From positions 349,356 through 413,355 of the forward strand of contig JAJVIP010000002.1 of assembly GCA_022072025.1 (NCBI GenBank): a stretch of 64,000 bases of DNA. Direction: 5' to 3'. This stretch comes from Elusimicrobiota bacterium (GTDB taxonomy: Bacteria; Elusimicrobiota; Elusimicrobia; F11). The notes beneath the pieces were generated by a model. The model made no database searches. It saw nothing but the letters and a program-made list of their open reading frames with translations, and had not been told where the DNA came from. Position numbers and translations under genes: made by a program. Shown in pieces: positions 1 to 64,000 of the stretch. Positions within the stretch are counted from its first letter, which is position 1. Each line of letters starts with the position of its first letter.

Positions 1-417
1 TTGACGGCGCCTGATGGAGAAAAACTTGATCTGAAACCAATTTCAGAAACCAGCGGCGTGTTCGTCACCGAATTTAAACCTGAAGTGTTGGGCATTCACA
101 GAGCGCAAGTGTGGGTGAAAAGAGCCGGAAAGCGGTTTGGAGGGGATTCTTTAAACGTGAGAGTCATTGAAAACCTCCAAGAAGAAGACGATTTGAGTTC
201 CCATTTTGATTTGATGAGGGACATGGCCCGAGTAACTGGAGGAAAATTTGTCACCTTGGATGAATTTACCCCCGAACTTTTCACTGAATTCAATCAACAA
301 TCCTCACTGTCCCAAGGGCGTAAGATTCTCTTGTGGAATTCACCCTGGTTTTTGGCGATTCTCTTGGGGTGGCTGATCCTGGAATGGATGATCCGCAAAA
401 AACAGGGGCTGCCATGA
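1..417 (+). CDS. C-terminal part of a membrane protein of the VWA/glutamine-amidotransferase-like type (5' end outside window)
   Basis: Only the last ~138 residues are present; the frame is open at the left edge, so the real start lies upstream. The visible part has a beta-rich stretch (about residues 1-55), a segment with MARVTGGKFVTLDE, and one transmembrane helix at about 116-131, followed by the cytoplasmic tail RKKQGLP. The order 'ATGG + LWNSPWFLAILLG + basic tail' resembles the C-terminus of membrane proteins carrying a VWA or class I GATase-like domain. Such proteins often sit with MoxR, DUF58 and DUF4175-like genes, and a DUF4175-like gene occurs here at 6348. The TGA stop overlaps the ATG of the next gene (ATGA). 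The family call is by resemblance only, because the diagnostic domains are outside the window. Confidence 0.55.
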   Translation: MTAPDGEKLDLKPISETSGVFVTEFKPEVLGIHRAQVWVKRAGKRFGGDSLNVRVIENLQEEDDLSSHFDLMRDMARVTGGKFVTLDEFTPELFTEFNQQSSLSQGRKILLWNSPWFLAILLGWLILEWMIRKKQGLP

Positions 418-2582
418 GCAGGCGAATCATGGGCCTTTTCCTTTTTTTGGGACTTTTTTCAGCGTACGTTCATATGGCGGCTCCGAGCGTAACAACAGGG
501 GATTCCGGTGAGTTCATTACGGCCGCGGCCACACTCTCCTTGCCTCACGCCCCTTCCTTTCCTCTTTACATGTTGTCTGCCAAAGCGTTTATGACGGCCC
601 TGCCTTGGGGCTCTTTTCCTTACCGATGCAATGTGTTCTCCGCTTTAACCGCCGCATTGTCAGGCGTGTTGATATTTTTATTGTTGGTTTCAATGGGAGG
701 CGGAACATGGGGTTCCCTTCTCACCACGGTTCTGGTGGCGGTGAGCATGTCCTATTGGGAAAACAGTTTGGTGGCGGAGGTATTTTCGCTCAACACCCTC
801 ATAATGATAATGCTCTTGTGTTGCCTGGCCAAACAAGCGTATGCCTTATTTTTCTTCCTGTTGGGATTGGGACTTGGCAATCATCAAATTCTCCTTTTTG
901 TCGCGCCGGTATTTTTGGTTTCTTTATTCCCAAATATCCAAGATTGCTCAGGACCCTATGGAGAATCGTCATCCCGGCACGCTTTTTGGCCGGGATCCAG
1001 GTTTTCATTGAGGGAGAACCTGGGCCCCGGCCAAAAGATTGCCGGGGCGACGACCTGGAAAGTTACAAATAGCCAAGGGCCATTGTCTTTTCATTATCTC
1101 CGCACGGTGGGTTTGTGGGTGTTTTTATTTCTGTTGGGGCTTTCAATCTATTTAACGTTGCCCATTCGGTCCTCCAGTGAACCTCCCCTCAATTGGGGGC
1201 AACCCACCACCATTGAAAAATTGTCTCGGACTTTCTTACGGAAAGACTATGGATCATTAAAATTGGCTTTGGGAGATACTCCCGATCGAAACATGTCCAA
1301 TACTGCGCGGCACTTAAAAAATTTCTATGGCCGCCTCTGTGACGAAATTCCATGGCCGGTTTTGTGGATGGCGTTTGGGTCCCTCATTTTCGCAATGATA
1401 AAAATGAATCGATGGGCCTGGACGCTTTTCATTTTGTTTCTCTTCACGGGTCCCTTCTTTTATCTTTTGGGAAATCTGCCCTTTAACGCCCAATCCGACG
1501 GAATTATTGGACGCTTTATGATTGGACCGACATTGGCGCTTCTGCTGTCATTGCCGGTTCCTTTTCAGAAGCGCTCACGCAGCGGCGTGGCCCTGCTCGC
1601 CATTTTTCTTTTGCTGACATTGAAAAGCAACTTCCTGGAGGCCAAGGCTTTTCGGTCGAGTACGCTTGTGTTGGATTATGGTCGCGCAATGTTGAGAACT
1701 CTTCCTGAGGGATCAACGCTTTTTCTTGATGGCGGAGATGACGCGTTTTACAGCCTGGCCATGCTTCGATATGTGATGAACAAACGAGCTGATGTTTCGA
1801 TCCACGACCGGGGAGGGCTTATCTTTAAAAATCCTTACGGACCTGATTTCAGATCGCTCACCAAAGAACAGAAGCAGGAGAGGCGCCGGAGGGTTGAAAC
1901 ATCCGCCTTGTCACGAGGGGCTGTTTATTATTCCACCATGGACCGCGATGTCCTGCCTGGTTATCGTCTCGTCCAAGACGGAATCTTGATGAAGGTGGAC
2001 CGCTTTGCAGTGGCCAAGGGGTTGTCGAAGACGGCGATTTTGCGGTCGCTGTATCCTCTGACTCCCGCCATTTACCGAATGCGCGCGTTGGGTCCTTTTT
2101 TTCCTTTCATGGAGGGCCGCTATTATCTCTCCCAAGGGAATTGGGCCGAGGCTTTGCGATATTTTAGACGGGCGGGTCAAATGGGGAGGGATGTGGATTG
2201 GTTGAAAAATAATTTAGGGATGGACTACGCGCAATCGGCCTATCAAAAGCTCATGTCTCAAGAACTCGCTTTATCAGAGACAATCTATCTACAGTGGATT
2301 GCTTTTGACCCCATGAACCTGCAAGCCCACAGCAATTTGGGAGTGGTTTATGAAAGGTCCAACCGCCTTCAAGATGCCGTGATGCAATATGAGAAAACGG
2401 CGCGACTTTTTCCCGATGCGGTGGACCCGGTTTTTAATTTGGCGGTGTTGGCTTGGAAAAAAGGAGATTGGCCTTCGGTTGTGAATTATTTGGAAGAGGT
2501 CATTAAAAGAAAACCCGACCATCTGCAAGCCCAGGGTTATTTGAAGGTGGCGCGAGAAAAATTAAAAGCGAGCATGAAATGA
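414..2582 (+). CDS. DUF2723 membrane glycosyltransferase-like protein with C-terminal TPRs
   Basis: A 722-residue polytopic inner-membrane protein. The DUF2723 (TMEM260-like) signature is near the N-terminus: TGDSGEF at about 28-34 and HAPSFPLY at about 45-52. Around ten hydrophobic helices follow, then a soluble C-terminal region with TPR-like repeats from about residue 565. Family members are thought to transfer sugar from a lipid carrier to extracytoplasmic protein acceptors, so a GT-C role is inferred. The ATG at 414 was chosen because it overlaps the previous stop (ATGA) and opens a normal signal-anchor (MSRRIMGLFLFLG); the upstream in-frame ATG at 333 lies inside the previous gene. Residues ~184-213 are encoded by an in-frame palindromic repeat (966-1053) that is absent from the usual family pattern. 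The gene is translationally coupled to the next DUF2723 gene. Confidence 0.85.
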   Translation: MSRRIMGLFLFLGLFSAYVHMAAPSVTTGDSGEFITAAATLSLPHAPSFPLYMLSAKAFMTALPWGSFPYRCNVFSALTAALSGVLIFLLLVSMGGGTWGSLLTTVLVAVSMSYWENSLVAEVFSLNTLIMIMLLCCLAKQAYALFFFLLGLGLGNHQILLFVAPVFLVSLFPNIQDCSGPYGESSSRHAFWPGSRFSLRENLGPGQKIAGATTWKVTNSQGPLSFHYLRTVGLWVFLFLLGLSIYLTLPIRSSSEPPLNWGQPTTIEKLSRTFLRKDYGSLKLALGDTPDRNMSNTARHLKNFYGRLCDEIPWPVLWMAFGSLIFAMIKMNRWAWTLFILFLFTGPFFYLLGNLPFNAQSDGIIGRFMIGPTLALLLSLPVPFQKRSRSGVALLAIFLLLTLKSNFLEAKAFRSSTLVLDYGRAMLRTLPEGSTLFLDGGDDAFYSLAMLRYVMNKRADVSIHDRGGLIFKNPYGPDFRSLTKEQKQERRRRVETSALSRGAVYYSTMDRDVLPGYRLVQDGILMKVDRFAVAKGLSKTAILRSLYPLTPAIYRMRALGPFFPFMEGRYYLSQGNWAEALRYFRRAGQMGRDVDWLKNNLGMDYAQSAYQKLMSQELALSETIYLQWIAFDPMNLQAHSNLGVVYERSNRLQDAVMQYEKTARLFPDAVDPVFNLAVLAWKKGDWPSVVNYLEEVIKRKPDHLQAQGYLKVAREKLKASMK
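966..1053. repeat. Palindromic repeat element (copy 1) inserted in frame in a DUF2723 gene
   Basis: About 88 bp made of nested inverted repeats. The outer ends are TCGTC and GACGA. A left hairpin has stem CCCGGC/GCCGGG, a central hairpin pairs CCAGGTTTTC with GAGAACCTGG, and a right hairpin pairs CCCCGGC with GCCGGGG. Related copies lie at 46207-46260 and 48585-48766. Here it is read through in frame and encodes a loop containing ENLGPGQKIAG between two transmembrane helices. Boundaries are approximate because no target-site duplication was identified. Confidence 0.8.
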
Positions 2583-4690
2583 GTGGGATTTTATTTTTTT
2601 CATTTTTTGTTCTTTATCTCTCCACTGTGGCCCCTCATTTGGCTCCCTATCGTGACGCGGGAGAGATGGCGGCGCTCCTGGGAACGTTGGGGGTGGCGCA
2701 TCCCCCCGGTTACCCGCTCTACACGCTGTTGGGAAGTTTGATCACATGGCTACCGGTTGGCAATCTGGTGTATCGGGTGAATGTATTTTCGGCCTTGTGC
2801 GCGGCGGGAGCCTTGGTGTTTTTATTTCATGCGCTTAGAACGTGGCTCGGCCGTCCCTCCGCCCTTTTGGTCACCTGTTTTTTTGGATTATCGAACCCCT
2901 TCTGGGATTTGGCCACGGTTTCAGAAATGTACACGCTTGGAGTTCTGTGGTTTTGTGCCCTTTTATATGTGACTTTCCGATTAAAAAATCCACTTCTTTT
3001 TTCCTTTCTGATGACGTTGGGTTTGGGTGTTCGAATGGACATGCTTTTGTTGATTCCCCTGTTCCTGGTTTGGTTTTACTTTACGACTCATCAAAAAGAT
3101 TTTCCGCTCATGGGTTTGTTTTTTTCTCTGGGGGCTTCGGTGTTCCTTTACTTGATGGTTCGTTCTCTCAGTGATCCTGTGATTGATTGGGCCAATCCTG
3201 ATCATTTGGCTGCTGTTTTTAATTCTGCGCGGAGAAAAAACTACAGTGGAACATTGGATTTGTTGAGCTTGTCGTATGCCGTCGGAGAAAATTTTTTCAC
3301 GAACCTGAAGATTTATGCCCGGCATATTTTGCAGGTGTTTGGGTGGGCAGGAGCCGCCTTGAGTCTTTACGGATGGGTCGTCGGTTATCGTCGATATAAG
3401 CCGGTTACCATTTTCCTCGCGACTATTTTCCTCGTTACGGGTCCGGTGTTTTTATTTTTGGCCAATATGCCGCCCAATCCGCATTCGCTGGCCATTGTGG
3501 AGGCCTCATATTTATTGCCCGATTTAATGATAGCGATCATGGTGGGTTTTGGTTGGCAGGGAATGACGGGCATCCTTCAAAACAAGGGCCGTTCCTTATT
3601 TATGGGAATTGTGATGGTGGGTTCGTTGACCGTGAATGCGGTCACGGGTTATTGGCGCGCCTCCAAACGTCATAATTTCTATGCGCGAGATTTTGTGGAA
3701 AATGTTTTTAGATCTACACCCAGAGGCGCGGTGGCAGTTTTCCATAAGGATGTTCAATTGTTTTCTTTGTGGTCTGCCCAATTGTTGGACCAAAAAAGGT
3801 TGGACGTTTCGGTGGTGGCGACGGGACTTTCGGGAAGTCCGTGGTATTGGGAGATGAAGCGACGATGGAAAGCCGCTTTGTCTCCTGAAATATCTCTTAA
3901 GGACCCTCAAGGATGGCCGCAGCTTCTTCAGGTATTGGAAGAAAGACCTTTGGTGGCGGGATATGATGTGGAACTCGTGGATTATTCCCGGTTGAAAGTC
4001 TCCCCCAATGGGATGCTCATGAGAGTTCAATTGTCTGATTCAACTTTTGGAAAATCACTTTTTGATATCAACAAATGGGGCCATTTGCTGTCTGACTTCT
4101 GTGTGTATAGAGGGGAATATATTTACGGATCCACACCGGATTTTTTCTCAACTGATTTGATCGGCAATGTGGCGCGGGCGCACCATCAACAGGCTTTTTA
4201 TCTCATGAACCAAAATCATTTCGATCTGGCGGAGACGTTTTTCCGCCGCTCGGAAAAATTTGATCCAACTTTTTCACGCGCCACCAGTGATCGAGCCTAT
4301 TTGGCTTTTCGTCGAGGGAATATTCAATTGGCGGCCTTCCTTTATGAAGAAGCCACTCGAAAAGCCCTTCAAACCCTCACTTGGGCCTTTGAATTCAAAA
4401 GTTTGCCGGAGGTGCTGAGAGGATGCCAGATAGAGGCTGCTTCGCTCACCACCCAGTGGGGGGCCATGATGGAGCGGTTGGGGAAAATGGGTGAAGCACG
4501 GCGTTTGTACGTGAGAGCCAATGAAATTTTTGAGTTGGCCCAAGCGCATTACAATTTGGCCGTTTCCTATTGGGAAAAAGATTGGGGTTTGGTGGTTCGT
4601 CACATGCAAAGAGCATTGGAGTTGAACCCTCAGATGCAGGAGGCCAAAAAATTCTTGGCCAGAGCGGAATATATGCAGGGGAAAAAGTGA
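2579..4690 (+). CDS. DUF2723 membrane glycosyltransferase-like protein with C-terminal TPRs (second copy)
   Basis: A 703-residue paralogue-like neighbour of the preceding gene. DUF2723 motifs appear as YRDAGEM (about 24-30) and HPPGYPLY (about 41-48), followed by about ten membrane helices and a C-terminal TPR region from about residue 534 (HQQAFYLMNQNHFDLAETFF and later helices). It probably acts as a GT-C fold enzyme on the outer face of the inner membrane; the acceptor is unknown. The ATG overlaps the previous stop by 4 bases (ATGA), indicating coupled translation. Unlike its neighbour it carries no repeat insertion between the corresponding helices. Two adjacent but divergent DUF2723 genes suggest an old duplication or two acceptor specificities. 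Confidence 0.85.
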   Translation: MSGILFFSFFVLYLSTVAPHLAPYRDAGEMAALLGTLGVAHPPGYPLYTLLGSLITWLPVGNLVYRVNVFSALCAAGALVFLFHALRTWLGRPSALLVTCFFGLSNPFWDLATVSEMYTLGVLWFCALLYVTFRLKNPLLFSFLMTLGLGVRMDMLLLIPLFLVWFYFTTHQKDFPLMGLFFSLGASVFLYLMVRSLSDPVIDWANPDHLAAVFNSARRKNYSGTLDLLSLSYAVGENFFTNLKIYARHILQVFGWAGAALSLYGWVVGYRRYKPVTIFLATIFLVTGPVFLFLANMPPNPHSLAIVEASYLLPDLMIAIMVGFGWQGMTGILQNKGRSLFMGIVMVGSLTVNAVTGYWRASKRHNFYARDFVENVFRSTPRGAVAVFHKDVQLFSLWSAQLLDQKRLDVSVVATGLSGSPWYWEMKRRWKAALSPEISLKDPQGWPQLLQVLEERPLVAGYDVELVDYSRLKVSPNGMLMRVQLSDSTFGKSLFDINKWGHLLSDFCVYRGEYIYGSTPDFFSTDLIGNVARAHHQQAFYLMNQNHFDLAETFFRRSEKFDPTFSRATSDRAYLAFRRGNIQLAAFLYEEATRKALQTLTWAFEFKSLPEVLRGCQIEAASLTTQWGAMMERLGKMGEARRLYVRANEIFELAQAHYNLAVSYWEKDWGLVVRHMQRALELNPQMQEAKKFLARAEYMQGKK

Positions 4691-6351
4691 CTCCTCCTAA
4701 TATTCCGCTTGAACAGCCAACCTCCCTGACAGGAGGACGTGGGGGGGGCTTTCAGTTTCTACACCCACAGGGGCCTGTGTTTTTTATGGTCTTTGCTCTC
4801 ATTCTTTTGACTGTTCATGTTTTTTTGGCCAAACCGGCCATCACCACCTTTTCACCCACATATGATGAGCCCGTTCACTTAACCGCGGGATGGGCCTATC
4901 TGAAGGCGGGGGAGTTCAGATACAACGGCTACCATCACCCGCCCTTTGGAGAAATGTGGGCTGCTCTTCCTCTTTTAAGGCTTAACCCCTTTTTGCCCGC
5001 TCATCACCCGGCTTGGATCAAACAAACATGGTCAGCGCATGACCAATATCAGTTCGCTGACGTGTTTTTTTACAAGAATCGGGTGCCGGGGGACAAAATG
5101 CTTTTCTCGGCCCGATGGATGCAGGTGGTTTTGTCTTGTCTTTTGGGACTTTGGTTGATGGGGGTTGCTCTCTGGATGGGGGGGCGGACCGTATCATTTT
5201 TAACCGGCATATTTTGGGCTCTTTCTCCCACCTTTTTATCTCATGGAACAATTGTTTCCACAGACTTGGCTTTTGCCTTTTTTTTCTTTGGGTATTTTTC
5301 TTGTTTGTGGCGTTTGGGGCACAAGCCATTTGATTTATTGGCCGGGGTTTTTTTAGGGCTTGCTTTCGCAAGTAAATATTTTGCGTTGAGTGTTGTTCCC
5401 ATCACAATTGTGGCACTTGTTTTGATCCCTTCTCTTCGAAAAAAATATTCATCGTGGATCATTATTTTTGGAATGAGCTTTTTGGTTTTGTGTTTGGTGT
5501 ATCAATTTTCGGGACTGGAGGTGTTTGTTGAAGGTTTCTCCCGCATATTTGCCCGCTCGCAAACTGGCCGCGCCAGCTTTTTTTGGGGAGAACAAGGAAC
5601 ACAGGGATGGTTGCTTTATTTTCCAGCATTGTTCGTCTTAAAAACGCCTCTTCCCCTTTTGATGGCCAGCCTTGTTGCGGTGGTCCAAACCCTTCGGAGA
5701 AAAATGCCTCAAGGGGTCATGCTCCTTTGGATACCGGTGATTTTTTTCTTTGGGGCGGCCTGTTTCTCAAAAGTTCAAATAGGGCACCGGCATATTCTCG
5801 CGATCTATCCCTTTTTATTTGTGTTGGCGGGTATGGGAATCCAATCTCTATTGGGAGGAAGAGTTTGGATAACCCTTCCGTTTTTCATTTGGATGTTGGT
5901 TCAAACTTGGGCGGTGAGGCCCCATTATCTGGCCTATTTCAATGAGTTGATCGGCGGACCCTCCCAAGGGTACCGATATTTCACGGATTCCAATGTGGAT
6001 TGGGGGCAAGGGTTAAAACAATTGGCGGACGCGTTAACAGAAGAAGAAAAGAAAGAAGGTATTTTTCTTAACTATTTTGGGGTGGCGGACCCGCATGCCT
6101 ATGGCATTCGTTATTTGGATGTGGGATCGGAAAAAATTGTTCCCCGTGAAGATGATACGGCCAGGGATCTCTCTCCCACAACCTTGGCTATTTCTGTCAC
6201 CCAGCTTCAAGGTACGTATTACGCCGATCCAACGGTTTTTTCATGGTTGAAAAAATATGAACCCGTTAAAAAGGTGGCCCACAGTATATTTGTCTATGAT
6301 TTCTCCCATTATCCGGAGGCATTGGAACAATTGAGGCGGCTTCGCTCATGA
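4687..6351 (+). CDS. GT39/PMT-like polytopic glycosyltransferase
   Basis: A 554-residue membrane protein. The acidic motif PTYDEPVH (about residue 57-64) after the first helix, and HHPPFGE soon after, fit the first periplasmic loop of GT-C glycosyltransferases (family 39 superfamily), where Asp-Glu binds metal and the lipid-linked donor. A later NVDWGQGL motif (about 434) recurs in uncharacterised bacterial members as far as I recall. The GTG start at 4687 overlaps the upstream stop (GTGA) and has AGGGG just before it; a longer reading frame extends into the upstream gene and is unlikely to be used. It is the third consecutive extracytoplasmic glycosyltransferase-like gene in this operon, followed with ATGA overlap by the DUF4175-like gene. 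Donor and acceptor are unknown. Confidence 0.75.
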   Translation: MTPPNIPLEQPTSLTGGRGGGFQFLHPQGPVFFMVFALILLTVHVFLAKPAITTFSPTYDEPVHLTAGWAYLKAGEFRYNGYHHPPFGEMWAALPLLRLNPFLPAHHPAWIKQTWSAHDQYQFADVFFYKNRVPGDKMLFSARWMQVVLSCLLGLWLMGVALWMGGRTVSFLTGIFWALSPTFLSHGTIVSTDLAFAFFFFGYFSCLWRLGHKPFDLLAGVFLGLAFASKYFALSVVPITIVALVLIPSLRKKYSSWIIIFGMSFLVLCLVYQFSGLEVFVEGFSRIFARSQTGRASFFWGEQGTQGWLLYFPALFVLKTPLPLLMASLVAVVQTLRRKMPQGVMLLWIPVIFFFGAACFSKVQIGHRHILAIYPFLFVLAGMGIQSLLGGRVWITLPFFIWMLVQTWAVRPHYLAYFNELIGGPSQGYRYFTDSNVDWGQGLKQLADALTEEEKKEGIFLNYFGVADPHAYGIRYLDVGSEKIVPREDDTARDLSPTTLAISVTQLQGTYYADPTVFSWLKKYEPVKKVAHSIFVYDFSHYPEALEQLRRLRS

Positions 6352-9300
6352 ATCCTGAGCGCACAGTAAAGTTATTTCTTCTGAAGAGTTCGCTGGCTCT
6401 CGCGGTCATGGCGGGCTTGAGGGGAACGCTCTTGGCCTTGCCGGTTTTGTTGGGAGGCGGTGTGTTGTTGCTGTCTGTTACCCAATGGATTCAGTTGGCG
6501 CCCTGGGGGCGTCAGGTTCTCTGGATGGGGTGGGTGTCGGGTGTGTTGGGCGCTTTTTCGTCAGCTTTTTTTCCTTTAAAAATGTTTTCACTTCAAGAAC
6601 GATCCCAACGTTTGTTTGAACAAAGAGTGCTGCGTCGATTTGATGATTTACAGTTGGCCGCAGAATTTTCGAAATCTTTCTTATCTGACGGGACGTCTCA
6701 TGAAATACGTCAAGAGTTTGTCCGTTCAATATCGGAACAAATACAAAAACTCAATCCATTTTTGTGTTTTCCGTCATATCCTTGGAAACGTCCGTTTCTT
6801 CTGGCTCTTTCTGTGGTGGTTGGAACGGGCCTCTTGCGCTTGATTTTTCCCTCCGTTCTGGTTTTGGATAGCCAGGCCCTGACTCCCTTTGGCGCGTTTC
6901 ATGTGGAGAGCGCGCTTCGCATTGAACCTGGGGATAGCGATGTTCCCTTGGGATCTGATGTTTCAATTCGTATCCAGGTCTTGGAAAAGAAATTCGACAA
7001 ACCCATCCTTAAGGTGAAAACAGGGGACTCTTGGCAAAATCTAAACTTGTTTGAGCAAGGAGATCAGAAGTACGAGGTGAGTCTGAAAAACATCGTCGTT
7101 CCGCACTTTTATCAAGTGGGTTGGAAAGGGTTCTGGTCCAAACGATACAAGATTGTGCCGATTGAACCTCTCACGGTTAAATCTTTTGATATTCAACTCA
7201 TTCCGCCGGCTTATACGGGGAAAGAGGCCCTCCAAAAATCAGAGCCGGAATTATCCGGGTTGGCGGGCACTTGGGTGCATATGAAAGTGCATTTTTCACA
7301 CCCCCTTCAACAAGTATCTCTGCAATTTTCTGGAGGAGGCGAAGTGGCCGCAGAAACGAGTGAGGGGCGTATGGCTGTTTTTAAATTTGGACTCACCAAA
7401 AACGACAATTACGATTTTATGGTCACCACCTCTGAAGGGAAACAGCTTCACACCAACGGCCAATATCCTATTCATTTGATGGAGGATCGGGCCCCCACTC
7501 TGGTGCTTCTCTCTCCGGATCAGGATTTGGTGGTGGGAGAAAGAGAATCGTTGCCGTTGACATTCGATGTTCGAGATGATTTCGGCCTGGACCGTGTTTT
7601 ATTGCAAGTGGAAAACCACAAAAAAGAAACGAAAAGTTGGCCGGTCAAAGTATTTGAGGGGTCAGTGGAGAGTAGCCTTTCGACGGTTTCATGGGACTTA
7701 GCGCCACAAAATTACGTTCAAGGGGAAGTGATCCGTTATCGTTTGGGGGCCTTGGACAAAAACAAGCTGACGGGACCTGGGGAGGCGTGGTCCGATTGGC
7801 TTGTTATCGAAATTCGCGGATTTGAGATGGAGCATGCGGGTATTGAAAAAGCACTCGAAGTTTGGCGGGAGAAAGCGGTCGAAACCTTGGCACAAGTGAC
7901 AACGCTTGAAAAGAAAGTGAAATCAGAAAAAGCTGACCTGTCACAATTGGCGGCTGAGTTTCAACCTTCCGTTGAAAAACTCAACAGGCTTGAGGAAGCG
8001 CTTAAGGCCATTACAAAAAAAATGGAACAAGACCCTTTGTCGGATTATGGGGTGTGGCTTGAGCATTCCGCAATGCAAGACAATCTGTCGCATATGAACC
8101 AAACCAGTGTGAAATCAGCTCAGGCCTCGCTCCAAAACCAAAATAAACAAGCTTCGGAAACACATTTGAACAATATCGCCAAAGAACTGGAACGAATGAC
8201 AGCGCTTTCCGAAGATTTGAGTAAGGCGCAGAAAGCGCGGGATGTGACTGAAGCCAGCACGAAGTTGGAAGAAATTGGAGAGGCCTTGACGCAGGCCCTC
8301 GAAAACGCCCCGGCCGATGCTCAAACGATGGATCAGGTGAATAAACTTTTATCGGAGGCGCAGAAAAACTTACAGGCCATGGCTCAAGCGCTTCACGAGA
8401 TGCCTGAAGATTTGCCCGAAGACTTCGTGAACCAAGAGGCTTTGAAAAATATGGATTTGGGGAAATCTCAAGATTTGCTTGGTCAGATTTCAGATGCCAT
8501 TAAGAGAGGTGACATGAAACAGGCCTTGGCGTTGGCGCAGAAATTTTCAGAAGCGGTAAAGTCCATGCAGAAACAAATGAGCAAGGCGCACGAGTCATTT
8601 TTGGAGTCTCGTTCAGCTGAAAATTTGAGCAAAAAGATTTCCGAACAGGCACAAGCGCTTGAATCGGTCATTTCAGAGGAAAGAAATCTGTTGTCTGAAA
8701 CGCATCCGCTCGCTTCCAAACAACGTGAAGCGATTTTGCAGCAACAGAAAAAAGTGATCGAAGGCTTGGCTCAACGTCAGGAGAAAGTGATAGCGATGGT
8801 ACGAACAATTCCGGTCTTGTCATCTTTCGTTGATCCTATGTCGCAAGTCCTGGAGGAGTTGAGATCTCAGCGCATTGAAAAAAGCGGAGATATTTTAAAT
8901 TCGATCGTTCCTCAATTAACTGCCCTGGAAACAGAAATGGCCCGTTCGACCTCAACAGTCGTTTTGGCCGGCCAAACCCGAAAAATCAAAGATGAGGAAA
9001 ACGCCATTTTGAGCGAGTTAAAAAGACCCGTTTCAACGGAGGGAACATTGTCCCCTGAAAACCGCGCGTTGTTTTCAAAAATGTCGGCCCGTCAAAATGA
9101 AACACGAGAGAAAACACAGAAAGTTAAACAAGAACTACAAAAACTTTCTCAAAAAACGGCCAGTCTTGGAACACCCCTCATGCAGTCTCTGGGGCAGGCC
9201 GCTGAGGCCATGGGGAAGGCAGCCAGTGACTTGTCTCTTCAAAATGGAATATCCGCCCAGCAATCAGAGGAGAGGGCGTTGGACCAGTTGCAGCAGAGCC

Positions 9301-9599
9301 TTTTTGAACTCTCTCAAGCCCAATCGGCCATGTCCCAGATGGCCCTACAGCAAGGAGAAGGAGGGGGGGAGGGCGAAATGACAGGGGGAGGTGGATTTGG
9401 CGGGCCCAAGGTTATCTTGCGTTCGGGTCGCGAATCCTCTGGGCGGGGTCAAAATGTTGGAAAAGTGACCCTCCCCAAAGCTGATGATTTTAAGCCTCCC
9501 AAGGCTTTCCGAGAGGATTTGCTTGAATCGCTCAAGGAAAATTATCCGAAAATCTACGAAGACATTATTCACAAATATTATGACCGCCTCACGCATTAA
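6348..9599 (+). CDS. DUF4175-like large membrane-anchored coiled-coil protein
   Basis: A 1083-residue protein with three hydrophobic segments in the first ~170 residues, a beta-rich periplasmic-looking part (about 180-490), then a long alpha-helical coiled-coil stretch rich in Gln, Ala, Glu and Lys (about 500-1000). A Gly-rich linker (GEGGGEGEMTGGGG, about 1002) precedes the short C-terminal segment ending YPKIYEDIIHKYYDRL. This architecture resembles DUF4175-family proteins, often found with MoxR/DUF58/VWA genes. The partial gene at 1-417 would be such a partner, separated here by three glycosyltransferase-like genes. The start overlaps the upstream stop (ATGA). Function is unknown; a cell-envelope scaffold or stress role is an inference. 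Confidence 0.6.
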   Translation: MNPERTVKLFLLKSSLALAVMAGLRGTLLALPVLLGGGVLLLSVTQWIQLAPWGRQVLWMGWVSGVLGAFSSAFFPLKMFSLQERSQRLFEQRVLRRFDDLQLAAEFSKSFLSDGTSHEIRQEFVRSISEQIQKLNPFLCFPSYPWKRPFLLALSVVVGTGLLRLIFPSVLVLDSQALTPFGAFHVESALRIEPGDSDVPLGSDVSIRIQVLEKKFDKPILKVKTGDSWQNLNLFEQGDQKYEVSLKNIVVPHFYQVGWKGFWSKRYKIVPIEPLTVKSFDIQLIPPAYTGKEALQKSEPELSGLAGTWVHMKVHFSHPLQQVSLQFSGGGEVAAETSEGRMAVFKFGLTKNDNYDFMVTTSEGKQLHTNGQYPIHLMEDRAPTLVLLSPDQDLVVGERESLPLTFDVRDDFGLDRVLLQVENHKKETKSWPVKVFEGSVESSLSTVSWDLAPQNYVQGEVIRYRLGALDKNKLTGPGEAWSDWLVIEIRGFEMEHAGIEKALEVWREKAVETLAQVTTLEKKVKSEKADLSQLAAEFQPSVEKLNRLEEALKAITKKMEQDPLSDYGVWLEHSAMQDNLSHMNQTSVKSAQASLQNQNKQASETHLNNIAKELERMTALSEDLSKAQKARDVTEASTKLEEIGEALTQALENAPADAQTMDQVNKLLSEAQKNLQAMAQALHEMPEDLPEDFVNQEALKNMDLGKSQDLLGQISDAIKRGDMKQALALAQKFSEAVKSMQKQMSKAHESFLESRSAENLSKKISEQAQALESVISEERNLLSETHPLASKQREAILQQQKKVIEGLAQRQEKVIAMVRTIPVLSSFVDPMSQVLEELRSQRIEKSGDILNSIVPQLTALETEMARSTSTVVLAGQTRKIKDEENAILSELKRPVSTEGTLSPENRALFSKMSARQNETREKTQKVKQELQKLSQKTASLGTPLMQSLGQAAEAMGKAASDLSLQNGISAQQSEERALDQLQQSLFELSQAQSAMSQMALQQGEGGGEGEMTGGGGFGGPKVILRSGRESSGRGQNVGKVTLPKADDFKPPKAFREDLLESLKENYPKIYEDIIHKYYDRLTH

Positions 9600-11073
9600 T
9601 AGTTGGGTTGGCCGAAAAGGGGGCCTGATGGTGGGAGCGGTGTTCTTCTTTTCCTCGACAACTTTTTCATTTCAAACAGATCTTCCGTCTTCTGTTCAGG
9701 GGCTTGATGACTATCAGTTGGTTGAAGCGGGGTTGGCCACCTCCAAAAATGTTTCACCTGCGTTGTATTTTTTATCGGAACGGGAATATGCGCGGGCGCT
9801 TGAAGAGGAATTGATTAGGTCAAAGGGTGCGGGGTGGCTGTATGAGTATTTGAAGGGTTTGTGTGAAGTCTCCAAGAACCTGGTCCGTTTTGAATCCGAA
9901 CATTTCATTTTGTGGCTTCCACCAAATCAAACCTTTCTTAAAGAATATTTAATTCCTTCTTTGGAGAAATCGGCCGCCGCGGTTGAAAAATCATTGGGAT
10001 TTCGATCCCCAAAAAAAATCACAGTGGAAGTTTACCCCACCAAAGAAGACTTCTCAGTGGCTTCCACGTTATCCTTGGAAACTCTGGAGCGTTCTGGAGC
10101 TATTGGAATCTGTAAATTTCATCGTTTGATGGTGATGTCGCCTCAATCATTGCCTTTGGGGTATCGTTGGTTGGACGCGCTTTCCCATGAATATTTACAT
10201 TTGGCGATCAATGAATTGAGCCATTCAAAAGCTGAGTTGTGGTTGCATGAAGGAACGGCCCGTTATTTTGAAACGGGGTATCGGTTGGATCCTCCGGTCT
10301 TTTTGACGCCGGACCAAAAAACAAAATTAATGGAGGCGCTGGAGGGGGACACCTTGGTCAAATTCGCTCGCATGTCGCCTTCCATGGTGTATCTGAAGGA
10401 TCAAGAGGAAGTTTCTTTGGCCTTCGCTCAAGTGTCGCATGCGGTGAGTTTGTTGGTAGGGAAAAAAGGGGTGCGGGCTTTCTCTAAATTTTTAATGGCA
10501 CTACGAAATCGGCCTTTTGAAACTGCTTTTCAAACACATTACAGCATGGATACCACCCAATTTGAGAAACAATGGCAAGAACGGCTGGCTCAGGAGAAAT
10601 GGGAGAAGTCAAAAGGAACCATGGCGGACGAGGTGATTTTTAAACCAACCGCGGAGGATGATTTCATCGGAGCCGAATCTCAAGCTCAGGTTCGTTTGGG
10701 GGACCGGATGCGTCGTCAAGGGTTGAATGAAGCCGCCTTGATTCAATACGAAAAGGCCCTGGAGGTGGAGCCAGACAACGCGGTGATTCTGCTTAAAGCT
10801 GCGAAGATGGACATCGCGTTGGGTCAAACCAGCTCTGCCATTCATCGGTTGTCGCGGGCCATTCAAAAAAATCCAAATTACGTCACGCCTTACATTGAAT
10901 TGGGAGGACTCCTGGAACCCGCTCAGGCCTTGCCTCATTTGCAGGAGGCCATCGCCATCAATCCTTTCGATCCGAGACCGCACCGGATGTTGGAGGGGAT
11001 TTATCAATCCCTCGGTCAAACCAATTCCGCTCTGTTTGAGCGCGAGGTTTATTTAAAACTCAGTCAACCGTAA
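9580..11073 (+). CDS. Exported gluzincin (peptidase MA-like) with C-terminal TPRs
   Basis: A 497-residue protein with an N-terminal signal-type segment (GRKGGLMVGAVFFFSSTTFSF) suggesting export. The zinc-metallopeptidase motif HEYLH is at about 203-207 and a downstream LHEGTARYFE supplies the third ligand/glutamate region (about 223-229). This matches the peptidase MA-like/gluzincin pattern. TPR-like repeats occupy about 365-497. The start is uncertain: ATG 9580 overlaps the previous gene by 20 bases and keeps a basic N-region, while ATG 9628 has a better ribosome-binding sequence (AAGGGGG) but loses that region. It ends 4 bases before the stop of the convergent coiled-coil gene, with no obvious terminator between them. 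The substrate is unknown. Confidence 0.75.
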   Translation: MTASRINSWVGRKGGLMVGAVFFFSSTTFSFQTDLPSSVQGLDDYQLVEAGLATSKNVSPALYFLSEREYARALEEELIRSKGAGWLYEYLKGLCEVSKNLVRFESEHFILWLPPNQTFLKEYLIPSLEKSAAAVEKSLGFRSPKKITVEVYPTKEDFSVASTLSLETLERSGAIGICKFHRLMVMSPQSLPLGYRWLDALSHEYLHLAINELSHSKAELWLHEGTARYFETGYRLDPPVFLTPDQKTKLMEALEGDTLVKFARMSPSMVYLKDQEEVSLAFAQVSHAVSLLVGKKGVRAFSKFLMALRNRPFETAFQTHYSMDTTQFEKQWQERLAQEKWEKSKGTMADEVIFKPTAEDDFIGAESQAQVRLGDRMRRQGLNEAALIQYEKALEVEPDNAVILLKAAKMDIALGQTSSAIHRLSRAIQKNPNYVTPYIELGGLLEPAQALPHLQEAIAINPFDPRPHRMLEGIYQSLGQTNSALFEREVYLKLSQP

Positions 11074-11077
11074 ATCT

Positions 11078-14000
11078 TTACGCGGCTTTTCTGAATTTTT
11101 GGGATATGTTTTCGAGTTCAGTCCGTAATTCATGTTTTTCATTTTGAACTCGCCGCAGTTGTTCGTCCATGATGCTTTGTTGCCTCATGAATTCCGCGGT
11201 GATCACCTCAACTCGTTTGGTGAGATCATGTCTAGCATCCTCGAGTTCTTTGTTTCGGACTTGAGATTCAGCGACCAAGCGATCGTATTCGGTCTTTTGA
11301 TTTTCAAGTTGGAGTTGCTTGTTGTGAAGATCAGACATTGTTTTCTCCACTTGAACCGTCATCTCGTGTTGTTTTTGGAGATATTTTCTTTGGAGCTCCT
11401 CTTCTTTTTGCGCGAATGACGCCTGAACTTCATTCATCCGGGCCATCAGTTTCATGCGCATCTCCGTGGCTTCCTCCAGCCATTGTTGGCGGGAAGTTGC
11501 AAATTCCGCTTCTTTTTCAGCCATTTGCTTTCTCGCTTTCTCAGCGATTTCGTTGACGCGCGTCTCAAACCGAGAAGGCCATTCAATCTCAACATTCTTT
11601 TTATATTCCTCAAATTCTTTTTCCCGTTGATTTAGCGCCGCCATGAGGGCCTCTTCTTTTTTTCGATAGGAATCTCGGAGCATATCCGACTCTTCTTGGG
11701 CTCTTAATTTGGTTGACTCCAGGGTGTGAAGGGTCTCTTCATGTTCCTTGGCCCAACGCGCTTTTTGGGCTTCGACTTGCTGCATACGCGCCACATTTTC
11801 TTTTTCAAGCCGATCCAGATCGCTTCGGTATCGTTTCTCAAGGTTGTCGAGCGCCATTTGTTTTTCAGCGGCGATTTTCTGGCGGGCATTTTCTTCTTCT
11901 TCCATCTTCTTTTGCAAGCGAGCATTTCTTTCCTGCCAGAGGCTCTCTTGTTCAGCCGCTCGATTGCGAAGGGTCTCTTCCATTTGTTGATACATGGTAC
12001 GGTGTTCGTCCTCAATCTTCTTCTTCATTTCTTCCGAAATTACTTGAAGCCGGTGTTTTTCCTGTTCGAGACTTATCTCAAAGGCTTTCCTTTCTTGACT
12101 CAGTTTTTGGAAGGCTTCTTGTTTTTCCATCGCGATTTGTTGCTGTTTTTCTCTGAGTTCAGCCTCCTTTTCCTGAACTTCTTGAAGCAAGGATTTTTTT
12201 AGTTCTTGAAAAGCCTTTTCTCGTTCAGCCTCTTTTTGTTCTGAAATGGCTTCGAGTTCTTGAGCGCGTTTTTTCCACATGGATTCCAATTCCCCGGCCA
12301 GCGCGCGGTGCGATTGTTCGGCTTTCATTTCCCAATTTTTTTGTTCCATTGAAATTCGCGATCGAAGGTCTTTTTCGAATTTCTCCATCTGTTCTGTATC
12401 TCGAAGCATAGTATCCTCCCAGGCTTTCTTATTCTGCTGAAATTGTTGATGCATTTCTCTCTCCACCGTCGCGAGTCTTTCCTCTTCTTGTCGAGAATGA
12501 AGTTTCAATGCTTCCTCTTTCATTTTAAGGGCCGCCATGTCGGCGTCCATTTGCGCTTTTCTTTTTTCCCATTCGGCATGCTCTCTTTGCAGCAATTGAT
12601 GCTTTTCGTGATAGGCCCGTTCAAGTTCCAATTGCTTGCTTTCCGTCATGCGGGCCAGTTGCTTCCTCTCTTCCTCAGTTATTTGTTCCAGTTCTTCGGT
12701 CCGTTTCTTTAACCTCTCTTCAACTTCGGCGGTTCGTCGACGGAAGGAGTCTTCAAATTGGGCTTCTAAATCTCGCTTTTCATTGACCAGCTTGGCGTGT
12801 AACTCGTTTTCGGCTAAAGCCAAACGATTTTTCTCATCATTGACAAATTTGTTGAATGTTTCTTGTTCCATCTTGAGTTTGTCGCGCAGTTCTTTTTCAA
12901 CCATTTCTATGCGTTGATGATTAAGTTCCTGCTGTTCTTTCATGATTCGGTTTTCGGAGTCGGCCTTGGCCCTGAGCTCTTCTTCCAAGGCTTCTATCCT
13001 TCGTTTTTCAACCTCGGCTTTGTTCTCCAGGATACGTCTTTCATCTTCGAGTTTTTGGATGAGTATGGTTTCTTTCTTTTCCATGTCCTGCCGCAATTGC
13101 TCATGTTCCACATGAAGTCTGTGCCGTTCATGCCCCAAAGATTCAAGGCTGCTGGCTTTGGCCGCTTCCCATTGTTGTTTTTCAAGTAACAACTGAGATT
13201 CTTTTGCTGCATAGGCTTTTTCGAGATTGTTAAATTTATCATCAAACATGCGTTGTCGTTGAGCCAGGTTCTCGTTGTTGAGTTTTTCAAGTTCGGCTTT
13301 CATGGCCATTTCTTTTTCAGCCAAAATCTTTTCTGCTTCCATTAAACGGTCGTTGATGGTGCGGTCTTGTTGGGTCAATTTGAATTTCAAATCATTTTCA
13401 CGATCAATTATTTCTTGTTCTTTTTGTTTCTTAAATTTCTCGAATTGGGCGCGTGATTCTTCAAGCAGCAAACGTTGATTATCCAGGTCAATTTGGGCCC
13501 GTTCTTTTTGATTGTTCCACTCCTGTGTTAATAAAGCGTGACGGTCTTGTTCTTGGGAGATCTTGCTTTCCAGTTCAACTCGACGAACTTGGAATAGTTT
13601 TTCTAAATCATTTTGTTTTTCTCTAAGCAATTCATCCATTCGCGTTTGGAGGCGAATTTGTTCTCTATTTAGCTTGTCACGTGATGTTCGTTCATCATTG
13701 GCCAATTGTTGATATTGAGCGTCTATCTTGGCTTGATGAGCGGTTTTTTCCTCTTCCAGCCGTCGTTGAGATTCGGCCTCCATCATTTCAACTCGTTGGG
13801 ATACTTCTTCGGCCTGTTGCTGAAGAAGAGATTTTTCGTTTTCGACCTTGACCATCAAATCTTTTTCGAGCAATTCCAGTCGATCTTTGTCTTCTCGCAT
13901 CTTTTCCGACCAAATTTTTTGTTCTTGTTCCGCTTTGTCGAGAATTTGTTTCTCCATGTCTTGGAGTTTTTTGTGTTCAGCTTTGAGTTGCGCGTCCCAC

Positions 14001-15910
14001 ATCTCTTTTTCTTGACGTATACGCGACATCACCTCTTGTTGCTCTTTTTGCAGGGCTTCACGTTTTTGTTGAATTTCCAATTCCAATGATTTGCGGTCTT
14101 TATCCAGCGCCCTTTGAATCTCGGCACGTTGGCCTTCCCATTCTTGTCTTTCCATTAATAAGGCATGTTCTTTTTCAGCAAACGTTCGTTCGTTCTCTTT
14201 TTTAAGAGCGTCAAACGTTCGTTCGCGTTGGTCCTCATTTTGTTTAAACGTTGTCTCAAGCAGTTTGGCTCTTTCACTGAGTTGAGTTTCCATGGCTTGG
14301 GTTTGTTTTTGATATTCAGTCGAAAGCTTTGATTCAAACTCACGTTGTTCTTGTCGAATTTTTTCTCTTAAATTGGACTCCAATGCTTGGGTTGATGACA
14401 AGAGCGTGGCTTCCAGTCGCTTGAGTTCCTCTTGTTTGGCGGTGTATTCGGTCTCAAGAGCGGACTGTTTAAGGCCAAATTCCTCAATGAGTTTCTCTCG
14501 TTGCGATTTCTCAAGAGCCACCAATCGTTGACGTTCCAGCTCCATGCGGGTTTCGAATGATTTTCGGTCGGCCTCTGCCGCCGCTGAGACCCGAGCTTTT
14601 TCAACATCCCATTGTTGGCGATCAAGGAATAATCGATTTTCTTTATCTTCAAATATTTTCTCAAGGCTAGTTTTACGGTTCCTGAATTCCTGCTCTCTTT
14701 CCGATTCTTTTTGAGCCGACCGTTGTTCCCATTCTGATTTGACTCGCTCAAAGTCAGCCTCTTTTGCATACCATGAGTCTTTGAGTTCGGTTTCCTTTTT
14801 GGAAAGTTCATCAGAAAGTTTCCGCTGCCGTTCCAGGTGTTCCTGTAAAAGGGCGTGGCCGCGTTCGATGAGTTCCTTTTCAATGGCCTGTTCTTTGAGG
14901 GTTAATTCATGGAACCGCGCCGCGATCTCACGTTGGGCGGCTTCTCTTTCCACTTGGAGGGCATCCAACACCTTTTGCCGGTCGGCCTCAAACTGGGTTT
15001 TTTCAAGTTCAATTTCTCCGATGCGCCTCTGATTGTTCTCTTCCTGCGCCTGCCGTCGAACATTTAATTCTCTTTCTATGGAGAGATTTTTTTCCTGGAG
15101 CTGACGGCGTTCCTTTTCAAAATCTTTTTGCAGTTCCCTTCGACTTTGCTCAATTTCGAGAAGCCATTGCCCGCGTTGTTTCTCGAGTTCGTCCTTTTTA
15201 AGTTGGAAGTGCCGTTCGGCCTCTGCTTCGATGGTCACGCGTTCCCGTTGCATTTGGATCGCGTTTTGATTGAGGCGGTCTTGAACCTCGCGTTCTTTTT
15301 GCATGATCTGTTCTTGAAGCAACGACATGCGGTTGGTGAAATCTTCTTGGATTTGTTTGATCTTTTCGTTGTAGGCGCGTTGAATTTGAGGTTCGAGCCC
15401 CACATTTTTTTCGCGAAGCAGAACGATCTCCTGTTCTTTTTCTCTTACCTGTTGCGCGAGAGCCAAACGTTCTCGGTCCACGCGGGCCAAATTTTCTTCG
15501 GCGCTTTGTAAATTTTCTTCCTGTAGACTTTTGTGCCGCCCAATTTGTAGTAAGTCGTGTTCCAAAGCGGTTATTTTGTCCTGAAGTTGTTTTTTTGCAT
15601 CGGCTTCTTGGGGCGCAAATTTTTTCCACAACTGTTCCATGGAGGCGCCCATGAGTCCGCGATATTCTTCAAGCAACTGGGCTGTTTTGGCTCCGATTTC
15701 TTTTTCGTTGAGAGTGATGGTAGATTGGTGGGCGAGTTCTTTGGAGAGGCGGGATGCTTCTTCTTCTTTGGAGATCAGTCTGTTTTGCATTCGCTGGATT
15801 TCATCATCCAGCTGTCGCATTTTTTCCAGTGACCAACGAAGCGCCAATTTGGCGGTCGAGAGATCTGTGACTTCGTCGGCTTGGTAATTCCTGATATCAT
15901 CCGAGCTCAT
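11078..15910 (-). CDS. Giant (1610 aa) cytoplasmic coiled-coil protein
   Basis: A single uninterrupted minus-strand gene of 1610 residues. The sequence is dominated by Glu, Lys, Gln, Arg, Leu and Ala in heptad-like patterns almost end to end. There is no signal peptide, no transmembrane helix and no Walker A/B motif, so it is not an SMC or Rad50 ATPase. A non-coil head occupies about residues 1-20 (MSSDDIRNYQADEVTDL). A recurring segment of the type '(F/Y)xxKExxLLxxxQxWE' appears at about residues 417, 575, 897 and 1098, indicating growth by internal duplication. If fully helical the rod would be over 200 nm long. It is the only clear minus-strand gene in the window and diverges from the CpXC-domain gene. 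A structural or filament-forming role is inferred; no specific family was recognised. Confidence 0.85.
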   Translation of the reverse strand: MSSDDIRNYQADEVTDLSTAKLALRWSLEKMRQLDDEIQRMQNRLISKEEEASRLSKELAHQSTITLNEKEIGAKTAQLLEEYRGLMGASMEQLWKKFAPQEADAKKQLQDKITALEHDLLQIGRHKSLQEENLQSAEENLARVDRERLALAQQVREKEQEIVLLREKNVGLEPQIQRAYNEKIKQIQEDFTNRMSLLQEQIMQKEREVQDRLNQNAIQMQRERVTIEAEAERHFQLKKDELEKQRGQWLLEIEQSRRELQKDFEKERRQLQEKNLSIERELNVRRQAQEENNQRRIGEIELEKTQFEADRQKVLDALQVEREAAQREIAARFHELTLKEQAIEKELIERGHALLQEHLERQRKLSDELSKKETELKDSWYAKEADFERVKSEWEQRSAQKESEREQEFRNRKTSLEKIFEDKENRLFLDRQQWDVEKARVSAAAEADRKSFETRMELERQRLVALEKSQREKLIEEFGLKQSALETEYTAKQEELKRLEATLLSSTQALESNLREKIRQEQREFESKLSTEYQKQTQAMETQLSERAKLLETTFKQNEDQRERTFDALKKENERTFAEKEHALLMERQEWEGQRAEIQRALDKDRKSLELEIQQKREALQKEQQEVMSRIRQEKEMWDAQLKAEHKKLQDMEKQILDKAEQEQKIWSEKMREDKDRLELLEKDLMVKVENEKSLLQQQAEEVSQRVEMMEAESQRRLEEEKTAHQAKIDAQYQQLANDERTSRDKLNREQIRLQTRMDELLREKQNDLEKLFQVRRVELESKISQEQDRHALLTQEWNNQKERAQIDLDNQRLLLEESRAQFEKFKKQKEQEIIDRENDLKFKLTQQDRTINDRLMEAEKILAEKEMAMKAELEKLNNENLAQRQRMFDDKFNNLEKAYAAKESQLLLEKQQWEAAKASSLESLGHERHRLHVEHEQLRQDMEKKETILIQKLEDERRILENKAEVEKRRIEALEEELRAKADSENRIMKEQQELNHQRIEMVEKELRDKLKMEQETFNKFVNDEKNRLALAENELHAKLVNEKRDLEAQFEDSFRRRTAEVEERLKKRTEELEQITEEERKQLARMTESKQLELERAYHEKHQLLQREHAEWEKRKAQMDADMAALKMKEEALKLHSRQEEERLATVEREMHQQFQQNKKAWEDTMLRDTEQMEKFEKDLRSRISMEQKNWEMKAEQSHRALAGELESMWKKRAQELEAISEQKEAEREKAFQELKKSLLQEVQEKEAELREKQQQIAMEKQEAFQKLSQERKAFEISLEQEKHRLQVISEEMKKKIEDEHRTMYQQMEETLRNRAAEQESLWQERNARLQKKMEEEENARQKIAAEKQMALDNLEKRYRSDLDRLEKENVARMQQVEAQKARWAKEHEETLHTLESTKLRAQEESDMLRDSYRKKEEALMAALNQREKEFEEYKKNVEIEWPSRFETRVNEIAEKARKQMAEKEAEFATSRQQWLEEATEMRMKLMARMNEVQASFAQKEEELQRKYLQKQHEMTVQVEKTMSDLHNKQLQLENQKTEYDRLVAESQVRNKELEDARHDLTKRVEVITAEFMRQQSIMDEQLRRVQNEKHELRTELENISQKFRKAA

Positions 15911-16028
15911 GATTGCTGCAAGGATAAACGGAGAAATATGAAAAAACCATTTTTTTCTTTATTTTTGATTTTTTAAGGAATTGGATTGATTTGTCGACTC
16001 AAAATGAACCCAAGGAGTGAAGGCTAAA
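15911..16028. promoter_or_regulatory. AT-rich divergent intergenic region
   Basis: A 118-bp spacer between the divergent coiled-coil gene (minus) and CpXC gene (plus). It holds runs of A and T around 15940-15975 and must contain promoters for both directions or at least for the minus-strand gene, but I could not pick unambiguous -35/-10 boxes. AAGGAG at 16012-16016 and AAGG at 16020-16023 lie ahead of the CpXC start. Confidence 0.4.
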
Positions 16029-16670
16029 ATGTCTTATTTGGTTGAACAAGAAACGGTTTGTCCACATTGTTCGTATCCGAACCAAGCAGAGATTTGGTCG
16101 GTGATCAATGTCCAGTTGGATCCGGAATTACGTGATTTGCTTTTGGGCGGCGAGATCAACATGATTGAATGTGTCTCCTGTAAAGAAATTTTTTACGCGG
16201 AAAATTTTGTCCTTTATCACGATCCTTCCACTCAATTGATGGCATTTGTGTATCCTCAATCCTATGCCAATGATAAAAGCCGATGGGAAAGTAAAACCCT
16301 GGCCGATTTCTCTCACACCCAATCCACGGTGCCAGAGGCGGAGCGTCTGACTTATCAGCCTGTGACTCTGTTTGGAATGGATGCTTTGGTTTTTCTGGTT
16401 GAAGATGAGGAAGAACAATCCATTCAGGCGGAAATCGTTAAGTTCTATTCGCAAGAACATGGATTTAAATTCAAAACGCTTTCGCCCTCTCAAGCACGGT
16501 TAAAGAAGATTCCACCCGTCATTCCCTATTTAGGGGAGAATGAATTTCCCGCTCGCGAGAGAGTGCTTGAAGCCCTTGAGAAAATTAAAATCATCAACGA
16601 TCGACTTTCGGTTTATGTGAATATGGAAGAAAAATTGAAACAAGACCCTCAGTGGGTTTTGGATCGTTGA
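16029..16670 (+). CDS. CpXC domain protein
   Basis: A 213-residue soluble protein with two Cys pairs near the N-terminus, CPHC at 11-14 and CVSC at 48-51, in the arrangement of the CpXC domain (predicted zinc-binding, function unknown). The stretch between them, EIWSVINVQLDPELRDLLL, is typical of that domain. The ATG at 16029 is preferred over an in-frame GTG at 16017 because AAGGAG abuts the GTG with no spacing, while the ATG has AAGG five bases upstream. It is the first gene of the rightward series leading to the CCA-adding enzyme and ScpAB, and is divergent from the giant coiled-coil gene. No pathway can be assigned from the sequence. Confidence 0.75.
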   Translation: MSYLVEQETVCPHCSYPNQAEIWSVINVQLDPELRDLLLGGEINMIECVSCKEIFYAENFVLYHDPSTQLMAFVYPQSYANDKSRWESKTLADFSHTQSTVPEAERLTYQPVTLFGMDALVFLVEDEEEQSIQAEIVKFYSQEHGFKFKTLSPSQARLKKIPPVIPYLGENEFPARERVLEALEKIKIINDRLSVYVNMEEKLKQDPQWVLDR

Positions 16671-16675
16671 ACACC

Positions 16676-17596
16676 ATGGTTCTCCCTGATAATTGGATTG
16701 ACGTTTTTCCACCCGATCTCAAAGAGTTGATTCTTGTGGCGGGTGCTTTGGCGGATGACTCCCGTGTTCGGCTCACCTTTGTGGGGGGGGCGGTTCGGGA
16801 TTTTCTCTTGGACCGTCCTGTTGTCGATATTGATTTGATGTCGGAGCATCCGGTGAAACCGTTTGTCGTTTCCCTTTCAAAAAAAATCAAAGGCGAATTG
16901 ATATCACATGAGAGATTCTTTACATTCTCAATTATTCTTTCCTCTAGAAGAAAGATAGATGTTGTGACCGCTAGAGAAGAGGCCTACCCCACACCTGCTA
17001 AATTGCCCGAGGTCACGCCTTCGACCATTGAGAAAGATCTCAAAAGGCGAGATTTCACCATCAACGCGATGGCCTGTGGACTCAACCAATCGAATTGGGG
17101 GCAGGTGATAGATCCCTACGGCGGACAAAAGGACATGAAAGCGAAATGTGTGCGGGCGCTTCACAACAAAAGCTTTCAGGACGATCCCACTCGGCTGTTT
17201 CGCGCGGCTCGTTTTGCCGGCCGTTTGGGGTTTAATATTGATTCTGAAACGGAGAAAAATATCCTCAGCGCCATTCAAGAGGGGATTCCGCGGCTTCTTT
17301 CTCCGGTTCGTTTGTGCCATGAGTTTGAATTGATTCTCAAAGAAAAAGATCCCTTTCCTGTTATGGAATTGTTGAAGATGTGGGGAGCCTTGGAATTGAT
17401 TCATCCGAAATGGAAGGGTCCAGAAGTGGGATCCCTCAAATTCAAATCACCGCCTGTTCTTACGGAGCGATTGGTGGAATGGTTTGGCCGATGGGGACGT
17501 GTTCAAGCCCAGGCCATGATGACGGATTTGGCTTTTAAAAAGTCTGTGAAAGCCGAGGTCTTGTCAAAACTTGTACAATCCCCGACGACATCATGA
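16676..17596 (+). CDS. tRNA nucleotidyltransferase / poly(A) polymerase family protein
   Basis: A 306-residue class II nucleotidyltransferase. The head motif GGAVRD is at about 37-42 and the catalytic DIDL at 51-54. RRDFTINAMA and DPTRLFRAARFAGRLGF, the nucleotide- and RNA-contacting motifs of the CCA-adding/poly(A) polymerase family, follow. It likely adds or repairs the 3' CCA of tRNA, or adds poly(A). The C-terminal part is short and there is no HD phosphohydrolase domain, so it is at the small end of the family. ATG 16676 gives a sensible N-terminus six bases after the previous stop. The gene overlaps scpA by 4 bases (ATGA). CCA versus poly(A) specificity cannot be decided by eye. Confidence 0.88.
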   Translation: MVLPDNWIDVFPPDLKELILVAGALADDSRVRLTFVGGAVRDFLLDRPVVDIDLMSEHPVKPFVVSLSKKIKGELISHERFFTFSIILSSRRKIDVVTAREEAYPTPAKLPEVTPSTIEKDLKRRDFTINAMACGLNQSNWGQVIDPYGGQKDMKAKCVRALHNKSFQDDPTRLFRAARFAGRLGFNIDSETEKNILSAIQEGIPRLLSPVRLCHEFELILKEKDPFPVMELLKMWGALELIHPKWKGPEVGSLKFKSPPVLTERLVEWFGRWGRVQAQAMMTDLAFKKSVKAEVLSKLVQSPTTS

Positions 17597-18321
17597 CCTA
17601 TCAAGTCAAAATTAATATTTTTGAGGGACCGCTTGATCTGCTCCTTCACCTTATCCAGAAAAACGACCTCGATATTTATGACATTCCCATCTCGGAAATT
17701 ACCCAGGAGTACCTCAACTACATTGATATTTTGAGGGATCTGAATCTCTCAGTGGCGGGCGAATTTTTGGTGATGGCCGCCACTCTAATGCAAATCAAAG
17801 CCAAAACACTTCTTCCTACCGATCCTCTTAATCCCGAAGGAGAAGGTCCTGATCCGCGAACAGAATTGGTGCAAAAACTTCTTGAATATCAGAAATTCAA
17901 GGAGGCGGCACGTTTCCTGGCGAGAGGATTCGAAGAGCAGCGGGACGTTTTTTACCGAGGCGCGCCCATTTTTGGACCAGACGACCAAGTCCTCGATCTT
18001 CCCATGACCAAACTGCTTGAAGCGTTTAAGGATGTGCTTGAAACAGCTGAAACGGGTGTCAGGGAAATTTTGGTTGAAGAAATTCCCGTTGAGGTACGAA
18101 TTCGCGAGATATTGGACATCTTGGAAACAAAACCTTTCGTGGCTTTTTCGGAACTCTTTCCTGCGGGCTCCACCCGAAAGGCTTTGGTGGTGACATTTTT
18201 GGCAATGTTGGAACTGATTCGCCTGAAACAGGTTCGGGTGGCGCAATCAACCAATTTCGGAGAAATTCACATCAGTCGGGTCAGAGACAACGAGCTTGAG
18301 TTGACCTCCATCCCAAAATAG
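17593..18321 (+). CDS. scpA: Segregation and condensation protein A
   Basis: A 242-residue kleisin of the bacterial SMC-ScpAB condensin. The N-terminus (YQVKINIFEGPLDLLLHLIQ, then the ITQEYLNYID region) is characteristic. The middle is acidic and helical and the C-terminus is a winged-helix-like domain (FLAMLELIRLKQVRVAQ). It bridges SMC head domains and binds ScpB. The start overlaps the upstream stop (ATGA), and scpB follows 11 bases later, the usual scpAB order. No smc gene lies in the window; the giant coiled-coil protein upstream lacks ATPase motifs and cannot replace it. Confidence 0.95.
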   Translation: MTYQVKINIFEGPLDLLLHLIQKNDLDIYDIPISEITQEYLNYIDILRDLNLSVAGEFLVMAATLMQIKAKTLLPTDPLNPEGEGPDPRTELVQKLLEYQKFKEAARFLARGFEEQRDVFYRGAPIFGPDDQVLDLPMTKLLEAFKDVLETAETGVREILVEEIPVEVRIREILDILETKPFVAFSELFPAGSTRKALVVTFLAMLELIRLKQVRVAQSTNFGEIHISRVRDNELELTSIPK

Positions 18322-18332
18322 ACGAGGACATC

Positions 18333-19007
18333 ATGGAAAAAGAGCATGCAAAAAAAATAATCGAAGCCCTGTTGTACATGACCGATCATGCTTTGTCGCT
18401 GAGTGAGATTGCACAGGTGCTGGATCAAAAGAGTTTTTCTGAAGAGGAAATCCATTCTCTCATCAAAGAAATCTCTCTCCAATATGATTCGAATGGCTCT
18501 CCCTTGCGTGTGGTTGAATTGGCGGGAGGGTTTCAAGTGGCCACTCGGCCCGATATGGCCCCATGGATTCGTCGACTCTTTAAAGAACGGCTCACGGTTC
18601 GCCTCTCGCCCTCATCGCTTGAAACGCTTTCAATTATTGCTTACAAGCAACCCATCACCCGCGGCGACATTGAACAAATTCGAGGAGTGGAGGCGTCGGG
18701 CGTGATGGAAACTCTTCTGGAACGGCGTTTGATCAAGGTGGTGGGACGGAAAGAAACCATTGGGCGGCCTTTGTTGTATGGGACCACCCTTGAGTTTCTG
18801 AAGCATTTTGGACTCAAACACCTCTCTGAACTTCCAGATTTGAGCACGATGGTCATCAGCCCGGCTGTTGAAGGGGAGATCGATCAACAAGAGCTTCCTA
18901 TTAATTTAGAAGGGGAAGAATCCGTGCCCGTGATGGCCACGGTCGATGCTGAGAGCACTTCCTTGGAAGAATCAACCAAAGAGACGGAACCCACCTCCCA
19001 TGCCTGA
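18333..19007 (+). CDS. scpB: Segregation and condensation protein B
   Basis: A 224-residue partner of ScpA. Two winged-helix domains are recognisable: KIIEALLYMTDHALSLSEIA at the N-terminus, and the segment LETLSIIAYKQPITRGDIEQ with IRGVEASGVMETLLERRLIK, the family signature. The C-terminal ~45 residues are acidic, low-complexity and probably disordered. It dimerises and stabilises the ScpA-SMC interaction in chromosome segregation. The 3' end overlaps the galT start by 8 bases, so the gene belongs to the same transcription unit as galT and glgA. Confidence 0.95.
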   Translation: MEKEHAKKIIEALLYMTDHALSLSEIAQVLDQKSFSEEEIHSLIKEISLQYDSNGSPLRVVELAGGFQVATRPDMAPWIRRLFKERLTVRLSPSSLETLSIIAYKQPITRGDIEQIRGVEASGVMETLLERRLIKVVGRKETIGRPLLYGTTLEFLKHFGLKHLSELPDLSTMVISPAVEGEIDQQELPINLEGEESVPVMATVDAESTSLEESTKETEPTSHA

Positions 19008-20022
19008 GTTAAGACGCGATCCCATTCTCGGTCGTTGGGTCATCATTTCCACTTCTCGCGGGAAACGCCCCAGCAGTTTTGAACCCGTTCAAGATTATCA
19101 GGAAGGAGGAACCTGTCCTTTTTGTCCTGGGTCTGAAGATAAAACCCCTCCGGAAATCCTGGCCTATTATAATTCTGGTCGGGAACGAGACAAGCCGGGA
19201 TGGTGGGTACGGGTGGTGGCCAATAAATTCCCGGCGCTTGAGATTGAAGGGGATTTGAACCGCACCGGGGACGGCATGTACGACCGAATGAATGGGATGG
19301 GAGCGCATGAGGTGATTATCGAATCTCCCAATCATGATCAATCCATTTATGAAATGGATTTAAAAAAATTAGAAGATGTTTTTTGGGCTTATCGAGACCG
19401 GATTATTGATTTGGCCAAAGACCCCCGGTTGGAATATGTTCTTGTGTTTAAAAACCACGGAGCGGCTGCGGGAGCCAGTCTCCGGCATCCCCATTCCCAA
19501 CTGATGGCCTTGCCCATGGTGCCCATTCGCGTCAAACAGGAGGCCACAGGCGCAAGAAAGTATTTCGATTACAAAGAACGGTGCGTCTATTGCGATATTA
19601 TTCGCCAGGAATCAGAACAAAAGATTCGTGTTGTGGCTCAAAACAAAGATTTCATCGCCTTTGCTCCTTTCGCCAGCCGGTCCCCCTTTGAGATGTGGGT
19701 GATGCCACTTCGACATTTTTCAGATTTCCAAGATATCCAGAAAAGCGAAATAGCTTCTTTGGCCGAAATGATGAAAAACGTATTGGGCCGTCATCACCAA
19801 GTTCTTGATAATCCGCCCTATAACTATATTCTCCACACCGCTCCTTTTCGTTCGCAAAAGCAGCCTCATACCCACTGGTATATTGAGATCATTCCCAAAC
19901 TCACCCGCCAAGCGGGGTTTGAGCAAGGAACGGGGTTTTATATCAATCCCATGCCTCCTGAATCCGCCGCTCAATATTTAAGAGAAGCAACCCTCGGTGA
20001 AAATACTCTTCGCCGCGAGTGA
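19000..20022 (+). CDS. galT: Galactose-1-phosphate uridylyltransferase (GalT-like)
   Basis: A 340-residue HIT-superfamily enzyme. Features are a zinc-binding CPFC at 39-42, the substrate region ELRRDPILGRWVIIS at the N-terminus, the active-site HPHSQ at about 163-167, a second CVYC pair, and the C-terminal HTHWYIEIIP. It would exchange UMP between UDP-glucose and galactose-1-phosphate (Leloir pathway). Some relatives are ADP-glucose phosphorylases; the pairing with glycogen synthase makes that alternative worth keeping. The start ATG 19000 overlaps scpB and gives the family N-terminus PELRRDP; the stop lies 26 bases inside the glgA frame. Confidence 0.85.
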   Translation: MPELRRDPILGRWVIISTSRGKRPSSFEPVQDYQEGGTCPFCPGSEDKTPPEILAYYNSGRERDKPGWWVRVVANKFPALEIEGDLNRTGDGMYDRMNGMGAHEVIIESPNHDQSIYEMDLKKLEDVFWAYRDRIIDLAKDPRLEYVLVFKNHGAAAGASLRHPHSQLMALPMVPIRVKQEATGARKYFDYKERCVYCDIIRQESEQKIRVVAQNKDFIAFAPFASRSPFEMWVMPLRHFSDFQDIQKSEIASLAEMMKNVLGRHHQVLDNPPYNYILHTAPFRSQKQPHTHWYIEIIPKLTRQAGFEQGTGFYINPMPPESAAQYLREATLGENTLRRE

Positions 20023-21442
20023 AGGGGTTCCATTTTCTAAGACGGGCGGGCTGGCGGATGTGGTGGGCGCTCTGCCGGGAGCTTTGGCCGCTAAAAGACA
20101 TTCTGTTTGTCTCATCCTTCCTTTGTATCGTGAAACGCGTGAACGGTTCCCTAAAATAAAATTCATTGGTCGAACGATTTATACCCAAATTGATTCACGG
20201 CTGTGGCCGGTTCAAATTTGGCGATATGATGTTCGTCCCAACTTTCGAGTTTTTTTCGCCGATTGCCCTCATTTTTTTGATCGACCCGGCGTTTACGGTC
20301 CTCATCCCGGCGGAAATTATGATGACAATGATGTTCGGTTCGCTTTTTTTTCTCGTGCCGCGCTTGATATCGCCAGGGCCGTGGCCTTTCAACCTGACAT
20401 CATTCATGTTCATGATTGGCAGACGGGTTTGTTGCCGGCTTATCTGTATTGGATTTATAAAGCGGACCCTTATTTCTCCAAAGTCAGAACTGTCTTCACA
20501 ATTCACAACATGGCCTATCAGGGGAATTTTCCAACCCCTGTCTTTCATCGATTGGGTTTGCCGAGAGAAGCCTATTCTCCAAAAGGTGTGGAGTTTTATG
20601 GCAAGGTGAGTTTCATGAAAGCCGGATTGGTTTTTGCCGACGCCCTTAACACAGTGAGCCCCTCCTATGCGAGAGAAATCAGCTTGGATCCCAAGTTCGG
20701 ATGCGGTATGGAGGGGATATTGCGTGAACGGGCCATTGATTTCAGCGGAATTCTCAACGGACTGGATGTGAAGTTTTGGGACCCCAAAACAGATAAAAAC
20801 CTTAAGGCCCATTTTGATAAAGATCATTTGGATAATCGCGCTCTTTGTAAGTCGGATCTGCAGGCCGTGTCCCATTTACCGGTCACATCGGCTCCTCTGA
20901 TGGCTTTCATCGGAAGATTGGATCATCAAAAAGGCATCGATATTTTGATTGAGAGTATTGTCCCTTTTTTAAAGGAGGGAGCTCAATTCATTGGTTTGGG
21001 ACAAGGCCAATATCAATACAGCAAGAGTTTGGAAGAACTTCGCCATCAATTCCCCTCCCAAATACATGTGGAATCAAAATTTTCAGAGCCCTACGCGCAT
21101 AAAATTTATGCCGGGGCCGATATTTTTTTAATGCCATCCCGCTACGAACCTTGCGGTCTTGGACAGTTGATCGCCATGCGCTATGGGGCTGTTCCGATTG
21201 TCACTCCCACCGGGGGATTGTTGGATACCGTGAAAAATACATTTCCTGATCCCCATGGCACTGGTTTTATTTCTGAAGCCATCACACCAGAGGCCTTTCA
21301 GCAAGCCATTCGAGAAGCGCTTGAGTTGTTCCAAAATAAAAAGGTTTGGTCGTCGATTCAAAAGCGCGCTATGACGCAAGATTTTTCATGGCGCGTATCA
21401 ATTCAAGATTATTTGGCTCTTTACGAAAGTTTACTTTCGTGA
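19997..21442 (+). CDS. glgA: Glycogen synthase (ADP-glucose type)
   Basis: A 481-residue GT5 enzyme that elongates alpha-1,4-glucan from ADP-glucose. The N-terminal KTGGLADVVGALPG (about 15-28), the DWQTGL region, FTIHNMAYQG, and the GT-B C-terminal signature PSRYEPCGLGQ...PTGGL are all present. The GTG start at 19997 gives the canonical MKILFAASEG N-terminus and overlaps galT by 26 bases. Together with GalT it links nucleotide-sugar metabolism to storage glucan. Length is normal for the family. Confidence 0.95.
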   Translation: MKILFAASEGVPFSKTGGLADVVGALPGALAAKRHSVCLILPLYRETRERFPKIKFIGRTIYTQIDSRLWPVQIWRYDVRPNFRVFFADCPHFFDRPGVYGPHPGGNYDDNDVRFAFFSRAALDIARAVAFQPDIIHVHDWQTGLLPAYLYWIYKADPYFSKVRTVFTIHNMAYQGNFPTPVFHRLGLPREAYSPKGVEFYGKVSFMKAGLVFADALNTVSPSYAREISLDPKFGCGMEGILRERAIDFSGILNGLDVKFWDPKTDKNLKAHFDKDHLDNRALCKSDLQAVSHLPVTSAPLMAFIGRLDHQKGIDILIESIVPFLKEGAQFIGLGQGQYQYSKSLEELRHQFPSQIHVESKFSEPYAHKIYAGADIFLMPSRYEPCGLGQLIAMRYGAVPIVTPTGGLLDTVKNTFPDPHGTGFISEAITPEAFQQAIREALELFQNKKVWSSIQKRAMTQDFSWRVSIQDYLALYESLLS

Positions 21443-22827
21443 AAAAGCATATTCCCTTAATCCTCTTGGTGATTTTCCTTTTGGGGGGTGTCCTTTGGGT
21501 GGCGCCTGGCCTTAAAGCCAAAAACGCAGCACTCAAAGCAACTCGAAATGTCGTTTTGGCCTTGGATTGGGAGGATGTTGTTGTTTTCGATGTGGATCTG
21601 CAATCTTCTCCGGCATCCTTTATCGTTCTTCCTTCGAAGGGTTCGTTGCAAGCGGAAAAAAAGATTCGTGATCAGGGGAAATTTGTCCTTTGGCGGTTGG
21701 GGGATGATGTTGTCCCTGATGAGTGGCTGCCTCGGTTTTCGGATCAAGATGGACTGTTTATTGTGGGAGAGCATGTTCTTGAACATCCCCGTTTGATTCG
21801 CGAATTGCCCGCTCTTATAAAAGAAAAGAATGGGTTTGTTGCGTTGGTTGAATTTATTCCGAATAAATTACTTCCTTTTTTGGTTTGTCTGGTTCCAGAC
21901 CGTTTGATCAAGGGGCATCTTTTGTCCACTCGGGAAATGATGGTTCCCAAACCCCATTTATTGGAAAAACGATTGATTCGTTCTGTGGAAGAGAGGGGGA
22001 ACCATCTGTTGATTATTCGTTTTTCCCCAATTTGGACCCGAGATGAAAATGTCGGTTTTATCCAGCAATGTTTCACGCAGTTGCGATTTAAAGGTTTTCA
22101 GTTGGGGCCGCTTCAAACCTTTCCCGTGTGGTCTAATAAGAGAGTGAGCCTGAAAGCCGCGCTCGTCCTCTCAATTATCATCCCTGTTCTTTTGCTGATT
22201 TGGAGTGTGCGCTCTTCTTTTTCTATTGGAATTACATTTTTGATTGTTTCATCAGTTACGGTTTTGACTGGAATACTGATCCATGGCTGGGGGGCAACCC
22301 CCTTTTCAGTTTTGGGGATCGATTCATTTCGTGGAGTGAAACTTCAGCTTTTAATCCCCTTGTTTGCGGGCGGGGTGTACCTGATCAATAAAAAGGAATG
22401 GAGCCAATTTCTAGAGGCCTCAATCAAAACAAAATATGTGCTGTGGTTGGTGGGGGGGCTTGGGTTGTTGTTAATTTTTTATTTGATGAGAAGCGGGAAT
22501 TTTCCCTTGGTGCCAGTAACCGATACAGAACGTTCTTTTCGAGACTGGTTGGACGCTGTGTTGGTGGTTCGGCCCAGGTTTAAAGAATTTCTTGTGGGTC
22601 ACCCTTCATTTCTTTTGGGACTTGCGCTTATAAAAAAAGGGAACCAGCGGGACGGTTGGGCCCGGTTTTTCCTTTGGTTGGGGTTGCTGGGGCAAATTTC
22701 AATTTTGAACACTTTCACTCATTTTCATTCGCCTCTTCATCTTGGACTGATTCGAACATTTAATGGACTTTGGTTGGGCGTTTCCCTGGCTTTACCTGGG
22801 CTCATCCTGTTACACTCTCGGAAATGA
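21439..22827 (+). CDS. DUF5693-like polytopic membrane protein
   Basis: A 462-residue protein with an N-terminal signal-anchor (KKHIPLILLVIFLLGG), a ~220-residue extracytoplasmic domain (about 30-250), then about seven membrane helices from residue ~240 to the end. It resembles DUF5693 proteins, which are commonly encoded beside csaB, and csaB is indeed the next gene with ATGA overlap. The GTG at 21439 overlaps the glgA stop (GTGA) and yields a proper signal-anchor; the longer frame runs into glgA. A role in making, exporting or modifying the polymer that CsaB pyruvylates is an inference from context only. Confidence 0.6.
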   Translation: MKKHIPLILLVIFLLGGVLWVAPGLKAKNAALKATRNVVLALDWEDVVVFDVDLQSSPASFIVLPSKGSLQAEKKIRDQGKFVLWRLGDDVVPDEWLPRFSDQDGLFIVGEHVLEHPRLIRELPALIKEKNGFVALVEFIPNKLLPFLVCLVPDRLIKGHLLSTREMMVPKPHLLEKRLIRSVEERGNHLLIIRFSPIWTRDENVGFIQQCFTQLRFKGFQLGPLQTFPVWSNKRVSLKAALVLSIIIPVLLLIWSVRSSFSIGITFLIVSSVTVLTGILIHGWGATPFSVLGIDSFRGVKLQLLIPLFAGGVYLINKKEWSQFLEASIKTKYVLWLVGGLGLLLIFYLMRSGNFPLVPVTDTERSFRDWLDAVLVVRPRFKEFLVGHPSFLLGLALIKKGNQRDGWARFFLWLGLLGQISILNTFTHFHSPLHLGLIRTFNGLWLGVSLALPGLILLHSRK

Positions 22828-23861
22828 AAGTTTTAATTGCCGGATATTATGGTTTCGGGAATTTGGGGGATGAACTTATCCTATCATCAATTCTCCTCCA
22901 ACTTAAAAGACGTTATGGACAAATTTCAGTCACCGTTTTGTCCCACGCTCCCATGGAAACTGTTCGATTTCATCAAGCTCACGCTCTTTCGCGCTGGAAC
23001 ATATTTGCCCTGATTCCAGCAATATGGCGCCATGATTTCTTGTTGTTGGGGGGAGGGGGACTGTTGCAAAATAAAACGTCCCAGAAATCTCTGCTTTATT
23101 ACCTTTCCTTGGTTTTGTTGTCACGGTTATTGCAAACCCCTGTGGTTCTATATGCGATGGGAGTGGAATCTTTGAAAGGCCCATTTTCTAAGTGGCTGAC
23201 GAAACAGGTTTTGTGTTCCCCGCATGTGACAATTACGCTTCGAGATGAAGCCTCTAAGAAAATACTTGCCGATATGGGGCTTCCCTCTTTTTCGCTTCAT
23301 CTGACTGCGGATCCTGTTTTCTCTTTGGAATTTGAGCCCCGTCCCAATGAACGTTATTCCTTGTCTCCTTCGTCGGCTCTTATCATTCCTCGATTTCCCT
23401 GTCCTTCCGAAGGGCGTACGCTGTTTGCCATTTTGGCGCGAACTTTAAGAGATGAAAAAAAATGGAGGATCAAAGGGATGTTGTTTGAACCGCGCTCAGA
23501 ATGGGCCCACCTAAGAGAATTTAATGGATTGGCTATTCTTCCAGAAGATGACTTTTTTTCCGCTTCATTTTCTGAAAATTCATTTCGCCAGATTTCTGGA
23601 TTTGATTGGATTATCAGCGCTCGATTTCATGGGCTTGTTTTGGCGGCCTTGGCAGGAAAATCTTTTATCGGTGTAGGGGATTGGGAAAAAGTGGGTCGAA
23701 TCTGTGAATATTTTAAATTCCCCTTTCTCCCGTGGGATGCGGACGAATCAACTATTTTAAGCGCGGTGGAATCCCTGATCCGAAAGAACTCCGTTCCCTC
23801 GAGAATTTTGGTGGGGCAATTGAAGGAAGCTTCATTACAAACCGTCCATCATCTTAAATAA
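22824..23861 (+). CDS. csaB: Polysaccharide pyruvyl transferase CsaB-like
   Basis: A 345-residue soluble GT-B-like enzyme. The N-terminal AGYYGFGNLGDELIL matches the pyruvyl transferase family, as do the LLLGGGGLLQ motif and the C-terminal ISARFHGLVLAALAGKSFIG with the family's RFHGL signature. CsaB adds ketal pyruvate, from phosphoenolpyruvate, to envelope polysaccharide, creating the ligand for SLH domains. It overlaps the DUF5693-like gene by 4 bases. Finding it in a cell that also has LptD points to SLH-mediated linkage in a diderm envelope, as proposed for some outer-membrane anchoring systems; this is inference, as no SLH protein is in the window. Confidence 0.85.
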   Translation: MKVLIAGYYGFGNLGDELILSSILLQLKRRYGQISVTVLSHAPMETVRFHQAHALSRWNIFALIPAIWRHDFLLLGGGGLLQNKTSQKSLLYYLSLVLLSRLLQTPVVLYAMGVESLKGPFSKWLTKQVLCSPHVTITLRDEASKKILADMGLPSFSLHLTADPVFSLEFEPRPNERYSLSPSSALIIPRFPCPSEGRTLFAILARTLRDEKKWRIKGMLFEPRSEWAHLREFNGLAILPEDDFFSASFSENSFRQISGFDWIISARFHGLVLAALAGKSFIGVGDWEKVGRICEYFKFPFLPWDADESTILSAVESLIRKNSVPSRILVGQLKEASLQTVHHLK

Positions 23862-23880
23862 TCTTTGTAAACTCCCGCCC

Positions 23881-24603
23881 ATGACCACACTTGAAGAAGA
23901 AGTTCTCATTCCCCTGAAACGTCAAATGGCCCATATGAAAAATGTTTTTCCCATCAAAAGAAAACTGGGCCCATGGGCTTTTGTACTGGCCGCAGCAACT
24001 GGTCTTTTTTTGGGTGGATCGGTGGGGGGGCTTATATTGTTAAAGAATGAAACCTTCAAGGCCTGGAGTGGGGCAATCAATTCCTATGATTGGCTGGTGT
24101 TGGCGGAGGGAGATTCCGTGGCTTTGGATGAGGTGGGGCGATATTTAAAAAAAATCGATGGGGTCTCAGAAGTCACTTTTCAGTCAGCGGAAGAAATTTT
24201 GGAAGTCACGAAAATGGATTCAAAACTAGCAGAGAATTTAAAATTAATTGAAGGAAACCCCTTTCCGTCGGCTTGGCGGGTTCGCTGGCAAGCTGAATAT
24301 TTCAGCCCCGTTAAAATTCATGAATCAGCGGAAGAAGTGAAATTGTTCCCTGGTGTGGTCGATGTCGCTTCTGATCCCAGGGCTCTTGAAGTGATTCAAA
24401 CCTATCGAGGGTTGTGGCATCAGGTGAAGTTGGTTTTGTCATTGATGGGAGCTTTCTTTTCAATTCTATTGTCAGTTTTGGTGGTCCGAATGACCCTTGG
24501 TTCAAAATCTTCTTGGTGGTCAATAAAAAATGTGGCCAGTGTATCGGCTGTTACATTCTTTTCTTTTGGAGTCGGAGCCGCTCTCTTATATTTTCTGTGG
24601 TAA
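23881..24603 (+). CDS. FtsX-like divisome membrane protein, short form
   Basis: A 240-residue protein with a cytoplasmic N-terminus, one helix (about 37-58), an extracytoplasmic domain (about 60-175) with the FtsX-like SYDWLVLAEGD and GVSEVTFQSAEEIL segments, and two closing helices. Normal FtsX has four helices and about 300 residues. Here the loop after the second helix, which usually contains the 'EI..M..VGA' coupling segment, is shortened and the protein ends directly after a helix (ALLYFLW). No ftsE precedes it. The next gene, envC-like, overlaps it by 7 bases, which supports the divisome assignment. I saw no frameshift that would restore the missing part. Confidence 0.7.
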   Translation: MTTLEEEVLIPLKRQMAHMKNVFPIKRKLGPWAFVLAAATGLFLGGSVGGLILLKNETFKAWSGAINSYDWLVLAEGDSVALDEVGRYLKKIDGVSEVTFQSAEEILEVTKMDSKLAENLKLIEGNPFPSAWRVRWQAEYFSPVKIHESAEEVKLFPGVVDVASDPRALEVIQTYRGLWHQVKLVLSLMGAFFSILLSVLVVRMTLGSKSSWWSIKNVASVSAVTFFSFGVGAALLYFLW

Positions 24604-25745
24604 ATATAACCCTGTTGATTTTGCTGTTGATTGCTTCGCCTCTCTTCGGAGCCGAAACCCCCAAGGAAATTAAATTTAAGACACGGGACCTTGAAAAAGT
24701 TCAAGAGGAGTTAAATCAAAAAAAAGCGGAAAGGCAGCGCCTTGATGCAGAAGCGGAGGCATTGAAACGAGAATTGAGCGAAGGATCCCAAAAGATCAAA
24801 AATTTTCAGACCTCCTTGGGCTACACCAAACACAAAGTGGGCGAGATAGAACAACAATTGGCCAAAACCAAAAATCAACACGATCAGTTGGCCCAATCCA
24901 TTTCCGTGAGACAAGAATCTCTTAAATCTGCCTATAAGACCTATCAATTGGCTCGCTTATTAACCACGCCTGATTCTCGCCAAGCTGTTTTCTCTCGTCA
25001 GATATTTAATGCCCACGCTGATCAATTGTCCGAAGCATTGGGGAAAAAGGAAAAAAGCTTAGAAAAGCTTAATTCATTGGTGGATACGCAACAGGTCATT
25101 CGTCAGGAAGCGAAAAAACAAGAGGATAAGTTGGCCAACATGCTGGCTCTAACCGAAGACCGTGAGCGGTTACTGAATAAAAAAAAGACACGTCAGGAAA
25201 TTTTGGACAACGAGTTAAAAGAGCTTCAGAAAACCGCTGAAGAATTGGCCTCCCTCATTGATGTATTGAGAACAAAAGCGAGAGATGAAGCGGAATCCCA
25301 AAAAGAGGAACGCAGAATAAAACAGGTGAGCGGAGCTTCCCCCATATTGAGCCAATCGCTTCCCTGGCCTCATAAAGGAATGGTGGCCACCCGGTTTGGC
25401 CGTCAGCAACATCCAAAATCGGGAACCACCTACATATCAAACGGAATCGTAATAGCCAGTCAATCACCGGCGTCGGTTATCGCGGTGGCCGATGGTAAGG
25501 TCTTGTACGCCGGTGAATTCATGAGTTATGGAAATATGGTTGTTGTGGAACACGCTGGGGATTGGTTCACAGTTTATGGGCAATTGGCAGAGTGGACTGT
25601 AGAGAAAGGTCAATGGGTTAAAAAGGGCGACTCGATCGGCCAAGCCCGACCGAGAACCGCGGGGGGGTATGAATCCTATTTTGAGCTCAGGTTTTACGGA
25701 AAATCAACAAACCCCATCCCTTGGATGTCAAAATCTGAAAAGTGA
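24597..25745 (+). CDS. EnvC-like murein hydrolase activator (coiled coil plus degenerate LytM)
   Basis: A 382-residue exported protein with a signal peptide (ITLLILLLIASPLFGA), a long coiled coil at about 30-250 and a C-terminal LytM/M23 fold at about 265-382 (ATRFGRQQHP, GKVLYAGEFMSYGNMVVVEHAG, FELRFYGKSTNPIPWM). The metal-binding residues of active M23 peptidases are missing: the usual H-x(3)-D position reads TTYISNGIV, and the HxH position is YFELR. It is therefore probably an EnvC-type activator of amidases rather than an enzyme. The GTG start at 24597 overlaps ftsX and gives a clean signal peptide. The adjacent ftsX-like gene fits the FtsEX-EnvC system. Confidence 0.85.
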   Translation: MVNITLLILLLIASPLFGAETPKEIKFKTRDLEKVQEELNQKKAERQRLDAEAEALKRELSEGSQKIKNFQTSLGYTKHKVGEIEQQLAKTKNQHDQLAQSISVRQESLKSAYKTYQLARLLTTPDSRQAVFSRQIFNAHADQLSEALGKKEKSLEKLNSLVDTQQVIRQEAKKQEDKLANMLALTEDRERLLNKKKTRQEILDNELKELQKTAEELASLIDVLRTKARDEAESQKEERRIKQVSGASPILSQSLPWPHKGMVATRFGRQQHPKSGTTYISNGIVIASQSPASVIAVADGKVLYAGEFMSYGNMVVVEHAGDWFTVYGQLAEWTVEKGQWVKKGDSIGQARPRTAGGYESYFELRFYGKSTNPIPWMSKSEK

Positions 25746-25822
25746 AAAATAATTTTAAAATACTTGCCGTTTTTATTGTTGGATGATAAGAAGATGGAAC
25801 TGAAATTAAGGAGTCCTTTGAA

Positions 25823-27124
25823 ATGATTAATCAATGCCGCAGAAAAATGATTTTACGTTCATTCTTAGCCATTGCATTTTTAGGTTTAACTTCCAGTCCG
25901 ATACCAGCCGCAAAGAAATCCCCCGCAGAGGATAATTCAAAACAGGTTGATAAAACTTTTGAACAACTGAAGTTGTTGTTGGATGTGTACCAACAGATCA
26001 ATCAAAATTACGTCGAAGAAGTGGACGCACAAAACCTGATTTATGGAGCGGCTGCCGGCATGGTGGCCACGCTTGATCCCTACAGTCAATTTATGGTTCC
26101 CGAAGCCCGGGAAGAAATGCAAACCACCACCGAAGGACAGTTTGGTGGATTGGGCATCCGTATCATGATGAAAGAAGGATGGTTGACCGTGATCACTCCT
26201 TTGCCTGATACGCCAGCCTATAAGGCGGGCGTTCTTCCTGAAGATCGAATCATCATGATTGATGATGTTTCGACCCAAGGCGTAACCTTGCAAGACGCGG
26301 TTAAAAAGTTGCGAGGGGCTCCAAAAACACAGGTTAAGGTGACGTTGGCCAGAGAAGGTGTTAAAGAGCCCATCTCATTTACCTTGACGCGGGAGAACAT
26401 ACAGATCGTGAGCATTCGTTCACGTATGCTCAAAGATGGGATTGCCCATGTTCGGCTTACTGAATTTATTGAACCGACAGTGCGGGATCTTGAAATCGCA
26501 TTAAAAAACCTTGAGAAACAAGGCATGAAAAGTTTGATTTTGGATCTTCGCAATGACCCAGGAGGACTTCTGGTTTCTGCTGTGGATGTTTGCAAAGAAT
26601 TTATTGGTGATCAGAAGCTTATTGTTTATACGGAAGGACGTGCGCAGCCCCGACAAGAATTCAGAGCGGGGGTAACGGCTCCTTATAAAAAACTGCCAAT
26701 TGTGGTGTTGATTAATCGTGGGTCGGCCTCTGGATCAGAAATTGTTGCGGGGGCTATGCAAGATTGGGGGCGAGCGGTTTTAATCGGCAGCGAATCATTT
26801 GGAAAAGGAAGCGTCCAGTCCGTGATTAGTTTGGACGATGGATCCGGACTTCGTTTAACCACCGCCAAATATTACACTCCATCGGGCCGTTCCATTCATA
26901 GAGATCCCAAATCTGGAAAAGGGGGGATTCAACCCGATATTGAAATACCCGTGGATCGTGAAACCGAAGCAAAACTTCAAGCTCAATCGGAAGAAATTTA
27001 TGCGAAGGGAAAAGAAAGCCAGTCGGCTGTCCCAGAAAAAGAGCGCGTGGTCGACGTGGCTTTGGAGCGAGCCATGGAGGTCCTTAAAATTAGAACCATC
27101 TTCATGGGACAAAAAGAAGGGTGA
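25823..27124 (+). CDS. ctpA: C-terminal processing peptidase, S41 family
   Basis: A 433-residue exported serine protease. It has a signal peptide (RSFLAIAFLGLTSSPIPA), a helical N-terminal part, a PDZ domain at about 95-180 (GGLGIRIMMKEGWLTVITPL and the adjacent AGVLPEDRI) and the S41 core. The core shows LDLRNDPGG, the nucleophile region RGSASGSEIVAGA (about 299-311) and the lysine motif FGKGSVQSV. It trims C-termini of periplasmic proteins and often controls murein hydrolases. AAGGAG lies about ten bases before the ATG. The 77-bp spacer before it, AT-rich with TTGCCG at 25764, may hold a weak promoter. Placement after envC is a common arrangement. Confidence 0.93.
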   Translation: MINQCRRKMILRSFLAIAFLGLTSSPIPAAKKSPAEDNSKQVDKTFEQLKLLLDVYQQINQNYVEEVDAQNLIYGAAAGMVATLDPYSQFMVPEAREEMQTTTEGQFGGLGIRIMMKEGWLTVITPLPDTPAYKAGVLPEDRIIMIDDVSTQGVTLQDAVKKLRGAPKTQVKVTLAREGVKEPISFTLTRENIQIVSIRSRMLKDGIAHVRLTEFIEPTVRDLEIALKNLEKQGMKSLILDLRNDPGGLLVSAVDVCKEFIGDQKLIVYTEGRAQPRQEFRAGVTAPYKKLPIVVLINRGSASGSEIVAGAMQDWGRAVLIGSESFGKGSVQSVISLDDGSGLRLTTAKYYTPSGRSIHRDPKSGKGGIQPDIEIPVDRETEAKLQAQSEEIYAKGKESQSAVPEKERVVDVALERAMEVLKIRTIFMGQKEG

Positions 27125-27501
27125 AAAAGTTAGTTTTTAGTGTGGCATTGGTCGCTTTGGGCGCGGGATGTTGGTGGCTGACGGCAAGAACGGCGCGGTT
27201 TTCGATAAAAAAATGGGATGCAAAATTCGGTTCTGTCCTGCGCGCTGGGCTCTCTCAAATCGGCGTTTCAGATGGGGATTTGCTCTCCAGCATTCATGAA
27301 ATTAGAAAAGATCCCAAAGGGGAGTGGGTGGTTCATCGATTGAGTGTGGCGCGTGTTTCTCCTGATAAACAGAAAATCCTTATGAAGGAACTTGAAGAGT
27401 CTGGAGCGGAGGTCAAAGAAGAAATGCGTGAATCGGTGCCCACTTGGGTGGTTAAACGCGGTTCACGTGTGTATCAAGAAATTCAATTCGCTCAACCTTA
27501 A
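27121..27501 (+). CDS. Small membrane-anchored protein of unknown function
   Basis: A 126-residue protein with an N-terminal hydrophobic segment (KKLVFSVALVALGAGCWWL) followed by a soluble domain. The Cys after LGAG resembles a lipobox only weakly, because Gly is at -3. The body is alternating beta/alpha (WVVHRLSVARVSPDKQKILM, then a PTWVVKRGSRVYQEIQF ending). The GTG start overlaps the ctpA stop (GTGA). I do not recognise the family. Its place between ctpA and tsaD and its topology suggest a periplasmic, inner-membrane-anchored accessory protein. Confidence 0.6.
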   Translation: MKKLVFSVALVALGAGCWWLTARTARFSIKKWDAKFGSVLRAGLSQIGVSDGDLLSSIHEIRKDPKGEWVVHRLSVARVSPDKQKILMKELEESGAEVKEEMRESVPTWVVKRGSRVYQEIQFAQP

Positions 27502-27516
27502 GTTCACTCTCCTGCC

Positions 27517-28557
27517 TTGAAAATTCTTGGAATAGAAACATCGTGCGATGAAACGGCCGCGGCTGTCGTTAAAAACGGTCGAGAGATTCTTTCCAGCCTC
27601 GTCGCCACCCAAATTCCTCTCCATCAACCCTATCGAGGTGTTGTCCCCGAATTGGCCAGCCGGGCCCACCTCATCACCATTCACCGGGTTATAGAGGCTG
27701 CGCTCAAGAAAAGTGGATCCAATTCAAAGCTCTCAGGAATCGATGCCATCGCGGTCACTGTCGGCCCGGGTTTGGTGGGTTCCTTGCTGGTGGGGCGAAT
27801 GGTCGCCGAAACCTTGGGATGGATACACAAGATCCCTGTTTTGGGGGTGAATCATATTGAAGGGCATCTGCTTTCTCCCTTGATGGGGAATCCTCAATTA
27901 AAACCGCCGTTTTTGGGCCTGGTTGTTTCGGGGGGACATACTGAACTCATTTTTTCTCAGCAATGGGGCCGCTATGCTTTGTTGGGACGAACGCGAGATG
28001 ACGCGGCGGGTGAAGCTTTCGATAAAGTCGCCAAAATGATGAATTTGGGCTATCCCGGCGGTCCCCTCATTGACCGATTGGCACGCCAGGGCAACCCGGA
28101 ATCAGAACGGTTTCCGAGGCCTTGGTTACCAAAAACATGGGATTTTTCCTTTAGCGGCCTAAAAACCGCCGTTCTTTATCGGCTGAGAGAAAAAAAACGG
28201 TGGAATCTCTCCCAAAAACAGAATTTGTGCGCAGGGTTTCAGGAAGCGGTTGTGGATGTTCTGGTCACCAAAACTTTGGCGGCCGCTCGGTCCTTGCGAG
28301 TCAATCATATTGTTGTGGGAGGGGGGGTCGCGGCCAATTCCCGTTTGAGAAAGCTTTTCTCTGAAAGGGTTCAGGGGGCGAATATTCAGGTTTGTTTCGC
28401 TTCTTCAGAACTCTGCACTGACAATGCGGCCATGATTGCTTCGGCCGCTTTTTTTAAAAAGAAATATGGCCGACAAAGCGACTCGGTCGGTCTGGCCATT
28501 CAACCCCAACTTCACATTCCTTTCGAATCCCAAAAAATTCCCACCTTCCAAATTTAA
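27517..28557 (+). CDS. tsaD: tRNA N6-threonylcarbamoyladenosine transferase
   Basis: A 346-residue ASKHA-fold enzyme. It carries the N-terminal GIETSCDETAAAVV, the metal-binding HIEGH at about 113-117, the VSGGHTEL motif, DDAAGEAFDKVAKMM, and the C-terminal GGVAANSRLR and CTDNAAMIA motifs. It transfers the threonylcarbamoyl group to A37 of ANN-decoding tRNAs, working with TsaB/TsaE/TsaC, none of which is in the window. The TTG start at 27517 gives the canonical KILGIETSCDET N-terminus; no ATG is available near it. Full length. Confidence 0.97.
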   Translation: MKILGIETSCDETAAAVVKNGREILSSLVATQIPLHQPYRGVVPELASRAHLITIHRVIEAALKKSGSNSKLSGIDAIAVTVGPGLVGSLLVGRMVAETLGWIHKIPVLGVNHIEGHLLSPLMGNPQLKPPFLGLVVSGGHTELIFSQQWGRYALLGRTRDDAAGEAFDKVAKMMNLGYPGGPLIDRLARQGNPESERFPRPWLPKTWDFSFSGLKTAVLYRLREKKRWNLSQKQNLCAGFQEAVVDVLVTKTLAAARSLRVNHIVVGGGVAANSRLRKLFSERVQGANIQVCFASSELCTDNAAMIASAAFFKKKYGRQSDSVGLAIQPQLHIPFESQKIPTFQI

Positions 28558-28601
28558 AAGTACCTGGAAATTTCAACACGATTCACTTACCCTTCGCGGT
28601 G

Positions 28602-30107
28602 ATGAGTATTCGTCAGCGGTTGGCTTCATTTATGGTCCTCATGATCACTCTTTTGTGTGTGATTGGAGGGTTGTTGTTGGTGGGGGGGCCTGTCATTTTA
28701 AGCGCCTTTCGCCAATCAATTGATTCGATGGGTTCGTTGGATGCCATACGAGAATTGAAAGCCAGTTTGAGCCGCGAGAAATCCTCCCTTAATCGTTACT
28801 TGTTACTCGATGATGAACGTGAATGGATCAGTTTCTCAGAGGCCTCAAGGATTTCAAGAAAAAATGCGCTCACCCTCAAGGAACAATTGGCCAAGAGCAA
28901 TCCCGAATGGGCAATTAAATTTTTCGATCAATTTGAAAAAACAGAGAAACAAGCGACATCCGTGGTTCAACAATTTAAAAAAGGCAACAAGATTAAAGCT
29001 TTTGAGGAAGCCACAACGATTTTTGAAGATGTAATCGAAAAAATTTCAGTTCTGGAAAAGGAAAAGGCTGAAGAAGCACAACAGATGTTTGAACGAAGCA
29101 AGAAATTAACCAAAAGTGTTGAGTCCATGGTCATTATTGCTTTGGCGATTGCAACCTTGCTGGGACTGGTTTTATTTAGGTCTCTGTATCGAGCCGTGAT
29201 GACTCCCATTGAAGTTCTTCGTCGTGGCGCCATGGAATTCGGTAAAGGTCACTGGGATCATCGGATTGATTTGAAATCAAAAAATGAATTGGGAGTGTTG
29301 GCGGATGCATTTAATGTTATGGCGGAAAACGTAAAGCAATTGCAAATGCAGGCCGTTCACATGGACCGAATGAGCGCGGTGGGACAATTGGCGGGAGGGG
29401 TGGCCCACGAAATCAACAATCCGTTAACGGCTGTGTTGGGGCAAGCTCAAATATTGATGGCGCGTTTGGGAGAGAAGGACGCGTCCTATCCGCAAATTCA
29501 AAAGATCGAACAGGCTGCTTTGAGATGCAAGAAAATTGTGCGCGGTTTGTTGGATTTTTCCCGCCCCAGTCAAACAGCTTTTGAAGAAATCGATATGCAT
29601 AAAACGGTAGAAGCCACGCTTGAACTGTGCGAGGCCGATCTCAAGCGGGCCCGCATCAATGTGGAACATCGCATTACTCGGAGTTTACCAGCGATTGAGG
29701 GGAATAATTCCGAATTGCAACAAGTTCTTCTTAACTTATTCAACAACGCCATTCAGGCCATGCCCAAAGGCGGCACCCTCACGCTTGATTCCCGAATTCA
29801 CAATGACAACTTGTCGCTTCCAGAACGCAGAAAAGGGGCGCCTCCTCGAAAAGCTCAAGGTCCCTGGCTGGAAATTTTGGTCAAAGACACCGGGGTTGGA
29901 ATTGCCAAGGAACATTTGGGTCGCGTTTTTGAGCCGTTTTTTACCACCAAAGAAATAGGAAAGGGAACGGGATTGGGGTTAGCGGTGTCCATGGGGATTA
30001 TTCAAAAACATGGCGGAGACATGCGAGTGGAAAGCGCTGGGAGTAATCGGGGGGCGACTTTTTTTGTGATTCTTCCCGTCAAAAATTCGATTAAGAAGGT
30101 GGCCTAA
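28602..30107 (+). CDS. Membrane sensor histidine kinase
   Basis: A 501-residue kinase. The first helix is at about 10-33, followed by an extracytoplasmic helical sensor (about 35-170, rich in Lys/Glu, four-helix-bundle-like), a second helix (about 175-195), a HAMP domain, and HisKA with the phosphoacceptor in GGVAHEINNPL. The HATPase domain shows NLFNNAIQAM, DTGVGI and GTGLGLAV. There is no PAS domain. A GTG precedes the chosen ATG by one codon. Its response regulator begins directly after the stop, so the pair is co-expressed. The signal is unknown. Confidence 0.93.
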   Translation: MSIRQRLASFMVLMITLLCVIGGLLLVGGPVILSAFRQSIDSMGSLDAIRELKASLSREKSSLNRYLLLDDEREWISFSEASRISRKNALTLKEQLAKSNPEWAIKFFDQFEKTEKQATSVVQQFKKGNKIKAFEEATTIFEDVIEKISVLEKEKAEEAQQMFERSKKLTKSVESMVIIALAIATLLGLVLFRSLYRAVMTPIEVLRRGAMEFGKGHWDHRIDLKSKNELGVLADAFNVMAENVKQLQMQAVHMDRMSAVGQLAGGVAHEINNPLTAVLGQAQILMARLGEKDASYPQIQKIEQAALRCKKIVRGLLDFSRPSQTAFEEIDMHKTVEATLELCEADLKRARINVEHRITRSLPAIEGNNSELQQVLLNLFNNAIQAMPKGGTLTLDSRIHNDNLSLPERRKGAPPRKAQGPWLEILVKDTGVGIAKEHLGRVFEPFFTTKEIGKGTGLGLAVSMGIIQKHGGDMRVESAGSNRGATFFVILPVKNSIKKVA

Positions 30108-30479
30108 ATGAAAGTCCTTTTGGTCGAAGATGATCGGGACGTTTCAGAAACGATCGTGACCGTATTAAATGGATTTTTTAAAGACGTTGAAATCCAACAT
30201 ATTGCTGATGGGACTCAATTCCGAGGTGGATCGTGGAAAATTCCTGGCTGGAATCTGGTTATTTTGGACCTCATGATGCCTGGGATTACTGGATTTGAGG
30301 TGTGTGAGCATTTGCGATCCTTTCCAGCCACAAAAAAAGTTCCCATCTTGGCTTTGACGGGCTATGACACGCTGCAAAATGAGGAAAAAATTATATCAGC
30401 CGGAGCAACGGGTTATATGGCCAAACCCTTCGAAGTGATGAAGCTGAAAGATGAAATTGAACGAATATTAAAAAAATGA
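30108..30479 (+). CDS. Single-domain response regulator
   Basis: A 123-residue CheY-like receiver with no output domain. The acidic pair is in LVEDDRD, the phosphoacceptor Asp in LVILDLMMPG, the Thr in LALTGYD and the Lys in MAKPFE. It abuts the histidine kinase gene upstream (no gap) and overlaps the following coiled-coil gene by 4 bases (ATGA). With no DNA-binding domain it must act by protein contact. The coupled coiled-coil protein is the obvious candidate partner, by inference. Confidence 0.93.
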   Translation: MKVLLVEDDRDVSETIVTVLNGFFKDVEIQHIADGTQFRGGSWKIPGWNLVILDLMMPGITGFEVCEHLRSFPATKKVPILALTGYDTLQNEEKIISAGATGYMAKPFEVMKLKDEIERILKK

Positions 30480-31375
30480 AAAGAGAATTTGACGAAATTG
30501 ATCGTCAGTTTGACGAAACCATGGAGCGTTTGGGGCCCAAAGGCGCTCTCAACTCCGGAGCCTATGGGACGGGGCCGTTGGCCTCCGACCATTTTCTTCT
30601 CAAGAAAAGTTGGGACTATTTTCGATTTCGAGTCAAAGCGATCGAGGATCAATGGCGGAAAATGCTCGAGTCCAAAGAGCAGCAGTTGCGAATTGCGTTG
30701 ACGGATCTTCAGGAAACGAGAAAACAACGGGCGGATTTGGAAGAAGAAAACCATTTATTGCGGTCGCTTGAACTTAATGTGAAGAAAGCTCGGGCTGAAG
30801 ACTATGTGGGGTTTTCTCGGAAATCCCAAAATCTCCGACTCCATTGGGACGCGGAGCGAGATAACTATTTAAAGAAAATTGAGGCTCTTGAATTGAAGAT
30901 CACCCGGATGCAAAAGAATTTTGATTTAAGGAGTTCAACGGCTCAAATTCGGGAATCTAAATTGAATGAATCTTTCCAGGCGCTTAAGCAGGAGTTGAAC
31001 ACCCATCAGGAGCGAGAACGGGAGATTCAAAAGAAATGTTCAGAAGAACTGCAAATGAAAGACGAGAAAATATATTCCCTTGATAGCAAAATGGAAATGT
31101 TGCGGGGGGAAGTCGAACGTCGAGATCAGGTGATTCAACAATTGCAGCAAGCGTTTTCCAGGCGAGAACAGGATGCGACGGCTATGGGTCAAACCATTAC
31201 TGAGTATGAACGACTCCTGAAGGAAAAAGACAAGGAAATGAGCCACCTCTCGACTCGTTTGCAAATACTCATCAATGAAAAAGAGAATCTTCGTGCAGGT
31301 TGGGAACGTGAAAGGGCTGAATGGCGAGAGTTGTGGGATCGCGGTCGGTCCCTCTGGGAAAAGAAAAGTTCTTAA
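30476..31375 (+). CDS. Coiled-coil protein linked to a two-component pair
   Basis: A 299-residue soluble protein. The first ~45 residues are not coil and include a Gly-rich GPKGALNSGAYGTGPLA segment. From about 60 to 280 it is a continuous charged coiled coil, and the C-terminus is Trp-rich (WERERAEWRELW, then SLWEKK). It has no membrane segment or enzyme motif. It overlaps the response regulator by 4 bases, so it is made stoichiometrically with it. No family recognised. It may be a scaffold or polar-localisation factor regulated by the receiver. Confidence 0.75.
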   Translation: MKREFDEIDRQFDETMERLGPKGALNSGAYGTGPLASDHFLLKKSWDYFRFRVKAIEDQWRKMLESKEQQLRIALTDLQETRKQRADLEEENHLLRSLELNVKKARAEDYVGFSRKSQNLRLHWDAERDNYLKKIEALELKITRMQKNFDLRSSTAQIRESKLNESFQALKQELNTHQEREREIQKKCSEELQMKDEKIYSLDSKMEMLRGEVERRDQVIQQLQQAFSRREQDATAMGQTITEYERLLKEKDKEMSHLSTRLQILINEKENLRAGWERERAEWRELWDRGRSLWEKKSS

Positions 31376-31409
31376 CGGAACTTTTAAGCCTTCCGACGGT
31401 TTTTAACGT

Positions 31410-31437
31410 TTGACATAAATGGGGTGGGATATATTAT
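31410..31437 (+). promoter_or_regulatory. Sigma70-type promoter for trxA
   Basis: TTGACA at 31410-31415 matches the -35 consensus, followed by a 16-base spacer and TATTAT at 31432-31437 (five of six -10 consensus bases). It lies 55 bases before the trxA ATG in the 117-bp gap after the coiled-coil gene, one of the few real gaps in this half of the window. Confidence 0.6.
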
Positions 31438-31492
31438 GATCGCCCTGCCTTCGTAAATCATCTCCCAAATCTATCCCGAATGGAAAACTAAC

Positions 31493-31813
31493 ATGAGTGA
31501 AATTGAAATAACAGATCAGAATTTTGAAAAGGAAGTTCTTCAATCCAACCAGCCTGTCCTTATCGATTTTTGGGCGCCTTGGTGCGGTCCCTGCCGAATG
31601 CTCTCCCCTATGATTGCCGAATTGGCCCAAGAATATGCCGGTCGGGCAAAAATCTGCAAACTCAACACGGACGATAACCCCAATGTGGCCTCCCAATTTT
31701 CCATATCCGCGATTCCAGCGCTTTTGTTCTTTAAAAATGGGAAATTGGCTGACCAATTAACGGGTGTTCGCCCAAAACCAGAGATTAAATCTGTTCTCGA
31801 AAAACTCATCTAA
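31493..31813 (+). CDS. trxA: Thioredoxin
   Basis: A 106-residue cytoplasmic thioredoxin with the full active site FWAPWCGPC and the cis-proline segment SAIPALLFF. It reduces disulfides in ribonucleotide reductase and other proteins, using thioredoxin reductase (not in the window). It has its own strong-looking promoter at 31410-31437. The stop is one base before the likely TTG start of a TlpA-like gene, so a cytoplasmic and an extracytoplasmic thioredoxin-fold protein are produced together. Confidence 0.97.
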   Translation: MSEIEITDQNFEKEVLQSNQPVLIDFWAPWCGPCRMLSPMIAELAQEYAGRAKICKLNTDDNPNVASQFSISAIPALLFFKNGKLADQLTGVRPKPEIKSVLEKLI

Positions 31814-31814
31814 T

Positions 31815-32315
31815 TTGGTTCGAAAATTATTGCTTGGCGCGATTGTACTGGGCGCCTCTTTCGGATGTCAGACCCAAGCGGATTACACCTCTCGAACAGT
31901 TAAAGCCCCTGACTTTCAGGTGTCGGATTTAAAAGGTCAAAAAATCACACTGGAGTCATTGCGAGGGAAGGTTGTTTTTCTTGATTTTTGGGCCACTTGG
32001 TGCGGACCCTGCGTTATTTCGATGCCAGAGGTTGAGAAATTAGGGGAAGAATTTAGAAATCAAGATGTTGTGATTTTAAGTGTCAGTGTTGATGCCAACC
32101 CAAATTCAGTTCGTCGGTTTTTGGCCGAGCGAAAGGTGTCCAACCGGGTGGTGATGGCGGGTAACTCCGGCATTGATGAGAAATATCAAGTCAGCGGTAT
32201 TCCGGCTTTCTATATTATTGACAAAAAAGGTCATGTCACCAAAGCGTGGCAAGGTTACAATCCGGCCATGGCTTCTTTGTGGCGAAAAGAAATTTCCCGA
32301 TTGTTGAAATCATAA
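31815..32315 (+). CDS. TlpA/ResA-like extracytoplasmic thioredoxin-fold protein
   Basis: A 166-residue protein with an N-terminal membrane/lipoprotein-like segment (VRKLLLGAIVLGASFGC) and an AhpC/TSA-Redoxin type domain. The active site is FWATWCGPC, followed by ISMPEVEKL and the cis-Pro SGIPAFYIID. It probably reduces disulfides in the periplasm, for example in cytochrome maturation, or guards exported thiols. The Cys at the end of the leader may be lipidated, though Ser at -3 is unusual. The start is uncertain: the TTG at 31815, one base after the trxA stop, is the first that gives a clean leader. Confidence 0.82.
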   Translation: MVRKLLLGAIVLGASFGCQTQADYTSRTVKAPDFQVSDLKGQKITLESLRGKVVFLDFWATWCGPCVISMPEVEKLGEEFRNQDVVILSVSVDANPNSVRRFLAERKVSNRVVMAGNSGIDEKYQVSGIPAFYIIDKKGHVTKAWQGYNPAMASLWRKEISRLLKS

Positions 32316-32378
32316 GTTTCGATTTATTTTCTTAAGTCTTAAATCCTGCTGTTTTAAAGAATCCCCAAAATAAAATTT

Positions 32379-35078
32379 ATGTCCAAATTATGTTTGTTTG
32401 ACGCCAGCGGTTACATTCATCGCGCGTTTCATGCCATCCCTCCTTTAACCAATTCGAAAGGCGAACCCTTAAATGCTGTTTACGGGTTTTCCCGGATGAT
32501 TTCCAAGGTCCTAAAAGAAGAAAAACCGGAATATATGGCGGTTTGCTTCGACACCCCTTCTCCAACTTTTCGCCATGTTCAATATGCAGAATACAAAGCC
32601 ACCCGCACGGAATTGGACCCCTCTTTGGTCCCTCAATTGCCGCTCGCTGAGGCATTGGCGCGGGCCTGGGGGCTCCCTTGCATAAAAATGGAAGGGTATG
32701 AAGCCGACGACATTATTGCCACCTTGGCCGTTCAAGCAGAACATGCGGGCTATGAGGTCCTGATCCTCAGCGGGGATAAGGACATCCTCCAATTGGTGGG
32801 CCCCCGCATTCATGTCAAAGATGAAATTAAAAAGGTGGAATATGACGAGGCCAAAGTCTTTGAGCGTTATGGTTTCAAGCCCCAACAATTGATTGATTAC
32901 CTCTGCCTTTTGGGCGACAAAGTGGACAATGTGCCGGGCGCCGCGGGCGTGGGGGAAAAAACCGCCACAAAATTGATAGCCACCCATGGATCGTTGGAAA
33001 AGATTTACGAAAAGTTGGAAGAAAACAGCCCCTCTCTCAAGGAAAAATTGGCGGCGGCTAAAAAACAGGTTTTTTCAAATCGAGATTTGATTCGATTGAA
33101 AACCGATGTTCCCTTTAAAGAAAAAATATCAAACCTCAAAATACAATCTCCTGATTCGGCGACTTTGTCTGAACTGTTGACTCGTTTTGAGTTTCGTGGG
33201 GGCCTTTACGGCGTATCTGACGACGTGGCGGATCCGACGCTTCAAGCCAACACCAAACGGGTGGTTCACACCGTGTTGTCCTTGGCTTCTTTAAAAACTC
33301 TTGAGTCCAAATTAAAAAAAGCCAAACGTCTTTCCTATGACCTTGAAACGGATGGGCTTGACACGTCCCGATGCGACATTGTGGGGGTGGCCGTGAGTGT
33401 GGAGGAAGGGGAGTCTTGGTACATTCCTGTGAAACACAGTTACATGGGGGCACCCGATCAATTGCCTTGGATTGAAACATCCAAAGTTTTGCAACCTCTC
33501 CTAGAAGAAAAGACACTCCTGAAATGCGGGCAAAATTTAAAGTTCGACAATGCCATTCTTGAACGCCACGGAATCTTTGTCGTGGGCCCTTTTTTCGATA
33601 CGATGATCGCAGCCTATTGCGTCGATCCAGGGAGAAATAGTTTCGGCCTTAAAGACTTGGCCGCCGATATTCTCCACGAACGCATGACTCGAATTGATGA
33701 GTTGATTGGCAAAAGTCCCGACGCCAATTTTTCCTTCGTTCCCATTGAGCAAGCGGCCCCTTACGCGGCGGCTGATGCCGAAGTGGTGTTTCGTTTGGTG
33801 GATGTCTTCAATAAAAAGCTCGACGATGAAGGAACGCGCGAACTTTTTGAAAATCTTGAAATGCCTTTGGTGCAGATTATTCAATCCATGGAGTCGACGG
33901 GTATCAGGGTGGACGTTCCTTATCTTGCGGACATTGGAAAATCTTTTGAAAAGCAGCGGCGAGCCATTGAACAAGAAATATTTAAATTGGCTGGAGAAGA
34001 ATTTGTCTTAAATTCACCCAAGCAATTGGCGCGGATTTTGTTTGAAAAATTGAAATTGCCCCCCGTTAAAAAGACCAAAACCGGCTTTTCCACAGACGAA
34101 GAGGTGTTGAATAAACTTTCTCAAGACCATCCCATCTGCGCGAAAATTATCCTGGTTCGAGAACTCGGTAAACTTAATTCCACCTATGTGGAATCCATTC
34201 TTAAATTGGTCGATGAGAAAACAAGCCGGGTGCACACTTCTTTTAATCAGACCGGGACCATCACGGGACGTTTGAGTTCCAGTGAACCCAATTTGCAAAA
34301 TATTCCCATACGAACGGAAAACGGACGCCTCATCCGAAGGGCCTTTGTGGCCTCTCCCCAACAGGTTTTGGTTTCGGCAGATTACAGCCAAATTGACCTG
34401 CGGTCCTTGGCTCATATGTCGGGGGACCCCGCGTTGATTGAAGCTTTTCACCAGGGAGGAGATGTTCATGCTGCGACTGCCTCCGACATGTTTAATGTGG
34501 CGCTTGCACAGGTAACCCCTGAGATGCGTCGCAGCGCGAAAGCCATCAATTTCGGGATTGTTTATGGACAACAGGCCTATGCCTTGTCTCAAAGTTTGAA
34601 TATTCCCATGGATAAAGCCAAGGAGTTCATTCAGAAATATTTTGAAAAATATGCGGGGGTTCGGGCTTGGATTGAATCGACTTTGGAAAATGCTCGGAAA
34701 ACAATGGTGGTGTCAACATTGGCTGGACGGCGGCGCCGCGTGCCCGAAATTAATTCCGCCAACTCCTTCACGCGCGGTTTTGCCGAACGAGTGGCGGTGA
34801 ACACTCCCATTCAAGGGACTTCTGCTGACATCATAAAATTTGCCATGATCCGCGTCTTTGACGACCTTAAGAAAAGCCACCTGAAAACCAAAATGCTCCT
34901 CCAAGTTCACGATGAACTCCTATTTGATTGTCCCAAAGACGAGTTGAAAAAAGCTCTGCCTTTGATTCGTCATGGCATGGAGGGCGCTTTTAAACTTCGT
35001 GTTCCTTTGGTGGTCGACATTAAAACCGGGCACAATTGGGCTGACATGGAAAAAATAAAGGAGCCCGTGGCGGCATGA
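32379..35078 (+). CDS. polA: DNA polymerase I
   Basis: An 899-residue enzyme with all three domains. The 5' nuclease is at about 1-290 (GDKVDNVPG, GVGEKTA). The 3'-5' exonuclease is at about 310-490, with its acidic residues present in YDLETDGLD, NLKFDNAIL and YAAADAE, so proofreading is likely intact. The polymerase follows (TGRLSSSEPNLQNIP, motif A ADYSQIDLRSLAH, motif B RRSAKAINFGIVYG, motif C VHDELLFD). Motif A has Asp where the usual steric-gate Glu stands (DYSQIELR in most Pol I). It serves in Okazaki fragment maturation and repair. polA is followed by rhomboid, coaE and rho in overlapping order. Confidence 0.97.
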   Translation: MSKLCLFDASGYIHRAFHAIPPLTNSKGEPLNAVYGFSRMISKVLKEEKPEYMAVCFDTPSPTFRHVQYAEYKATRTELDPSLVPQLPLAEALARAWGLPCIKMEGYEADDIIATLAVQAEHAGYEVLILSGDKDILQLVGPRIHVKDEIKKVEYDEAKVFERYGFKPQQLIDYLCLLGDKVDNVPGAAGVGEKTATKLIATHGSLEKIYEKLEENSPSLKEKLAAAKKQVFSNRDLIRLKTDVPFKEKISNLKIQSPDSATLSELLTRFEFRGGLYGVSDDVADPTLQANTKRVVHTVLSLASLKTLESKLKKAKRLSYDLETDGLDTSRCDIVGVAVSVEEGESWYIPVKHSYMGAPDQLPWIETSKVLQPLLEEKTLLKCGQNLKFDNAILERHGIFVVGPFFDTMIAAYCVDPGRNSFGLKDLAADILHERMTRIDELIGKSPDANFSFVPIEQAAPYAAADAEVVFRLVDVFNKKLDDEGTRELFENLEMPLVQIIQSMESTGIRVDVPYLADIGKSFEKQRRAIEQEIFKLAGEEFVLNSPKQLARILFEKLKLPPVKKTKTGFSTDEEVLNKLSQDHPICAKIILVRELGKLNSTYVESILKLVDEKTSRVHTSFNQTGTITGRLSSSEPNLQNIPIRTENGRLIRRAFVASPQQVLVSADYSQIDLRSLAHMSGDPALIEAFHQGGDVHAATASDMFNVALAQVTPEMRRSAKAINFGIVYGQQAYALSQSLNIPMDKAKEFIQKYFEKYAGVRAWIESTLENARKTMVVSTLAGRRRRVPEINSANSFTRGFAERVAVNTPIQGTSADIIKFAMIRVFDDLKKSHLKTKMLLQVHDELLFDCPKDELKKALPLIRHGMEGAFKLRVPLVVDIKTGHNWADMEKIKEPVAA

Positions 35079-35890
35079 GCGTTTTTCGCGGAGCCAACCC
35101 GTTCGATCAACTCACGAAAGGCGTGAAGTTTTTGGTGACAGCCAATGTGGTTGTTTTCCTCCTTCAAATGGCTTTGCCTCGCCCAACGATTGAAGTGTTT
35201 TTTGGCCTCACGCCTTTGCTTGTTTTAACGAAATATTGGATTTGGCAATTGATCACCTACGCCTTCCTCCATGGCAATGGCTGGCATCTGTTCTTTAACA
35301 TGTTCGCGTTGTGGATGTTTGGTCCCCACATTGAGAGTTTGTGGGGCACGAAAACATTTCTGAGATATTATTTTGTTTGTTCAGTTGGAGCGGCGCTCTG
35401 TCAATTTTTCCTTGCTCCCGAAGTGATGGTTTTGGGGGCGTCCGGCGCGATTTATGGTCTTCTGTTGGCCTTTGGATTTTTATTTCCAGACGCGGTTATT
35501 TACTTATTTTTCTTTTTTCCGCTCAGAGCCATTCAAGCGGTACTGTTTATCGCGCTTTTGACATTGGTGTCGGCGGTGGGATCTGGAGGAGGGCGGGTGG
35601 CGCATTTCGCCCATTTGGGCGGAATGTTGACCGGATTTCTGTGGTTTAAATTTCCAGGATGGTTGGCGGCGTTGAGATTGTGGCAAGCCGATCGGCGTTT
35701 TCGAAACCCCCTTGGAAAGCGCAAACATCATCGCCGAACTCCGATCACCGAATTTGAAGTGCATTCCCCGACAGATGACATGTCAGCCGAAGTGGACCGG
35801 ATTCTCGAAAAGATTTCAGCCAAGGGTTTGGACAGCTTAACCAAAGAAGAACATGAAACCATGCGGAAGTATGGCGAACGCAAGAAATAA
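35075..35890 (+). CDS. Rhomboid-family intramembrane serine protease
   Basis: A 271-residue protein with six membrane helices. The catalytic dyad is in GASGAIYG (Ser) and HFAHLGGMLTG (His), and the family HGNGWHLFFNMFALWMFG loop is present. The C-terminal ~60 residues are charged and cytoplasmic, rich in basic residues then Glu/Lys. It cleaves transmembrane substrates within the bilayer; the targets are unknown. The start overlaps polA by 4 bases (ATGA), and coaE begins 20 bases before its stop. Confidence 0.93.
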   Translation: MSVFRGANPFDQLTKGVKFLVTANVVVFLLQMALPRPTIEVFFGLTPLLVLTKYWIWQLITYAFLHGNGWHLFFNMFALWMFGPHIESLWGTKTFLRYYFVCSVGAALCQFFLAPEVMVLGASGAIYGLLLAFGFLFPDAVIYLFFFFPLRAIQAVLFIALLTLVSAVGSGGGRVAHFAHLGGMLTGFLWFKFPGWLAALRLWQADRRFRNPLGKRKHHRRTPITEFEVHSPTDDMSAEVDRILEKISAKGLDSLTKEEHETMRKYGERKK

Positions 35891-36520
35891 GCGGCTTTGG
35901 CCCCATTGGAAGTATGTTTTGGGAGTTACTGGAGGACTGGGTTCAGGAAAATCAACGGTTCTCGATATGTTCAGAAAGAAGGGGGCATGGGCGGTGGATG
36001 CTGATGCCATCGTTCATCAATATCTTCGTGATCCCCATGTTCTAAGTGAAATTCAAAAAAAAATTGAAACGTCGGTTTTGATGAAAGATGGTTCTCTCAA
36101 TCGAAAGGCCTTGGCTCAGATCGTTTTTGGTTCAATTAAAAAAAGGAGAGTTTTGGAGAAAATATTGCACCCGCTGGTTCGTGATTCCATATTTAAAACA
36201 TTGAAGACTCCCCGATGCGAATTTGTGGTGATAGATATCCCACTCCTCTATGAATCCAACTGGCAAAAGTTTTTTGACGCAATTCTCGTGGTTAATACGA
36301 ATATGAAAAATCGACTGACAAGGCTCAAAAATAAAGGAGTCTCGATTGAGGACGCGAAACGCCGGATAAAAGCGCAGATGAGTTTAAGTGAAAAAGTAAA
36401 ACGAGCGGATTTTGTTATCGACAACAATGAATCCCTCAAGAAAACCAAAAAGCAAGTGGATGAGATTTGGACATCAATTCAAAATCATCTTCCCACCGCA
36501 AACCACCCTGGAGGAAAGTA

Positions 36521-36521
<1 letters not shown>
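35871..36521 (+). CDS. coaE: Dephospho-CoA kinase
   Basis: A 216-residue P-loop kinase catalysing the last step of coenzyme A synthesis (3'-phosphorylation of dephospho-CoA). The Walker [10 protein letters not shown] is preceded by [19 protein letters not shown], the IDIPLLYES motif and [21 protein letters not shown] complete the family pattern. ATG 35871 lies within the end of the rhomboid gene and leaves a short basic N-terminal extension ([14 protein letters not shown]) before the usual start. The stop overlaps the rho start (TAATG). Confidence 0.93.
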
Positions 36522-38020
<1,499 letters not shown>

Positions 38021-38114
38021 ATCAACCTCAAAAAACAGCCATTTTCCGTCGATAGTAATTGGAAAATAGATAAAAGATTGACCTGGAAAATCCCTCGTCT
38101 CCAACCTATCCTAT

Positions 38115-38180
38115 GACCAATGTCACAGGTTCGCCCTAATTTTGCCCTTGCGAAATAATTAGTGTCGTGACCAATGTGAC
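38115..38180. repeat. Pair of direct repeats GACCAATGT(C/G)AC upstream of the pseudopilin cluster
   Basis: A 12-base motif occurs at 38115-38126 and 38169-38180 with one mismatch and 54-base spacing, in the 232-bp gap after rho. It lies upstream of the sigma54-like element, where an activator could bind. Function is inferred from position only. Confidence 0.5.
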
Positions 38181-38191
38181 GCGAGGTTTGG

Positions 38192-38207
38192 TGGTCGGAA
38201 TGTTGCA
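38192..38207 (+). promoter_or_regulatory. Sigma54-like -24/-12 element
   Basis: The sequence TGGTCGGAATGTTGCA has GG and GC exactly ten bases apart and a perfect TTGCA at the -12 position; the -24 box is TGG followed by imperfect bases. It sits 46 bases before the ATG of the first pseudopilin gene. Pilin promoters in several phyla use sigma54, which makes this plausible. No sigma54 activator is encoded in the window. Confidence 0.4.
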
Positions 38208-38252
38208 TAAGTGTGAAATGGTTAACCCATTATCGAGTAGAGGACTAGAATA

Positions 38253-40859
38253 ATGAAGAGATCTAGGATTTTCTCAAAACATCAGGAGGGGCTTTCTTTA
38301 ATTGAATTGTTGATGGCCATCTCTATCTTCATGATAGTAGGACTCTCGGTTCTGGGCTTTGTAAAAAACTACTCTATCTCGGCAGTCGTCAATTCTGATA
38401 GGGCCAATGCCAATCAATTAATTCGTCAAATTCAAAATGAACTTCGGGATCAACCTTTTAATACCGTTCCTGACAATTCCCCCTATACATGGACGCGACA
38501 GAAGTTTAATGCCACAGCCACCGTTGGAGCTATTGATTCAGAAAATGTAGCGAATGTTGATGTGGTGGTTACATGGCCAGATCATCGGGGCCAAACGAAA
38601 ACGCTCACCAGTTCATTCAAATTAACAGACGAAGGAGATGATGATCAAGCCTCCGGAAAAATATGGGCGGAGGCCTTGGATGCGGATAATAATCAAGGAA
38701 TTCCGGGATATATGTTTTGTGCGGTTCCCCATGTTCTTCAGGTTAATCCCGATATCAGCTATCGCGTTTTGGCCCGAACATGTATCGAAACCGATGCCAA
38801 TGGAAAGGCTTTTTTTAAGAATTTGCAACAAGGAACTTGGTTCATCATTCCCATGGGGCGCCCTGGAGATTATCTCAGTGGTTTGATGCCAGATATCCCT
38901 GAACCTTACTTGGGAACATGGAATCCCGCTGATGAAGCATACCCCGCGGTGGTGCGCCACTACGACTATGATTTTTTGGATGAAAGTTTTGCAACAGGAA
39001 ACAATTGGCAAACAGATCATGCCAAGAGAAAAGAAGTGGCGGCCGCCTATTCGACTCAAAACATGGATAACTATGTGCCTTCTGGAAATTTGCCTTATCC
39101 CAACACTCTTTTTGAGGTGGAAGAAGGAAAAACCTATAACGAAGAACACCCCCAAAGCGAATGGGACAAACCTAATAATGAAGATGGAACTTTGGTTTTT
39201 AGAATTAAAAAGGCCGGAAGTATTGGTGGAATTGTCGGATTGGCCTCACCTGATCTAACGACCTACACCGGGGGAGATTATGGTATCCCCTATCTAGAAT
39301 CTCTCCCTCAAGCGTATTACGTTGGCCTTCCAGGGTACACAGACAGGAATACAATTATAGCGGAAGAATTATTATCAACCACTCTGGTACCTTTCAAATT
39401 AAATTTATCTACCTATTTGGGGCAAGAATATTACGGGATTATGTTCGGTAATACGGCAAAACATATGAGGACTCCTCCTTTCCCTGAGGGAAATTTGAAC
39501 AAGCAGTATGCCTACCCCGCTCCAACCTCCCCTTTTTTTAGACGTAAAGCCAGCCCAACCGGAGGGCCTGCCGGGCATTGGATTATCAGAGCTTCGCATG
39601 GGGCTTTGGCCCAACCCGCTGGTTACGGAACAAAACTCTATAAACCTACTTCCTATACCCCTGGTGGTTTGGCATTGACGGTGACATTGCCGTTCACAGG
39701 CCCTGGTGGCGTGCTAAAAAATCATGTGCTTGTTAATGGATATGTGCAAAATACGTTTGATTACGCATTTCATAACTTACTGTTACCGGCAGGACAACAT
39801 GTCCAGTATGATTGGGTTTTGGTCCCCATTGAAGCCCTGGCCGACATCACTCTCGTCAACGATCAAGGTCTTGATTTTAAAGTGGACTACACTGGATACG
39901 ATACCACGAATGGGGTGTTGACATATCAAACTGTGAGTGGAACTGGAGGAACAGTTACCACTGTCCCTTATAAAAATGTTATTCCCAGCGGATCGGGTGC
40001 AGATCTAAAAACATTTACTGCGACACCCACGACACTTGTGATCGCTGGAACACCAAAACATATTAATTTGACCGGGACTGTTGATCAAATAGATTTCGGT
40101 TTCCCAAGGTATCGGGTCCCGTGGTCCAATGGAACTCTCACCATGAATATCCCCGATGCTGTGGGATCGTCTACATTTTCTTTCACCCCAAATCCTATTA
40201 GTGCCAATCCCAATGTTAGGGTGGACCAAACTTATATTCCAAAGGTGTTTACAGAATATATCCAGCCAAATGCGCATACAACTTTTCCAAGTTTTAATTT
40301 TGATACCGATGATGCTACATCAGCATATGCCATTTTTTCGCATGGGGTTTACATAGATGAAGAGTATTCTCATGCAATAAAAAAAAGTGGTTTAACTTGG
40401 ACCGTAGACACCATCACCATGATAAAGAAATTTACGGCACATGTGACTGTTCGTGTCACGCATGGCGGTGGAAACATCGTCTTCCCTGGTGCCGGTGTTC
40501 AAGTTCTATCAAGCAAAGGGGGATTGGCTCCCGTAGATTTAGGAGTGACCGATGCGAATGGGGAGGCTGCAGGTTATGTTGATTTTTATTTAACTTCGAC
40601 AGGCAGGGATGTAATGGCAATAGTAACGGATGGTTGTGTGACAACTCCGGGGATTGAGGGTTCCATAACTTCTTTAACCACAACCAATTTGATCATTGTT
40701 GATAATATGTGGACTTGCGGACCTGGGAGTAGCAGCAGTTCCTCGAGTTCGAGTGGTAGTTCAAGTTCTTCGAGTTCCTCGTCAACCAGTAGTTCGAGTT
40801 CATCGACTGGCCCATGCTGCCCGATTGGGGTAGTTGGATGCTCGGGACCTCCGTGTTGA
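38253..40859 (+). CDS. Large pseudopilin-like protein with Ser-rich and Cys-rich C-terminal tail
   Basis: An 868-residue protein that begins as a type IV prepilin: a basic leader (MKRSRIFSKHQEG), cleavage after Gly13, then LSLIELLMAISIFMIVGLS with Glu at +5. The rest is extracellular. There is a short pilin-like head, a segment resembling carboxypeptidase-regulatory/Ig-like modules (about 130-200), a long beta-rich aromatic middle, and an Ig-like C-terminal domain (AHVTVRVTHGGGN and VQVLSSKGGLAPVDLG, about 730-800). A ~27-residue Ser tract with few Gly/Thr (40728-40808) is followed by a tail with Cys-Cys, Cys and Cys. Typical minor pilins are below 300 residues, so this is a fusion of a filament-insertion domain with a surface module, perhaps tip-located. 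First gene of the cluster between rho and rpmE. Confidence 0.8.
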   Translation: MKRSRIFSKHQEGLSLIELLMAISIFMIVGLSVLGFVKNYSISAVVNSDRANANQLIRQIQNELRDQPFNTVPDNSPYTWTRQKFNATATVGAIDSENVANVDVVVTWPDHRGQTKTLTSSFKLTDEGDDDQASGKIWAEALDADNNQGIPGYMFCAVPHVLQVNPDISYRVLARTCIETDANGKAFFKNLQQGTWFIIPMGRPGDYLSGLMPDIPEPYLGTWNPADEAYPAVVRHYDYDFLDESFATGNNWQTDHAKRKEVAAAYSTQNMDNYVPSGNLPYPNTLFEVEEGKTYNEEHPQSEWDKPNNEDGTLVFRIKKAGSIGGIVGLASPDLTTYTGGDYGIPYLESLPQAYYVGLPGYTDRNTIIAEELLSTTLVPFKLNLSTYLGQEYYGIMFGNTAKHMRTPPFPEGNLNKQYAYPAPTSPFFRRKASPTGGPAGHWIIRASHGALAQPAGYGTKLYKPTSYTPGGLALTVTLPFTGPGGVLKNHVLVNGYVQNTFDYAFHNLLLPAGQHVQYDWVLVPIEALADITLVNDQGLDFKVDYTGYDTTNGVLTYQTVSGTGGTVTTVPYKNVIPSGSGADLKTFTATPTTLVIAGTPKHINLTGTVDQIDFGFPRYRVPWSNGTLTMNIPDAVGSSTFSFTPNPISANPNVRVDQTYIPKVFTEYIQPNAHTTFPSFNFDTDDATSAYAIFSHGVYIDEEYSHAIKKSGLTWTVDTITMIKKFTAHVTVRVTHGGGNIVFPGAGVQVLSSKGGLAPVDLGVTDANGEAAGYVDFYLTSTGRDVMAIVTDGCVTTPGIEGSITSLTTTNLIIVDNMWTCGPGSSSSSSSSSGSSSSSSSSSTSSSSSSTGPCCPIGVVGCSGPPC

Positions 40860-41497
40860 GGTTTGAACCATGGAGGGGGAAGCGGGGTCAAGGGATGACT
40901 CTGATGGAGACAATTCTCGTGGTTGTCATCTTAGGAATTGCTTCGGTCATAACGATGAAAAATATGGAATTGTTTAAAGCCCTGATTTTTCAAAACATTC
41001 ACGGTTCCCAAATGGCCAAAATTCACGAAGTGAACAATGAAATTCAGGCCACGGTTCGGGGGGCTCAAAGGATATTGTTGGTTTCCCACGATAGGCTTGA
41101 ACTGATTGTCTACAATGATCAATTCAAACCTCAGTTGGGAGCTTTGCCCGCTAATTGGAATTTAGATCGGCGTTGGGTAGAACAAAATCGAAAAGTGGTT
41201 TATAGATATGATGGGAGTCAAGCGATTCCTCGAATAATAAGAGAAATCTATGCCGCTGCCAACTATGCCGTCACACCGCTCAACTATTCTGTTCTTCTGA
41301 GTAATAAGGAACTCTACAAAAACGAATATTTGGTTGCCCCCGCTCCGGGTAATGAGGCCATGTTTAAGGAATTGTTTGTGTCCATGGGAGGAAGAATTGG
41401 GGGGGTGGCCATCGAAATTAGAGTTCTCTCCCCAATGTTCAAAACGATCCGGACTCCCTATCCAGTAGAGGCCGTTCTATATGGTCGTGAGTTTTAA
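40853..41497 (+). CDS. Prepilin-like protein (minor pseudopilin)
   Basis: A 214-residue protein with a prepilin N-terminus: basic leader ending GKRGQG, cleavage site before MTLMETILVVVILGIASV, with Glu at +5 of the mature form. The C-terminal ~170 residues are a soluble head of unassigned fold. The start is not fixed: GTG 40853 or TTG 40856 (the latter overlapping the previous stop as TTGA) gives a ~14-residue leader, while ATG 40838 would give a longer one. It is coupled to the large pseudopilin upstream and overlaps the next gene by 17 bases. Likely part of the same filament or secretion assembly. Confidence 0.72.
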   Translation: MLRFEPWRGKRGQGMTLMETILVVVILGIASVITMKNMELFKALIFQNIHGSQMAKIHEVNNEIQATVRGAQRILLVSHDRLELIVYNDQFKPQLGALPANWNLDRRWVEQNRKVVYRYDGSQAIPRIIREIYAAANYAVTPLNYSVLLSNKELYKNEYLVAPAPGNEAMFKELFVSMGGRIGGVAIEIRVLSPMFKTIRTPYPVEAVLYGREF

Positions 41498-43025
41498 ATC
41501 TAATAATAAAAAAGGTTTTTTTCTGGGGGGGGCCCTTTTATTTTCAGTGATATGTATTGGTTTTATAGCGGCTATTGTTTCACTTAACGCGTCCGCAGCA
41601 AAACTTATTAATTCCCAAGTGATCCGCGATCGGCTTCACCGAACCGTCTACGACGCTTATACCATGACCTTGGCAAAAATCGCCTCCGGAACCACTATAA
41701 ATGGGACCCTCATTCAATCTTTGGGAGGGGCTTCATTTGGAACCAGTATAATTTCAGGCTCAAACAGCTATTCTCAATATCAGGTGAAGACAGCTGCCCT
41801 TGAAAATTTTGGTGGGGATCTGAAAGATGTTAATGGTTTGGATGGGTGCGCTTTACTCTATATTGAAGCGGAAAACCTTAAACCCAACACATCAACAATA
41901 AATAAAACAAAGGGCATTGCGGTTGTCCAAGTCGCCAATGCAGGAAGGTTTTTTGTGGCTTGTCAAACATCATGGGGAATTGGTCCGAATTTCGTATCAA
42001 CGGAAGCAGATATATATGCACGGGATGTTTCGATTTGGGCCAATGGTTTAATTAAGCCTTCTGTAAACCGAATTTTTTATTTTAATCGCGCCATTTCATT
42101 TGATTTAAATGTGCCCTATCCGAATTCCCCAATAGAAGAAGTTGATGGGACCTCTTCCAATAGGTTTTTTACCAGTGATGTGGCCGGGACGGGATATGTA
42201 AATCAATTGTCGGCCGAACCTATTTTCCCTCAATTGACGGCTCAAAAGATGAATGATTATAAAACTATGGCCCAGTCAGTGTTAGGAGGGGCGGCCTATT
42301 ATGCCGGCAATGCCGTATTTCCGGATGATATCCCTGTTGGAAAATGGAAAAGTGGAAATGAAATATATCCTCCGGGTTGCACAGACAGAACTTGTTCGAA
42401 CATAACCGCAAATGCTGGGACGGCGAATGCCGAGCTCGCAAAACATATTTATTTTATTGAGGGAGATTTAACCATTCATGGAATTGTTTATGGGCAGGTG
42501 TTATTTGTCGCCAATGGAAAAATAATTGTTAATGGTGATTTAATAAGTGATTCTTTGGCAGGAAATCCGGCAACACGAGATAATGATAATCCATTAAATC
42601 CATATCCTGGTTGTACTTCCCCTTGTAAAGCCGATAAAAATCAGAACGCAACATATCCCAATGGGTCCAATGCCCATCAAATTGGCCTAATAACCACCTC
42701 TGTTATTGGGGTTCAAGTGGATAACCACGCGACTGAGGCCAACAGAACTATTTTTGGAACTGGAACGACATTGGAACTCGAAGCTTTAATAATGGCTCCC
42801 AATGGAAGTTATTCCGTAACTGATCCAACCAGTGGGTCGCCTGTCATTGACTATATTTTTTTGGGGGGCTTCATTATCAGAAACTCCCCCAATGAGAGTG
42901 GAAGGGTTCAGGCGCCCGCTGGCGTAACAAATTATTACAACTATATGGTTTCCTTAAGAGATAGGCCGCTCCCATTTTTACCTGGATTTACACAAACTCT
43001 GATTTGGTATGAAACTGGGGAATAA
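41481..43025 (+). CDS. PilX/GspK-like large pseudopilin component
   Basis: A 514-residue protein. A short basic leader ends KKG and a hydrophobic helix FFLGGALLFSVICIGFIAAIV follows. The +5 Glu of major pilins is replaced by Gly, as can occur in tip components of the GspK/PilX kind. The long extracellular part is beta-rich with Asn/Gly/Thr and several Cys (for example PPGCTDRTCSN and PGCTSPCKAD). A segment HIYFIEGDLTIHGIVYGQ with VLFVANGKIIVNGDLIS looks like a short parallel beta-helix or 'prepilin-type processing' surface repeat. The ATG at 41481 overlaps the preceding gene by 17 bases; GTG 41487 is an alternative. Third consecutive pilin-like gene, followed by a PMT gene. Confidence 0.65.
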   Translation: MVVSFKSNNKKGFFLGGALLFSVICIGFIAAIVSLNASAAKLINSQVIRDRLHRTVYDAYTMTLAKIASGTTINGTLIQSLGGASFGTSIISGSNSYSQYQVKTAALENFGGDLKDVNGLDGCALLYIEAENLKPNTSTINKTKGIAVVQVANAGRFFVACQTSWGIGPNFVSTEADIYARDVSIWANGLIKPSVNRIFYFNRAISFDLNVPYPNSPIEEVDGTSSNRFFTSDVAGTGYVNQLSAEPIFPQLTAQKMNDYKTMAQSVLGGAAYYAGNAVFPDDIPVGKWKSGNEIYPPGCTDRTCSNITANAGTANAELAKHIYFIEGDLTIHGIVYGQVLFVANGKIIVNGDLISDSLAGNPATRDNDNPLNPYPGCTSPCKADKNQNATYPNGSNAHQIGLITTSVIGVQVDNHATEANRTIFGTGTTLELEALIMAPNGSYSVTDPTSGSPVIDYIFLGGFIIRNSPNESGRVQAPAGVTNYYNYMVSLRDRPLPFLPGFTQTLIWYETGE

Positions 43026-43054
43026 AAGAATTCCCGGATTTAATAAGTCCTTGC

Positions 43055-44569
43055 ATGATAAAGCTAAATCTTTCCCTCCTCGTCAACGATAATAGAATTT
43101 CAAAATATTTTTTCTTGATCCTCGTTTTTTTCATAGGTTTTTGGACATATTTTTTTGGGTATTGGAACCCACATCAGGCATTTTGGGATGAAAATTACTA
43201 TCTCCCTTTGGCGCAAAAGTATCTGCATGGAATATTCTTTATGGAGCATCATCCTCCTCTCGGGAAACTTCTGATTGCCTTGGGGGAGAAAATCATTAAT
43301 CCCAATCAATCGTACGATCAATTTCTGGATATTGCGTATGCGAGTAGGTTTCCAAATAATTTTTCATTTTTTGGCTATCGGTTTTTCCCTGTCCTGTTGG
43401 GTTGGTTAACCGTACCACTTGTTTTTCTAATATTTCTTCAACTATTAAAAAACCCTTTTTGGTCGTTTTGTTTAAGTTCAATGTACTTATTTGATAATGC
43501 GCTCATCGTATTTTGTCGAGGCGCTATGATTGAGGGGTCTCTGATTTTTTGGTTTGTTGCTGTTCTTTGGCAATACTTTCTGCTGGAAGAACGACCTTCC
43601 TTTGCTGCTCGTTGGCCTGCTGTAATTTATGGAGTCACGTTTGCTTTCCTCGTTTTAACCAAGATCACCGGGTTAATATTAGCGCCACTAGTTTTTTCCC
43701 TTCTTTGGCAGTGGAGATTTGATTCCTCTCGGACGAAGGCATTTTTGCTTCGTTTTACATTCGGATTTTTGGCAGCTTATTCATGTGTGTGGTGTTTCCA
43801 TTTCTCTATATTAAAAAATGTTCGGCCTTCATTAAAAAATCAAGGATATTATATGGCATCAAATAGTTATCGAACTTGGTTGGATAATAAGCAAACCGGA
43901 AATCCATTTAATCATCCTGTAATGTTTCTTGACTCTATCAAGTTTATTCGATCCGACAATGCTGGAATTCCCAAACTAAATCTTTGTAAGGCAAGAGAGG
44001 ATGGAAGTCCTTTTTTTATGTGGCCACTTGGAGGCCGTGCGATAAATATGAGATGGGAAACACCTGACGGAAAAATATTTAAGTACCTTTATTTACAATG
44101 TAATCCCGCGATTTGGTTTGTTTTATTGGCTGGTATTATTGTGGCTTCAGCCTTCTGGATCGTCTCTGTGCTGGTCCCAGGATTTACATTTGCCTCCAAA
44201 AGTCGGATAGGTATCCTATTGTTGTTATATTTCGCTTATATGGTTGTTATGTCGCAAATATCTAGGGTTATGTATCTTTATCACTATTTTCCAACTCTCT
44301 TAATCTCTTTTGTTATTTTTGGACTGTGTTTTATGGATATTCAACAAATTGGTCGATTTCAGTTAACGGACAGCCGGAAAAATAAAATCGCTTTTGGTTT
44401 GTTTATGATCAATTTTTGTTCATTTCTCTATTATGCTCCCTTAACTTATTATCTGCCAATAACTGATGCTCAAATGGAACGTCGAGCTTGGTTTCCATTA
44501 TGGAACCTTCATAGCGTTAAGGCGGGGAACAATGGGTATCTTGTAGCACCCTGTCAGGATGAAAAATAA
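43055..44569 (+). CDS. PMT-family O-mannosyltransferase-like membrane protein
   Basis: A 504-residue polytopic protein with about eleven helices. The first extracytoplasmic loop has AFWDENYYLPLAQKYLHG and then EHHPPLGKLLIALGE. This is the diagnostic DE plus HPPLGK pattern of the PMT (protein O-mannosyltransferase, GT39) family, which moves mannose from polyprenyl-phosphate to Ser/Thr of exported proteins. The gene looks more AT-rich than the housekeeping genes around it. It follows three pilin-like genes by 29 bases, and the first of these ends in a Ser-rich tract, a natural acceptor. The C-terminus is a short soluble tail. Confidence 0.82.
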   Translation: MIKLNLSLLVNDNRISKYFFLILVFFIGFWTYFFGYWNPHQAFWDENYYLPLAQKYLHGIFFMEHHPPLGKLLIALGEKIINPNQSYDQFLDIAYASRFPNNFSFFGYRFFPVLLGWLTVPLVFLIFLQLLKNPFWSFCLSSMYLFDNALIVFCRGAMIEGSLIFWFVAVLWQYFLLEERPSFAARWPAVIYGVTFAFLVLTKITGLILAPLVFSLLWQWRFDSSRTKAFLLRFTFGFLAAYSCVWCFHFSILKNVRPSLKNQGYYMASNSYRTWLDNKQTGNPFNHPVMFLDSIKFIRSDNAGIPKLNLCKAREDGSPFFMWPLGGRAINMRWETPDGKIFKYLYLQCNPAIWFVLLAGIIVASAFWIVSVLVPGFTFASKSRIGILLLLYFAYMVVMSQISRVMYLYHYFPTLLISFVIFGLCFMDIQQIGRFQLTDSRKNKIAFGLFMINFCSFLYYAPLTYYLPITDAQMERRAWFPLWNLHSVKAGNNGYLVAPCQDEK

Positions 44570-44630
44570 ACTACTGTAGAAAAAAGAGTTGTTCATTTTT
44601 AAAAAATAATTGTATACACCCACGCATATT

Positions 44631-44951
44631 ATGAAAACAGATATTCACCCCAAATACGAACTCTCGACGATAAAGTGCGCTTGTGGCAATGAATTTGTCA
44701 CACGGTCAACGGTTTCTTTGATCAAAGTTGATATTTGTTCGAATTGCCATCCCTTTTATACCGGTCAACAAAAACTCATTGATGCCGCTGGACGAGTGGA
44801 ACGGTTTGGAAAACGTTTCGCTAAAACCGAAGGTAAAACGATTGTTCGCAAAGCCATGGTTCAGAAGAAAATAGCCAAGGCTCTCCCCAAAAACACCGGA
44901 AAAAAAGTTCTCTCCTCTACCCCCGTCGCAAAAAAGAAAAAGGATAAGTAG
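44631..44951 (+). CDS. rpmE: Ribosomal protein bL31 with basic C-terminal extension
   Basis: A 106-residue protein. The N-terminal ~65 residues are bL31 of the zinc-binding type: [17 protein letters not shown] (first Cys pair), [10 protein letters not shown] (second pair), then [10 protein letters not shown]. The last ~40 residues are Lys-rich and low complexity, an extension over the usual ~70-residue bL31. The ATG at 44631 gives the standard N-terminus; a TTG at 44610 is upstream and unlikely. Weak promoter-like boxes TTGTTC (44589-44594) and TATACA (44613-44618) lie just before it, which would give a very short leader. rpmE heads the conserved rpmE-prfA-prmC-murA order. Confidence 0.93.
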
Positions 44952-45001
44952 CTCGCCTCACCGTCTGATGGCGCAAGGATAACTTGTGTCATTTCATGTT
45001 C

Positions 45002-46069
45002 ATGAAAGACAAAGTCCTCAACGTCATCGAAACCTTTAAGACCATTGATCATGAGATGGCGGCGGTTTCATCCACGGATTCCGCGCGTCTCACTGAATTA
45101 GCGCGAGAGCGAAAACGGCTCGAGCCCATCGCTCAATTGGCGGAACAATGGCTCAAAACATCGGCCGAACTTGAATCCCTCGAAGGTCTATTGATGGGTT
45201 CTGATAAATCGATGTCAGAATTGGCCCAACTGGAAAAACCGGTGGTTCAGGCTCGATACGCGGAACAAACCCAAAAACTCAAGCGATTGCTTCATCCACG
45301 TAATCCCAAAGCTGACCGGAATGCCATCATTGAAATTCGCGCAGGGGCTGGTGGAGATGAGGCCGGTCTCTTTGTGGCCGATTTATTTCGAATGTATACC
45401 CGTTACGCACAATCAAAGGGATTAACAGTTGATATTTTGAGCTTCAATAGCACTGGTGTGGGGGGGATGAAAGAGGCCTTGTTTGAGGTGTCTGGGCCCA
45501 ATGCCTATGGTTGGTTCCGTTTTGAGCAAGGAGTCCACCGGGTTCAAAGGGTTCCCAAAACAGAAGCTCAAGGGCGAATTCACACCTCGACCGTCACCGT
45601 CGCCGTCTTGCCTGAACCCACTGAAGTTGAAGTCAAAGTGGATATGAAGGATTTGAAGATCGATACCTACCGCGCTTCTGGAGCAGGGGGGCAACATGTG
45701 AACAAAACCGAATCCGCCATTCGTATCACGCATGTGCCCACCGGTATTGTGGTGGCCTGCCAAGAGGAGCGCAGTCAGGGACAAAACCGCCTGAGGGCCA
45801 TGGGCCTTCTTCGAGCCAAATTGCAGGAGGCGGAAGAAGAGCGAATTTTTAATGAACGTCGTGATATGAGGCGTAAACAAATCGGATCGGGAGATCGATC
45901 AGAAAAAATAAGAACCTATAACTTCCCGCAGGACCGGATTACCGATCATCGCATCAATTTTTCCGTCTACAACATGGAACATTTTTTGGGTGGAGACATG
46001 GACCCCATGGTGGAACAACTCGAAATGAAAGAACAGGAGTTGATGGAATCGGGGGAAGTGACGCAATGA
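45002..46069 (+). CDS. prfA: Peptide chain release factor 1
   Basis: A 355-residue class I release factor reading UAA/UAG. The catalytic GGQ is in GAGGQHVNKTESAIRITH. The decoding region has VPKT (the PxT tripeptide position) followed by GRIHTSTVTVAVLPE, which distinguishes RF1 from RF2. The N-terminal helical domain is present. ATG 45002 is chosen; ATG 44996 and TTG 44984 are in frame upstream. It is followed by prmC, whose product methylates the GGQ glutamine, but a 319-bp repeat-filled gap separates the two. Confidence 0.96.
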   Translation: MKDKVLNVIETFKTIDHEMAAVSSTDSARLTELARERKRLEPIAQLAEQWLKTSAELESLEGLLMGSDKSMSELAQLEKPVVQARYAEQTQKLKRLLHPRNPKADRNAIIEIRAGAGGDEAGLFVADLFRMYTRYAQSKGLTVDILSFNSTGVGGMKEALFEVSGPNAYGWFRFEQGVHRVQRVPKTEAQGRIHTSTVTVAVLPEPTEVEVKVDMKDLKIDTYRASGAGGQHVNKTESAIRITHVPTGIVVACQEERSQGQNRLRAMGLLRAKLQEAEEERIFNERRDMRRKQIGSGDRSEKIRTYNFPQDRITDHRINFSVYNMEHFLGGDMDPMVEQLEMKEQELMESGEVTQ

Positions 46070-46143
46070 TTTTATTTTTCCTTGAGTTTCAAACTTGTTT
46101 TGAATTCGGGGTTTGGGATTTCGGATTACAAGGTTTTTCCCTC

Positions 46144-46207
46144 TTAAACTCCAAATCACAAGTCTCAAACTCTAAACTCGAAACAAACTTAAAACAGAGC
46201 AGAGACA
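46144..46207. repeat. 64-bp direct repeat, copy 1
   Basis: Begins TTAAACTCCAAATCACAAG and ends GAGCAGAGACA. It is identical to 46309-46372. It is AT-rich and built of short CAAACTC/AAACTCG-like sub-motifs. No target duplication or transposase is visible. Confidence 0.9.
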
Positions 46208-46260
46208 GGTTTTCTTCATGGGGAAAACCTGGGCCCCGGCCAAAAGATTGCCGGGGCGAC
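46207..46260. repeat. Palindromic repeat element (copy 2, left arm missing)
   Basis: A small hairpin (AGGTTTTC/GAAAACCT) is followed by the right half of the same element seen at 966-1053: CCTGGGCCCCGGCC, a short loop, GCCGGGGCGAC. The left CCCGGC hairpin of copy 1 is absent. It lies between the two 64-bp direct repeats, immediately after copy 1. Confidence 0.8.
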
Positions 46261-46308
46261 AGCGTTTTGTGCAGGTCCTTTAGGTACGATTCGACTGAAT
46301 CATTCCAG

Positions 46309-46372
46309 TTAAACTCCAAATCACAAGTCTCAAACTCTAAACTCGAAACAAACTTAAAACAGAGCAGAGACA
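46309..46372. repeat. 64-bp direct repeat, copy 2
   Basis: Identical to 46144-46207. It ends 16 bases before the prmC start, so it forms part of the prmC leader and may influence its translation. Confidence 0.9.
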
Positions 46373-46388
46373 AACGCGAGACGAAAAT

Positions 46389-47285
46389 ATGAATCCAAAA
46401 CTGGTGGGGCCTATGATTGGCGACGCTTTGAAATGGGCCGTGGCGCGGTTAAGCGAAGCAAGGTTTGAGTCTCCGGATGTGGAGGCACGCGTGTTATTGG
46501 GGGCTATCCTGCAATGTTCACCGACCACGCTTTTGTTGCACGCGGATGAGGTTTTGGACGAAGAACTTTTGAGTGAATATAAATTATCGGTTGCGCGACG
46601 CTTGAAGGGAGAGCCGGCGGCCTATATCACAGGTCGAAAAAATTTTATGGGATTTGAGTTTGAAGTGGATTCTCGCGTTTTAATTCCCCGTCCTGAAACA
46701 GAACTGTTGGTGGAAGACATTTTGATGGAAGTGAGAGATTTGACCATAAACAACCCGCGAATATTGGACGTGGGAACCGGATCGGGATGTATCGCCATTT
46801 CGTTGGCTTGCCTGACATCAAAAGCAACAAAAGAGGTTCCGGAAATTTATGCTTGTGACATTTCGCTTGAAGCTCTTGACCTGGCGAAAAAAAATGCTCT
46901 GCAACATGAAGTCTCAATCGAATTTTTTCAAAGTGATTTATTGAAAAATGTGCCTCCGGATTTGAAGGGAGGTTTTGATATGATCGCCGCCAATCTTCCG
47001 TACATTCATCCATCTATTCTCCCGCGTTTACAGCCTGAAATTTCTTTCGAGCCTCGGTTGGCTTTGGAAGGGGGCGAGGGCGGAATAACCTTGATTAAAC
47101 GCCTGATTCAAGAGAGTTTCGAATTCTTAAAGCCCCATGGGCTTCTTGAACTTGAAATTGGATATGACCAGGGAGATGAAGTTCGAGGAATTTTGGAAAG
47201 AAATGGATTTGAACAAATAACCATTCTCAAAGATTATGGCGGTCATGACAGAATCGCCAAAGGAAGAAAAAGTGGACCAATTTGA
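46389..47285 (+). CDS. prmC: Peptide chain release factor glutamine methyltransferase
   Basis: A 298-residue SAM-dependent methyltransferase that modifies the Gln of the GGQ motif in RF1/RF2. The N-terminal helical domain (about 1-90) is followed by YITGRKNFMGFEF, the SAM-binding ILDVGTGSGCIAISLA, and the catalytic ANLPY (NPPY-type, with Leu at the second position). The 3' end overlaps the murA start. Order prfA-prmC-murA is conserved in many bacteria. Confidence 0.95.
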   Translation: MNPKLVGPMIGDALKWAVARLSEARFESPDVEARVLLGAILQCSPTTLLLHADEVLDEELLSEYKLSVARRLKGEPAAYITGRKNFMGFEFEVDSRVLIPRPETELLVEDILMEVRDLTINNPRILDVGTGSGCIAISLACLTSKATKEVPEIYACDISLEALDLAKKNALQHEVSIEFFQSDLLKNVPPDLKGGFDMIAANLPYIHPSILPRLQPEISFEPRLALEGGEGGITLIKRLIQESFEFLKPHGLLELEIGYDQGDEVRGILERNGFEQITILKDYGGHDRIAKGRKSGPI

Positions 47286-48531
47286 AATAGTGGGCGGCGC
47301 CAAACTGAAAGGTTCTGTGGTGATTTCTGGATCTAAAAATGCGGCTCTTCCCTGTCTATTTGCCACACTGCTCACAGACGAAGAATGTGTGTTGGATCAG
47401 GTTCCCGATCTAGCTGATATAGGGACCTCTATAAAACTACTCGAAACCCTTGGTAAAAAAGTGAAACGCCAAGGGGCTCGTCTTGTTATTTCCAAAGGTC
47501 AATCTTTAACAGGCGTGGCTCCCTATGAATTGGTCCGTCGCATGCGGGCCAGTGTTCTTGTAATGGGGCCCCTGTTGGCCCGGCGGAAAAAAGCCGAGGT
47601 CAGTATGCCGGGCGGATGCGCCATTGGGGCCCGGCCGGTGAATTACCACATCGATGGGTTCGAGCGGATGGGAGTGACGGTTCGCATTCATGAAGGATAT
47701 GTGGATTGTAAAACCAAGGGTTTAATCGGTGCGCTTATTCCTCTCCCCTATCCCAGCGTGGGAGCCACTGAAAATTTGTTGATGGGGGCTGCGCTCGCCA
47801 AAGGAACCACCATAATTCAAAATGCCGCGAGAGAGCCGGAAGTGGTGGATTTGGGGCACATGCTTCAAAAAATGGGCGCGTCCATTCAAGGTTTGGAAAC
47901 GTCTGAAATTGTGATCCAAGGAGTCAAGAAATTGGCGGGTGTAACACACCGTGTGATTCCAGATCGCATTGAGGCGGGAACGTTTTTGATCGCCGCCGCG
48001 GCCTGCAAAGGAGACATCATCATTGAAAATATTAATTTGTCTCATCTTGAAAAGGTGGTGCAACCTCTCCAAAAGGCCGGGCTATTGATAGAGAAAAAGG
48101 GAGAGTTCGTTCACGCGAAATGGTTGAAGCCACTCAAATCTCTTGGGGTGCAAACAGATGTGTACCCGGCGTTCCCGACAGACATGCAGGCCCAGTGGAT
48201 GGCGCTTATGAGTATCACAAAAGGCAACTGTGTTGTGAAAGAAACTGTTTTTGAAAACCGGTTTTTGCACGTTCAAGAACTACTCCGTTTTGGGGCCGAT
48301 ATCCAATTGGAAGGAAAGAACGCAAAAATTAGAGGAGTGGATCACCTCTCCGGATGCAGTTGTATGGTCAGTGATTTAAGAGCAGGGGCCGCCTTGGTCA
48401 TTGCCGGGTTGGCCGCGAAGGGAAAAACCACGGTTCTTCGCGTCTACCATTTGGACCGGGGCTACGAGAGATTGGAAAAGAAACTCGAGAAGTTGGGGGC
48501 CCGAATTAAGAGGGTCAATAAACCAGCTTAA
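47272..48531 (+). CDS. murA: UDP-N-acetylglucosamine 1-carboxyvinyltransferase
   Basis: A 419-residue enzyme for the first committed step of peptidoglycan synthesis (enolpyruvyl transfer from PEP to UDP-GlcNAc). It has the ISGSKNAALP motif, RMRASVLVMGPLLAR, and the catalytic-loop Cys in MPGGCAIGARPVNYHIDG, the residue attacked by fosfomycin. The GTG at 47272 is preferred: AAGGAAG ends six bases before it and the resulting MDQFEIVGGAKLKG matches the family N-terminus. ATGs at 47236 and 47245 give longer N-termini reaching far into prmC. The stop is followed four bases later by the first small ORF of the his region. Confidence 0.95.
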   Translation: MDQFEIVGGAKLKGSVVISGSKNAALPCLFATLLTDEECVLDQVPDLADIGTSIKLLETLGKKVKRQGARLVISKGQSLTGVAPYELVRRMRASVLVMGPLLARRKKAEVSMPGGCAIGARPVNYHIDGFERMGVTVRIHEGYVDCKTKGLIGALIPLPYPSVGATENLLMGAALAKGTTIIQNAAREPEVVDLGHMLQKMGASIQGLETSEIVIQGVKKLAGVTHRVIPDRIEAGTFLIAAAACKGDIIIENINLSHLEKVVQPLQKAGLLIEKKGEFVHAKWLKPLKSLGVQTDVYPAFPTDMQAQWMALMSITKGNCVVKETVFENRFLHVQELLRFGADIQLEGKNAKIRGVDHLSGCSCMVSDLRAGAALVIAGLAAKGKTTVLRVYHLDRGYERLEKKLEKLGARIKRVNKPA

Positions 48532-48534
48532 TAA

Positions 48535-48798
48535 ATGATGACATCGCAATTTCATGTTAATTTGCGAAGAAAACAGGTGATCATCGTTGCCCCGGCACGC
48601 TTCTTGGCCGTCCAGCTCAATGATAATTTATTGTTCTGGACAGTACCGGCCAAGATTATTATGGAACGGTACGGGGCCCAGGTGTTGTATTTTTCTCAGA
48701 ATTTATTCCAATACGATTTAAAAAAACAAAACCTGGGCCCCGGCCAAACGACATGCCGGGGCGACGTCCACTTTGGTTGCGGCGGAGTTACGCTATGA
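48535..48798 (+). CDS. Small ORF A preceding hisD, carrying a palindromic element in frame
   Basis: An 87-codon frame from ATGATG to a TGA that overlaps the hisD start (ATGA). The N-terminus MMTSQFHVNLRRK and C-terminus HFGCGGVTL match the ends of small ORF B before hisI (MMNSQFLDFCLRK and LFSCGEFAL). The middle, about codons 17-78, is the long form of a palindromic element. No good ribosome-binding site precedes it, so its own expression is doubtful. The shared ends, the kept reading frame and the identical stop/start overlap make it more than a chance frame. It may be a decayed or leader-type small gene. Confidence 0.35.
   Translation: MMTSQFHVNLRRKQVIIVAPARFLAVQLNDNLLFWTVPAKIIMERYGAQVLYFSQNLFQYDLKKQNLGPGQTTCRGDVHFGCGGVTL
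48585..48766. repeat. Palindromic repeat element (copy 3, long form)
   Basis: The left arm CGTTGCCCCGGCACGC with TTCTTGGCCG (48585-48614) and the right arm (48732-48766: CCTGGGCCCCGGCC, loop, GCCGGGGCGACG) are inverted relatives of one another. They match the two halves of the element at 966-1053, here separated by ~117 bp of unrelated AT-rich sequence. It lies inside small ORF A without breaking its frame. Confidence 0.75.
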
Positions 48799-49985
48799 AA
48801 AAAGAAAATATTGAATCCCTTGTTAAAAAAGTGATCAGCGACGTTCGCAAAAACGGCGACGATACGTTGGTGCGGTTGTTGATTAAATACGACAAGGTCC
48901 GCTTAAAACCGAAACGGCTCAAAGTATCCGCTGATCGAATCAAGCGGTCTCTCGGAGCCGTTTCAGTGGATATGCGCCGTTCTTTGGATATTTGCGCGCG
49001 AAGGATTCAGGATTTTCATTATCAGGAGAAAAAACATCTTCCTGAGTCGTGGACCTACGTGAAAGAGGGAGTTCGATTGGGGCAGATCTATTCTCCTATT
49101 GAGTCGGTGGGAATCTATGTTCCAGGGGGGCGGTTTTCCTATCCCTCAACAGTTCTCATGACCGCCATTCCGGCGCGGTTGGCGGGGGTGAAAAGAATTG
49201 TGATGGTGACTCCGCCGGCGCGCTTGACCGATGAAATTTTAGCGGCGGCGTCGATTGCTGGCGTGACAGAGATCTATCAAATAGGTGGCCCTGGTGCCGT
49301 GGCGGCTTTGGCGCTTGGGACCAAAACGGTTCCGGCGGTGGACCTCATTGTGGGGCCGGGAAATGCCTATGTCACCGAAGCCAAACGACAATTGTTTGGG
49401 ACGGTGGGGATCGATTTATTGGCAGGTCCAAGCGAACTGGTGGTGTTGGCCGATGAATATGCGGATGCCGAATTTATCGCGGCCGATATGTCTGCTCAAG
49501 CGGAACATGACCCGGAGTCGCGCAGTATTCTTATTTCTCTTTCTAATGATCTTTTGAAAAAAGTGAAGGCTCTCATTCCTGTTGAACTAACGAACCAATG
49601 TGACCTTTTTTATGAGCCCAATATTCGTAAAGCGGCTCAAAAAGCGGATCTCTTGGCCGGAGAACATGTCCAGTTGATGTTGCGACGTCCTCAAGAAGTC
49701 TTGGACACGCTTAAAAATGGCGGTACGTTTTTCTTGGACAATTATTCTCCGGCTGTGATGGGGGATTATTGGGCTGGCCCCAGCCATGTCTTGCCGACAG
49801 GGCGATCCGCTCGGTTCGCTTCAGGGTTGTCCGTGATGACATTTTTAAGAAGGTCCAGCTTTGTGGATATTTCAAAAACAGCGTTCAATAAGGGGGCCTT
49901 CGCGGCCTTGCGTTTGGCAGAAGCGGAGGGCCTCACCCAACATGCCGAAGCTTTAAGAGTCCGAATGAAAGAGGGAGAACAATGA
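48795..49985 (+). CDS. hisD: Histidinol dehydrogenase
   Basis: A 396-residue enzyme for the last two oxidations of histidine synthesis (histidinol to histidine, NAD-linked, zinc). Diagnostic parts are SVGIYVPGGRFSYPSTVLMT, IYQIGGPGAVAALALGT, DLIVGPGNAYVTEAK, DLLAGPSELVVLAD, AQAEHDPESRS and GPSHVLPTG. The ATG at 48795 overlaps the stop of small ORF A, and GGCGGAG seven bases upstream can serve as ribosome-binding site. Length is slightly short for the family (about 430). hisD leads hisB-H-A-F-I. Confidence 0.96.
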   Translation: MKKENIESLVKKVISDVRKNGDDTLVRLLIKYDKVRLKPKRLKVSADRIKRSLGAVSVDMRRSLDICARRIQDFHYQEKKHLPESWTYVKEGVRLGQIYSPIESVGIYVPGGRFSYPSTVLMTAIPARLAGVKRIVMVTPPARLTDEILAAASIAGVTEIYQIGGPGAVAALALGTKTVPAVDLIVGPGNAYVTEAKRQLFGTVGIDLLAGPSELVVLADEYADAEFIAADMSAQAEHDPESRSILISLSNDLLKKVKALIPVELTNQCDLFYEPNIRKAAQKADLLAGEHVQLMLRRPQEVLDTLKNGGTFFLDNYSPAVMGDYWAGPSHVLPTGRSARFASGLSVMTFLRRSSFVDISKTAFNKGAFAALRLAEAEGLTQHAEALRVRMKEGEQ

Positions 49986-50572
49986 AAAAAAGAATGGCCT
50001 CCAAACATCGTGTCACCAAGGAGACGGATGTCGAGCTGTCCGTGAATCTTGATGGGCAAGGGAAATACAACGTCTCAACCACACTTCCTTTTTTGGATCA
50101 TATGCTTGAACTTTTTTCGAAACACAGTTTGATCGATTTAAAAGTCAGAGCCAAGGGGGATACCCACATTGACGCGCATCATTTGGTGGAAGATATCGGG
50201 ATCACATTGGGCAGCGCAATAGACGAGGCCTTGGGGGACAAAAAAGGAATTCAACGGTATGGTTTCTTTTTGTTGCCCATGGATGAAGCTTTGTCCTATG
50301 TGACGTTAGATTTATCGGGGAGGCCATGGGTGGAATATGAAACGCCTTGTTTTAAACTCGATTGGAAAACCTTCGACCTGGATTTGTTGGAGGATTTCTT
50401 TCGGGCCCTTGGCACCGTGGCTCGAATGAATTTGCATATCAAGTTGCTTCGAGGCCGAAACAATCATCACATGGCCGAATCGATTTTTAAGGCCTTTGGG
50501 AAAGCTCTGTCTATGGCGATTGCTAAAGATCAGCGTTACAAAGGCATGCCCTCCACCAAAGGAGTTCTCTGA
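49982..50572 (+). CDS. hisB: Imidazoleglycerol-phosphate dehydratase
   Basis: A 196-residue monofunctional HisB (dehydratase only, without the histidinol-phosphatase domain found in enterics). Metal-binding motifs are FLDHMLELFSKHS, DAHHLVEDIGI and NNHHMAESIFKAF. The N-terminus KHRVTKETDVELSVNLDG is typical. It overlaps hisD by 4 bases (ATGA), and the next gene starts with TTG immediately after its stop. Confidence 0.96.
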   Translation: MKKRMASKHRVTKETDVELSVNLDGQGKYNVSTTLPFLDHMLELFSKHSLIDLKVRAKGDTHIDAHHLVEDIGITLGSAIDEALGDKKGIQRYGFFLLPMDEALSYVTLDLSGRPWVEYETPCFKLDWKTFDLDLLEDFFRALGTVARMNLHIKLLRGRNNHHMAESIFKAFGKALSMAIAKDQRYKGMPSTKGVL

Positions 50573-51211
50573 TTGAAGATAGGCGTTGTCGATTATGGAA
50601 TGGGGAATTTGCACAGCGTGTCCAAGGCTTTGGCCACTACAGGCGCCCAGGTCACTGTGTCATCCAGTAAAAATGTCCTTCGGGAGTCGGACCTCTTCGT
50701 ATTGCCCGGGGTTGGATCTTTTGGCGCGGCCATGGTGAACTTGGCCAAGAAAGGGATGGATGATTTTATTGTTCGCTGGATCAGTGAAGATCGCCCGTTT
50801 CTTGGAATATGTCTTGGGTTGCAACTGTTGTTTCAAGGCAGTGAGGAATCCCCCGGGGTTCCAGGTTTGGGTGTCATCAAAGGCAGGGTGGTGCGTTTTC
50901 GTGAGAAAGATTTTAAGAAAAAGGATTATGTGGTTCCCCACATGGGATGGAACACCCTTCGGCCACGAAATGAATATGCAAAATATTTTAAAGGTATCAA
51001 ATCAAACGACTATTACTACTTTGTCCATACCTATTTTCCGGCGCCTCAAGAGCAAGGGGTTGTGTTAACTGAAACCCTCTATGGCAAGCCTTTTTGTTCA
51101 GCCGTGGCACGGGGGAATTTGGTCGCGACCCAGTTTCACCCCGAAAAGAGCGGAGCCGTGGGGTTGCGCTTGCTCAAAAATATCGTCCGTAGCCGGGGGG
51201 GGAAATCTTGA
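50573..51211 (+). CDS. hisH: Imidazole glycerol phosphate synthase, glutaminase subunit
   Basis: A 212-residue class I glutamine amidotransferase. The nucleophile Cys is in FLGICLGLQLLF and the His-Glu pair in QFHPEKSG. The N-terminus KIGVVDYGMGNLHSV is characteristic. It supplies ammonia to HisF for ring closure. The start is TTG directly after the hisB stop; no ATG gives the family N-terminus. The stop overlaps hisA (TTGA). Confidence 0.96.
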   Translation: MKIGVVDYGMGNLHSVSKALATTGAQVTVSSSKNVLRESDLFVLPGVGSFGAAMVNLAKKGMDDFIVRWISEDRPFLGICLGLQLLFQGSEESPGVPGLGVIKGRVVRFREKDFKKKDYVVPHMGWNTLRPRNEYAKYFKGIKSNDYYYFVHTYFPAPQEQGVVLTETLYGKPFCSAVARGNLVATQFHPEKSGAVGLRLLKNIVRSRGGKS

Positions 51212-51921
51212 TCGTCATCCCCGCCATTGATTTGCGTCAAGGCAAATGTGTTCGGTTGCGTCATGGAGACATCAATCAAGAAACCATCTATTCGTTCGAT
51301 CCACTCGATATGGCGCGCCAATGGGTGAATCAAGGGGCGCAATGGCTTCATGTGATTGATTTGGATGGCGCTTTCACCGGTCAACCGGTGAACTTGGAGT
51401 GGATCGTCCGGATAAAAAAAGAGGTGGGGATTCGAATTCAAACAGGGGGAGGGATTCGAACGATGGAAGCCATCGATCATATTTTATCCTCAGGGATCGA
51501 TAAGGTCATATTGGGAACGGTGGTGATGGAAGAGGCCGGATTGGCTCATGAAGCCTTTGAAAAATACAAGAGCCGAATTGTGGTGGCGCTTGATGTGAAG
51601 AATGGACATGTGGCTGTCCGTGGATGGAAAGATAGTTCGGGATGTCCGCTGAGTGATGCCATCTCCTTGATTGAAAAATTGGGGGGGCAGGAGGTCATCT
51701 ACACCGACATCAGTCGGGACGGGACCCTCGAAGGGGTCAATTTGAAAAGTGTTGGAGAGGTGATGGGTTTAACCTCCATGAAAATCATTGCCTCTGGCGG
51801 GGTTTCATCGCTTCAAGACATTCAACATCTCAAAACTTTGGGGGTCCCCGCTTGTGTGGTGGGCAAAGCCATTTATGAGGGAAAACTCAAATTGGCCGAG
51901 GCCATTGCGCTCGGTAAATAG
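51208..51921 (+). CDS. hisA: Phosphoribosyl-formimino-AICAR-phosphate isomerase
   Basis: A 237-residue (beta/alpha)8 barrel. VIPAIDLRQGKCVRLRHGD carries the first catalytic Asp; VIYTDISRDGTLEG carries the second. Half-barrel repeats are visible, with GGGIRTMEA and ASGGVSSLQDI as phosphate sites. The start is TTG, overlapping hisH (TTGA). It acts before HisHF in the pathway. Both hisH and hisA use TTG starts, which may lower their translation relative to hisB and hisF. Confidence 0.95.
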   Translation: MIVIPAIDLRQGKCVRLRHGDINQETIYSFDPLDMARQWVNQGAQWLHVIDLDGAFTGQPVNLEWIVRIKKEVGIRIQTGGGIRTMEAIDHILSSGIDKVILGTVVMEEAGLAHEAFEKYKSRIVVALDVKNGHVAVRGWKDSSGCPLSDAISLIEKLGGQEVIYTDISRDGTLEGVNLKSVGEVMGLTSMKIIASGGVSSLQDIQHLKTLGVPACVVGKAIYEGKLKLAEAIALGK

Positions 51922-51924
51922 ACC

Positions 51925-52680
51925 ATGTTGGCCAAGCGCATCATTCCCTGTCTTGATGTTGATAAGGGGCGAGTCGTCAAAGGCACCAAGTTCCTAAATT
52001 TGCGGGACGCCGGCGACCCTGTTGAAATTTCCAAACGCTACAACCAAGAGGGAGCGGATGAATTGGTATTTTTGGATATTACGGCAAGTTCTGATAAACG
52101 AAATATTCTGCTTCAGGTGGTTCGTCAGACCGCCGAACAAGTTTTTATCCCGCTTACCGTGGGAGGGGGGGTGCGAACCGTGGATGATTTTCGAACTCTT
52201 CTTTCTTCCGGGGCCGACAAAGTTTCCATTAATACCTCGGCCGTAAAAACACCAAATCTTATTAATCAAGCCTCTAAACTCTTTGGAAATCAATGTGTTG
52301 TGGTCGCCATTGATGCCCAGCGGCGAAGCAAGAATTCCTGGGAAGTTTTTATTCATGGCGGACGAACCCCGACTGGAAAAGATGTGGTTAAATGGGCCAA
52401 AGAAGTGGAGCGGAGGGGTGCCGGTGAAATTCTATTAACCAGCATGGACGCCGATGGAACCAAAGCGGGGTATGACTTGGCTTTAACCCAAGCTGTATCA
52501 AAGGCGGTCGGCATCCCTGTGATTGCTTCTGGAGGCGCCGGGGAAAAGAAACATTTCGCAGAGGCCTTTAAATCGGGTGCCAGCGCAGCCTTGGCGGCGT
52601 CTCTGTTTCATTTTCGGGAATTGGAAATATCAGATTTGAAAACCTTTTTAAAAAGGAAAGGGTTTTCGGTCAGGAAATAA
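51925..52680 (+). CDS. hisF: Imidazole glycerol phosphate synthase, cyclase subunit
   Basis: A 251-residue barrel. [19 protein letters not shown] holds the catalytic Asp and [15 protein letters not shown] the second. [10 protein letters not shown] and [11 protein letters not shown] are the phosphate-binding loops. With HisH it forms the ammonia-channelling synthase that yields imidazole-glycerol phosphate and AICAR. It is followed by a 198-bp stretch with small ORF B before hisI. Confidence 0.97.
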
Positions 52681-52720
52681 TACAAACAAGATAAAGCAAT
52701 CTATTCGAGGAGATATATAT

Positions 52721-52882
52721 ATGATGAATTCGCAATTTCTTGATTTTTGTCTCAGAAAATCAGAGTTTAATGTCATCCCGAGCCAGGCGAGGGATCTCTA
52801 CGGGATATTTAATAATCCTAAAGAGATTCTTCACTGCATTCAGAATGACAAACTCTTCAGTTGCGGAGAATTCGCGCTATGA
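52721..52882 (+). CDS. Small ORF B preceding hisI, carrying a palindromic repeat in frame
   Basis: A 53-codon frame with a good ribosome-binding site (GAGGAG at 52707-52712, eight bases before the ATG) and a TGA that overlaps the hisI start (ATGA). Ends MMNSQFLDFCLRK and LFSCGEFAL match small ORF A before hisD. Codons ~18-43 are encoded by a different inverted-repeat element (52772-52849) that is read through in frame. The good start site and coupling to hisI suggest that it is translated. The product has no recognised domain; it could be a leader peptide or a coupling device. Confidence 0.45.
   Translation: MMNSQFLDFCLRKSEFNVIPSQARDLYGIFNNPKEILHCIQNDKLFSCGEFAL
52772..52849. repeat. 78-bp inverted-repeat element (GTCATCCCGAG type)
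   Basis: The left arm GTCATCCCGAG...GGGATCTC (52772-52798) and the right arm GAGATTCTTC...AGAATGAC (52823-52849) are imperfect inverted repeats around a 24-base AT-rich centre. This resembles short dispersed palindromes common in bacterial genomes. It differs from the GGGCCCCGGCC family in this window. It lies inside small ORF B. Confidence 0.7.
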
Positions 52883-53280
52883 ACAAAGAAAAAGAATTCG
52901 ACTTGGCTGATATTAAATTTGACGCGAATGGACTTGTGCCTGCGATCGCGCAAGATCATAAAGACGGAACCATCCTCATGCTGGCTTATATGAATTTGGA
53001 GTCGCTCAAAATGACGCTCCAAACGGGGACGGCCACCTATTGGAGCCGTTCCCGTCAGAAATTCTGGAAGAAGGGGGAGGAGTCTGGAAATGTACAGCTG
53101 GTCAAAGCGGTCTATAAAGATTGCGATTCTGATGCCATTTTGATCAAGGTCGACCAAATTGGCGGGGCCGCTTGTCACACGGGGCAGCGCAGTTGTTTTT
53201 ATCGTCAATCCCAAGAAGACGGAGGATGGAAGGAAATCTCCCAGCCCCTCTTTGATCCAAAACAGGTTTATAAAAAATAG
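52879..53280 (+). CDS. hisI: Phosphoribosyl-AMP cyclohydrolase
   Basis: A 133-residue HisI without a fused HisE pyrophosphohydrolase. The metal and substrate motifs are LMLAYMNLESL, TYWSRSRQKFWKKGEESGN, DCDSDAILIKVDQ and ACHTGQRSCFYR. It opens the purine ring of PR-AMP. ATG 52879 overlaps the stop of small ORF B; GGAG lies ten bases upstream. hisG, hisE and hisC are not in the window, so the pathway is completed elsewhere. Confidence 0.96.
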   Translation: MNKEKEFDLADIKFDANGLVPAIAQDHKDGTILMLAYMNLESLKMTLQTGTATYWSRSRQKFWKKGEESGNVQLVKAVYKDCDSDAILIKVDQIGGAACHTGQRSCFYRQSQEDGGWKEISQPLFDPKQVYKK

Positions 53281-53293
53281 ATTTCCTTCGTAC

Positions 53294-53319
53294 CCTCTCC
53301 GTTGTAAAGGACGGGGAGG
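53294..53319 (+). promoter_or_regulatory. Hairpin covering the trpE ribosome-binding site
   Basis: CCTCTCCGT (53294-53302) pairs with ACGGGGAGG (53311-53319) in a nine-base stem with one U-G pair and an eight-base loop. The right strand contains the GGGGAGG Shine-Dalgarno sequence, nine bases before the trpE ATG. No run of T follows, so it is not a terminator. Translational control of trpE is inferred. Confidence 0.5.
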
Positions 53320-53328
53320 AAAAAACAC

Positions 53329-54846
53329 ATGAACATTCATCCAACATTCGACGAATTCAAACGGCTCGCTAAAAAAGGGAATTTAATTCCGGTTTTTTCC
53401 GACATGCCGGCGGACACAGTGACGCCGGTGTCTTTGCTCGCGGCCAAGTGGAACACGAGCCGGTCTTGCTTTTTGCTCGAGAGCGTGGAAGGCGGAGAGA
53501 AGATTGGTCGTTATTCGATCGTGTCTTTTGATCCGGAGGCGATGGTTCAAGAGAGAAACGGGGAAACCACGTTTTCTTCTCCTGGCGGAAAAATCTTTAT
53601 GCGATCCCATCAATCGGCACTGGAGGCGCTGGCGCGTTACATGCGATGCGTGAAGCCCGTCACGGTCCCGGGACTTCCCCGGTTTTATGGGGGAGCGGTG
53701 GGGTATATGTCGTATGAAACCGTTCACAACTTGGAGCGTTTGCCCCGAACCAACCCGGACGTGCTTGGTTGGCCGGAGGCCACCTTCTTCATCACGGGGG
53801 ATCTCTTTGTTTTCGACAACACCCAACAAATTCTCAAGGTGATTACTTGCGTGCGTTTAGATGGAAAAAGCTCTTTAAAAAAAATTTACCAAGCGGCCTG
53901 TAACAAGGTTTCGGCCAATATGAGTTTTATTCGTTCTTTGGCAGGCAAATCGATGATCATCAAAAACACCTCTTCCCATAAAAATAAAAAAAACAGGGAA
54001 TTTGTGTCCAATATAACACGGGGCCAATTCATGAAAGCGGTGGAGAAAGCCAAAGAACACATTGGCAAAGGCGATATTATTCAAGTGGTTCTGTCTCGTC
54101 GGCAAGAAAAGGACACATTTGTGTCTCCGTTGAACATTTACCGGGCTTTGCGCGTGGTGAACCCCTCTCCGTACATGTATGCGATTAAATTACATGCTCG
54201 GGCCATCATTGGGTCGAGTCCGGAACAATTGGTTGGTTTGGAAAATGGTGTCGCTACGACCAGGCCGATCGCCGGCACCCGCAGACGGGGAGCTACACCC
54301 GAACAGGATGATAAACTGGAAAAGGAATTGTTGCGTGATCCCAAAGAAAGGGCTGAGCATTTGATGTTGGTGGATTTGGGGCGAAATGATTTGGGGCGTG
54401 TGTGCCGGTTCGGTAGCGTCAAGGTTCCGAAGTTAATGGCCGTTGAGCGTTATTCTCATGTGATGCACATCGTTTCAGAAGTCAGCGGCCGCGTCAAACC
54501 CGGTAAAGATGGGTTTGATGTCCTCAAAGCCGCTTTTCCGGCCGGAACGGTGGCGGGGGCGCCAAAAATTCGGGCTATGGAGATTATTGATGATCTAGAG
54601 AAAGATCAGCGGGGCCCGTATGCCGGAGCGTTGGGTTATTTTTCCTATTCCGGCAATATGGATATGGCTATTACGATACGAACTATTTTATGGCACAACG
54701 GTCGCGTTTCCATTCAAACAGGAGCGGGGCTTGTGGCCGATTCTGATCCCGCCAAGGAATACATGGAAACCGAAAACAAAGCCGCTGGAGTCAAACGAGC
54801 CATTGAGCTGGCTGAAAGTGGAACCTTGTTTGGAGGTAACAAATGA
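53329..54846 (+). CDS. trpE: Anthranilate synthase component I
   Basis: A 505-residue enzyme converting chorismate to anthranilate with ammonia from TrpG. The N-terminal LLESVEGGEKIGRYS has the LLES motif tied to tryptophan feedback inhibition. The catalytic part contains IGSSPEQLV, PIAGTRRRG, LVDLGRNDLGRV and FPAGTVAGAPKIRAMEIID. Full length. The ribosome-binding site GGGGAGG is strong but lies in a hairpin stem. It leads the complete trpEGDCFBA set only 48 bases after hisI, with no Trp-rich leader peptide between. Confidence 0.97.
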   Translation: MNIHPTFDEFKRLAKKGNLIPVFSDMPADTVTPVSLLAAKWNTSRSCFLLESVEGGEKIGRYSIVSFDPEAMVQERNGETTFSSPGGKIFMRSHQSALEALARYMRCVKPVTVPGLPRFYGGAVGYMSYETVHNLERLPRTNPDVLGWPEATFFITGDLFVFDNTQQILKVITCVRLDGKSSLKKIYQAACNKVSANMSFIRSLAGKSMIIKNTSSHKNKKNREFVSNITRGQFMKAVEKAKEHIGKGDIIQVVLSRRQEKDTFVSPLNIYRALRVVNPSPYMYAIKLHARAIIGSSPEQLVGLENGVATTRPIAGTRRRGATPEQDDKLEKELLRDPKERAEHLMLVDLGRNDLGRVCRFGSVKVPKLMAVERYSHVMHIVSEVSGRVKPGKDGFDVLKAAFPAGTVAGAPKIRAMEIIDDLEKDQRGPYAGALGYFSYSGNMDMAITIRTILWHNGRVSIQTGAGLVADSDPAKEYMETENKAAGVKRAIELAESGTLFGGNK

Positions 54847-55415
54847 TCTTGATGATTGATAACTACGATTCATTTACCTACAACTTGGTTCAATATCTGG
54901 GGGAACTGGGTCAGAAATTGAAGGTGGTCCGTAATGACGCGATTGATTTGGGAACCATTGAGAAGCTGAAACCCTCGCATATTGTCCTCTCTCCGGGGCC
55001 CGGAAGGCCGGAAGAAGCGGGTATTTCGATTGATTTGATCAAACGGTTTGCCGGGAAAATTCCGATCTTGGGTGTGTGTTTGGGCCACCAAGCCATCTGT
55101 CAGGCCTATGGAGGGAACATCATTCGGGCCGCACGGCTGATGCACGGTAAAACTTCGCAGATCCATCACGATAACAAAGGCGTGTTCACTGGTTTGCCGC
55201 AAGATTTTAAAGCCACGCGCTATCACTCTTTGTTGGCTGAACCTTCTTCCATTCGAAAACAGTTTGTTGTGTCCGCGACAACAGACCGCGGAGAGGTGAT
55301 GGGAGTTCGGCATAAAAAAATTAAATCCTTGGAAGGGGTTCAATTCCATCCTGAATCAATCCTCACTGAAGGCGGAAAGACCATTCTCTCGAATTTCCTC
55401 AAGATGAAAGTATGA
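54843..55415 (+). CDS. trpG: Anthranilate synthase component II (glutaminase)
   Basis: A 190-residue class I amidotransferase. The active-site Cys is in GVCLGHQAICQAYG and the His-Glu in QFHPESILT; the oxyanion segment is LSPGPGRPEEAG. It delivers ammonia to TrpE and may also serve aminodeoxychorismate synthase (PabA), as such subunits are often shared. It overlaps trpE by 4 bases and trpD by 4 bases. Confidence 0.96.
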   Translation: MILMIDNYDSFTYNLVQYLGELGQKLKVVRNDAIDLGTIEKLKPSHIVLSPGPGRPEEAGISIDLIKRFAGKIPILGVCLGHQAICQAYGGNIIRAARLMHGKTSQIHHDNKGVFTGLPQDFKATRYHSLLAEPSSIRKQFVVSATTDRGEVMGVRHKKIKSLEGVQFHPESILTEGGKTILSNFLKMKV

Positions 55416-56440
55416 TCAAAGACGCCATCGCTCATTTGGTTGAAAGAAAAGACCTCTCTCAAAAAGAGTCCTATGCGGCCATGAAAGAAATTATGGAGGG
55501 ACAAGCCACTCCCTCTTTAATCGCTGGTTTTTTGGTGGCCCTCAGGATTAAAGGCGAAACCGTTGATGAAATCGCGGGTTGCGCGTTGGCCATGCGAGAC
55601 GCGTCTCGGCCGCTCAATATCGGGTCTCCCCTGATCGTGGATAATTGCGGGACCGGCGGAGACGGTCGACACAGCTTAAATATTTCGACGGCCGCCTCAT
55701 TTGTGGTGGCAGGGGCCGGGTTCACCGTGGCCAAGCATGGGAACCGGGCCATCTCGTCCAAATGCGGAAGCGCCGATGTTTTGGAGGCGTTGGGAGTCAA
55801 GGTTGATTGTCCTTTGGCCATGGTGGAGCAAGCCATCAATGAAAATGGGGTGGGTTTCATGTTTGCTCCTGCTTTTCACCCAGCAATGAGATTTGCGATG
55901 CCCACGCGGAAAGAATTGGGCCTTCGAACTGTTTTTAATTTATTGGGGCCTCTGACCAATCCAGCCAGGGCTCGTGTGCAATTGATTGGGGTCTATGAAC
56001 CCACCCTTACGCGGGTGGTGGCCGCGGTCATGAGGAAAATGGGTCACATTGCCGGGTTGGTGGTTCATTCCCATGGTTGGGATGAAATTACGTTGGAGGG
56101 GCCAACCCATGTCAGTGAACTTATTCGCAATAAAGTGAGAAACTATCAACTGACTCACAAGGATTTTGGATTGCCGAAAATTGCAACGAGACATCTAGCG
56201 GGGGGTGATGCCGCTCAAAATGCTGATTTGATTTTGAAAATTTTTCAGGGGGAAAAATTTCCGGCCCGCCATGTGGTGGTGGCCAATGCGGCCGCTCTTA
56301 TTTGGCTCGCTGAACGCGCCACAAAAAATCCTCAGATGAAATTAAAAGAGGCGGTCAAAAAAGCAGAAGATTCCATAGATTCTGGGGCAGCTCTGAAAAA
56401 ATTGAACGGTTTGGCTGAAACGTCCCAAATCATTGAGTGA
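55412..56440 (+). CDS. trpD: Anthranilate phosphoribosyltransferase
   Basis: A 342-residue enzyme joining anthranilate and PRPP. The PRPP-binding loop is DNCGTGGDGRHSLNIST. KHGNRAISSKCGSADVLEALG and GVGFMFAPAFHPAM are family motifs, and LGLRTVFNLLGPLTNPA is also typical. It is separate from TrpG, not fused. Start and stop both overlap neighbours by 4 bases (ATGA/GTGA). Confidence 0.97.
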   Translation: MIKDAIAHLVERKDLSQKESYAAMKEIMEGQATPSLIAGFLVALRIKGETVDEIAGCALAMRDASRPLNIGSPLIVDNCGTGGDGRHSLNISTAASFVVAGAGFTVAKHGNRAISSKCGSADVLEALGVKVDCPLAMVEQAINENGVGFMFAPAFHPAMRFAMPTRKELGLRTVFNLLGPLTNPARARVQLIGVYEPTLTRVVAAVMRKMGHIAGLVVHSHGWDEITLEGPTHVSELIRNKVRNYQLTHKDFGLPKIATRHLAGGDAAQNADLILKIFQGEKFPARHVVVANAAALIWLAERATKNPQMKLKEAVKKAEDSIDSGAALKKLNGLAETSQIIE

Positions 56441-57240
56441 ACGCGCCCCGCATGGATAAACTAGAAGAAATTCTGGCAACTCGTCGTGTTCGAGTCGAGG
56501 AAGATAAAAAGAAAATTTCAGTCTCTGAAATGGAGCGGTTGGCCAAGGCTCAACCATCCCCAATTGATTTTTATTCTGCTATCAAGCAATCGAATAGAAT
56601 TTCAGTGATTGCCGAGATGAAGAGGCGAAGCCCTTCGGCAGGATCTATTCGGTCTGATTATGATGTGCCTGTCATTGCCAAGGCCTATGAGGCGGGCGGC
56701 GCATCAGCGCTTTCCGTATTGACAGAACCAGATTTTTTTGGGGGAAGCATTGACGATCTAAAAAAAGCGCATGGGGCAAGCGCACTCCCTATTTTGAGAA
56801 AAGACTTTGTGTTTGATCCCTATCAAGTCATGGAGGCCAAAGCGTGTGGTGCCAGCGCGGTTCTTTTAATTGCCGATATGCTCTCGCCCTCTCTTTTGAA
56901 AGAACTGGCCGCTTGTGTGGTTGAATGGGGGCTTGCAGCCTTGGTTGAGGTTTTTACCCCTCAAGCCTTGGAGGTGGCGCTTTCTACGGGATCAAAAGTA
57001 ATTGGGATTAATTCACGAGATTTACGAACTTTGAAAATGAATCCAGAGCGTGTTGTGGAGTTAAGCGCGCGAGTTCCCTTAGACCGTCTGGTGGTAGCGG
57101 AAAGCGGAATTGGGACGGTTCGTGATATGGAACGGTTAAAATTATTGAATGTGGGTTCTGTTTTGGTGGGGGAATCATTAATGAAGCAAAATGATTTGGC
57201 GGCGGCGGTTCAAGTTTTGGTAAAGGCAGGCGAACGATGA
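56437..57240 (+). CDS. trpC: Indole-3-glycerol phosphate synthase
   Basis: A 267-residue (beta/alpha)8 barrel. Catalytic motifs are VIAEMKRRSPSAGSIR, LPILRKDFVFDPYQV, AVLLIADMLS, GINSRDLRTL and VVAESGIG. It is monofunctional, not fused to TrpF. The start is GTG 56437, overlapping trpD (GTGA); ATG 56452 is an in-frame alternative that matches the family N-terminus MDKLEEILATRR slightly better. It overlaps trpF by 4 bases. Confidence 0.96.
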   Translation: MNAPRMDKLEEILATRRVRVEEDKKKISVSEMERLAKAQPSPIDFYSAIKQSNRISVIAEMKRRSPSAGSIRSDYDVPVIAKAYEAGGASALSVLTEPDFFGGSIDDLKKAHGASALPILRKDFVFDPYQVMEAKACGASAVLLIADMLSPSLLKELAACVVEWGLAALVEVFTPQALEVALSTGSKVIGINSRDLRTLKMNPERVVELSARVPLDRLVVAESGIGTVRDMERLKLLNVGSVLVGESLMKQNDLAAAVQVLVKAGER

Positions 57241-57878
57241 AGGTGAAAATATGCGGACTGACCAACAAGGAAGATGCGGTTTGGGCCATTAACTATGGGG
57301 CTGATTTCATCGGTCTCAATCTATGCAAAGAGAGCAAACGGCATGTGTCGGTGTCGAGCGCCTCGAATTGGGTGGCGCAATTACCTTCTTTCGCCACTTT
57401 GGTCGGAGTCTTTGTTAATGCCACCGATGAAGAAATATTAACGGCCGTTCAAAAATTGAATTTGAAAGGGATCCAACTTCATGGGGACGAAACCCCGGCC
57501 TTTATTTCGGCCTTAAAAATTTCGTTGGCGGGCGCCGGCCGTAAAGTGATTATCATCAAGGCGTTTCGAATTAAGGATGAAGAAAGTCTCACTCAAATTT
57601 CGTCGTACATAGATTGTGTCGACTATTTTCTCTTGGATTCTTATCACCCTGAACAGGCCGGTGGAACAGGCGAACGTTTTAATTGGGATTTGGCTTTAAA
57701 GGCCAAAGAAGCGGGCAAACCTGTTATTTTGGCGGGTGGATTAAACCCTGAGAATGTCACGGATGCCATTAAGAAAGTACAGCCGATGGCCGTTGACGTG
57801 GCTTCCGGAGTTGAAAAATCCCCCAAGAAAAAAGATTTGGAAAAAATGAAGGAATTTATTCGTCATGCGAAAAAATAA
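57237..57878 (+). CDS. trpF: Phosphoribosylanthranilate isomerase
   Basis: A 213-residue barrel. It begins [13 protein letters not shown] with the catalytic Cys. The motifs [29 protein letters not shown], the LLDS Asp and the phosphate-site residues in [13 protein letters not shown] then [15 protein letters not shown] are all in place. Full length and separate from TrpC. It overlaps trpC and, by 14 bases, trpB. Confidence 0.95.
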
Positions 57879-59082
57879 AAAAATGAAACTCCCCGACCGG
57901 AACGGATATTTTGGTCCCTTTGGAGGGATGTTTGTTCCTGAAACTCTGTGGACCCCTCTCAAAGAAATTGAAAAAGGTTTTAGGGAAGTTATGCGCCTCT
58001 CGTCGTTTCGTCGAGAGTTAACCGACTATTTGGAGAATTATGCCGGGCGTCCCACACCGCTTTTTGAGGCCAAACGGTTTTCGAAAGCCATCCGAGGTCC
58101 ACGCGTTTTTTTGAAACGCGAAGATCTTCTCCACACGGGAGCCCACAAGATCAACAACACGCTGGGCCAATGTTTGCTTGCCAAATACCTGGGGAAACCC
58201 CGGATTATCGCGGAAACAGGCGCTGGTCAACACGGCGTGGGCACAGCCGCGGCCGCAGCTCTTTTGGGTCTTAAGTGCGATGTGTACATGGGAACAGAAG
58301 ATATTCGCCGCCAAGCGCTGAACGTGTATCGAATGAAACTTTTGGGGGCGCGGGTTATTGGCGTTGATAGCGGCAGTAAAACTCTGAAGGATTCCATCAA
58401 TGAAGCCATGCGTGATTGGGTTTCAAATGTAAAAGATACTTTTTATTGTATCGGCTCCGTGGTGGGACCGCATCCCTATCCGGAAATTGTTCGAACCTTT
58501 CAATCGGTGATTGGTAAAGAAACAAAAATCCAAATGAAACGACAATTGGGGCGATTGCCATCGGCGGTGGTGGCCTGTGTGGGCGGAGGCTCCAACGCGA
58601 TTGGGTTGTTTCATCCCTTCTACGCGGACCCATCCGTGCGGATTGTCGGGGTCGAAGCCGGGGGGGAAGGACTTCTCTCCAAACGGCATGCGGCTACTTT
58701 GAGCGGCGGGTCGGTCGGAGTTCTTCATGGGGCTCGCACTTATTTGCTTCAAGATGAAGATGGACAGGTCATGGAAACACATTCCATTTCTGCCGGGTTG
58801 GATTATCCTGCCGTTGGTCCTGAACATTCTTTTTATAAATGGAGTGGGCGCGCTCGTTATGTGGCGGCCTCAGATCAAGATACGCTTAAGGGCTTTAAAC
58901 TGTTGTCTGAAACGGAAGGCATTATCCCGGCGCTTGAGTCGGCTCATGCCATTGGATATATGGCGCGTCACGCGCGAACATTCAAAAAGGAAGATGTGGT
59001 GGTAATTGGTCTATCCGGGCGTGGCGACAAGGATGTGAATGAAGTTCGGCGAGTTTTGGGGGAAGAAACCTCTCATGCATAA
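57865..59082 (+). CDS. trpB: Tryptophan synthase beta subunit
   Basis: A 405-residue PLP enzyme. The PLP lysine is in [13 protein letters not shown], and [12 protein letters not shown], the phosphate loop [12 protein letters not shown] and [10 protein letters not shown] are present, the set of a TrpB1 that works with TrpA. ATG 57865 has AAGGAA ten bases upstream; ATG 57883 would remove the basic hexapeptide and may be the real start. It condenses indole with serine. It overlaps trpA by 8 bases. Confidence 0.97.
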
Positions 59083-59878
59083 TCAACTTGATGCAACAAT
59101 GCTGCAGCTTCGGCGTCAAAAACAGAAGGCATTAATTGCCTATTTGGCGGCTGGGTATCCAAAGTTCTCCGAACAAATAAAACTCATTCAAGGCATGGTG
59201 AAAAATGGAGTGGATGTCCTTGAAGTCGGAATCCCTTTTTCCGACCCGATCGCGGACGGGCCGACCATTCAATTCGCATCGCAAGAAGCTTTTAAAAATG
59301 GGGTTTCCGTAAAAAAAATATTCCATTGGTTGAAAGAATTACGAAAAAAAGTGGATGTTCCCATTGTGTTGATGACCTATATCAATCCTGTTTTGGCTTT
59401 TGGGATTGAAACCTTTGCTCGAGCAGCGGAACAGTCGGGAGTCAGCGGCGTCATTGTTCCAGACATGATTCCTGAAGAATCGGGTGAACTTCGTGAAAAA
59501 CTCAATCGTCATCACATCCATTTAATTCATTTGGTGGCGCCCACCACTCCTTTTCCCAGGCAACTCAAAATCGCTCGCCAATCAGGAGGGTTTTTATACG
59601 CGGTGTCTGTGGCGGGGGTAACGGGCGCGCGACGTTCATTGCCCAAAGAAACAAAAAATTGGCTCAAGAAAATAAGAAAAGCGAGCCCTCTTCCTGTTTG
59701 TGTGGGGTTTGGTATTTCAAATCCTTCCGTGATTCGAGAATTAAAAGAGGGGGCGGATGGGTTCATTGTCGGGTCGGCTGTCATCGATCTAATCCGGAAA
59801 ACCAAAACCTCCCAACGCCGAAAATCCATGGGGAAATTCATTCGATTGCTGTCAAAGGAGTGTGATTATGCCGGTTGA
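59075..59878 (+). CDS. trpA: Tryptophan synthase alpha subunit
   Basis: A 267-residue barrel that splits indoleglycerol phosphate and passes indole to TrpB. The catalytic Glu is in [18 protein letters not shown], and a catalytic-type Asp is in [11 protein letters not shown], where many family members have [12 protein letters not shown] is the mobile loop, and [10 protein letters not shown] and FIVGSAVID form the phosphate site. ATG 59075 overlaps the trpB stop; the longer frame from 59039 has no family-like sequence. The stop lies eleven bases after the accD start. Confidence 0.95.
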
Positions 59879-60692
59879 AAAAAAAGCGTCCAAAAACGCT
59901 ATCCCTGAGGGGCTTTGGACCAAGTGCGCCAAGTGCGACCAGATCATTTTCAATAAGGAATTAGAGGCCAATAAACGAGTTTGCTCAAAATGTGGATATT
60001 CGTTTCCTCTGAAAGCCCTCGAACGCGTGGAATTAATCTTGGATGAAGGGACGGCCGTGGAGATGGATGCCGATATGGAATCGGCGGATCCCCTCAAGTT
60101 CTTGGATGGGAAGGTTTACCCCGATAAAGTTGAATCCAATCAAAAGAAAAGTGGACTAAAAGACGCCATTTGGTCGGGAACCGGGGAATTGGACGGCCTT
60201 CCCGTGGCTTTGGGGGTTATGGATTTTGGTTTTATGGGGGGAAGCATGGGAAGTGTGGTGGGGGAACGCCTCACGCGGGTGGGAGAATATGCGCTGGGAA
60301 AAAAGATTCCGCTCATCATTGTTTCCACCTCAGGGGGGGCTCGTATGCATGAGGGAATTTTTTCACTCATGCAGATGGCCAAAGTGAGCGCGGTGTTGGC
60401 GCGTTTGAAAGAAGCTCGGATTCCCTACCTGTCTGTCATGACAGACCCAACCACCGGCGGCGTGACGGCCAGCTTTGCCATGTTGGGAGATATTAATTTT
60501 GCTGAGCCCGGGGCGCTGATTGGTTTTGCAGGCCCCCGTGTCATTGAGCAAACCATTCGACAGACCTTGCCTGAAGGATTCCAACGGTCAGAGTTTTTGC
60601 TCAAACATGGTATGGTTGACCGGATCGTGACGCGGGCCGATCTCAAAAAAGAACTTAAGAGAACCCTTAATTTCCTCAATCCCCGCGCCTAA
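59868..60692 (+). CDS. accD: Acetyl-CoA carboxylase, carboxyltransferase beta subunit
   Basis: A 274-residue crotonase-fold protein with an N-terminal zinc ribbon (CAKC then CSKC, about 20-42) and the carboxyltransferase core (MDFGFMGGSMGSVVGE, STSGGARMHEGIFSLMQMAK, GGVTASFAMLGD, GFAGPRVIEQTI). With AccA it makes malonyl-CoA for fatty acids; accA is not in the window. AAAGGAG seven bases upstream fixes ATG 59868 over GTG 59862. trpA-accD-folC is an order also seen in Proteobacteria. Confidence 0.97.
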   Translation: MPVEKKASKNAIPEGLWTKCAKCDQIIFNKELEANKRVCSKCGYSFPLKALERVELILDEGTAVEMDADMESADPLKFLDGKVYPDKVESNQKKSGLKDAIWSGTGELDGLPVALGVMDFGFMGGSMGSVVGERLTRVGEYALGKKIPLIIVSTSGGARMHEGIFSLMQMAKVSAVLARLKEARIPYLSVMTDPTTGGVTASFAMLGDINFAEPGALIGFAGPRVIEQTIRQTLPEGFQRSEFLLKHGMVDRIVTRADLKKELKRTLNFLNPRA

Positions 60693-60701
60693 TTTTCAGG
60701 C

Positions 60702-61862
60702 ATGATAAAAGGCATGAACTTTGACTTGGGGCGTATGCGTCAGGTCATGGATAGGCTCGGAAATCCTCAAAAATCATTTTCCTCTGTGCACGTGGCTGGT
60801 ACCAATGGAAAAGGTTCAGTTACGGCCATGATCACCTCCATCCTTCGCGAAACCAGATTAAAAGTGGGCATGTACACCTCTCCTCATTTAGAGAAAGTCT
60901 ATGAACGGTTTCAGATCAATGGAAGGTGCATTCCGCCTCGAACTTATGAAAAGTTAAAACATTCGTTAAAAAAACGATTTCCCCATCTAACTGAATTTGA
61001 ACTTTTTACAACTCTTGCCTTTTGTTGGTTCTCCCGGGAAAAGGTTGATGTGGCGGTGGTGGAGGTGGGTTTGGGGGGACGGTTGGATGCCACGAATGTG
61101 ATGGAAAATGTCTTGGTCAGCGTGATCACGAATATTGATTACGATCACACCGAATGGTTGGGAAAGACATTGGGAAAAATTGCTTATGAAAAGGCGGGTA
61201 TCATTAAGAAAAATGTTCCTGTGGTGACGGGGACCCCCGGAGAGGCTTTTTCAGTGATCAAATCCATCGCGTCCACTTTGAATGCCCCTCTTGTTCATGT
61301 GTCTAAAAATATTTCCGCCTCTGTCCCGCATTTGATCGGGGAACATCAAAAACGTAATGCCGCTTTGGCGTGTTCCGCAGCTGGCATCATCAATCAGTCT
61401 TTTTTTCGAATTTCCGTGAAACAGATAACCCAAGGGCTTCAAAAGGTATGTTGGCCAGGGCGATTCGAGAGATTCTTGCTAGGATCCGGACCGAGTCGCC
61501 AAGAAATTATCCTGGATGGGGCTCATAACCCCGCCGGATGCCGGGTGTTGGTAAAAACAATCCAGAAAGAAAAATTGGGACCCGTGACACTGTTCTTTGG
61601 GGCCCTTCGGGATAAAAATATTTCTGAAATGGCGCGAATATTGGAACCTGTGGTCAAGCAGGGGTATGTGTGTCCGGTTCCGTCTGATCGGAGCGCAGCG
61701 CCGGAAGCGGTTTCTTCTTTGAAAAACTGGGGAGGGAAAATGATCGGCATAAAAAATATTAAAGAAGCTTGGCGTCGATTAAGGGCCAAAAAGGGGAGCA
61801 CTCCCCTCTTGGTGGCGGGGTCACTTTATCTGGTGGGAGAGATCAGAAGGGGCCTTAAATGA
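60702..61862 (+). CDS. folC: Folylpolyglutamate synthase / dihydrofolate synthase
   Basis: A 386-residue Mur-ligase-like enzyme that glutamylates folates. The P-loop is in VHVAGTNGKGSVTAMI. YTSPHLEKVYERFQING, VEVGLGGRLDATNV, NIDYDHTEWLG, and the C-terminal ILDGAHNPAGCRVL and FGALRDKNI are family motifs. ATG 60702 is used; ATG 60714 is an alternative. It overlaps the ROK gene by 4 bases. Length is slightly short of the usual 420. Confidence 0.94.
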   Translation: MIKGMNFDLGRMRQVMDRLGNPQKSFSSVHVAGTNGKGSVTAMITSILRETRLKVGMYTSPHLEKVYERFQINGRCIPPRTYEKLKHSLKKRFPHLTEFELFTTLAFCWFSREKVDVAVVEVGLGGRLDATNVMENVLVSVITNIDYDHTEWLGKTLGKIAYEKAGIIKKNVPVVTGTPGEAFSVIKSIASTLNAPLVHVSKNISASVPHLIGEHQKRNAALACSAAGIINQSFFRISVKQITQGLQKVCWPGRFERFLLGSGPSRQEIILDGAHNPAGCRVLVKTIQKEKLGPVTLFFGALRDKNISEMARILEPVVKQGYVCPVPSDRSAAPEAVSSLKNWGGKMIGIKNIKEAWRRLRAKKGSTPLLVAGSLYLVGEIRRGLK

Positions 61863-62785
61863 GTGTTCGATTGGGAATTGATTTGGGGGGGACCAGCGCC
61901 AAAATTGCTCTGGTGACAAAAAAGGGACAGTTAATTCGAGATTGTTCTGTGCCAACCGCGGGGTTCCCTCCTGTCACGCGATTGGTTCAAAAGATGAGTG
62001 CTGAAATTAGAAATCTTTTGAGAGGACAATCCATCAGCCAAATTGGCATTGGTGTGGCGGGGGATATTAATTTTAAAGAAGGTATAGTGAGAGTGTCTCC
62101 CAATTTGGGATGGAAAAATGTTCCCTTAAAAAAAATGTTCAGAAAATATTTTCGATGTCCCATCGTTGTCGAAAATGATGCCAATGCGGCGGCCTGGGGT
62201 ATCTATAAATTGCACGTTTCCAAAAATGTGAAAAATGTGGTGGTCATGACATTGGGGACAGGGGTGGGAGGCGGCATTATCCTTGAGGGAAAACTTTTTC
62301 GAGGCTTCACAGGGAGTGCCGGCGAAATCGGACATATGAATATTGATGAAAAGGGCCCTTTGTGCAATTGTGGGAATCGTGGATGTTTAGAGACCTATGT
62401 TGGGGGACCACATCTCATTAAAAAAGCCAACAGGGATTTGGCCATGGGACAACGCAGTTCACTTCAGAAACTTTTCAAACAGGATCCTCGGCAAATTACA
62501 CCCTATCGCCTGGCACAAGCGGCGAAAAAGGGGGACGCCTATGCCTTGTCCATTTGGAAAGGGGTGGGGCACGCCTTGGGAGTGGCGGTGGGAGATCTGG
62601 TGTATTTATTGAATCCGGAAATGATTTATTTTACAGGCGGATTGGCTCAAGCGGGAACCCTCTTTCTGAAACCCCTCCATCACACGTTGAACAAACGGGC
62701 TTTTAAAACGCCGGTGCGGGCGGTCCAAATTAAATGCGCGAAGGAAGCGTCTCATATCGGTGTTGTTGGAGCCGCGCTTCTATAA
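61859..62785 (+). CDS. ROK-family sugar kinase (probable glucokinase)
   Basis: A 308-residue kinase. The phosphate motif LGIDLGGTSAKIALV, VENDANAAAWGIY with catalytic Asp, LGTGVGGGIILEGKLFRG, and the zinc-binding GHMNIDEKGPLCNCGNRGCLE (Cys-x-Cys-x4-Cys) define a ROK sugar kinase. Glucose is the likeliest substrate and would feed the glycogen pathway seen at 19997, but specificity cannot be settled by eye. The start overlaps folC (ATGA); lptD begins at the base after its stop. Confidence 0.88.
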   Translation: MSVRLGIDLGGTSAKIALVTKKGQLIRDCSVPTAGFPPVTRLVQKMSAEIRNLLRGQSISQIGIGVAGDINFKEGIVRVSPNLGWKNVPLKKMFRKYFRCPIVVENDANAAAWGIYKLHVSKNVKNVVVMTLGTGVGGGIILEGKLFRGFTGSAGEIGHMNIDEKGPLCNCGNRGCLETYVGGPHLIKKANRDLAMGQRSSLQKLFKQDPRQITPYRLAQAAKKGDAYALSIWKGVGHALGVAVGDLVYLLNPEMIYFTGGLAQAGTLFLKPLHHTLNKRAFKTPVRAVQIKCAKEASHIGVVGAALL

Positions 62786-64000
62786 ATGAGCAAAAGTCCC
62801 CCTCTTAACTCTCTGACGGAACAGTGCGGGGGGGAGTTTAGGCTTTTCAAAAAGCGGCCATGGCTTTTTCTTTTGTTCTTGTCCCTGGTTCTGCTTTCCT
62901 CCCGGCCCGCTCAGGCGGCCGTTGAAATATCAACCGCAACAGGACAATTGATCACGTTCGATAATGCCACTGGGATTGCCGTTGTTGAAGGAGATGCTGT
63001 GGTCAATGATGCCACCGCCACTCTTAAAGCCGACAAAATTCGTGTCAACACCAAAACGCGGGATGGCGAAGCCGAAGGTCACATTCGCCTTGAAAATGCG
63101 TCCGGTCTCTTACTGGGAGAAAGGGCCATTTACGATTGGGAAACATCGACCGGGGTCATTTACGGTGCCAGAGGGTTGAATGAACCTTGGCGGATTTCAG
63201 CCAGTGAGATGACTCAACTCGATCCTGAATATTTTTATTTAAAAGATGGGAGCATCACGAGTTGTGATGAAGACCCTCCTCATTACAGGATTCGATCAAG
63301 GACCGGGTTGTTGAGGCGAGGAAAGCGGATCAAGTTGTACCGTGCGCGTTTGGTGCCGGATGATACACCCATTTTTTTTACACCTTTTTACACCAAATCC
63401 CTCATTCCCAAAAAATATCGCCTTCGTATCGAACCAGGTCAATCCAGCCGGGATGGATTCACCGCAAAAACAGTGTTGGGGTATCCGTTGACTCCCAACA
63501 CATGGACCAATATCCGTTGGGATTATTTGCAATACACCGGAAACGGAGGAGGACTCGAACATCGATATAACACCAACCAAATGCGTGGTGTTTTTGACTC
63601 CTATTACATTCGAGATAGTAATCCCGATCAGGAGGTTCCACGCAGCAAACGTTACACCATCTTGTGGAATCATTATCAACGAATAACGCAACAGCTGACC
63701 CTTAACTCAAAAATTGATTTAAAAAGTGATCAAGTGTTTGGGAATTCATACCGAAACGTCGGCAATCAAGTGTCTGTAGAAAATCAAACAAGAGGACTTT
63801 TATCGGAAGCGGGATTCAATTATCAATTCCCTGTCGCGGCCATCCAGGCCCTATTTGATCGGAAAGATAGTTTTGACTCATCTGTTTCCTCTAAACAATT
63901 TATTAGTCACCTGACGATACCCCGATTAATCATAAATACGGCTCCGCTTAAGGCTAAATTTTTCCCTATATACACGAGTCTCAATGGAACCTACACCAAT
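62786..64000 (+). CDS. lptD: LPS-assembly outer-membrane protein LptD (3' end outside window)
   Basis: 405 codons are open to the right edge. There is a signal peptide (LFLLFLSLVLLSSRPAQA, cleavage near residue 46), then an LptA/OstA-like beta-jellyroll (ATATLKADKIRVNTKTRDGE, then the EGHIRLE strand, about 60-170). Next comes the hallmark GSITSCDEDPPHYRIRSR (compare TCDPxxPxWxLxA in LptD) and the beginning of the barrel. LptD inserts lipopolysaccharide into the outer membrane, so its presence argues for an LPS-bearing diderm. ATG directly follows the ROK stop. The C-terminal part of the barrel lies beyond the window. Confidence 0.85.
   Translation, partial: MSKSPPLNSLTEQCGGEFRLFKKRPWLFLLFLSLVLLSSRPAQAAVEISTATGQLITFDNATGIAVVEGDAVVNDATATLKADKIRVNTKTRDGEAEGHIRLENASGLLLGERAIYDWETSTGVIYGARGLNEPWRISASEMTQLDPEYFYLKDGSITSCDEDPPHYRIRSRTGLLRRGKRIKLYRARLVPDDTPIFFTPFYTKSLIPKKYRLRIEPGQSSRDGFTAKTVLGYPLTPNTWTNIRWDYLQYTGNGGGLEHRYNTNQMRGVFDSYYIRDSNPDQEVPRSKRYTILWNHYQRITQQLTLNSKIDLKSDQVFGNSYRNVGNQVSVENQTRGLLSEAGFNYQFPVAAIQALFDRKDSFDSSVSSKQFISHLTIPRLIINTAPLKAKFFPIYTSLNGTYTN

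Follow-up and report, generated by a model that had tools for sequence, protein, structure and literature searches.

The segment at positions 967–1052, read in frame within a gene for a TMEM260-like membrane protein, very probably belongs to a family of small non-autonomous mobile palindromes spread through the genome, each made of two head-to-head CGTC-type REP hairpins (full cores, 84–87 bp), and would form a tolerated extra loop in its host. Members of the family are repeated across the genome, are absent from homologous sites, are inserted in frame elsewhere and consist of base-paired hairpin units; one of the larger elements that enclose them, T1, has TIRs and a target duplication. The window, the whole 64,000-nucleotide stretch that was analysed, corresponds to G000:C2:349356-413355 of a 3.64-Mb draft genome. 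It contains the following features.

414–2582, plus strand: host gene, a TMEM260-like/DUF2723 membrane O-mannosyltransferase-type protein with C-terminal TPRs (PF11028 and TPR matches; homologues match both sides of the insert).
967–1052, plus strand: 86-bp palindromic core, a head-to-head dimer of two CGTC-tagged REP hairpins (model match of 104 bits; 43-copy alignment; covariation).
967–999, plus strand: REP unit 1, with CGTC tag, stem ATCCCGGC/GCCGGGAT and CCA tail (columns 5–12 pair with 23–30, 99.7% of cells paired, two pairs changed on both sides).
1021–1052, minus strand: REP unit 2, in the opposite orientation, with CGTC tag, stem GCCCCGGC/GCCGGGGC and CCA tail (columns 60–67 pair with 79–86, 98.5% of cells paired).
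46161–46261, no strand assigned: degenerate intergenic copy with the 3' half intact; the AGCGTTTTGTGCAGG..ATTCGACTGAATCATTCC arm of T1, a MITE, comes next (model match of 60 bits; flank sequence).
48585–48642, plus strand: fragment of a further REP unit beside the 48683–48766 copy (weak model match of 15 bits, E 0.1; CGTTGCCCCGGC visible).
48683–48766, no strand assigned: intergenic copy, the altered 5' arm with a GTACCG..CGGTAC module (model match of 47 bits; flank sequence).

The inverted repeat TCGTC...GACGA spans positions 966–1053 within the open coding sequence 414–2582, and its RNA fold (-63.5 kcal/mol) lies well below the mean of dinucleotide shuffles (-35.5 kcal/mol; z -7.8, reached by 0 of 200). 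The core (967–1052) encodes SSSRHAFWPGSRFSLRENLGPGQKIAGAT, residues 184–212 in the numbering of window:417-2579, flanked by hydrophobic helices at approximately residues 150–174 and 230–248; the insert contributes 29 residues between two transmembrane helices. The host protein carries PF11028 (formerly DUF2723) plus TPR repeats, and the neighbouring gene (2579–4690) is intact and belongs to the same DUF2723/TMEM260 family (PF11028). These results agree with a preliminary description of the window, which had reported a palindrome in frame in a DUF2723 gene, about 30 residues between two transmembrane helices and a neighbouring DUF2723 protein. The homologues from two genomes of the same family (G001 and G002; 51–52% identical) match residues 1–171 and 232–719, not the segment between. 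The insert is absent from all 10 aligned homologues, which belong to different genera within the class and, at approximately 40–52% identity, are too distant for the exact empty site to be read. The window protein is about 49 residues longer than the aligned homologues; the 86-bp core accounts for 29 of these, and the others may be a linker native to the protein or what is left of a shell that escaped recognition. A MITE shell or target duplication was sought in the flanks of the window copy (967–1052) with no recognisable match. Judging by the open frames, the gene would be transcribed and translated across the insert.

A 111-bp query around the window copy returned dozens of copies from the source genome, with identities up to 92%. 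The half-site GGCCGGGRYCCAGGT (at most one mismatch) occurs 73 times forward and 74 times reverse genome-wide (147 in all), as compared with 0 and 2 for the reversed control, and 84 half-site clusters are found in about 0.5 Mb of stretches around the copies. The totals of copies and of intragenic copies derive from these stretches, not from whole-genome annotation, and are lower bounds. Most copies in the stretches analysed are intergenic, which we read as loss of harmful insertions. The region between the two helices varies among homologues in length and sequence, as would be expected if the segment were an ordinary native loop of the protein family, GC-rich and self-complementary by chance. 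We give this explanation next to no credence, as the repeat family already refutes it: the same 86 bp lies at dozens of unrelated places, including within unrelated proteins. The preliminary description had asked whether residues ~184–213 are unique to this strain among DUF2723 homologues, and would have been refuted by close homologues with the segment conserved or by a lack of further copies beyond the window. Neither outcome was observed: the aligned homologues lack the segment, and dozens of copies lie outside the window, several of them embedded in genes.

The two related intergenic copies that had been placed at 46207 and 48585 are real but degenerate. The first (46161–46261) lies between prfA-like and prmC-like genes, the second (48683–48766, with the fragment at 48585–48642) between murA-like and hisD-like genes; all four names come from a reading of the translations. 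AAACTCCAAATCACAAGTCTCAAACTCTAAACTCGAAACAAACTTAAAACAGAGCAGAGAC is found on both flanks of the degenerate copy (window 46100–46350), a direct repeat around the element. Relatives of the same class have the plain CGTC REP form, for example CGTCATTCCGGCGAAAGCCGGAATCCAG...CCTGGACCCCGGCTTTCGCCGGGGTGACG in G001. Canonical CGTC REP head-to-head dimers (71–85 bp) are seen at L178–L193 (G001, G002, G007, G047), and most of those sampled look intergenic. An exact palindrome scan of the contigs of the other genomes in the collection matched only two unrelated genomes.

The core alignment comprises 43 distinct full head-to-head cores, gathered by a pattern that favours CGTC/TGTC tags. CGTC/TGTC (columns 1–4) and GACG/GACA (columns 87–90) are present in 43 of 43 cores, a count that the collecting pattern favours. 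The 8-bp stems are paired in 99% of cells, with the first two pairs covarying as AT/AT, GC/GC and GT/AC, and the CCA tail after the stem is nearly invariant. Positions 5–6 share 1.13 bits of mutual information with 29–30, and positions 60–61 share 0.80 bits with 85–86; cross-half combinations share only 0.27–0.44 bits. Counted as two local hairpins, 99.1% of cells are paired and 36 are compensatory on both sides, a number reached by none of 500 shuffles, and the signal is gone when the pairing is slid. The two local hairpins are therefore the conserved units; in each, a CGTC tag lies on the outside, the stem is 8 bp long and the tail is CCA. A long nested hairpin was rejected as the conserved structure, having two compensatory cells in the 43 cores, fewer than its shuffles. 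The nested hairpins of the preliminary description stand as one possible fold, but covariation backs two separate hairpins side by side. An Rfam search with the element gave sub-threshold matches only, mostly to microRNA, which we read as chance hits to a hairpin.

The CGTC REP super-family is characterised by a CGTC/TGTC tag, a stem of 8–9 bp with complementary first two positions, a CCA tail and a predominance of head-to-head dimers (PMC3733652). The element shares the outer CGTC tag, an 8-bp stem with covarying AT or GC in the first two positions, the CCA tail and the head-to-head dimers; it is likewise mostly intergenic, with some copies intragenic in frame, and textbook forms such as CGTCATTCCGGCGAAAGCCGGAATCCAG are found in same-class genomes. 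It is unlike typical members in its loop (approximately 9–10 nt in the REP units of the window genome, 4 nt in the same-family genome G001, typically 4–5 nt in the super-family), in its first stem pairs, which are often GC instead of AT, and in the many copies carried within TIR-bearing MITEs. We file the element as a long-loop variant of the super-family, loop length being the one typical feature that it lacks. Loop length is not taken as defining because families with other loops are also listed (Di Nocera et al. 2013, PMC3733652). The hairpins are strong and their stem variation is G-U-compatible, which would also suit RNA or DNA control elements of the host genes (attenuation, an RNase site, gyrase or IHF-like binding) in place of neutral inserts. 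Hairpins in translated regions are unwound by ribosomes, which speaks against such a role for the intragenic copies. REPs of other species have been proposed to influence transcripts (PMC3733652); for the copies inside genes here, we regard control elements as rather unlikely.

At least seven copies are in frame within genes whose sequence to either side of the copy matches homologues: the coenzyme A enzyme CoaB, uracil-DNA glycosylase, four ChaN-like paralogues and the TMEM260-like gene. In CoaB (L069:2518), the insert, of roughly 65 codons, splits the DFP domain, with the domain halves intact on either side. It is missing in 11 of 11 relatives, and the relative 5int from the PDB can be aligned before and after the insert with nothing between. 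The genome has one CoaB-type match only, with no second seen. In uracil-DNA glycosylase (L069:3109), the insert sits in a variable linker ahead of the domain; the homologue at L124 (G003) has a long linker of its own at this place. Six putative ChaN-like paralogues (a name given from sequence to large paralogous proteins) account for seven copies, which lie within the frames or at their ends. For the copies at L082:2566, L085, L153 and L158, two-sided homology shows the empty site in other paralogues, and L153 and L082 are hit at a nearly identical linker position by copies that differ in flanks and orientation. Further intragenic cases at L061:15485, L081, L082:3056 and L101 are probable. The DUF2063-like carrier has no relatives among 20 genomes, and hence no empty site can be demonstrated for it. 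The intragenic count leaves out two read-through ORFs, at L071 (RND plus TPR) and L093:590 (ChaN-like plus adenylate kinase). In these, the copy (L071:12351 and L093:590) lies between two genes, and an open frame joins the RND transporter to the TPR protein and the ChaN-like protein to adenylate kinase, a possible route to gene fusion. The two-copy ORF at L082 (G000:C33) also holds CHPERSEGSLG...RRTRDD, which is absent from paralogues and looks like a different in-frame palindromic repeat. The 1002-aa ChaN-like ORF at L085 (G000:C2:10300-20700) has an inserted segment, HKSQTLNSKQTENSKSETPNP, that resembles intergenic 'tctcaaactctaaactc' repeats. Open frames of 7967 and 4473 aa in G000:C20 and G000:C33 contain element copies, and the 7967-aa frame may truly start after the copy.

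Across these genes, at least four reading frames of the element are in use. No common peptide is therefore conserved, which speaks against selection for one peptide. The insert nevertheless recurs in seven or more conserved proteins. Four of these are ChaN-like paralogues, and in two of the four, different copies have struck almost the same linker. This recurrence could be taken as a sign that the insert was selected for a protein-level function and kept because it offers a helpful loop or a novel stretch for binding. This is highly unlikely, as frames and orientations differ among genes, the sequence tracks hairpin pairing and the insert positions are variable linkers, tolerant of anything. 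The host genes might instead be pseudogenes whose insertions are open only by chance. We give this very little credence: the host frames stay open for hundreds of codons across copies, and CoaB, an essential-pathway gene of which a single copy was found, has intact domain halves to either side of its insert. Cores are stop-free in 78–91% of copies for five of the six frames, as compared with 47% of random genomic 88-mers.

Many cores are enclosed by larger inverted repeats of several kinds, of which T1 is the commonest. The T1 TIRs are AACCSGAATRATTCAGTTGAA (21 bp), found at 65 sites (0 for the reversed pattern) and forming 24 TIR pairs. A 4-bp target duplication at the T1 ends is exact in 15 of 24, as against 3.4 expected for shuffled partners (0 of 5000); the duplications are A/T-rich, for example TTAA, TTAT and ATAA. 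Net insertion lengths in the 24 copies are 168 (eight copies), 195 (six), 231 (five) and 180, 258, 264, 194 and 215 (one each), a multiple of three in 22 of 24, and 195 and 231 equal 168 plus modules of 27 and 63. This pattern is suggestive only, because about three of the lengths are independent and chance would give it about 1 time in 27; the other shells, as measured, do not share it. It is possible, if doubtful, that T1 is shaped for compatibility with translation: the 168 base and the 27 and 63 modules are multiples of three once the 4-bp duplication is counted, five of the six frames of the core are free of stops, and insertion into a gene would usually add a loop instead of a break.

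A search for an autonomous partner element found none, and no T1 inverted-repeat pair at gene-length distance was seen among the 65 sites. The genome has three Y1 transposase genes (PF01797, RAYT-type tyrosine), and in the stretches around them no full CGTC core adjoins. These stretches hold a single degenerate half-site pair, at L164, about 1.2 kb from a Y1-type (RAYT-like) transposase domain (10439–10765 and 12006–12281), so RAYT as the source of the elements is unsupported. For CGTC REPs, no transposase was known (PMC3733652).

Intragenic CGTC and GTAG REPs are known in several species, and RPE-4 and RPE-6 of R. conorii are themselves CGTC-tagged REPs (PMC3733652). The parallel with Rickettsia palindromic elements drawn in the preliminary description thus holds more closely than supposed there, but such palindromes are not confined to Rickettsia (PMC3733652). 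By description, the element resembles RPE-4, RPE-6 and RPE-1 as a palindrome of similar size in frame in conserved protein genes; it differs in lineage and in that its REP pairs often lie within a composite MITE, for which a target duplication of 4 bp is defined. By analogy, it would work like RPEs and other intragenic REPs, and the comparison with Rickettsia is right in kind. A passage in PMC2229807, citing Abergel et al. 2006, describes the RPE-bearing guanylate kinase of Rickettsia as translated and active. The MITEs with ORFs ERIC/RU-1, YPAL/RU-2 and Correia, again likened by description, share TIRs, target duplication, a size of 100–260 bp and in-frame gene fusions (PMC2229807), and the 168-bp Yersinia element likewise yields 56 codons (PMC2229807). 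Unlike these, the composite element encloses a CGTC REP dimer and has modules, 27 and 63 bp long, that can be stacked. A REP dimer central in an outer inverted repeat is also a feature of A. variabilis GTAG-15 and H. neapolitanus CGTC-1 (PMC3733652); here, unlike in those, several different outer inverted repeats share one dimer, and one of them (T1) has target duplications. Intragenic REPs or palindromes in Rickettsia and several other species are already known (PMC3733652), and what is new here is the lineage, the variant with a long loop, the composite MITE and its frame-preserving lengths.

We suggest that a transposase acting in trans would spread the elements and that selection would remove most insertions into genes. 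The survivors would lie in loops and linkers, where stop-poor sequence, often a multiple of three in length, would be translated as a tolerated loop. For the window gene, this would mean a loop of about 29 residues between two transmembrane helices, without a specific function of its own.

The family documents well, beyond Rickettsia, how a mobile palindrome has given rise to protein sequence again and again in one genome, with clean empty sites available in paralogues and relatives. As an essential-pathway enzyme found in a single copy and paralogues hit at different points both carry it, the tolerance of proteins for inserts can be put to a direct test. Lengths that preserve the frame also lead one to ask if small mobile elements become adapted to coding sequence; if T1 were indeed so shaped, a mobile element adapted to entering coding sequence would represent a new strategy.

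Follow-up and report, generated by a model that had tools for sequence, protein, structure and literature searches.

A giant Ser-tailed pseudopilin encoded beside a PMT-family O-mannosyltransferase in an Elusimicrobiota bacterium: a possible functional link within a putative mobile minor-pilin operon

Introduction

Does a PMT-family O-mannosyltransferase that is encoded directly after three pilin-like proteins modify one of them, and in particular the long Ser tract near the end of the first? The question is raised by four genes in a 64,000-nucleotide stretch of DNA from an Elusimicrobiota bacterium (GCA_022072025.1 JAJVIP010000002.1:349356-413355), referred to here as the window. An initial annotation read these genes as encoding a surface filament whose tip subunit is O-mannosylated in a Ser stalk, with a Cys-rich tail displayed beyond it. 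Here the genes, their chromosomal setting and their relatives in other genomes are analysed computationally. We tentatively propose, at a probability of about 0.45, that the locus combines a mobile operon for the minor pilins (tip proteins) of a type IV pilus with a horizontally gained PMT, and that the Ser tail of the giant pseudopilin is the likeliest acceptor of this enzyme.

The four-gene block and its chromosomal setting

The four genes, denoted V, W, X and PMT, lie in this order on the + strand (window positions 38253-44569; Table 1). Their coordinates, lengths and order are confirmed, and with them the earlier description of three consecutive pilin-like proteins (868, 214 and 514 residues) followed 29 nt later by a PMT. 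The start of W overlaps the stop of V, the start of X overlaps W, and the 29 nt gap separates X from PMT on the same strand; the four genes may well be co-transcribed. Promoter and terminator scans of the block gave matches at chance level.

The block is flanked by rho and rpmE, genes which adjoin each other in the sister genera G001 and G002, and it constitutes one insertion at this site. The edges of the insertion showed neither direct repeats nor scars of mobile elements.

Table 1. Features of the four-gene block and its flanks (window coordinates), and two further trios from the same genome
Feature	Position	Strand	Description	Evidence or content
rho	36467..38020	+	Left flank of block	rpmE directly next in sister genera G001, G002
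V	38253..40859	+	PilV/GspI-like pseudopilin of giant size (868 aa) with long passenger, Ser tail and Cys tip	PF07963
Ser tract of V	40728..40808	+	Residues 826-852	24 Ser, 2 Thr, 1 Gly
Cys-rich end of V	40809..40856	+	Last 16 residues, GPCCPIGVVGCSGPPC	4 Cys
W	40853..41497	+	PilW/GspJ-position pseudopilin, 214 aa, GTG start at 40853	TIGR02532
X	41481..43025	+	PilX/GspK-position protein, 514 aa	Orthologues in three sister genera
PMT	43055..44569	+	PMT-family O-mannosyltransferase (GT-C, GT39-like), 504 aa	PF02366 + PF16192
rpmE	44631..44951	+	Ribosomal protein L31, right flank of block	Synteny in G001, G002
C17 trio			Same genome	V/W/X 876/167/468 aa
C27 trio			Same genome	X 434, V 1076, W 332 aa

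The PMT and its origin

Judged by its sequence, the enzyme is a true PMT-family member, as the initial annotation had it. It matches PF02366 at 94.9 bits (cut-off 22.7) and, in a C-terminal module of four transmembrane segments, PF16192 at 56 bits (cut-off 32.4), and phmmer matches it to yeast Pmt2 (5e-12), Pmt4 and Pmt1. The motifs D45-E46, in the first external loop, HPPLGK (66-71), R109 and R404-V-M-Y407 (Rx2Y), in the fifth loop, are all kept, as read from an alignment with 30 relatives plus yeast Pmt2; residues 155-160 read Rx4E. It shares PF02366, PF16192, DE, HPPLGK and Rx2Y with yeast Pmt1/2/4, with MtPMT (Rv1002c) of Mycobacterium tuberculosis and with the Pmt enzymes of Streptomyces and Corynebacterium. 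No MIR domain was found in the window PMT.

The second catalytic acid, in the second loop, is Glu160 in the window PMT, where MtPMT has Asp176. In MtPMT the corresponding residues are D74, D176, R441 and Y444; it needs all four, and its D176E variant is nearly inactive, keeping little activity (PMC12331936). This counts against the proposed activity, but Glu also occupies this column in the PMTs of L052, L053 and L055 and in other PMT clades, and since it is common there Glu160 need not mean a dead enzyme. As to acceptors, MtPMT prefers proline-rich sites, its targets being Thr and Ser residues in the vicinity of proline (PMC12331936). Searches of the window's genome, which are not a full annotation, found 14 GT2 proteins, a candidate source of the mannose donor. 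Besides the PMT, the genome encodes GT-C enzymes that carry PMT-like domains, two TMEM260-like proteins of the window among them, so further mannosyltransferases of exported proteins are possible.

PMTs of this kind are rare in the phylum. Of 341 phylum genomes 4 had a PF16192 match over the cut-off, as did 1 of 14 control genomes; the window PMT is the only match in its own genome, and none was found in the sister genera G001, G002 and G003. The closest PMTs come from Patescibacteria and Bacteriovoracaceae (37-41% identity), whereas identity to other Elusimicrobiota PMTs is about 23%. In a tree of 31 PMTs the window enzyme groups with Parcubacteria, another member of Patescibacteria, Bacteriovoracaceae and one unclassified genome (support 100/100), and the other Elusimicrobiota PMTs fall outside this group, within which the order is unsure because branches are long. 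The GC content of the PMT gene (0.374) is the lowest of 96 sampled ORFs (median 0.466) and lies near that of its relatives in Patescibacteria and Bacteriovoracaceae (0.34-0.38), but low GC is common among membrane proteins, so that composition is weak evidence of transfer. Horizontal transfer is the simplest account of how the PMT was gained. This clade, together with Glu160, sets the enzyme apart from known GT39 members.

The Ser tail of V and its link to the PMT

The Ser tract of about 27 residues and the Cys-rich tip which had been claimed for the first protein are both present: Ser makes up 24 of the 27 residues, and only a 16-residue tail, with its 4 Cys, lies beyond the tract, where a polyserine linker would run between folded domains. 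All six Ser codons are used in mixed order, so the tract is not a simple DNA repeat. The richest 30-residue window of V contains 24 Ser, against a maximum of 11 in 2000 shuffles of V, and the tract thus far exceeds the expectation from composition. Proline is absent inside it. Searched with a 14-codon pattern, the genome gave this tract as the sole Ser run of its kind.

Related trios lack the enzyme and, where their V was seen, the tail. Orthologues of X were found by blastp in G001 (E 8e-15), G002 (4e-9) and G003 (7e-9), all at other chromosomal sites and all in genomes that lack a PF16192 enzyme; the co-occurrence of this pseudopilin type with a PMT in relatives, which had been put forward as a check, was therefore not borne out. 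G001 has the whole trio (V 955, W 196 and X 461 residues); the V of this trio has no Ser tail, and an Ig/cadherin-type exported protein follows the trio in the place of the PMT. This is the one sister V read whole, as the G002 contig shows only W and X and that of G003 only part of X. The window's genome itself encodes two further giant V-W-X trios (C17 and C27; Table 1), again with neither PMT nor Ser tail, and in neither of them is X a close match to that of the window. Giant tip trios are thus ordinary in this Elusimicrobiota family, and it is the PMT and the Ser tail that single this one out.

The PMT, in turn, occurs apart from pilins. A scan with the window PMT alone gave no relatives, and one with a four-sequence alignment gave 56. 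The initial annotation had named PMT conservation without the pseudopilins as evidence against its reading, and this is what was found around the closest four PMTs and the 52 more distant ones, in neighbourhoods of up to 8 kb, several on short contigs and one (L055) stopping inside the PMT. None of the four closest PMTs has a Ser/Thr-rich neighbour by an 18-of-30 test, and in L052 and L053 a GT2 gene lies directly upstream of the PMT. A match of the pilin search expression near the PMT in L091 was judged to be false, and the expectation that pilins would lie beside the class's remaining PF16192 loci was rejected, other genes being found there. In another phylum genome (G323) a PMT of a different clade has as neighbours giant proteins whose linkers are rich in Ser, Thr, Pro and Ala.

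Class members in which no PF16192 enzyme was detected also have Ser/Thr tracts of comparable length, which indicates that such tracts need no PMT. The tract loci that were read belong to family f10 and a few others, and the proteins with tracts are exported HlyD-like or LysM/TPR-type proteins, not pilins. A degenerate Ser-codon pattern run over 231 class genomes is too unspecific for counts, as GC-rich genomes yield mostly matches other than Ser tracts, and its built-in control mirrors the opposite strand.

These neighbourhoods and tracts give weight to a different account, in which the PMT is a chance passenger, or a general enzyme acting on other exported proteins or in envelope glycan assembly, and the V tail is an unmodified flexible linker. 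In exported enzymes of Saccharophagus polyserine serves as a plain inter-domain linker (PMC2386152). The V tract resembles the linkers of Saccharophagus, Microbulbifer and Cellvibrio in its long run of Ser and in belonging to an exported protein, but differs from them in lying in a pseudopilin at the extreme C-terminus, before the Cys tail. We regard this account as a serious contender, if a doubtful one, since PMT and tract are each unique in the genome and adjacent, the whole block is one insertion, and a passenger gene would not have to follow X at 29 nt and in the same orientation.

The presence of tail and PMT together at a single locus is suggestive. In favour of a functional link, in which the PMT is predicted to act on the Ser tail of V, we counted that same uniqueness, adjacency and shared insertion, the absence of both features from the G001 trio, and the setting of the PMT in G323; against it we counted trios without PMT, PMTs without pilins, tracts without PMT, the lack of proline in the tract, polyserine runs that serve as plain linkers, and the genome's other GT-C enzymes. 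On this balance we put the predicted link at a little under one half.

V, W and X as a candidate pilus tip set

V has the class III prepilin signal EG^LSLIE, with Glu5 present, and matches the N_methyl model PF07963 at 22.1 bits (cut-off 21.2). The signal of W is QG^MTLME, also with Glu5; W matches TIGR02532 at 18.6 bits (cut-off 16.3) and N_methyl at 17 bits, under the cut-off. The N-terminus of X (KKG^FFLGGALL) is without Glu5, no family model matched X, and it is pilin-like only through its position, N-terminal anchor and orthologues. None of the curated PilV/W/X or GspI/J/K models reaches its cut-off for V, W or X, and the three are therefore named as being like PilV/GspI and so on, not as members of these families.

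GspI-J-K and PilV-W-X sets have the same gene order, and the protein in their X/K position lacks Glu5. By analogy, three genes in series whose products carry Glu5 at the V and W positions but not at the X position fit a pilus tip set, for which a low-abundance role at the tip would be expected; the V-W-X order was also seen in L036 and L143. Unlike in those known sets, V is several times the usual size of PilV and a PMT follows the trio. The block also differs from PilV-PilW-PilX(-PilY1) sets in having no PilY1 gene. A search of the window's genome for PilY1 (PF05567) gave no match, but neither did any control genome, so its absence is uninformative.

The large size of V has parallels. ComZ of Thermus thermophilus similarly carries a large domain on a pilin scaffold, and this domain is best placed at the tip (PMC6561018). 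PilB of Streptococcus sanguinis is a modular pilin with a role in adhesion (PMC8179133). For V no solved structure was found by sequence match, and single-sequence AlphaFold models (mean pLDDT 33.6 for V and 32.4 for X) gave nothing usable past the N-terminal helix. We know of no report of a Ser stalk and Cys tip for either ComZ or S. sanguinis PilB.

A complete type IV pilus cluster is found elsewhere in the genome (L039), with PilB and PilT ATPases, PilC, a major pilin, PilD, pilMNOP-like genes and a secretin. The trio could instead form the tip of a type II secretion pseudopilus (GspI-J-K), for which V offers a weak match to the GspI model TIGR01707 (15.8 bits, under the cut-off of 44.35) and W a weak match to GspG. 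We consider this improbable, given that the cluster, like those of type IVa pili, has a PilT-like second ATPase, PilM-like and PilNOP-like proteins and a major pilin, and that no family-specific Gsp match exceeds its cut-off. The type II question is separate from that of the PMT and is compatible with any reading of the enzyme.

Proposed mechanism

Our preferred reading, the mobile tip operon with an acquired PMT, would work as follows. V, W and X would be synthesised in the form of class III prepilins or of membrane proteins resembling pilins; the genome's prepilin peptidase would cut the prepilins, and the three would probably cap the type IV pilus built from the separate pilB-pilT-pilC-pilA-pilD-pilMNOPQ cluster. 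The giant V would contribute a large exposed passenger, ending in the Ser stalk and Cys tip. A PMT of the Patescibacteria/Bacteriovoracaceae clade would have entered the operon, or arrived with it, by horizontal transfer. The PMT would act while V is anchored in the inner membrane and its C-terminus lies in the periplasm; taking mannose from a polyprenyl-phosphate donor, the enzyme would attach it to Ser/Thr residues that have been exported. The acceptors would most likely be the partner pilins, with the Ser tail of V as the best candidate. That the PMT acts on these partners mainly at Thr/Ser residues in X or in the passenger of V, rather than at the tail, is very improbable: V as a whole is 10.0% Thr and 8.2% Ser and carries, outside the tail, Thr/Ser sites near proline of the kind that MtPMT modifies (PMC12331936), but the sister trios are similar in Ser/Thr content yet have no PMT.

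The proposal resembles pilin O-glycosylation of the PglL/PilO/TfpW type, in that a membrane glycosyltransferase accompanies pilins and an acceptor role is suggested for the V trio. Some enzymes of this type are encoded beside a pilin gene, and the well-known cases modify the major pilin. Here, by contrast, the enzyme is of a different family and the PMT lies beside minor pilins.

The fullest form of the idea, a giant tip pseudopilin with an O-mannosylated polyserine stalk and a Cys-rich tip, served by a dedicated PMT from the same operon, seems to us unlikely. Of the earlier reading as a filament with a mannosylated tip, the trio in tip-set order and the true PMT in the block have stood; the rest is not borne out by the relatives.

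Implications

If the fullest form were true, this would possibly be the first PMT-modified pilus tip, and a role for PMTs beyond Actinobacteria. Should the PMT modify the V tail, an O-mannosylation enzyme of eukaryote-like type would be connected with pilus tips, in a phylum that has been little studied and is largely uncultured, and bacterial PMTs would have a defined acceptor outside Actinobacteria. Even otherwise, the locus indicates that operons for giant V-W-X tip proteins are both common and mobile within this Elusimicrobiota family and that PMT genes cross phyla.

Related loci and further candidate glycosyltransferases

The window's genome encodes two further giant pseudopilin trios with members in PilV/GspI-, PilW/GspJ- and PilX/GspK-like positions (V, W and X), one of them in the order X-V-W, and one of their two V proteins contains CarboxypepD_reg and SpaA-type domains. 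In a sister genus, the trio is followed downstream by an Ig/cadherin protein and preceded on the same strand by two large multi-TM, GT-C-looking proteins, neither of which gave a family match. A protein O-mannosyltransferase (PMT) of another clade, in another genome of the phylum (locus L048), sits between giant exported-looking proteins of 2216 and 2192 aa, which have N-terminal linkers rich in Ser/Ala or Pro/Thr and also contain repeats with no assigned kind.

The window also contains a coiled-coil-like protein and, in the prfA-prmC gap, a perfect direct repeat, present within the window in two copies only.

Features of the window and of related loci
Feature	Location	Remarks
Giant V-W-X trio	L036:9129-13658	Same genome as window
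Giant V-W-X trio	L037:6651-12159	Same genome as window
Sister-genus trio and flanks	L143:6704-17000
Other-clade PMT region	L048:2-19003
664-aa membrane protein	L039:5652-7646	Weak LIC_10190 match; immediately precedes major pilin gene
GT2 + LPG_synthase_TM pair	L039:13709-15572	Immediately 3' of secretin gene
TMEM260-like protein, TPR tail	window 333-2582	PF11028, 55 bits (cut-off 24.2)
TMEM260-like protein, TPR tail	window 2579-4690	PF11028, 73 bits (cut-off 24.2)
PMT_2-type protein	window ~4594-6351	Follows TMEM260-like pair
Coiled-coil-like protein, 1610 aa	window 11078-15910	Minus strand
64-nt direct repeat	window 46144-46207, 46309-46372

At the type IV pilus cluster of the same genome (L039), the 664-aa membrane protein and the GT2/LPG_synthase_TM pair possibly form a second pilin glycosylation set. 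The two consecutive TMEM260-like proteins and the PMT_2-type protein are further candidate protein mannosyltransferases within the window.
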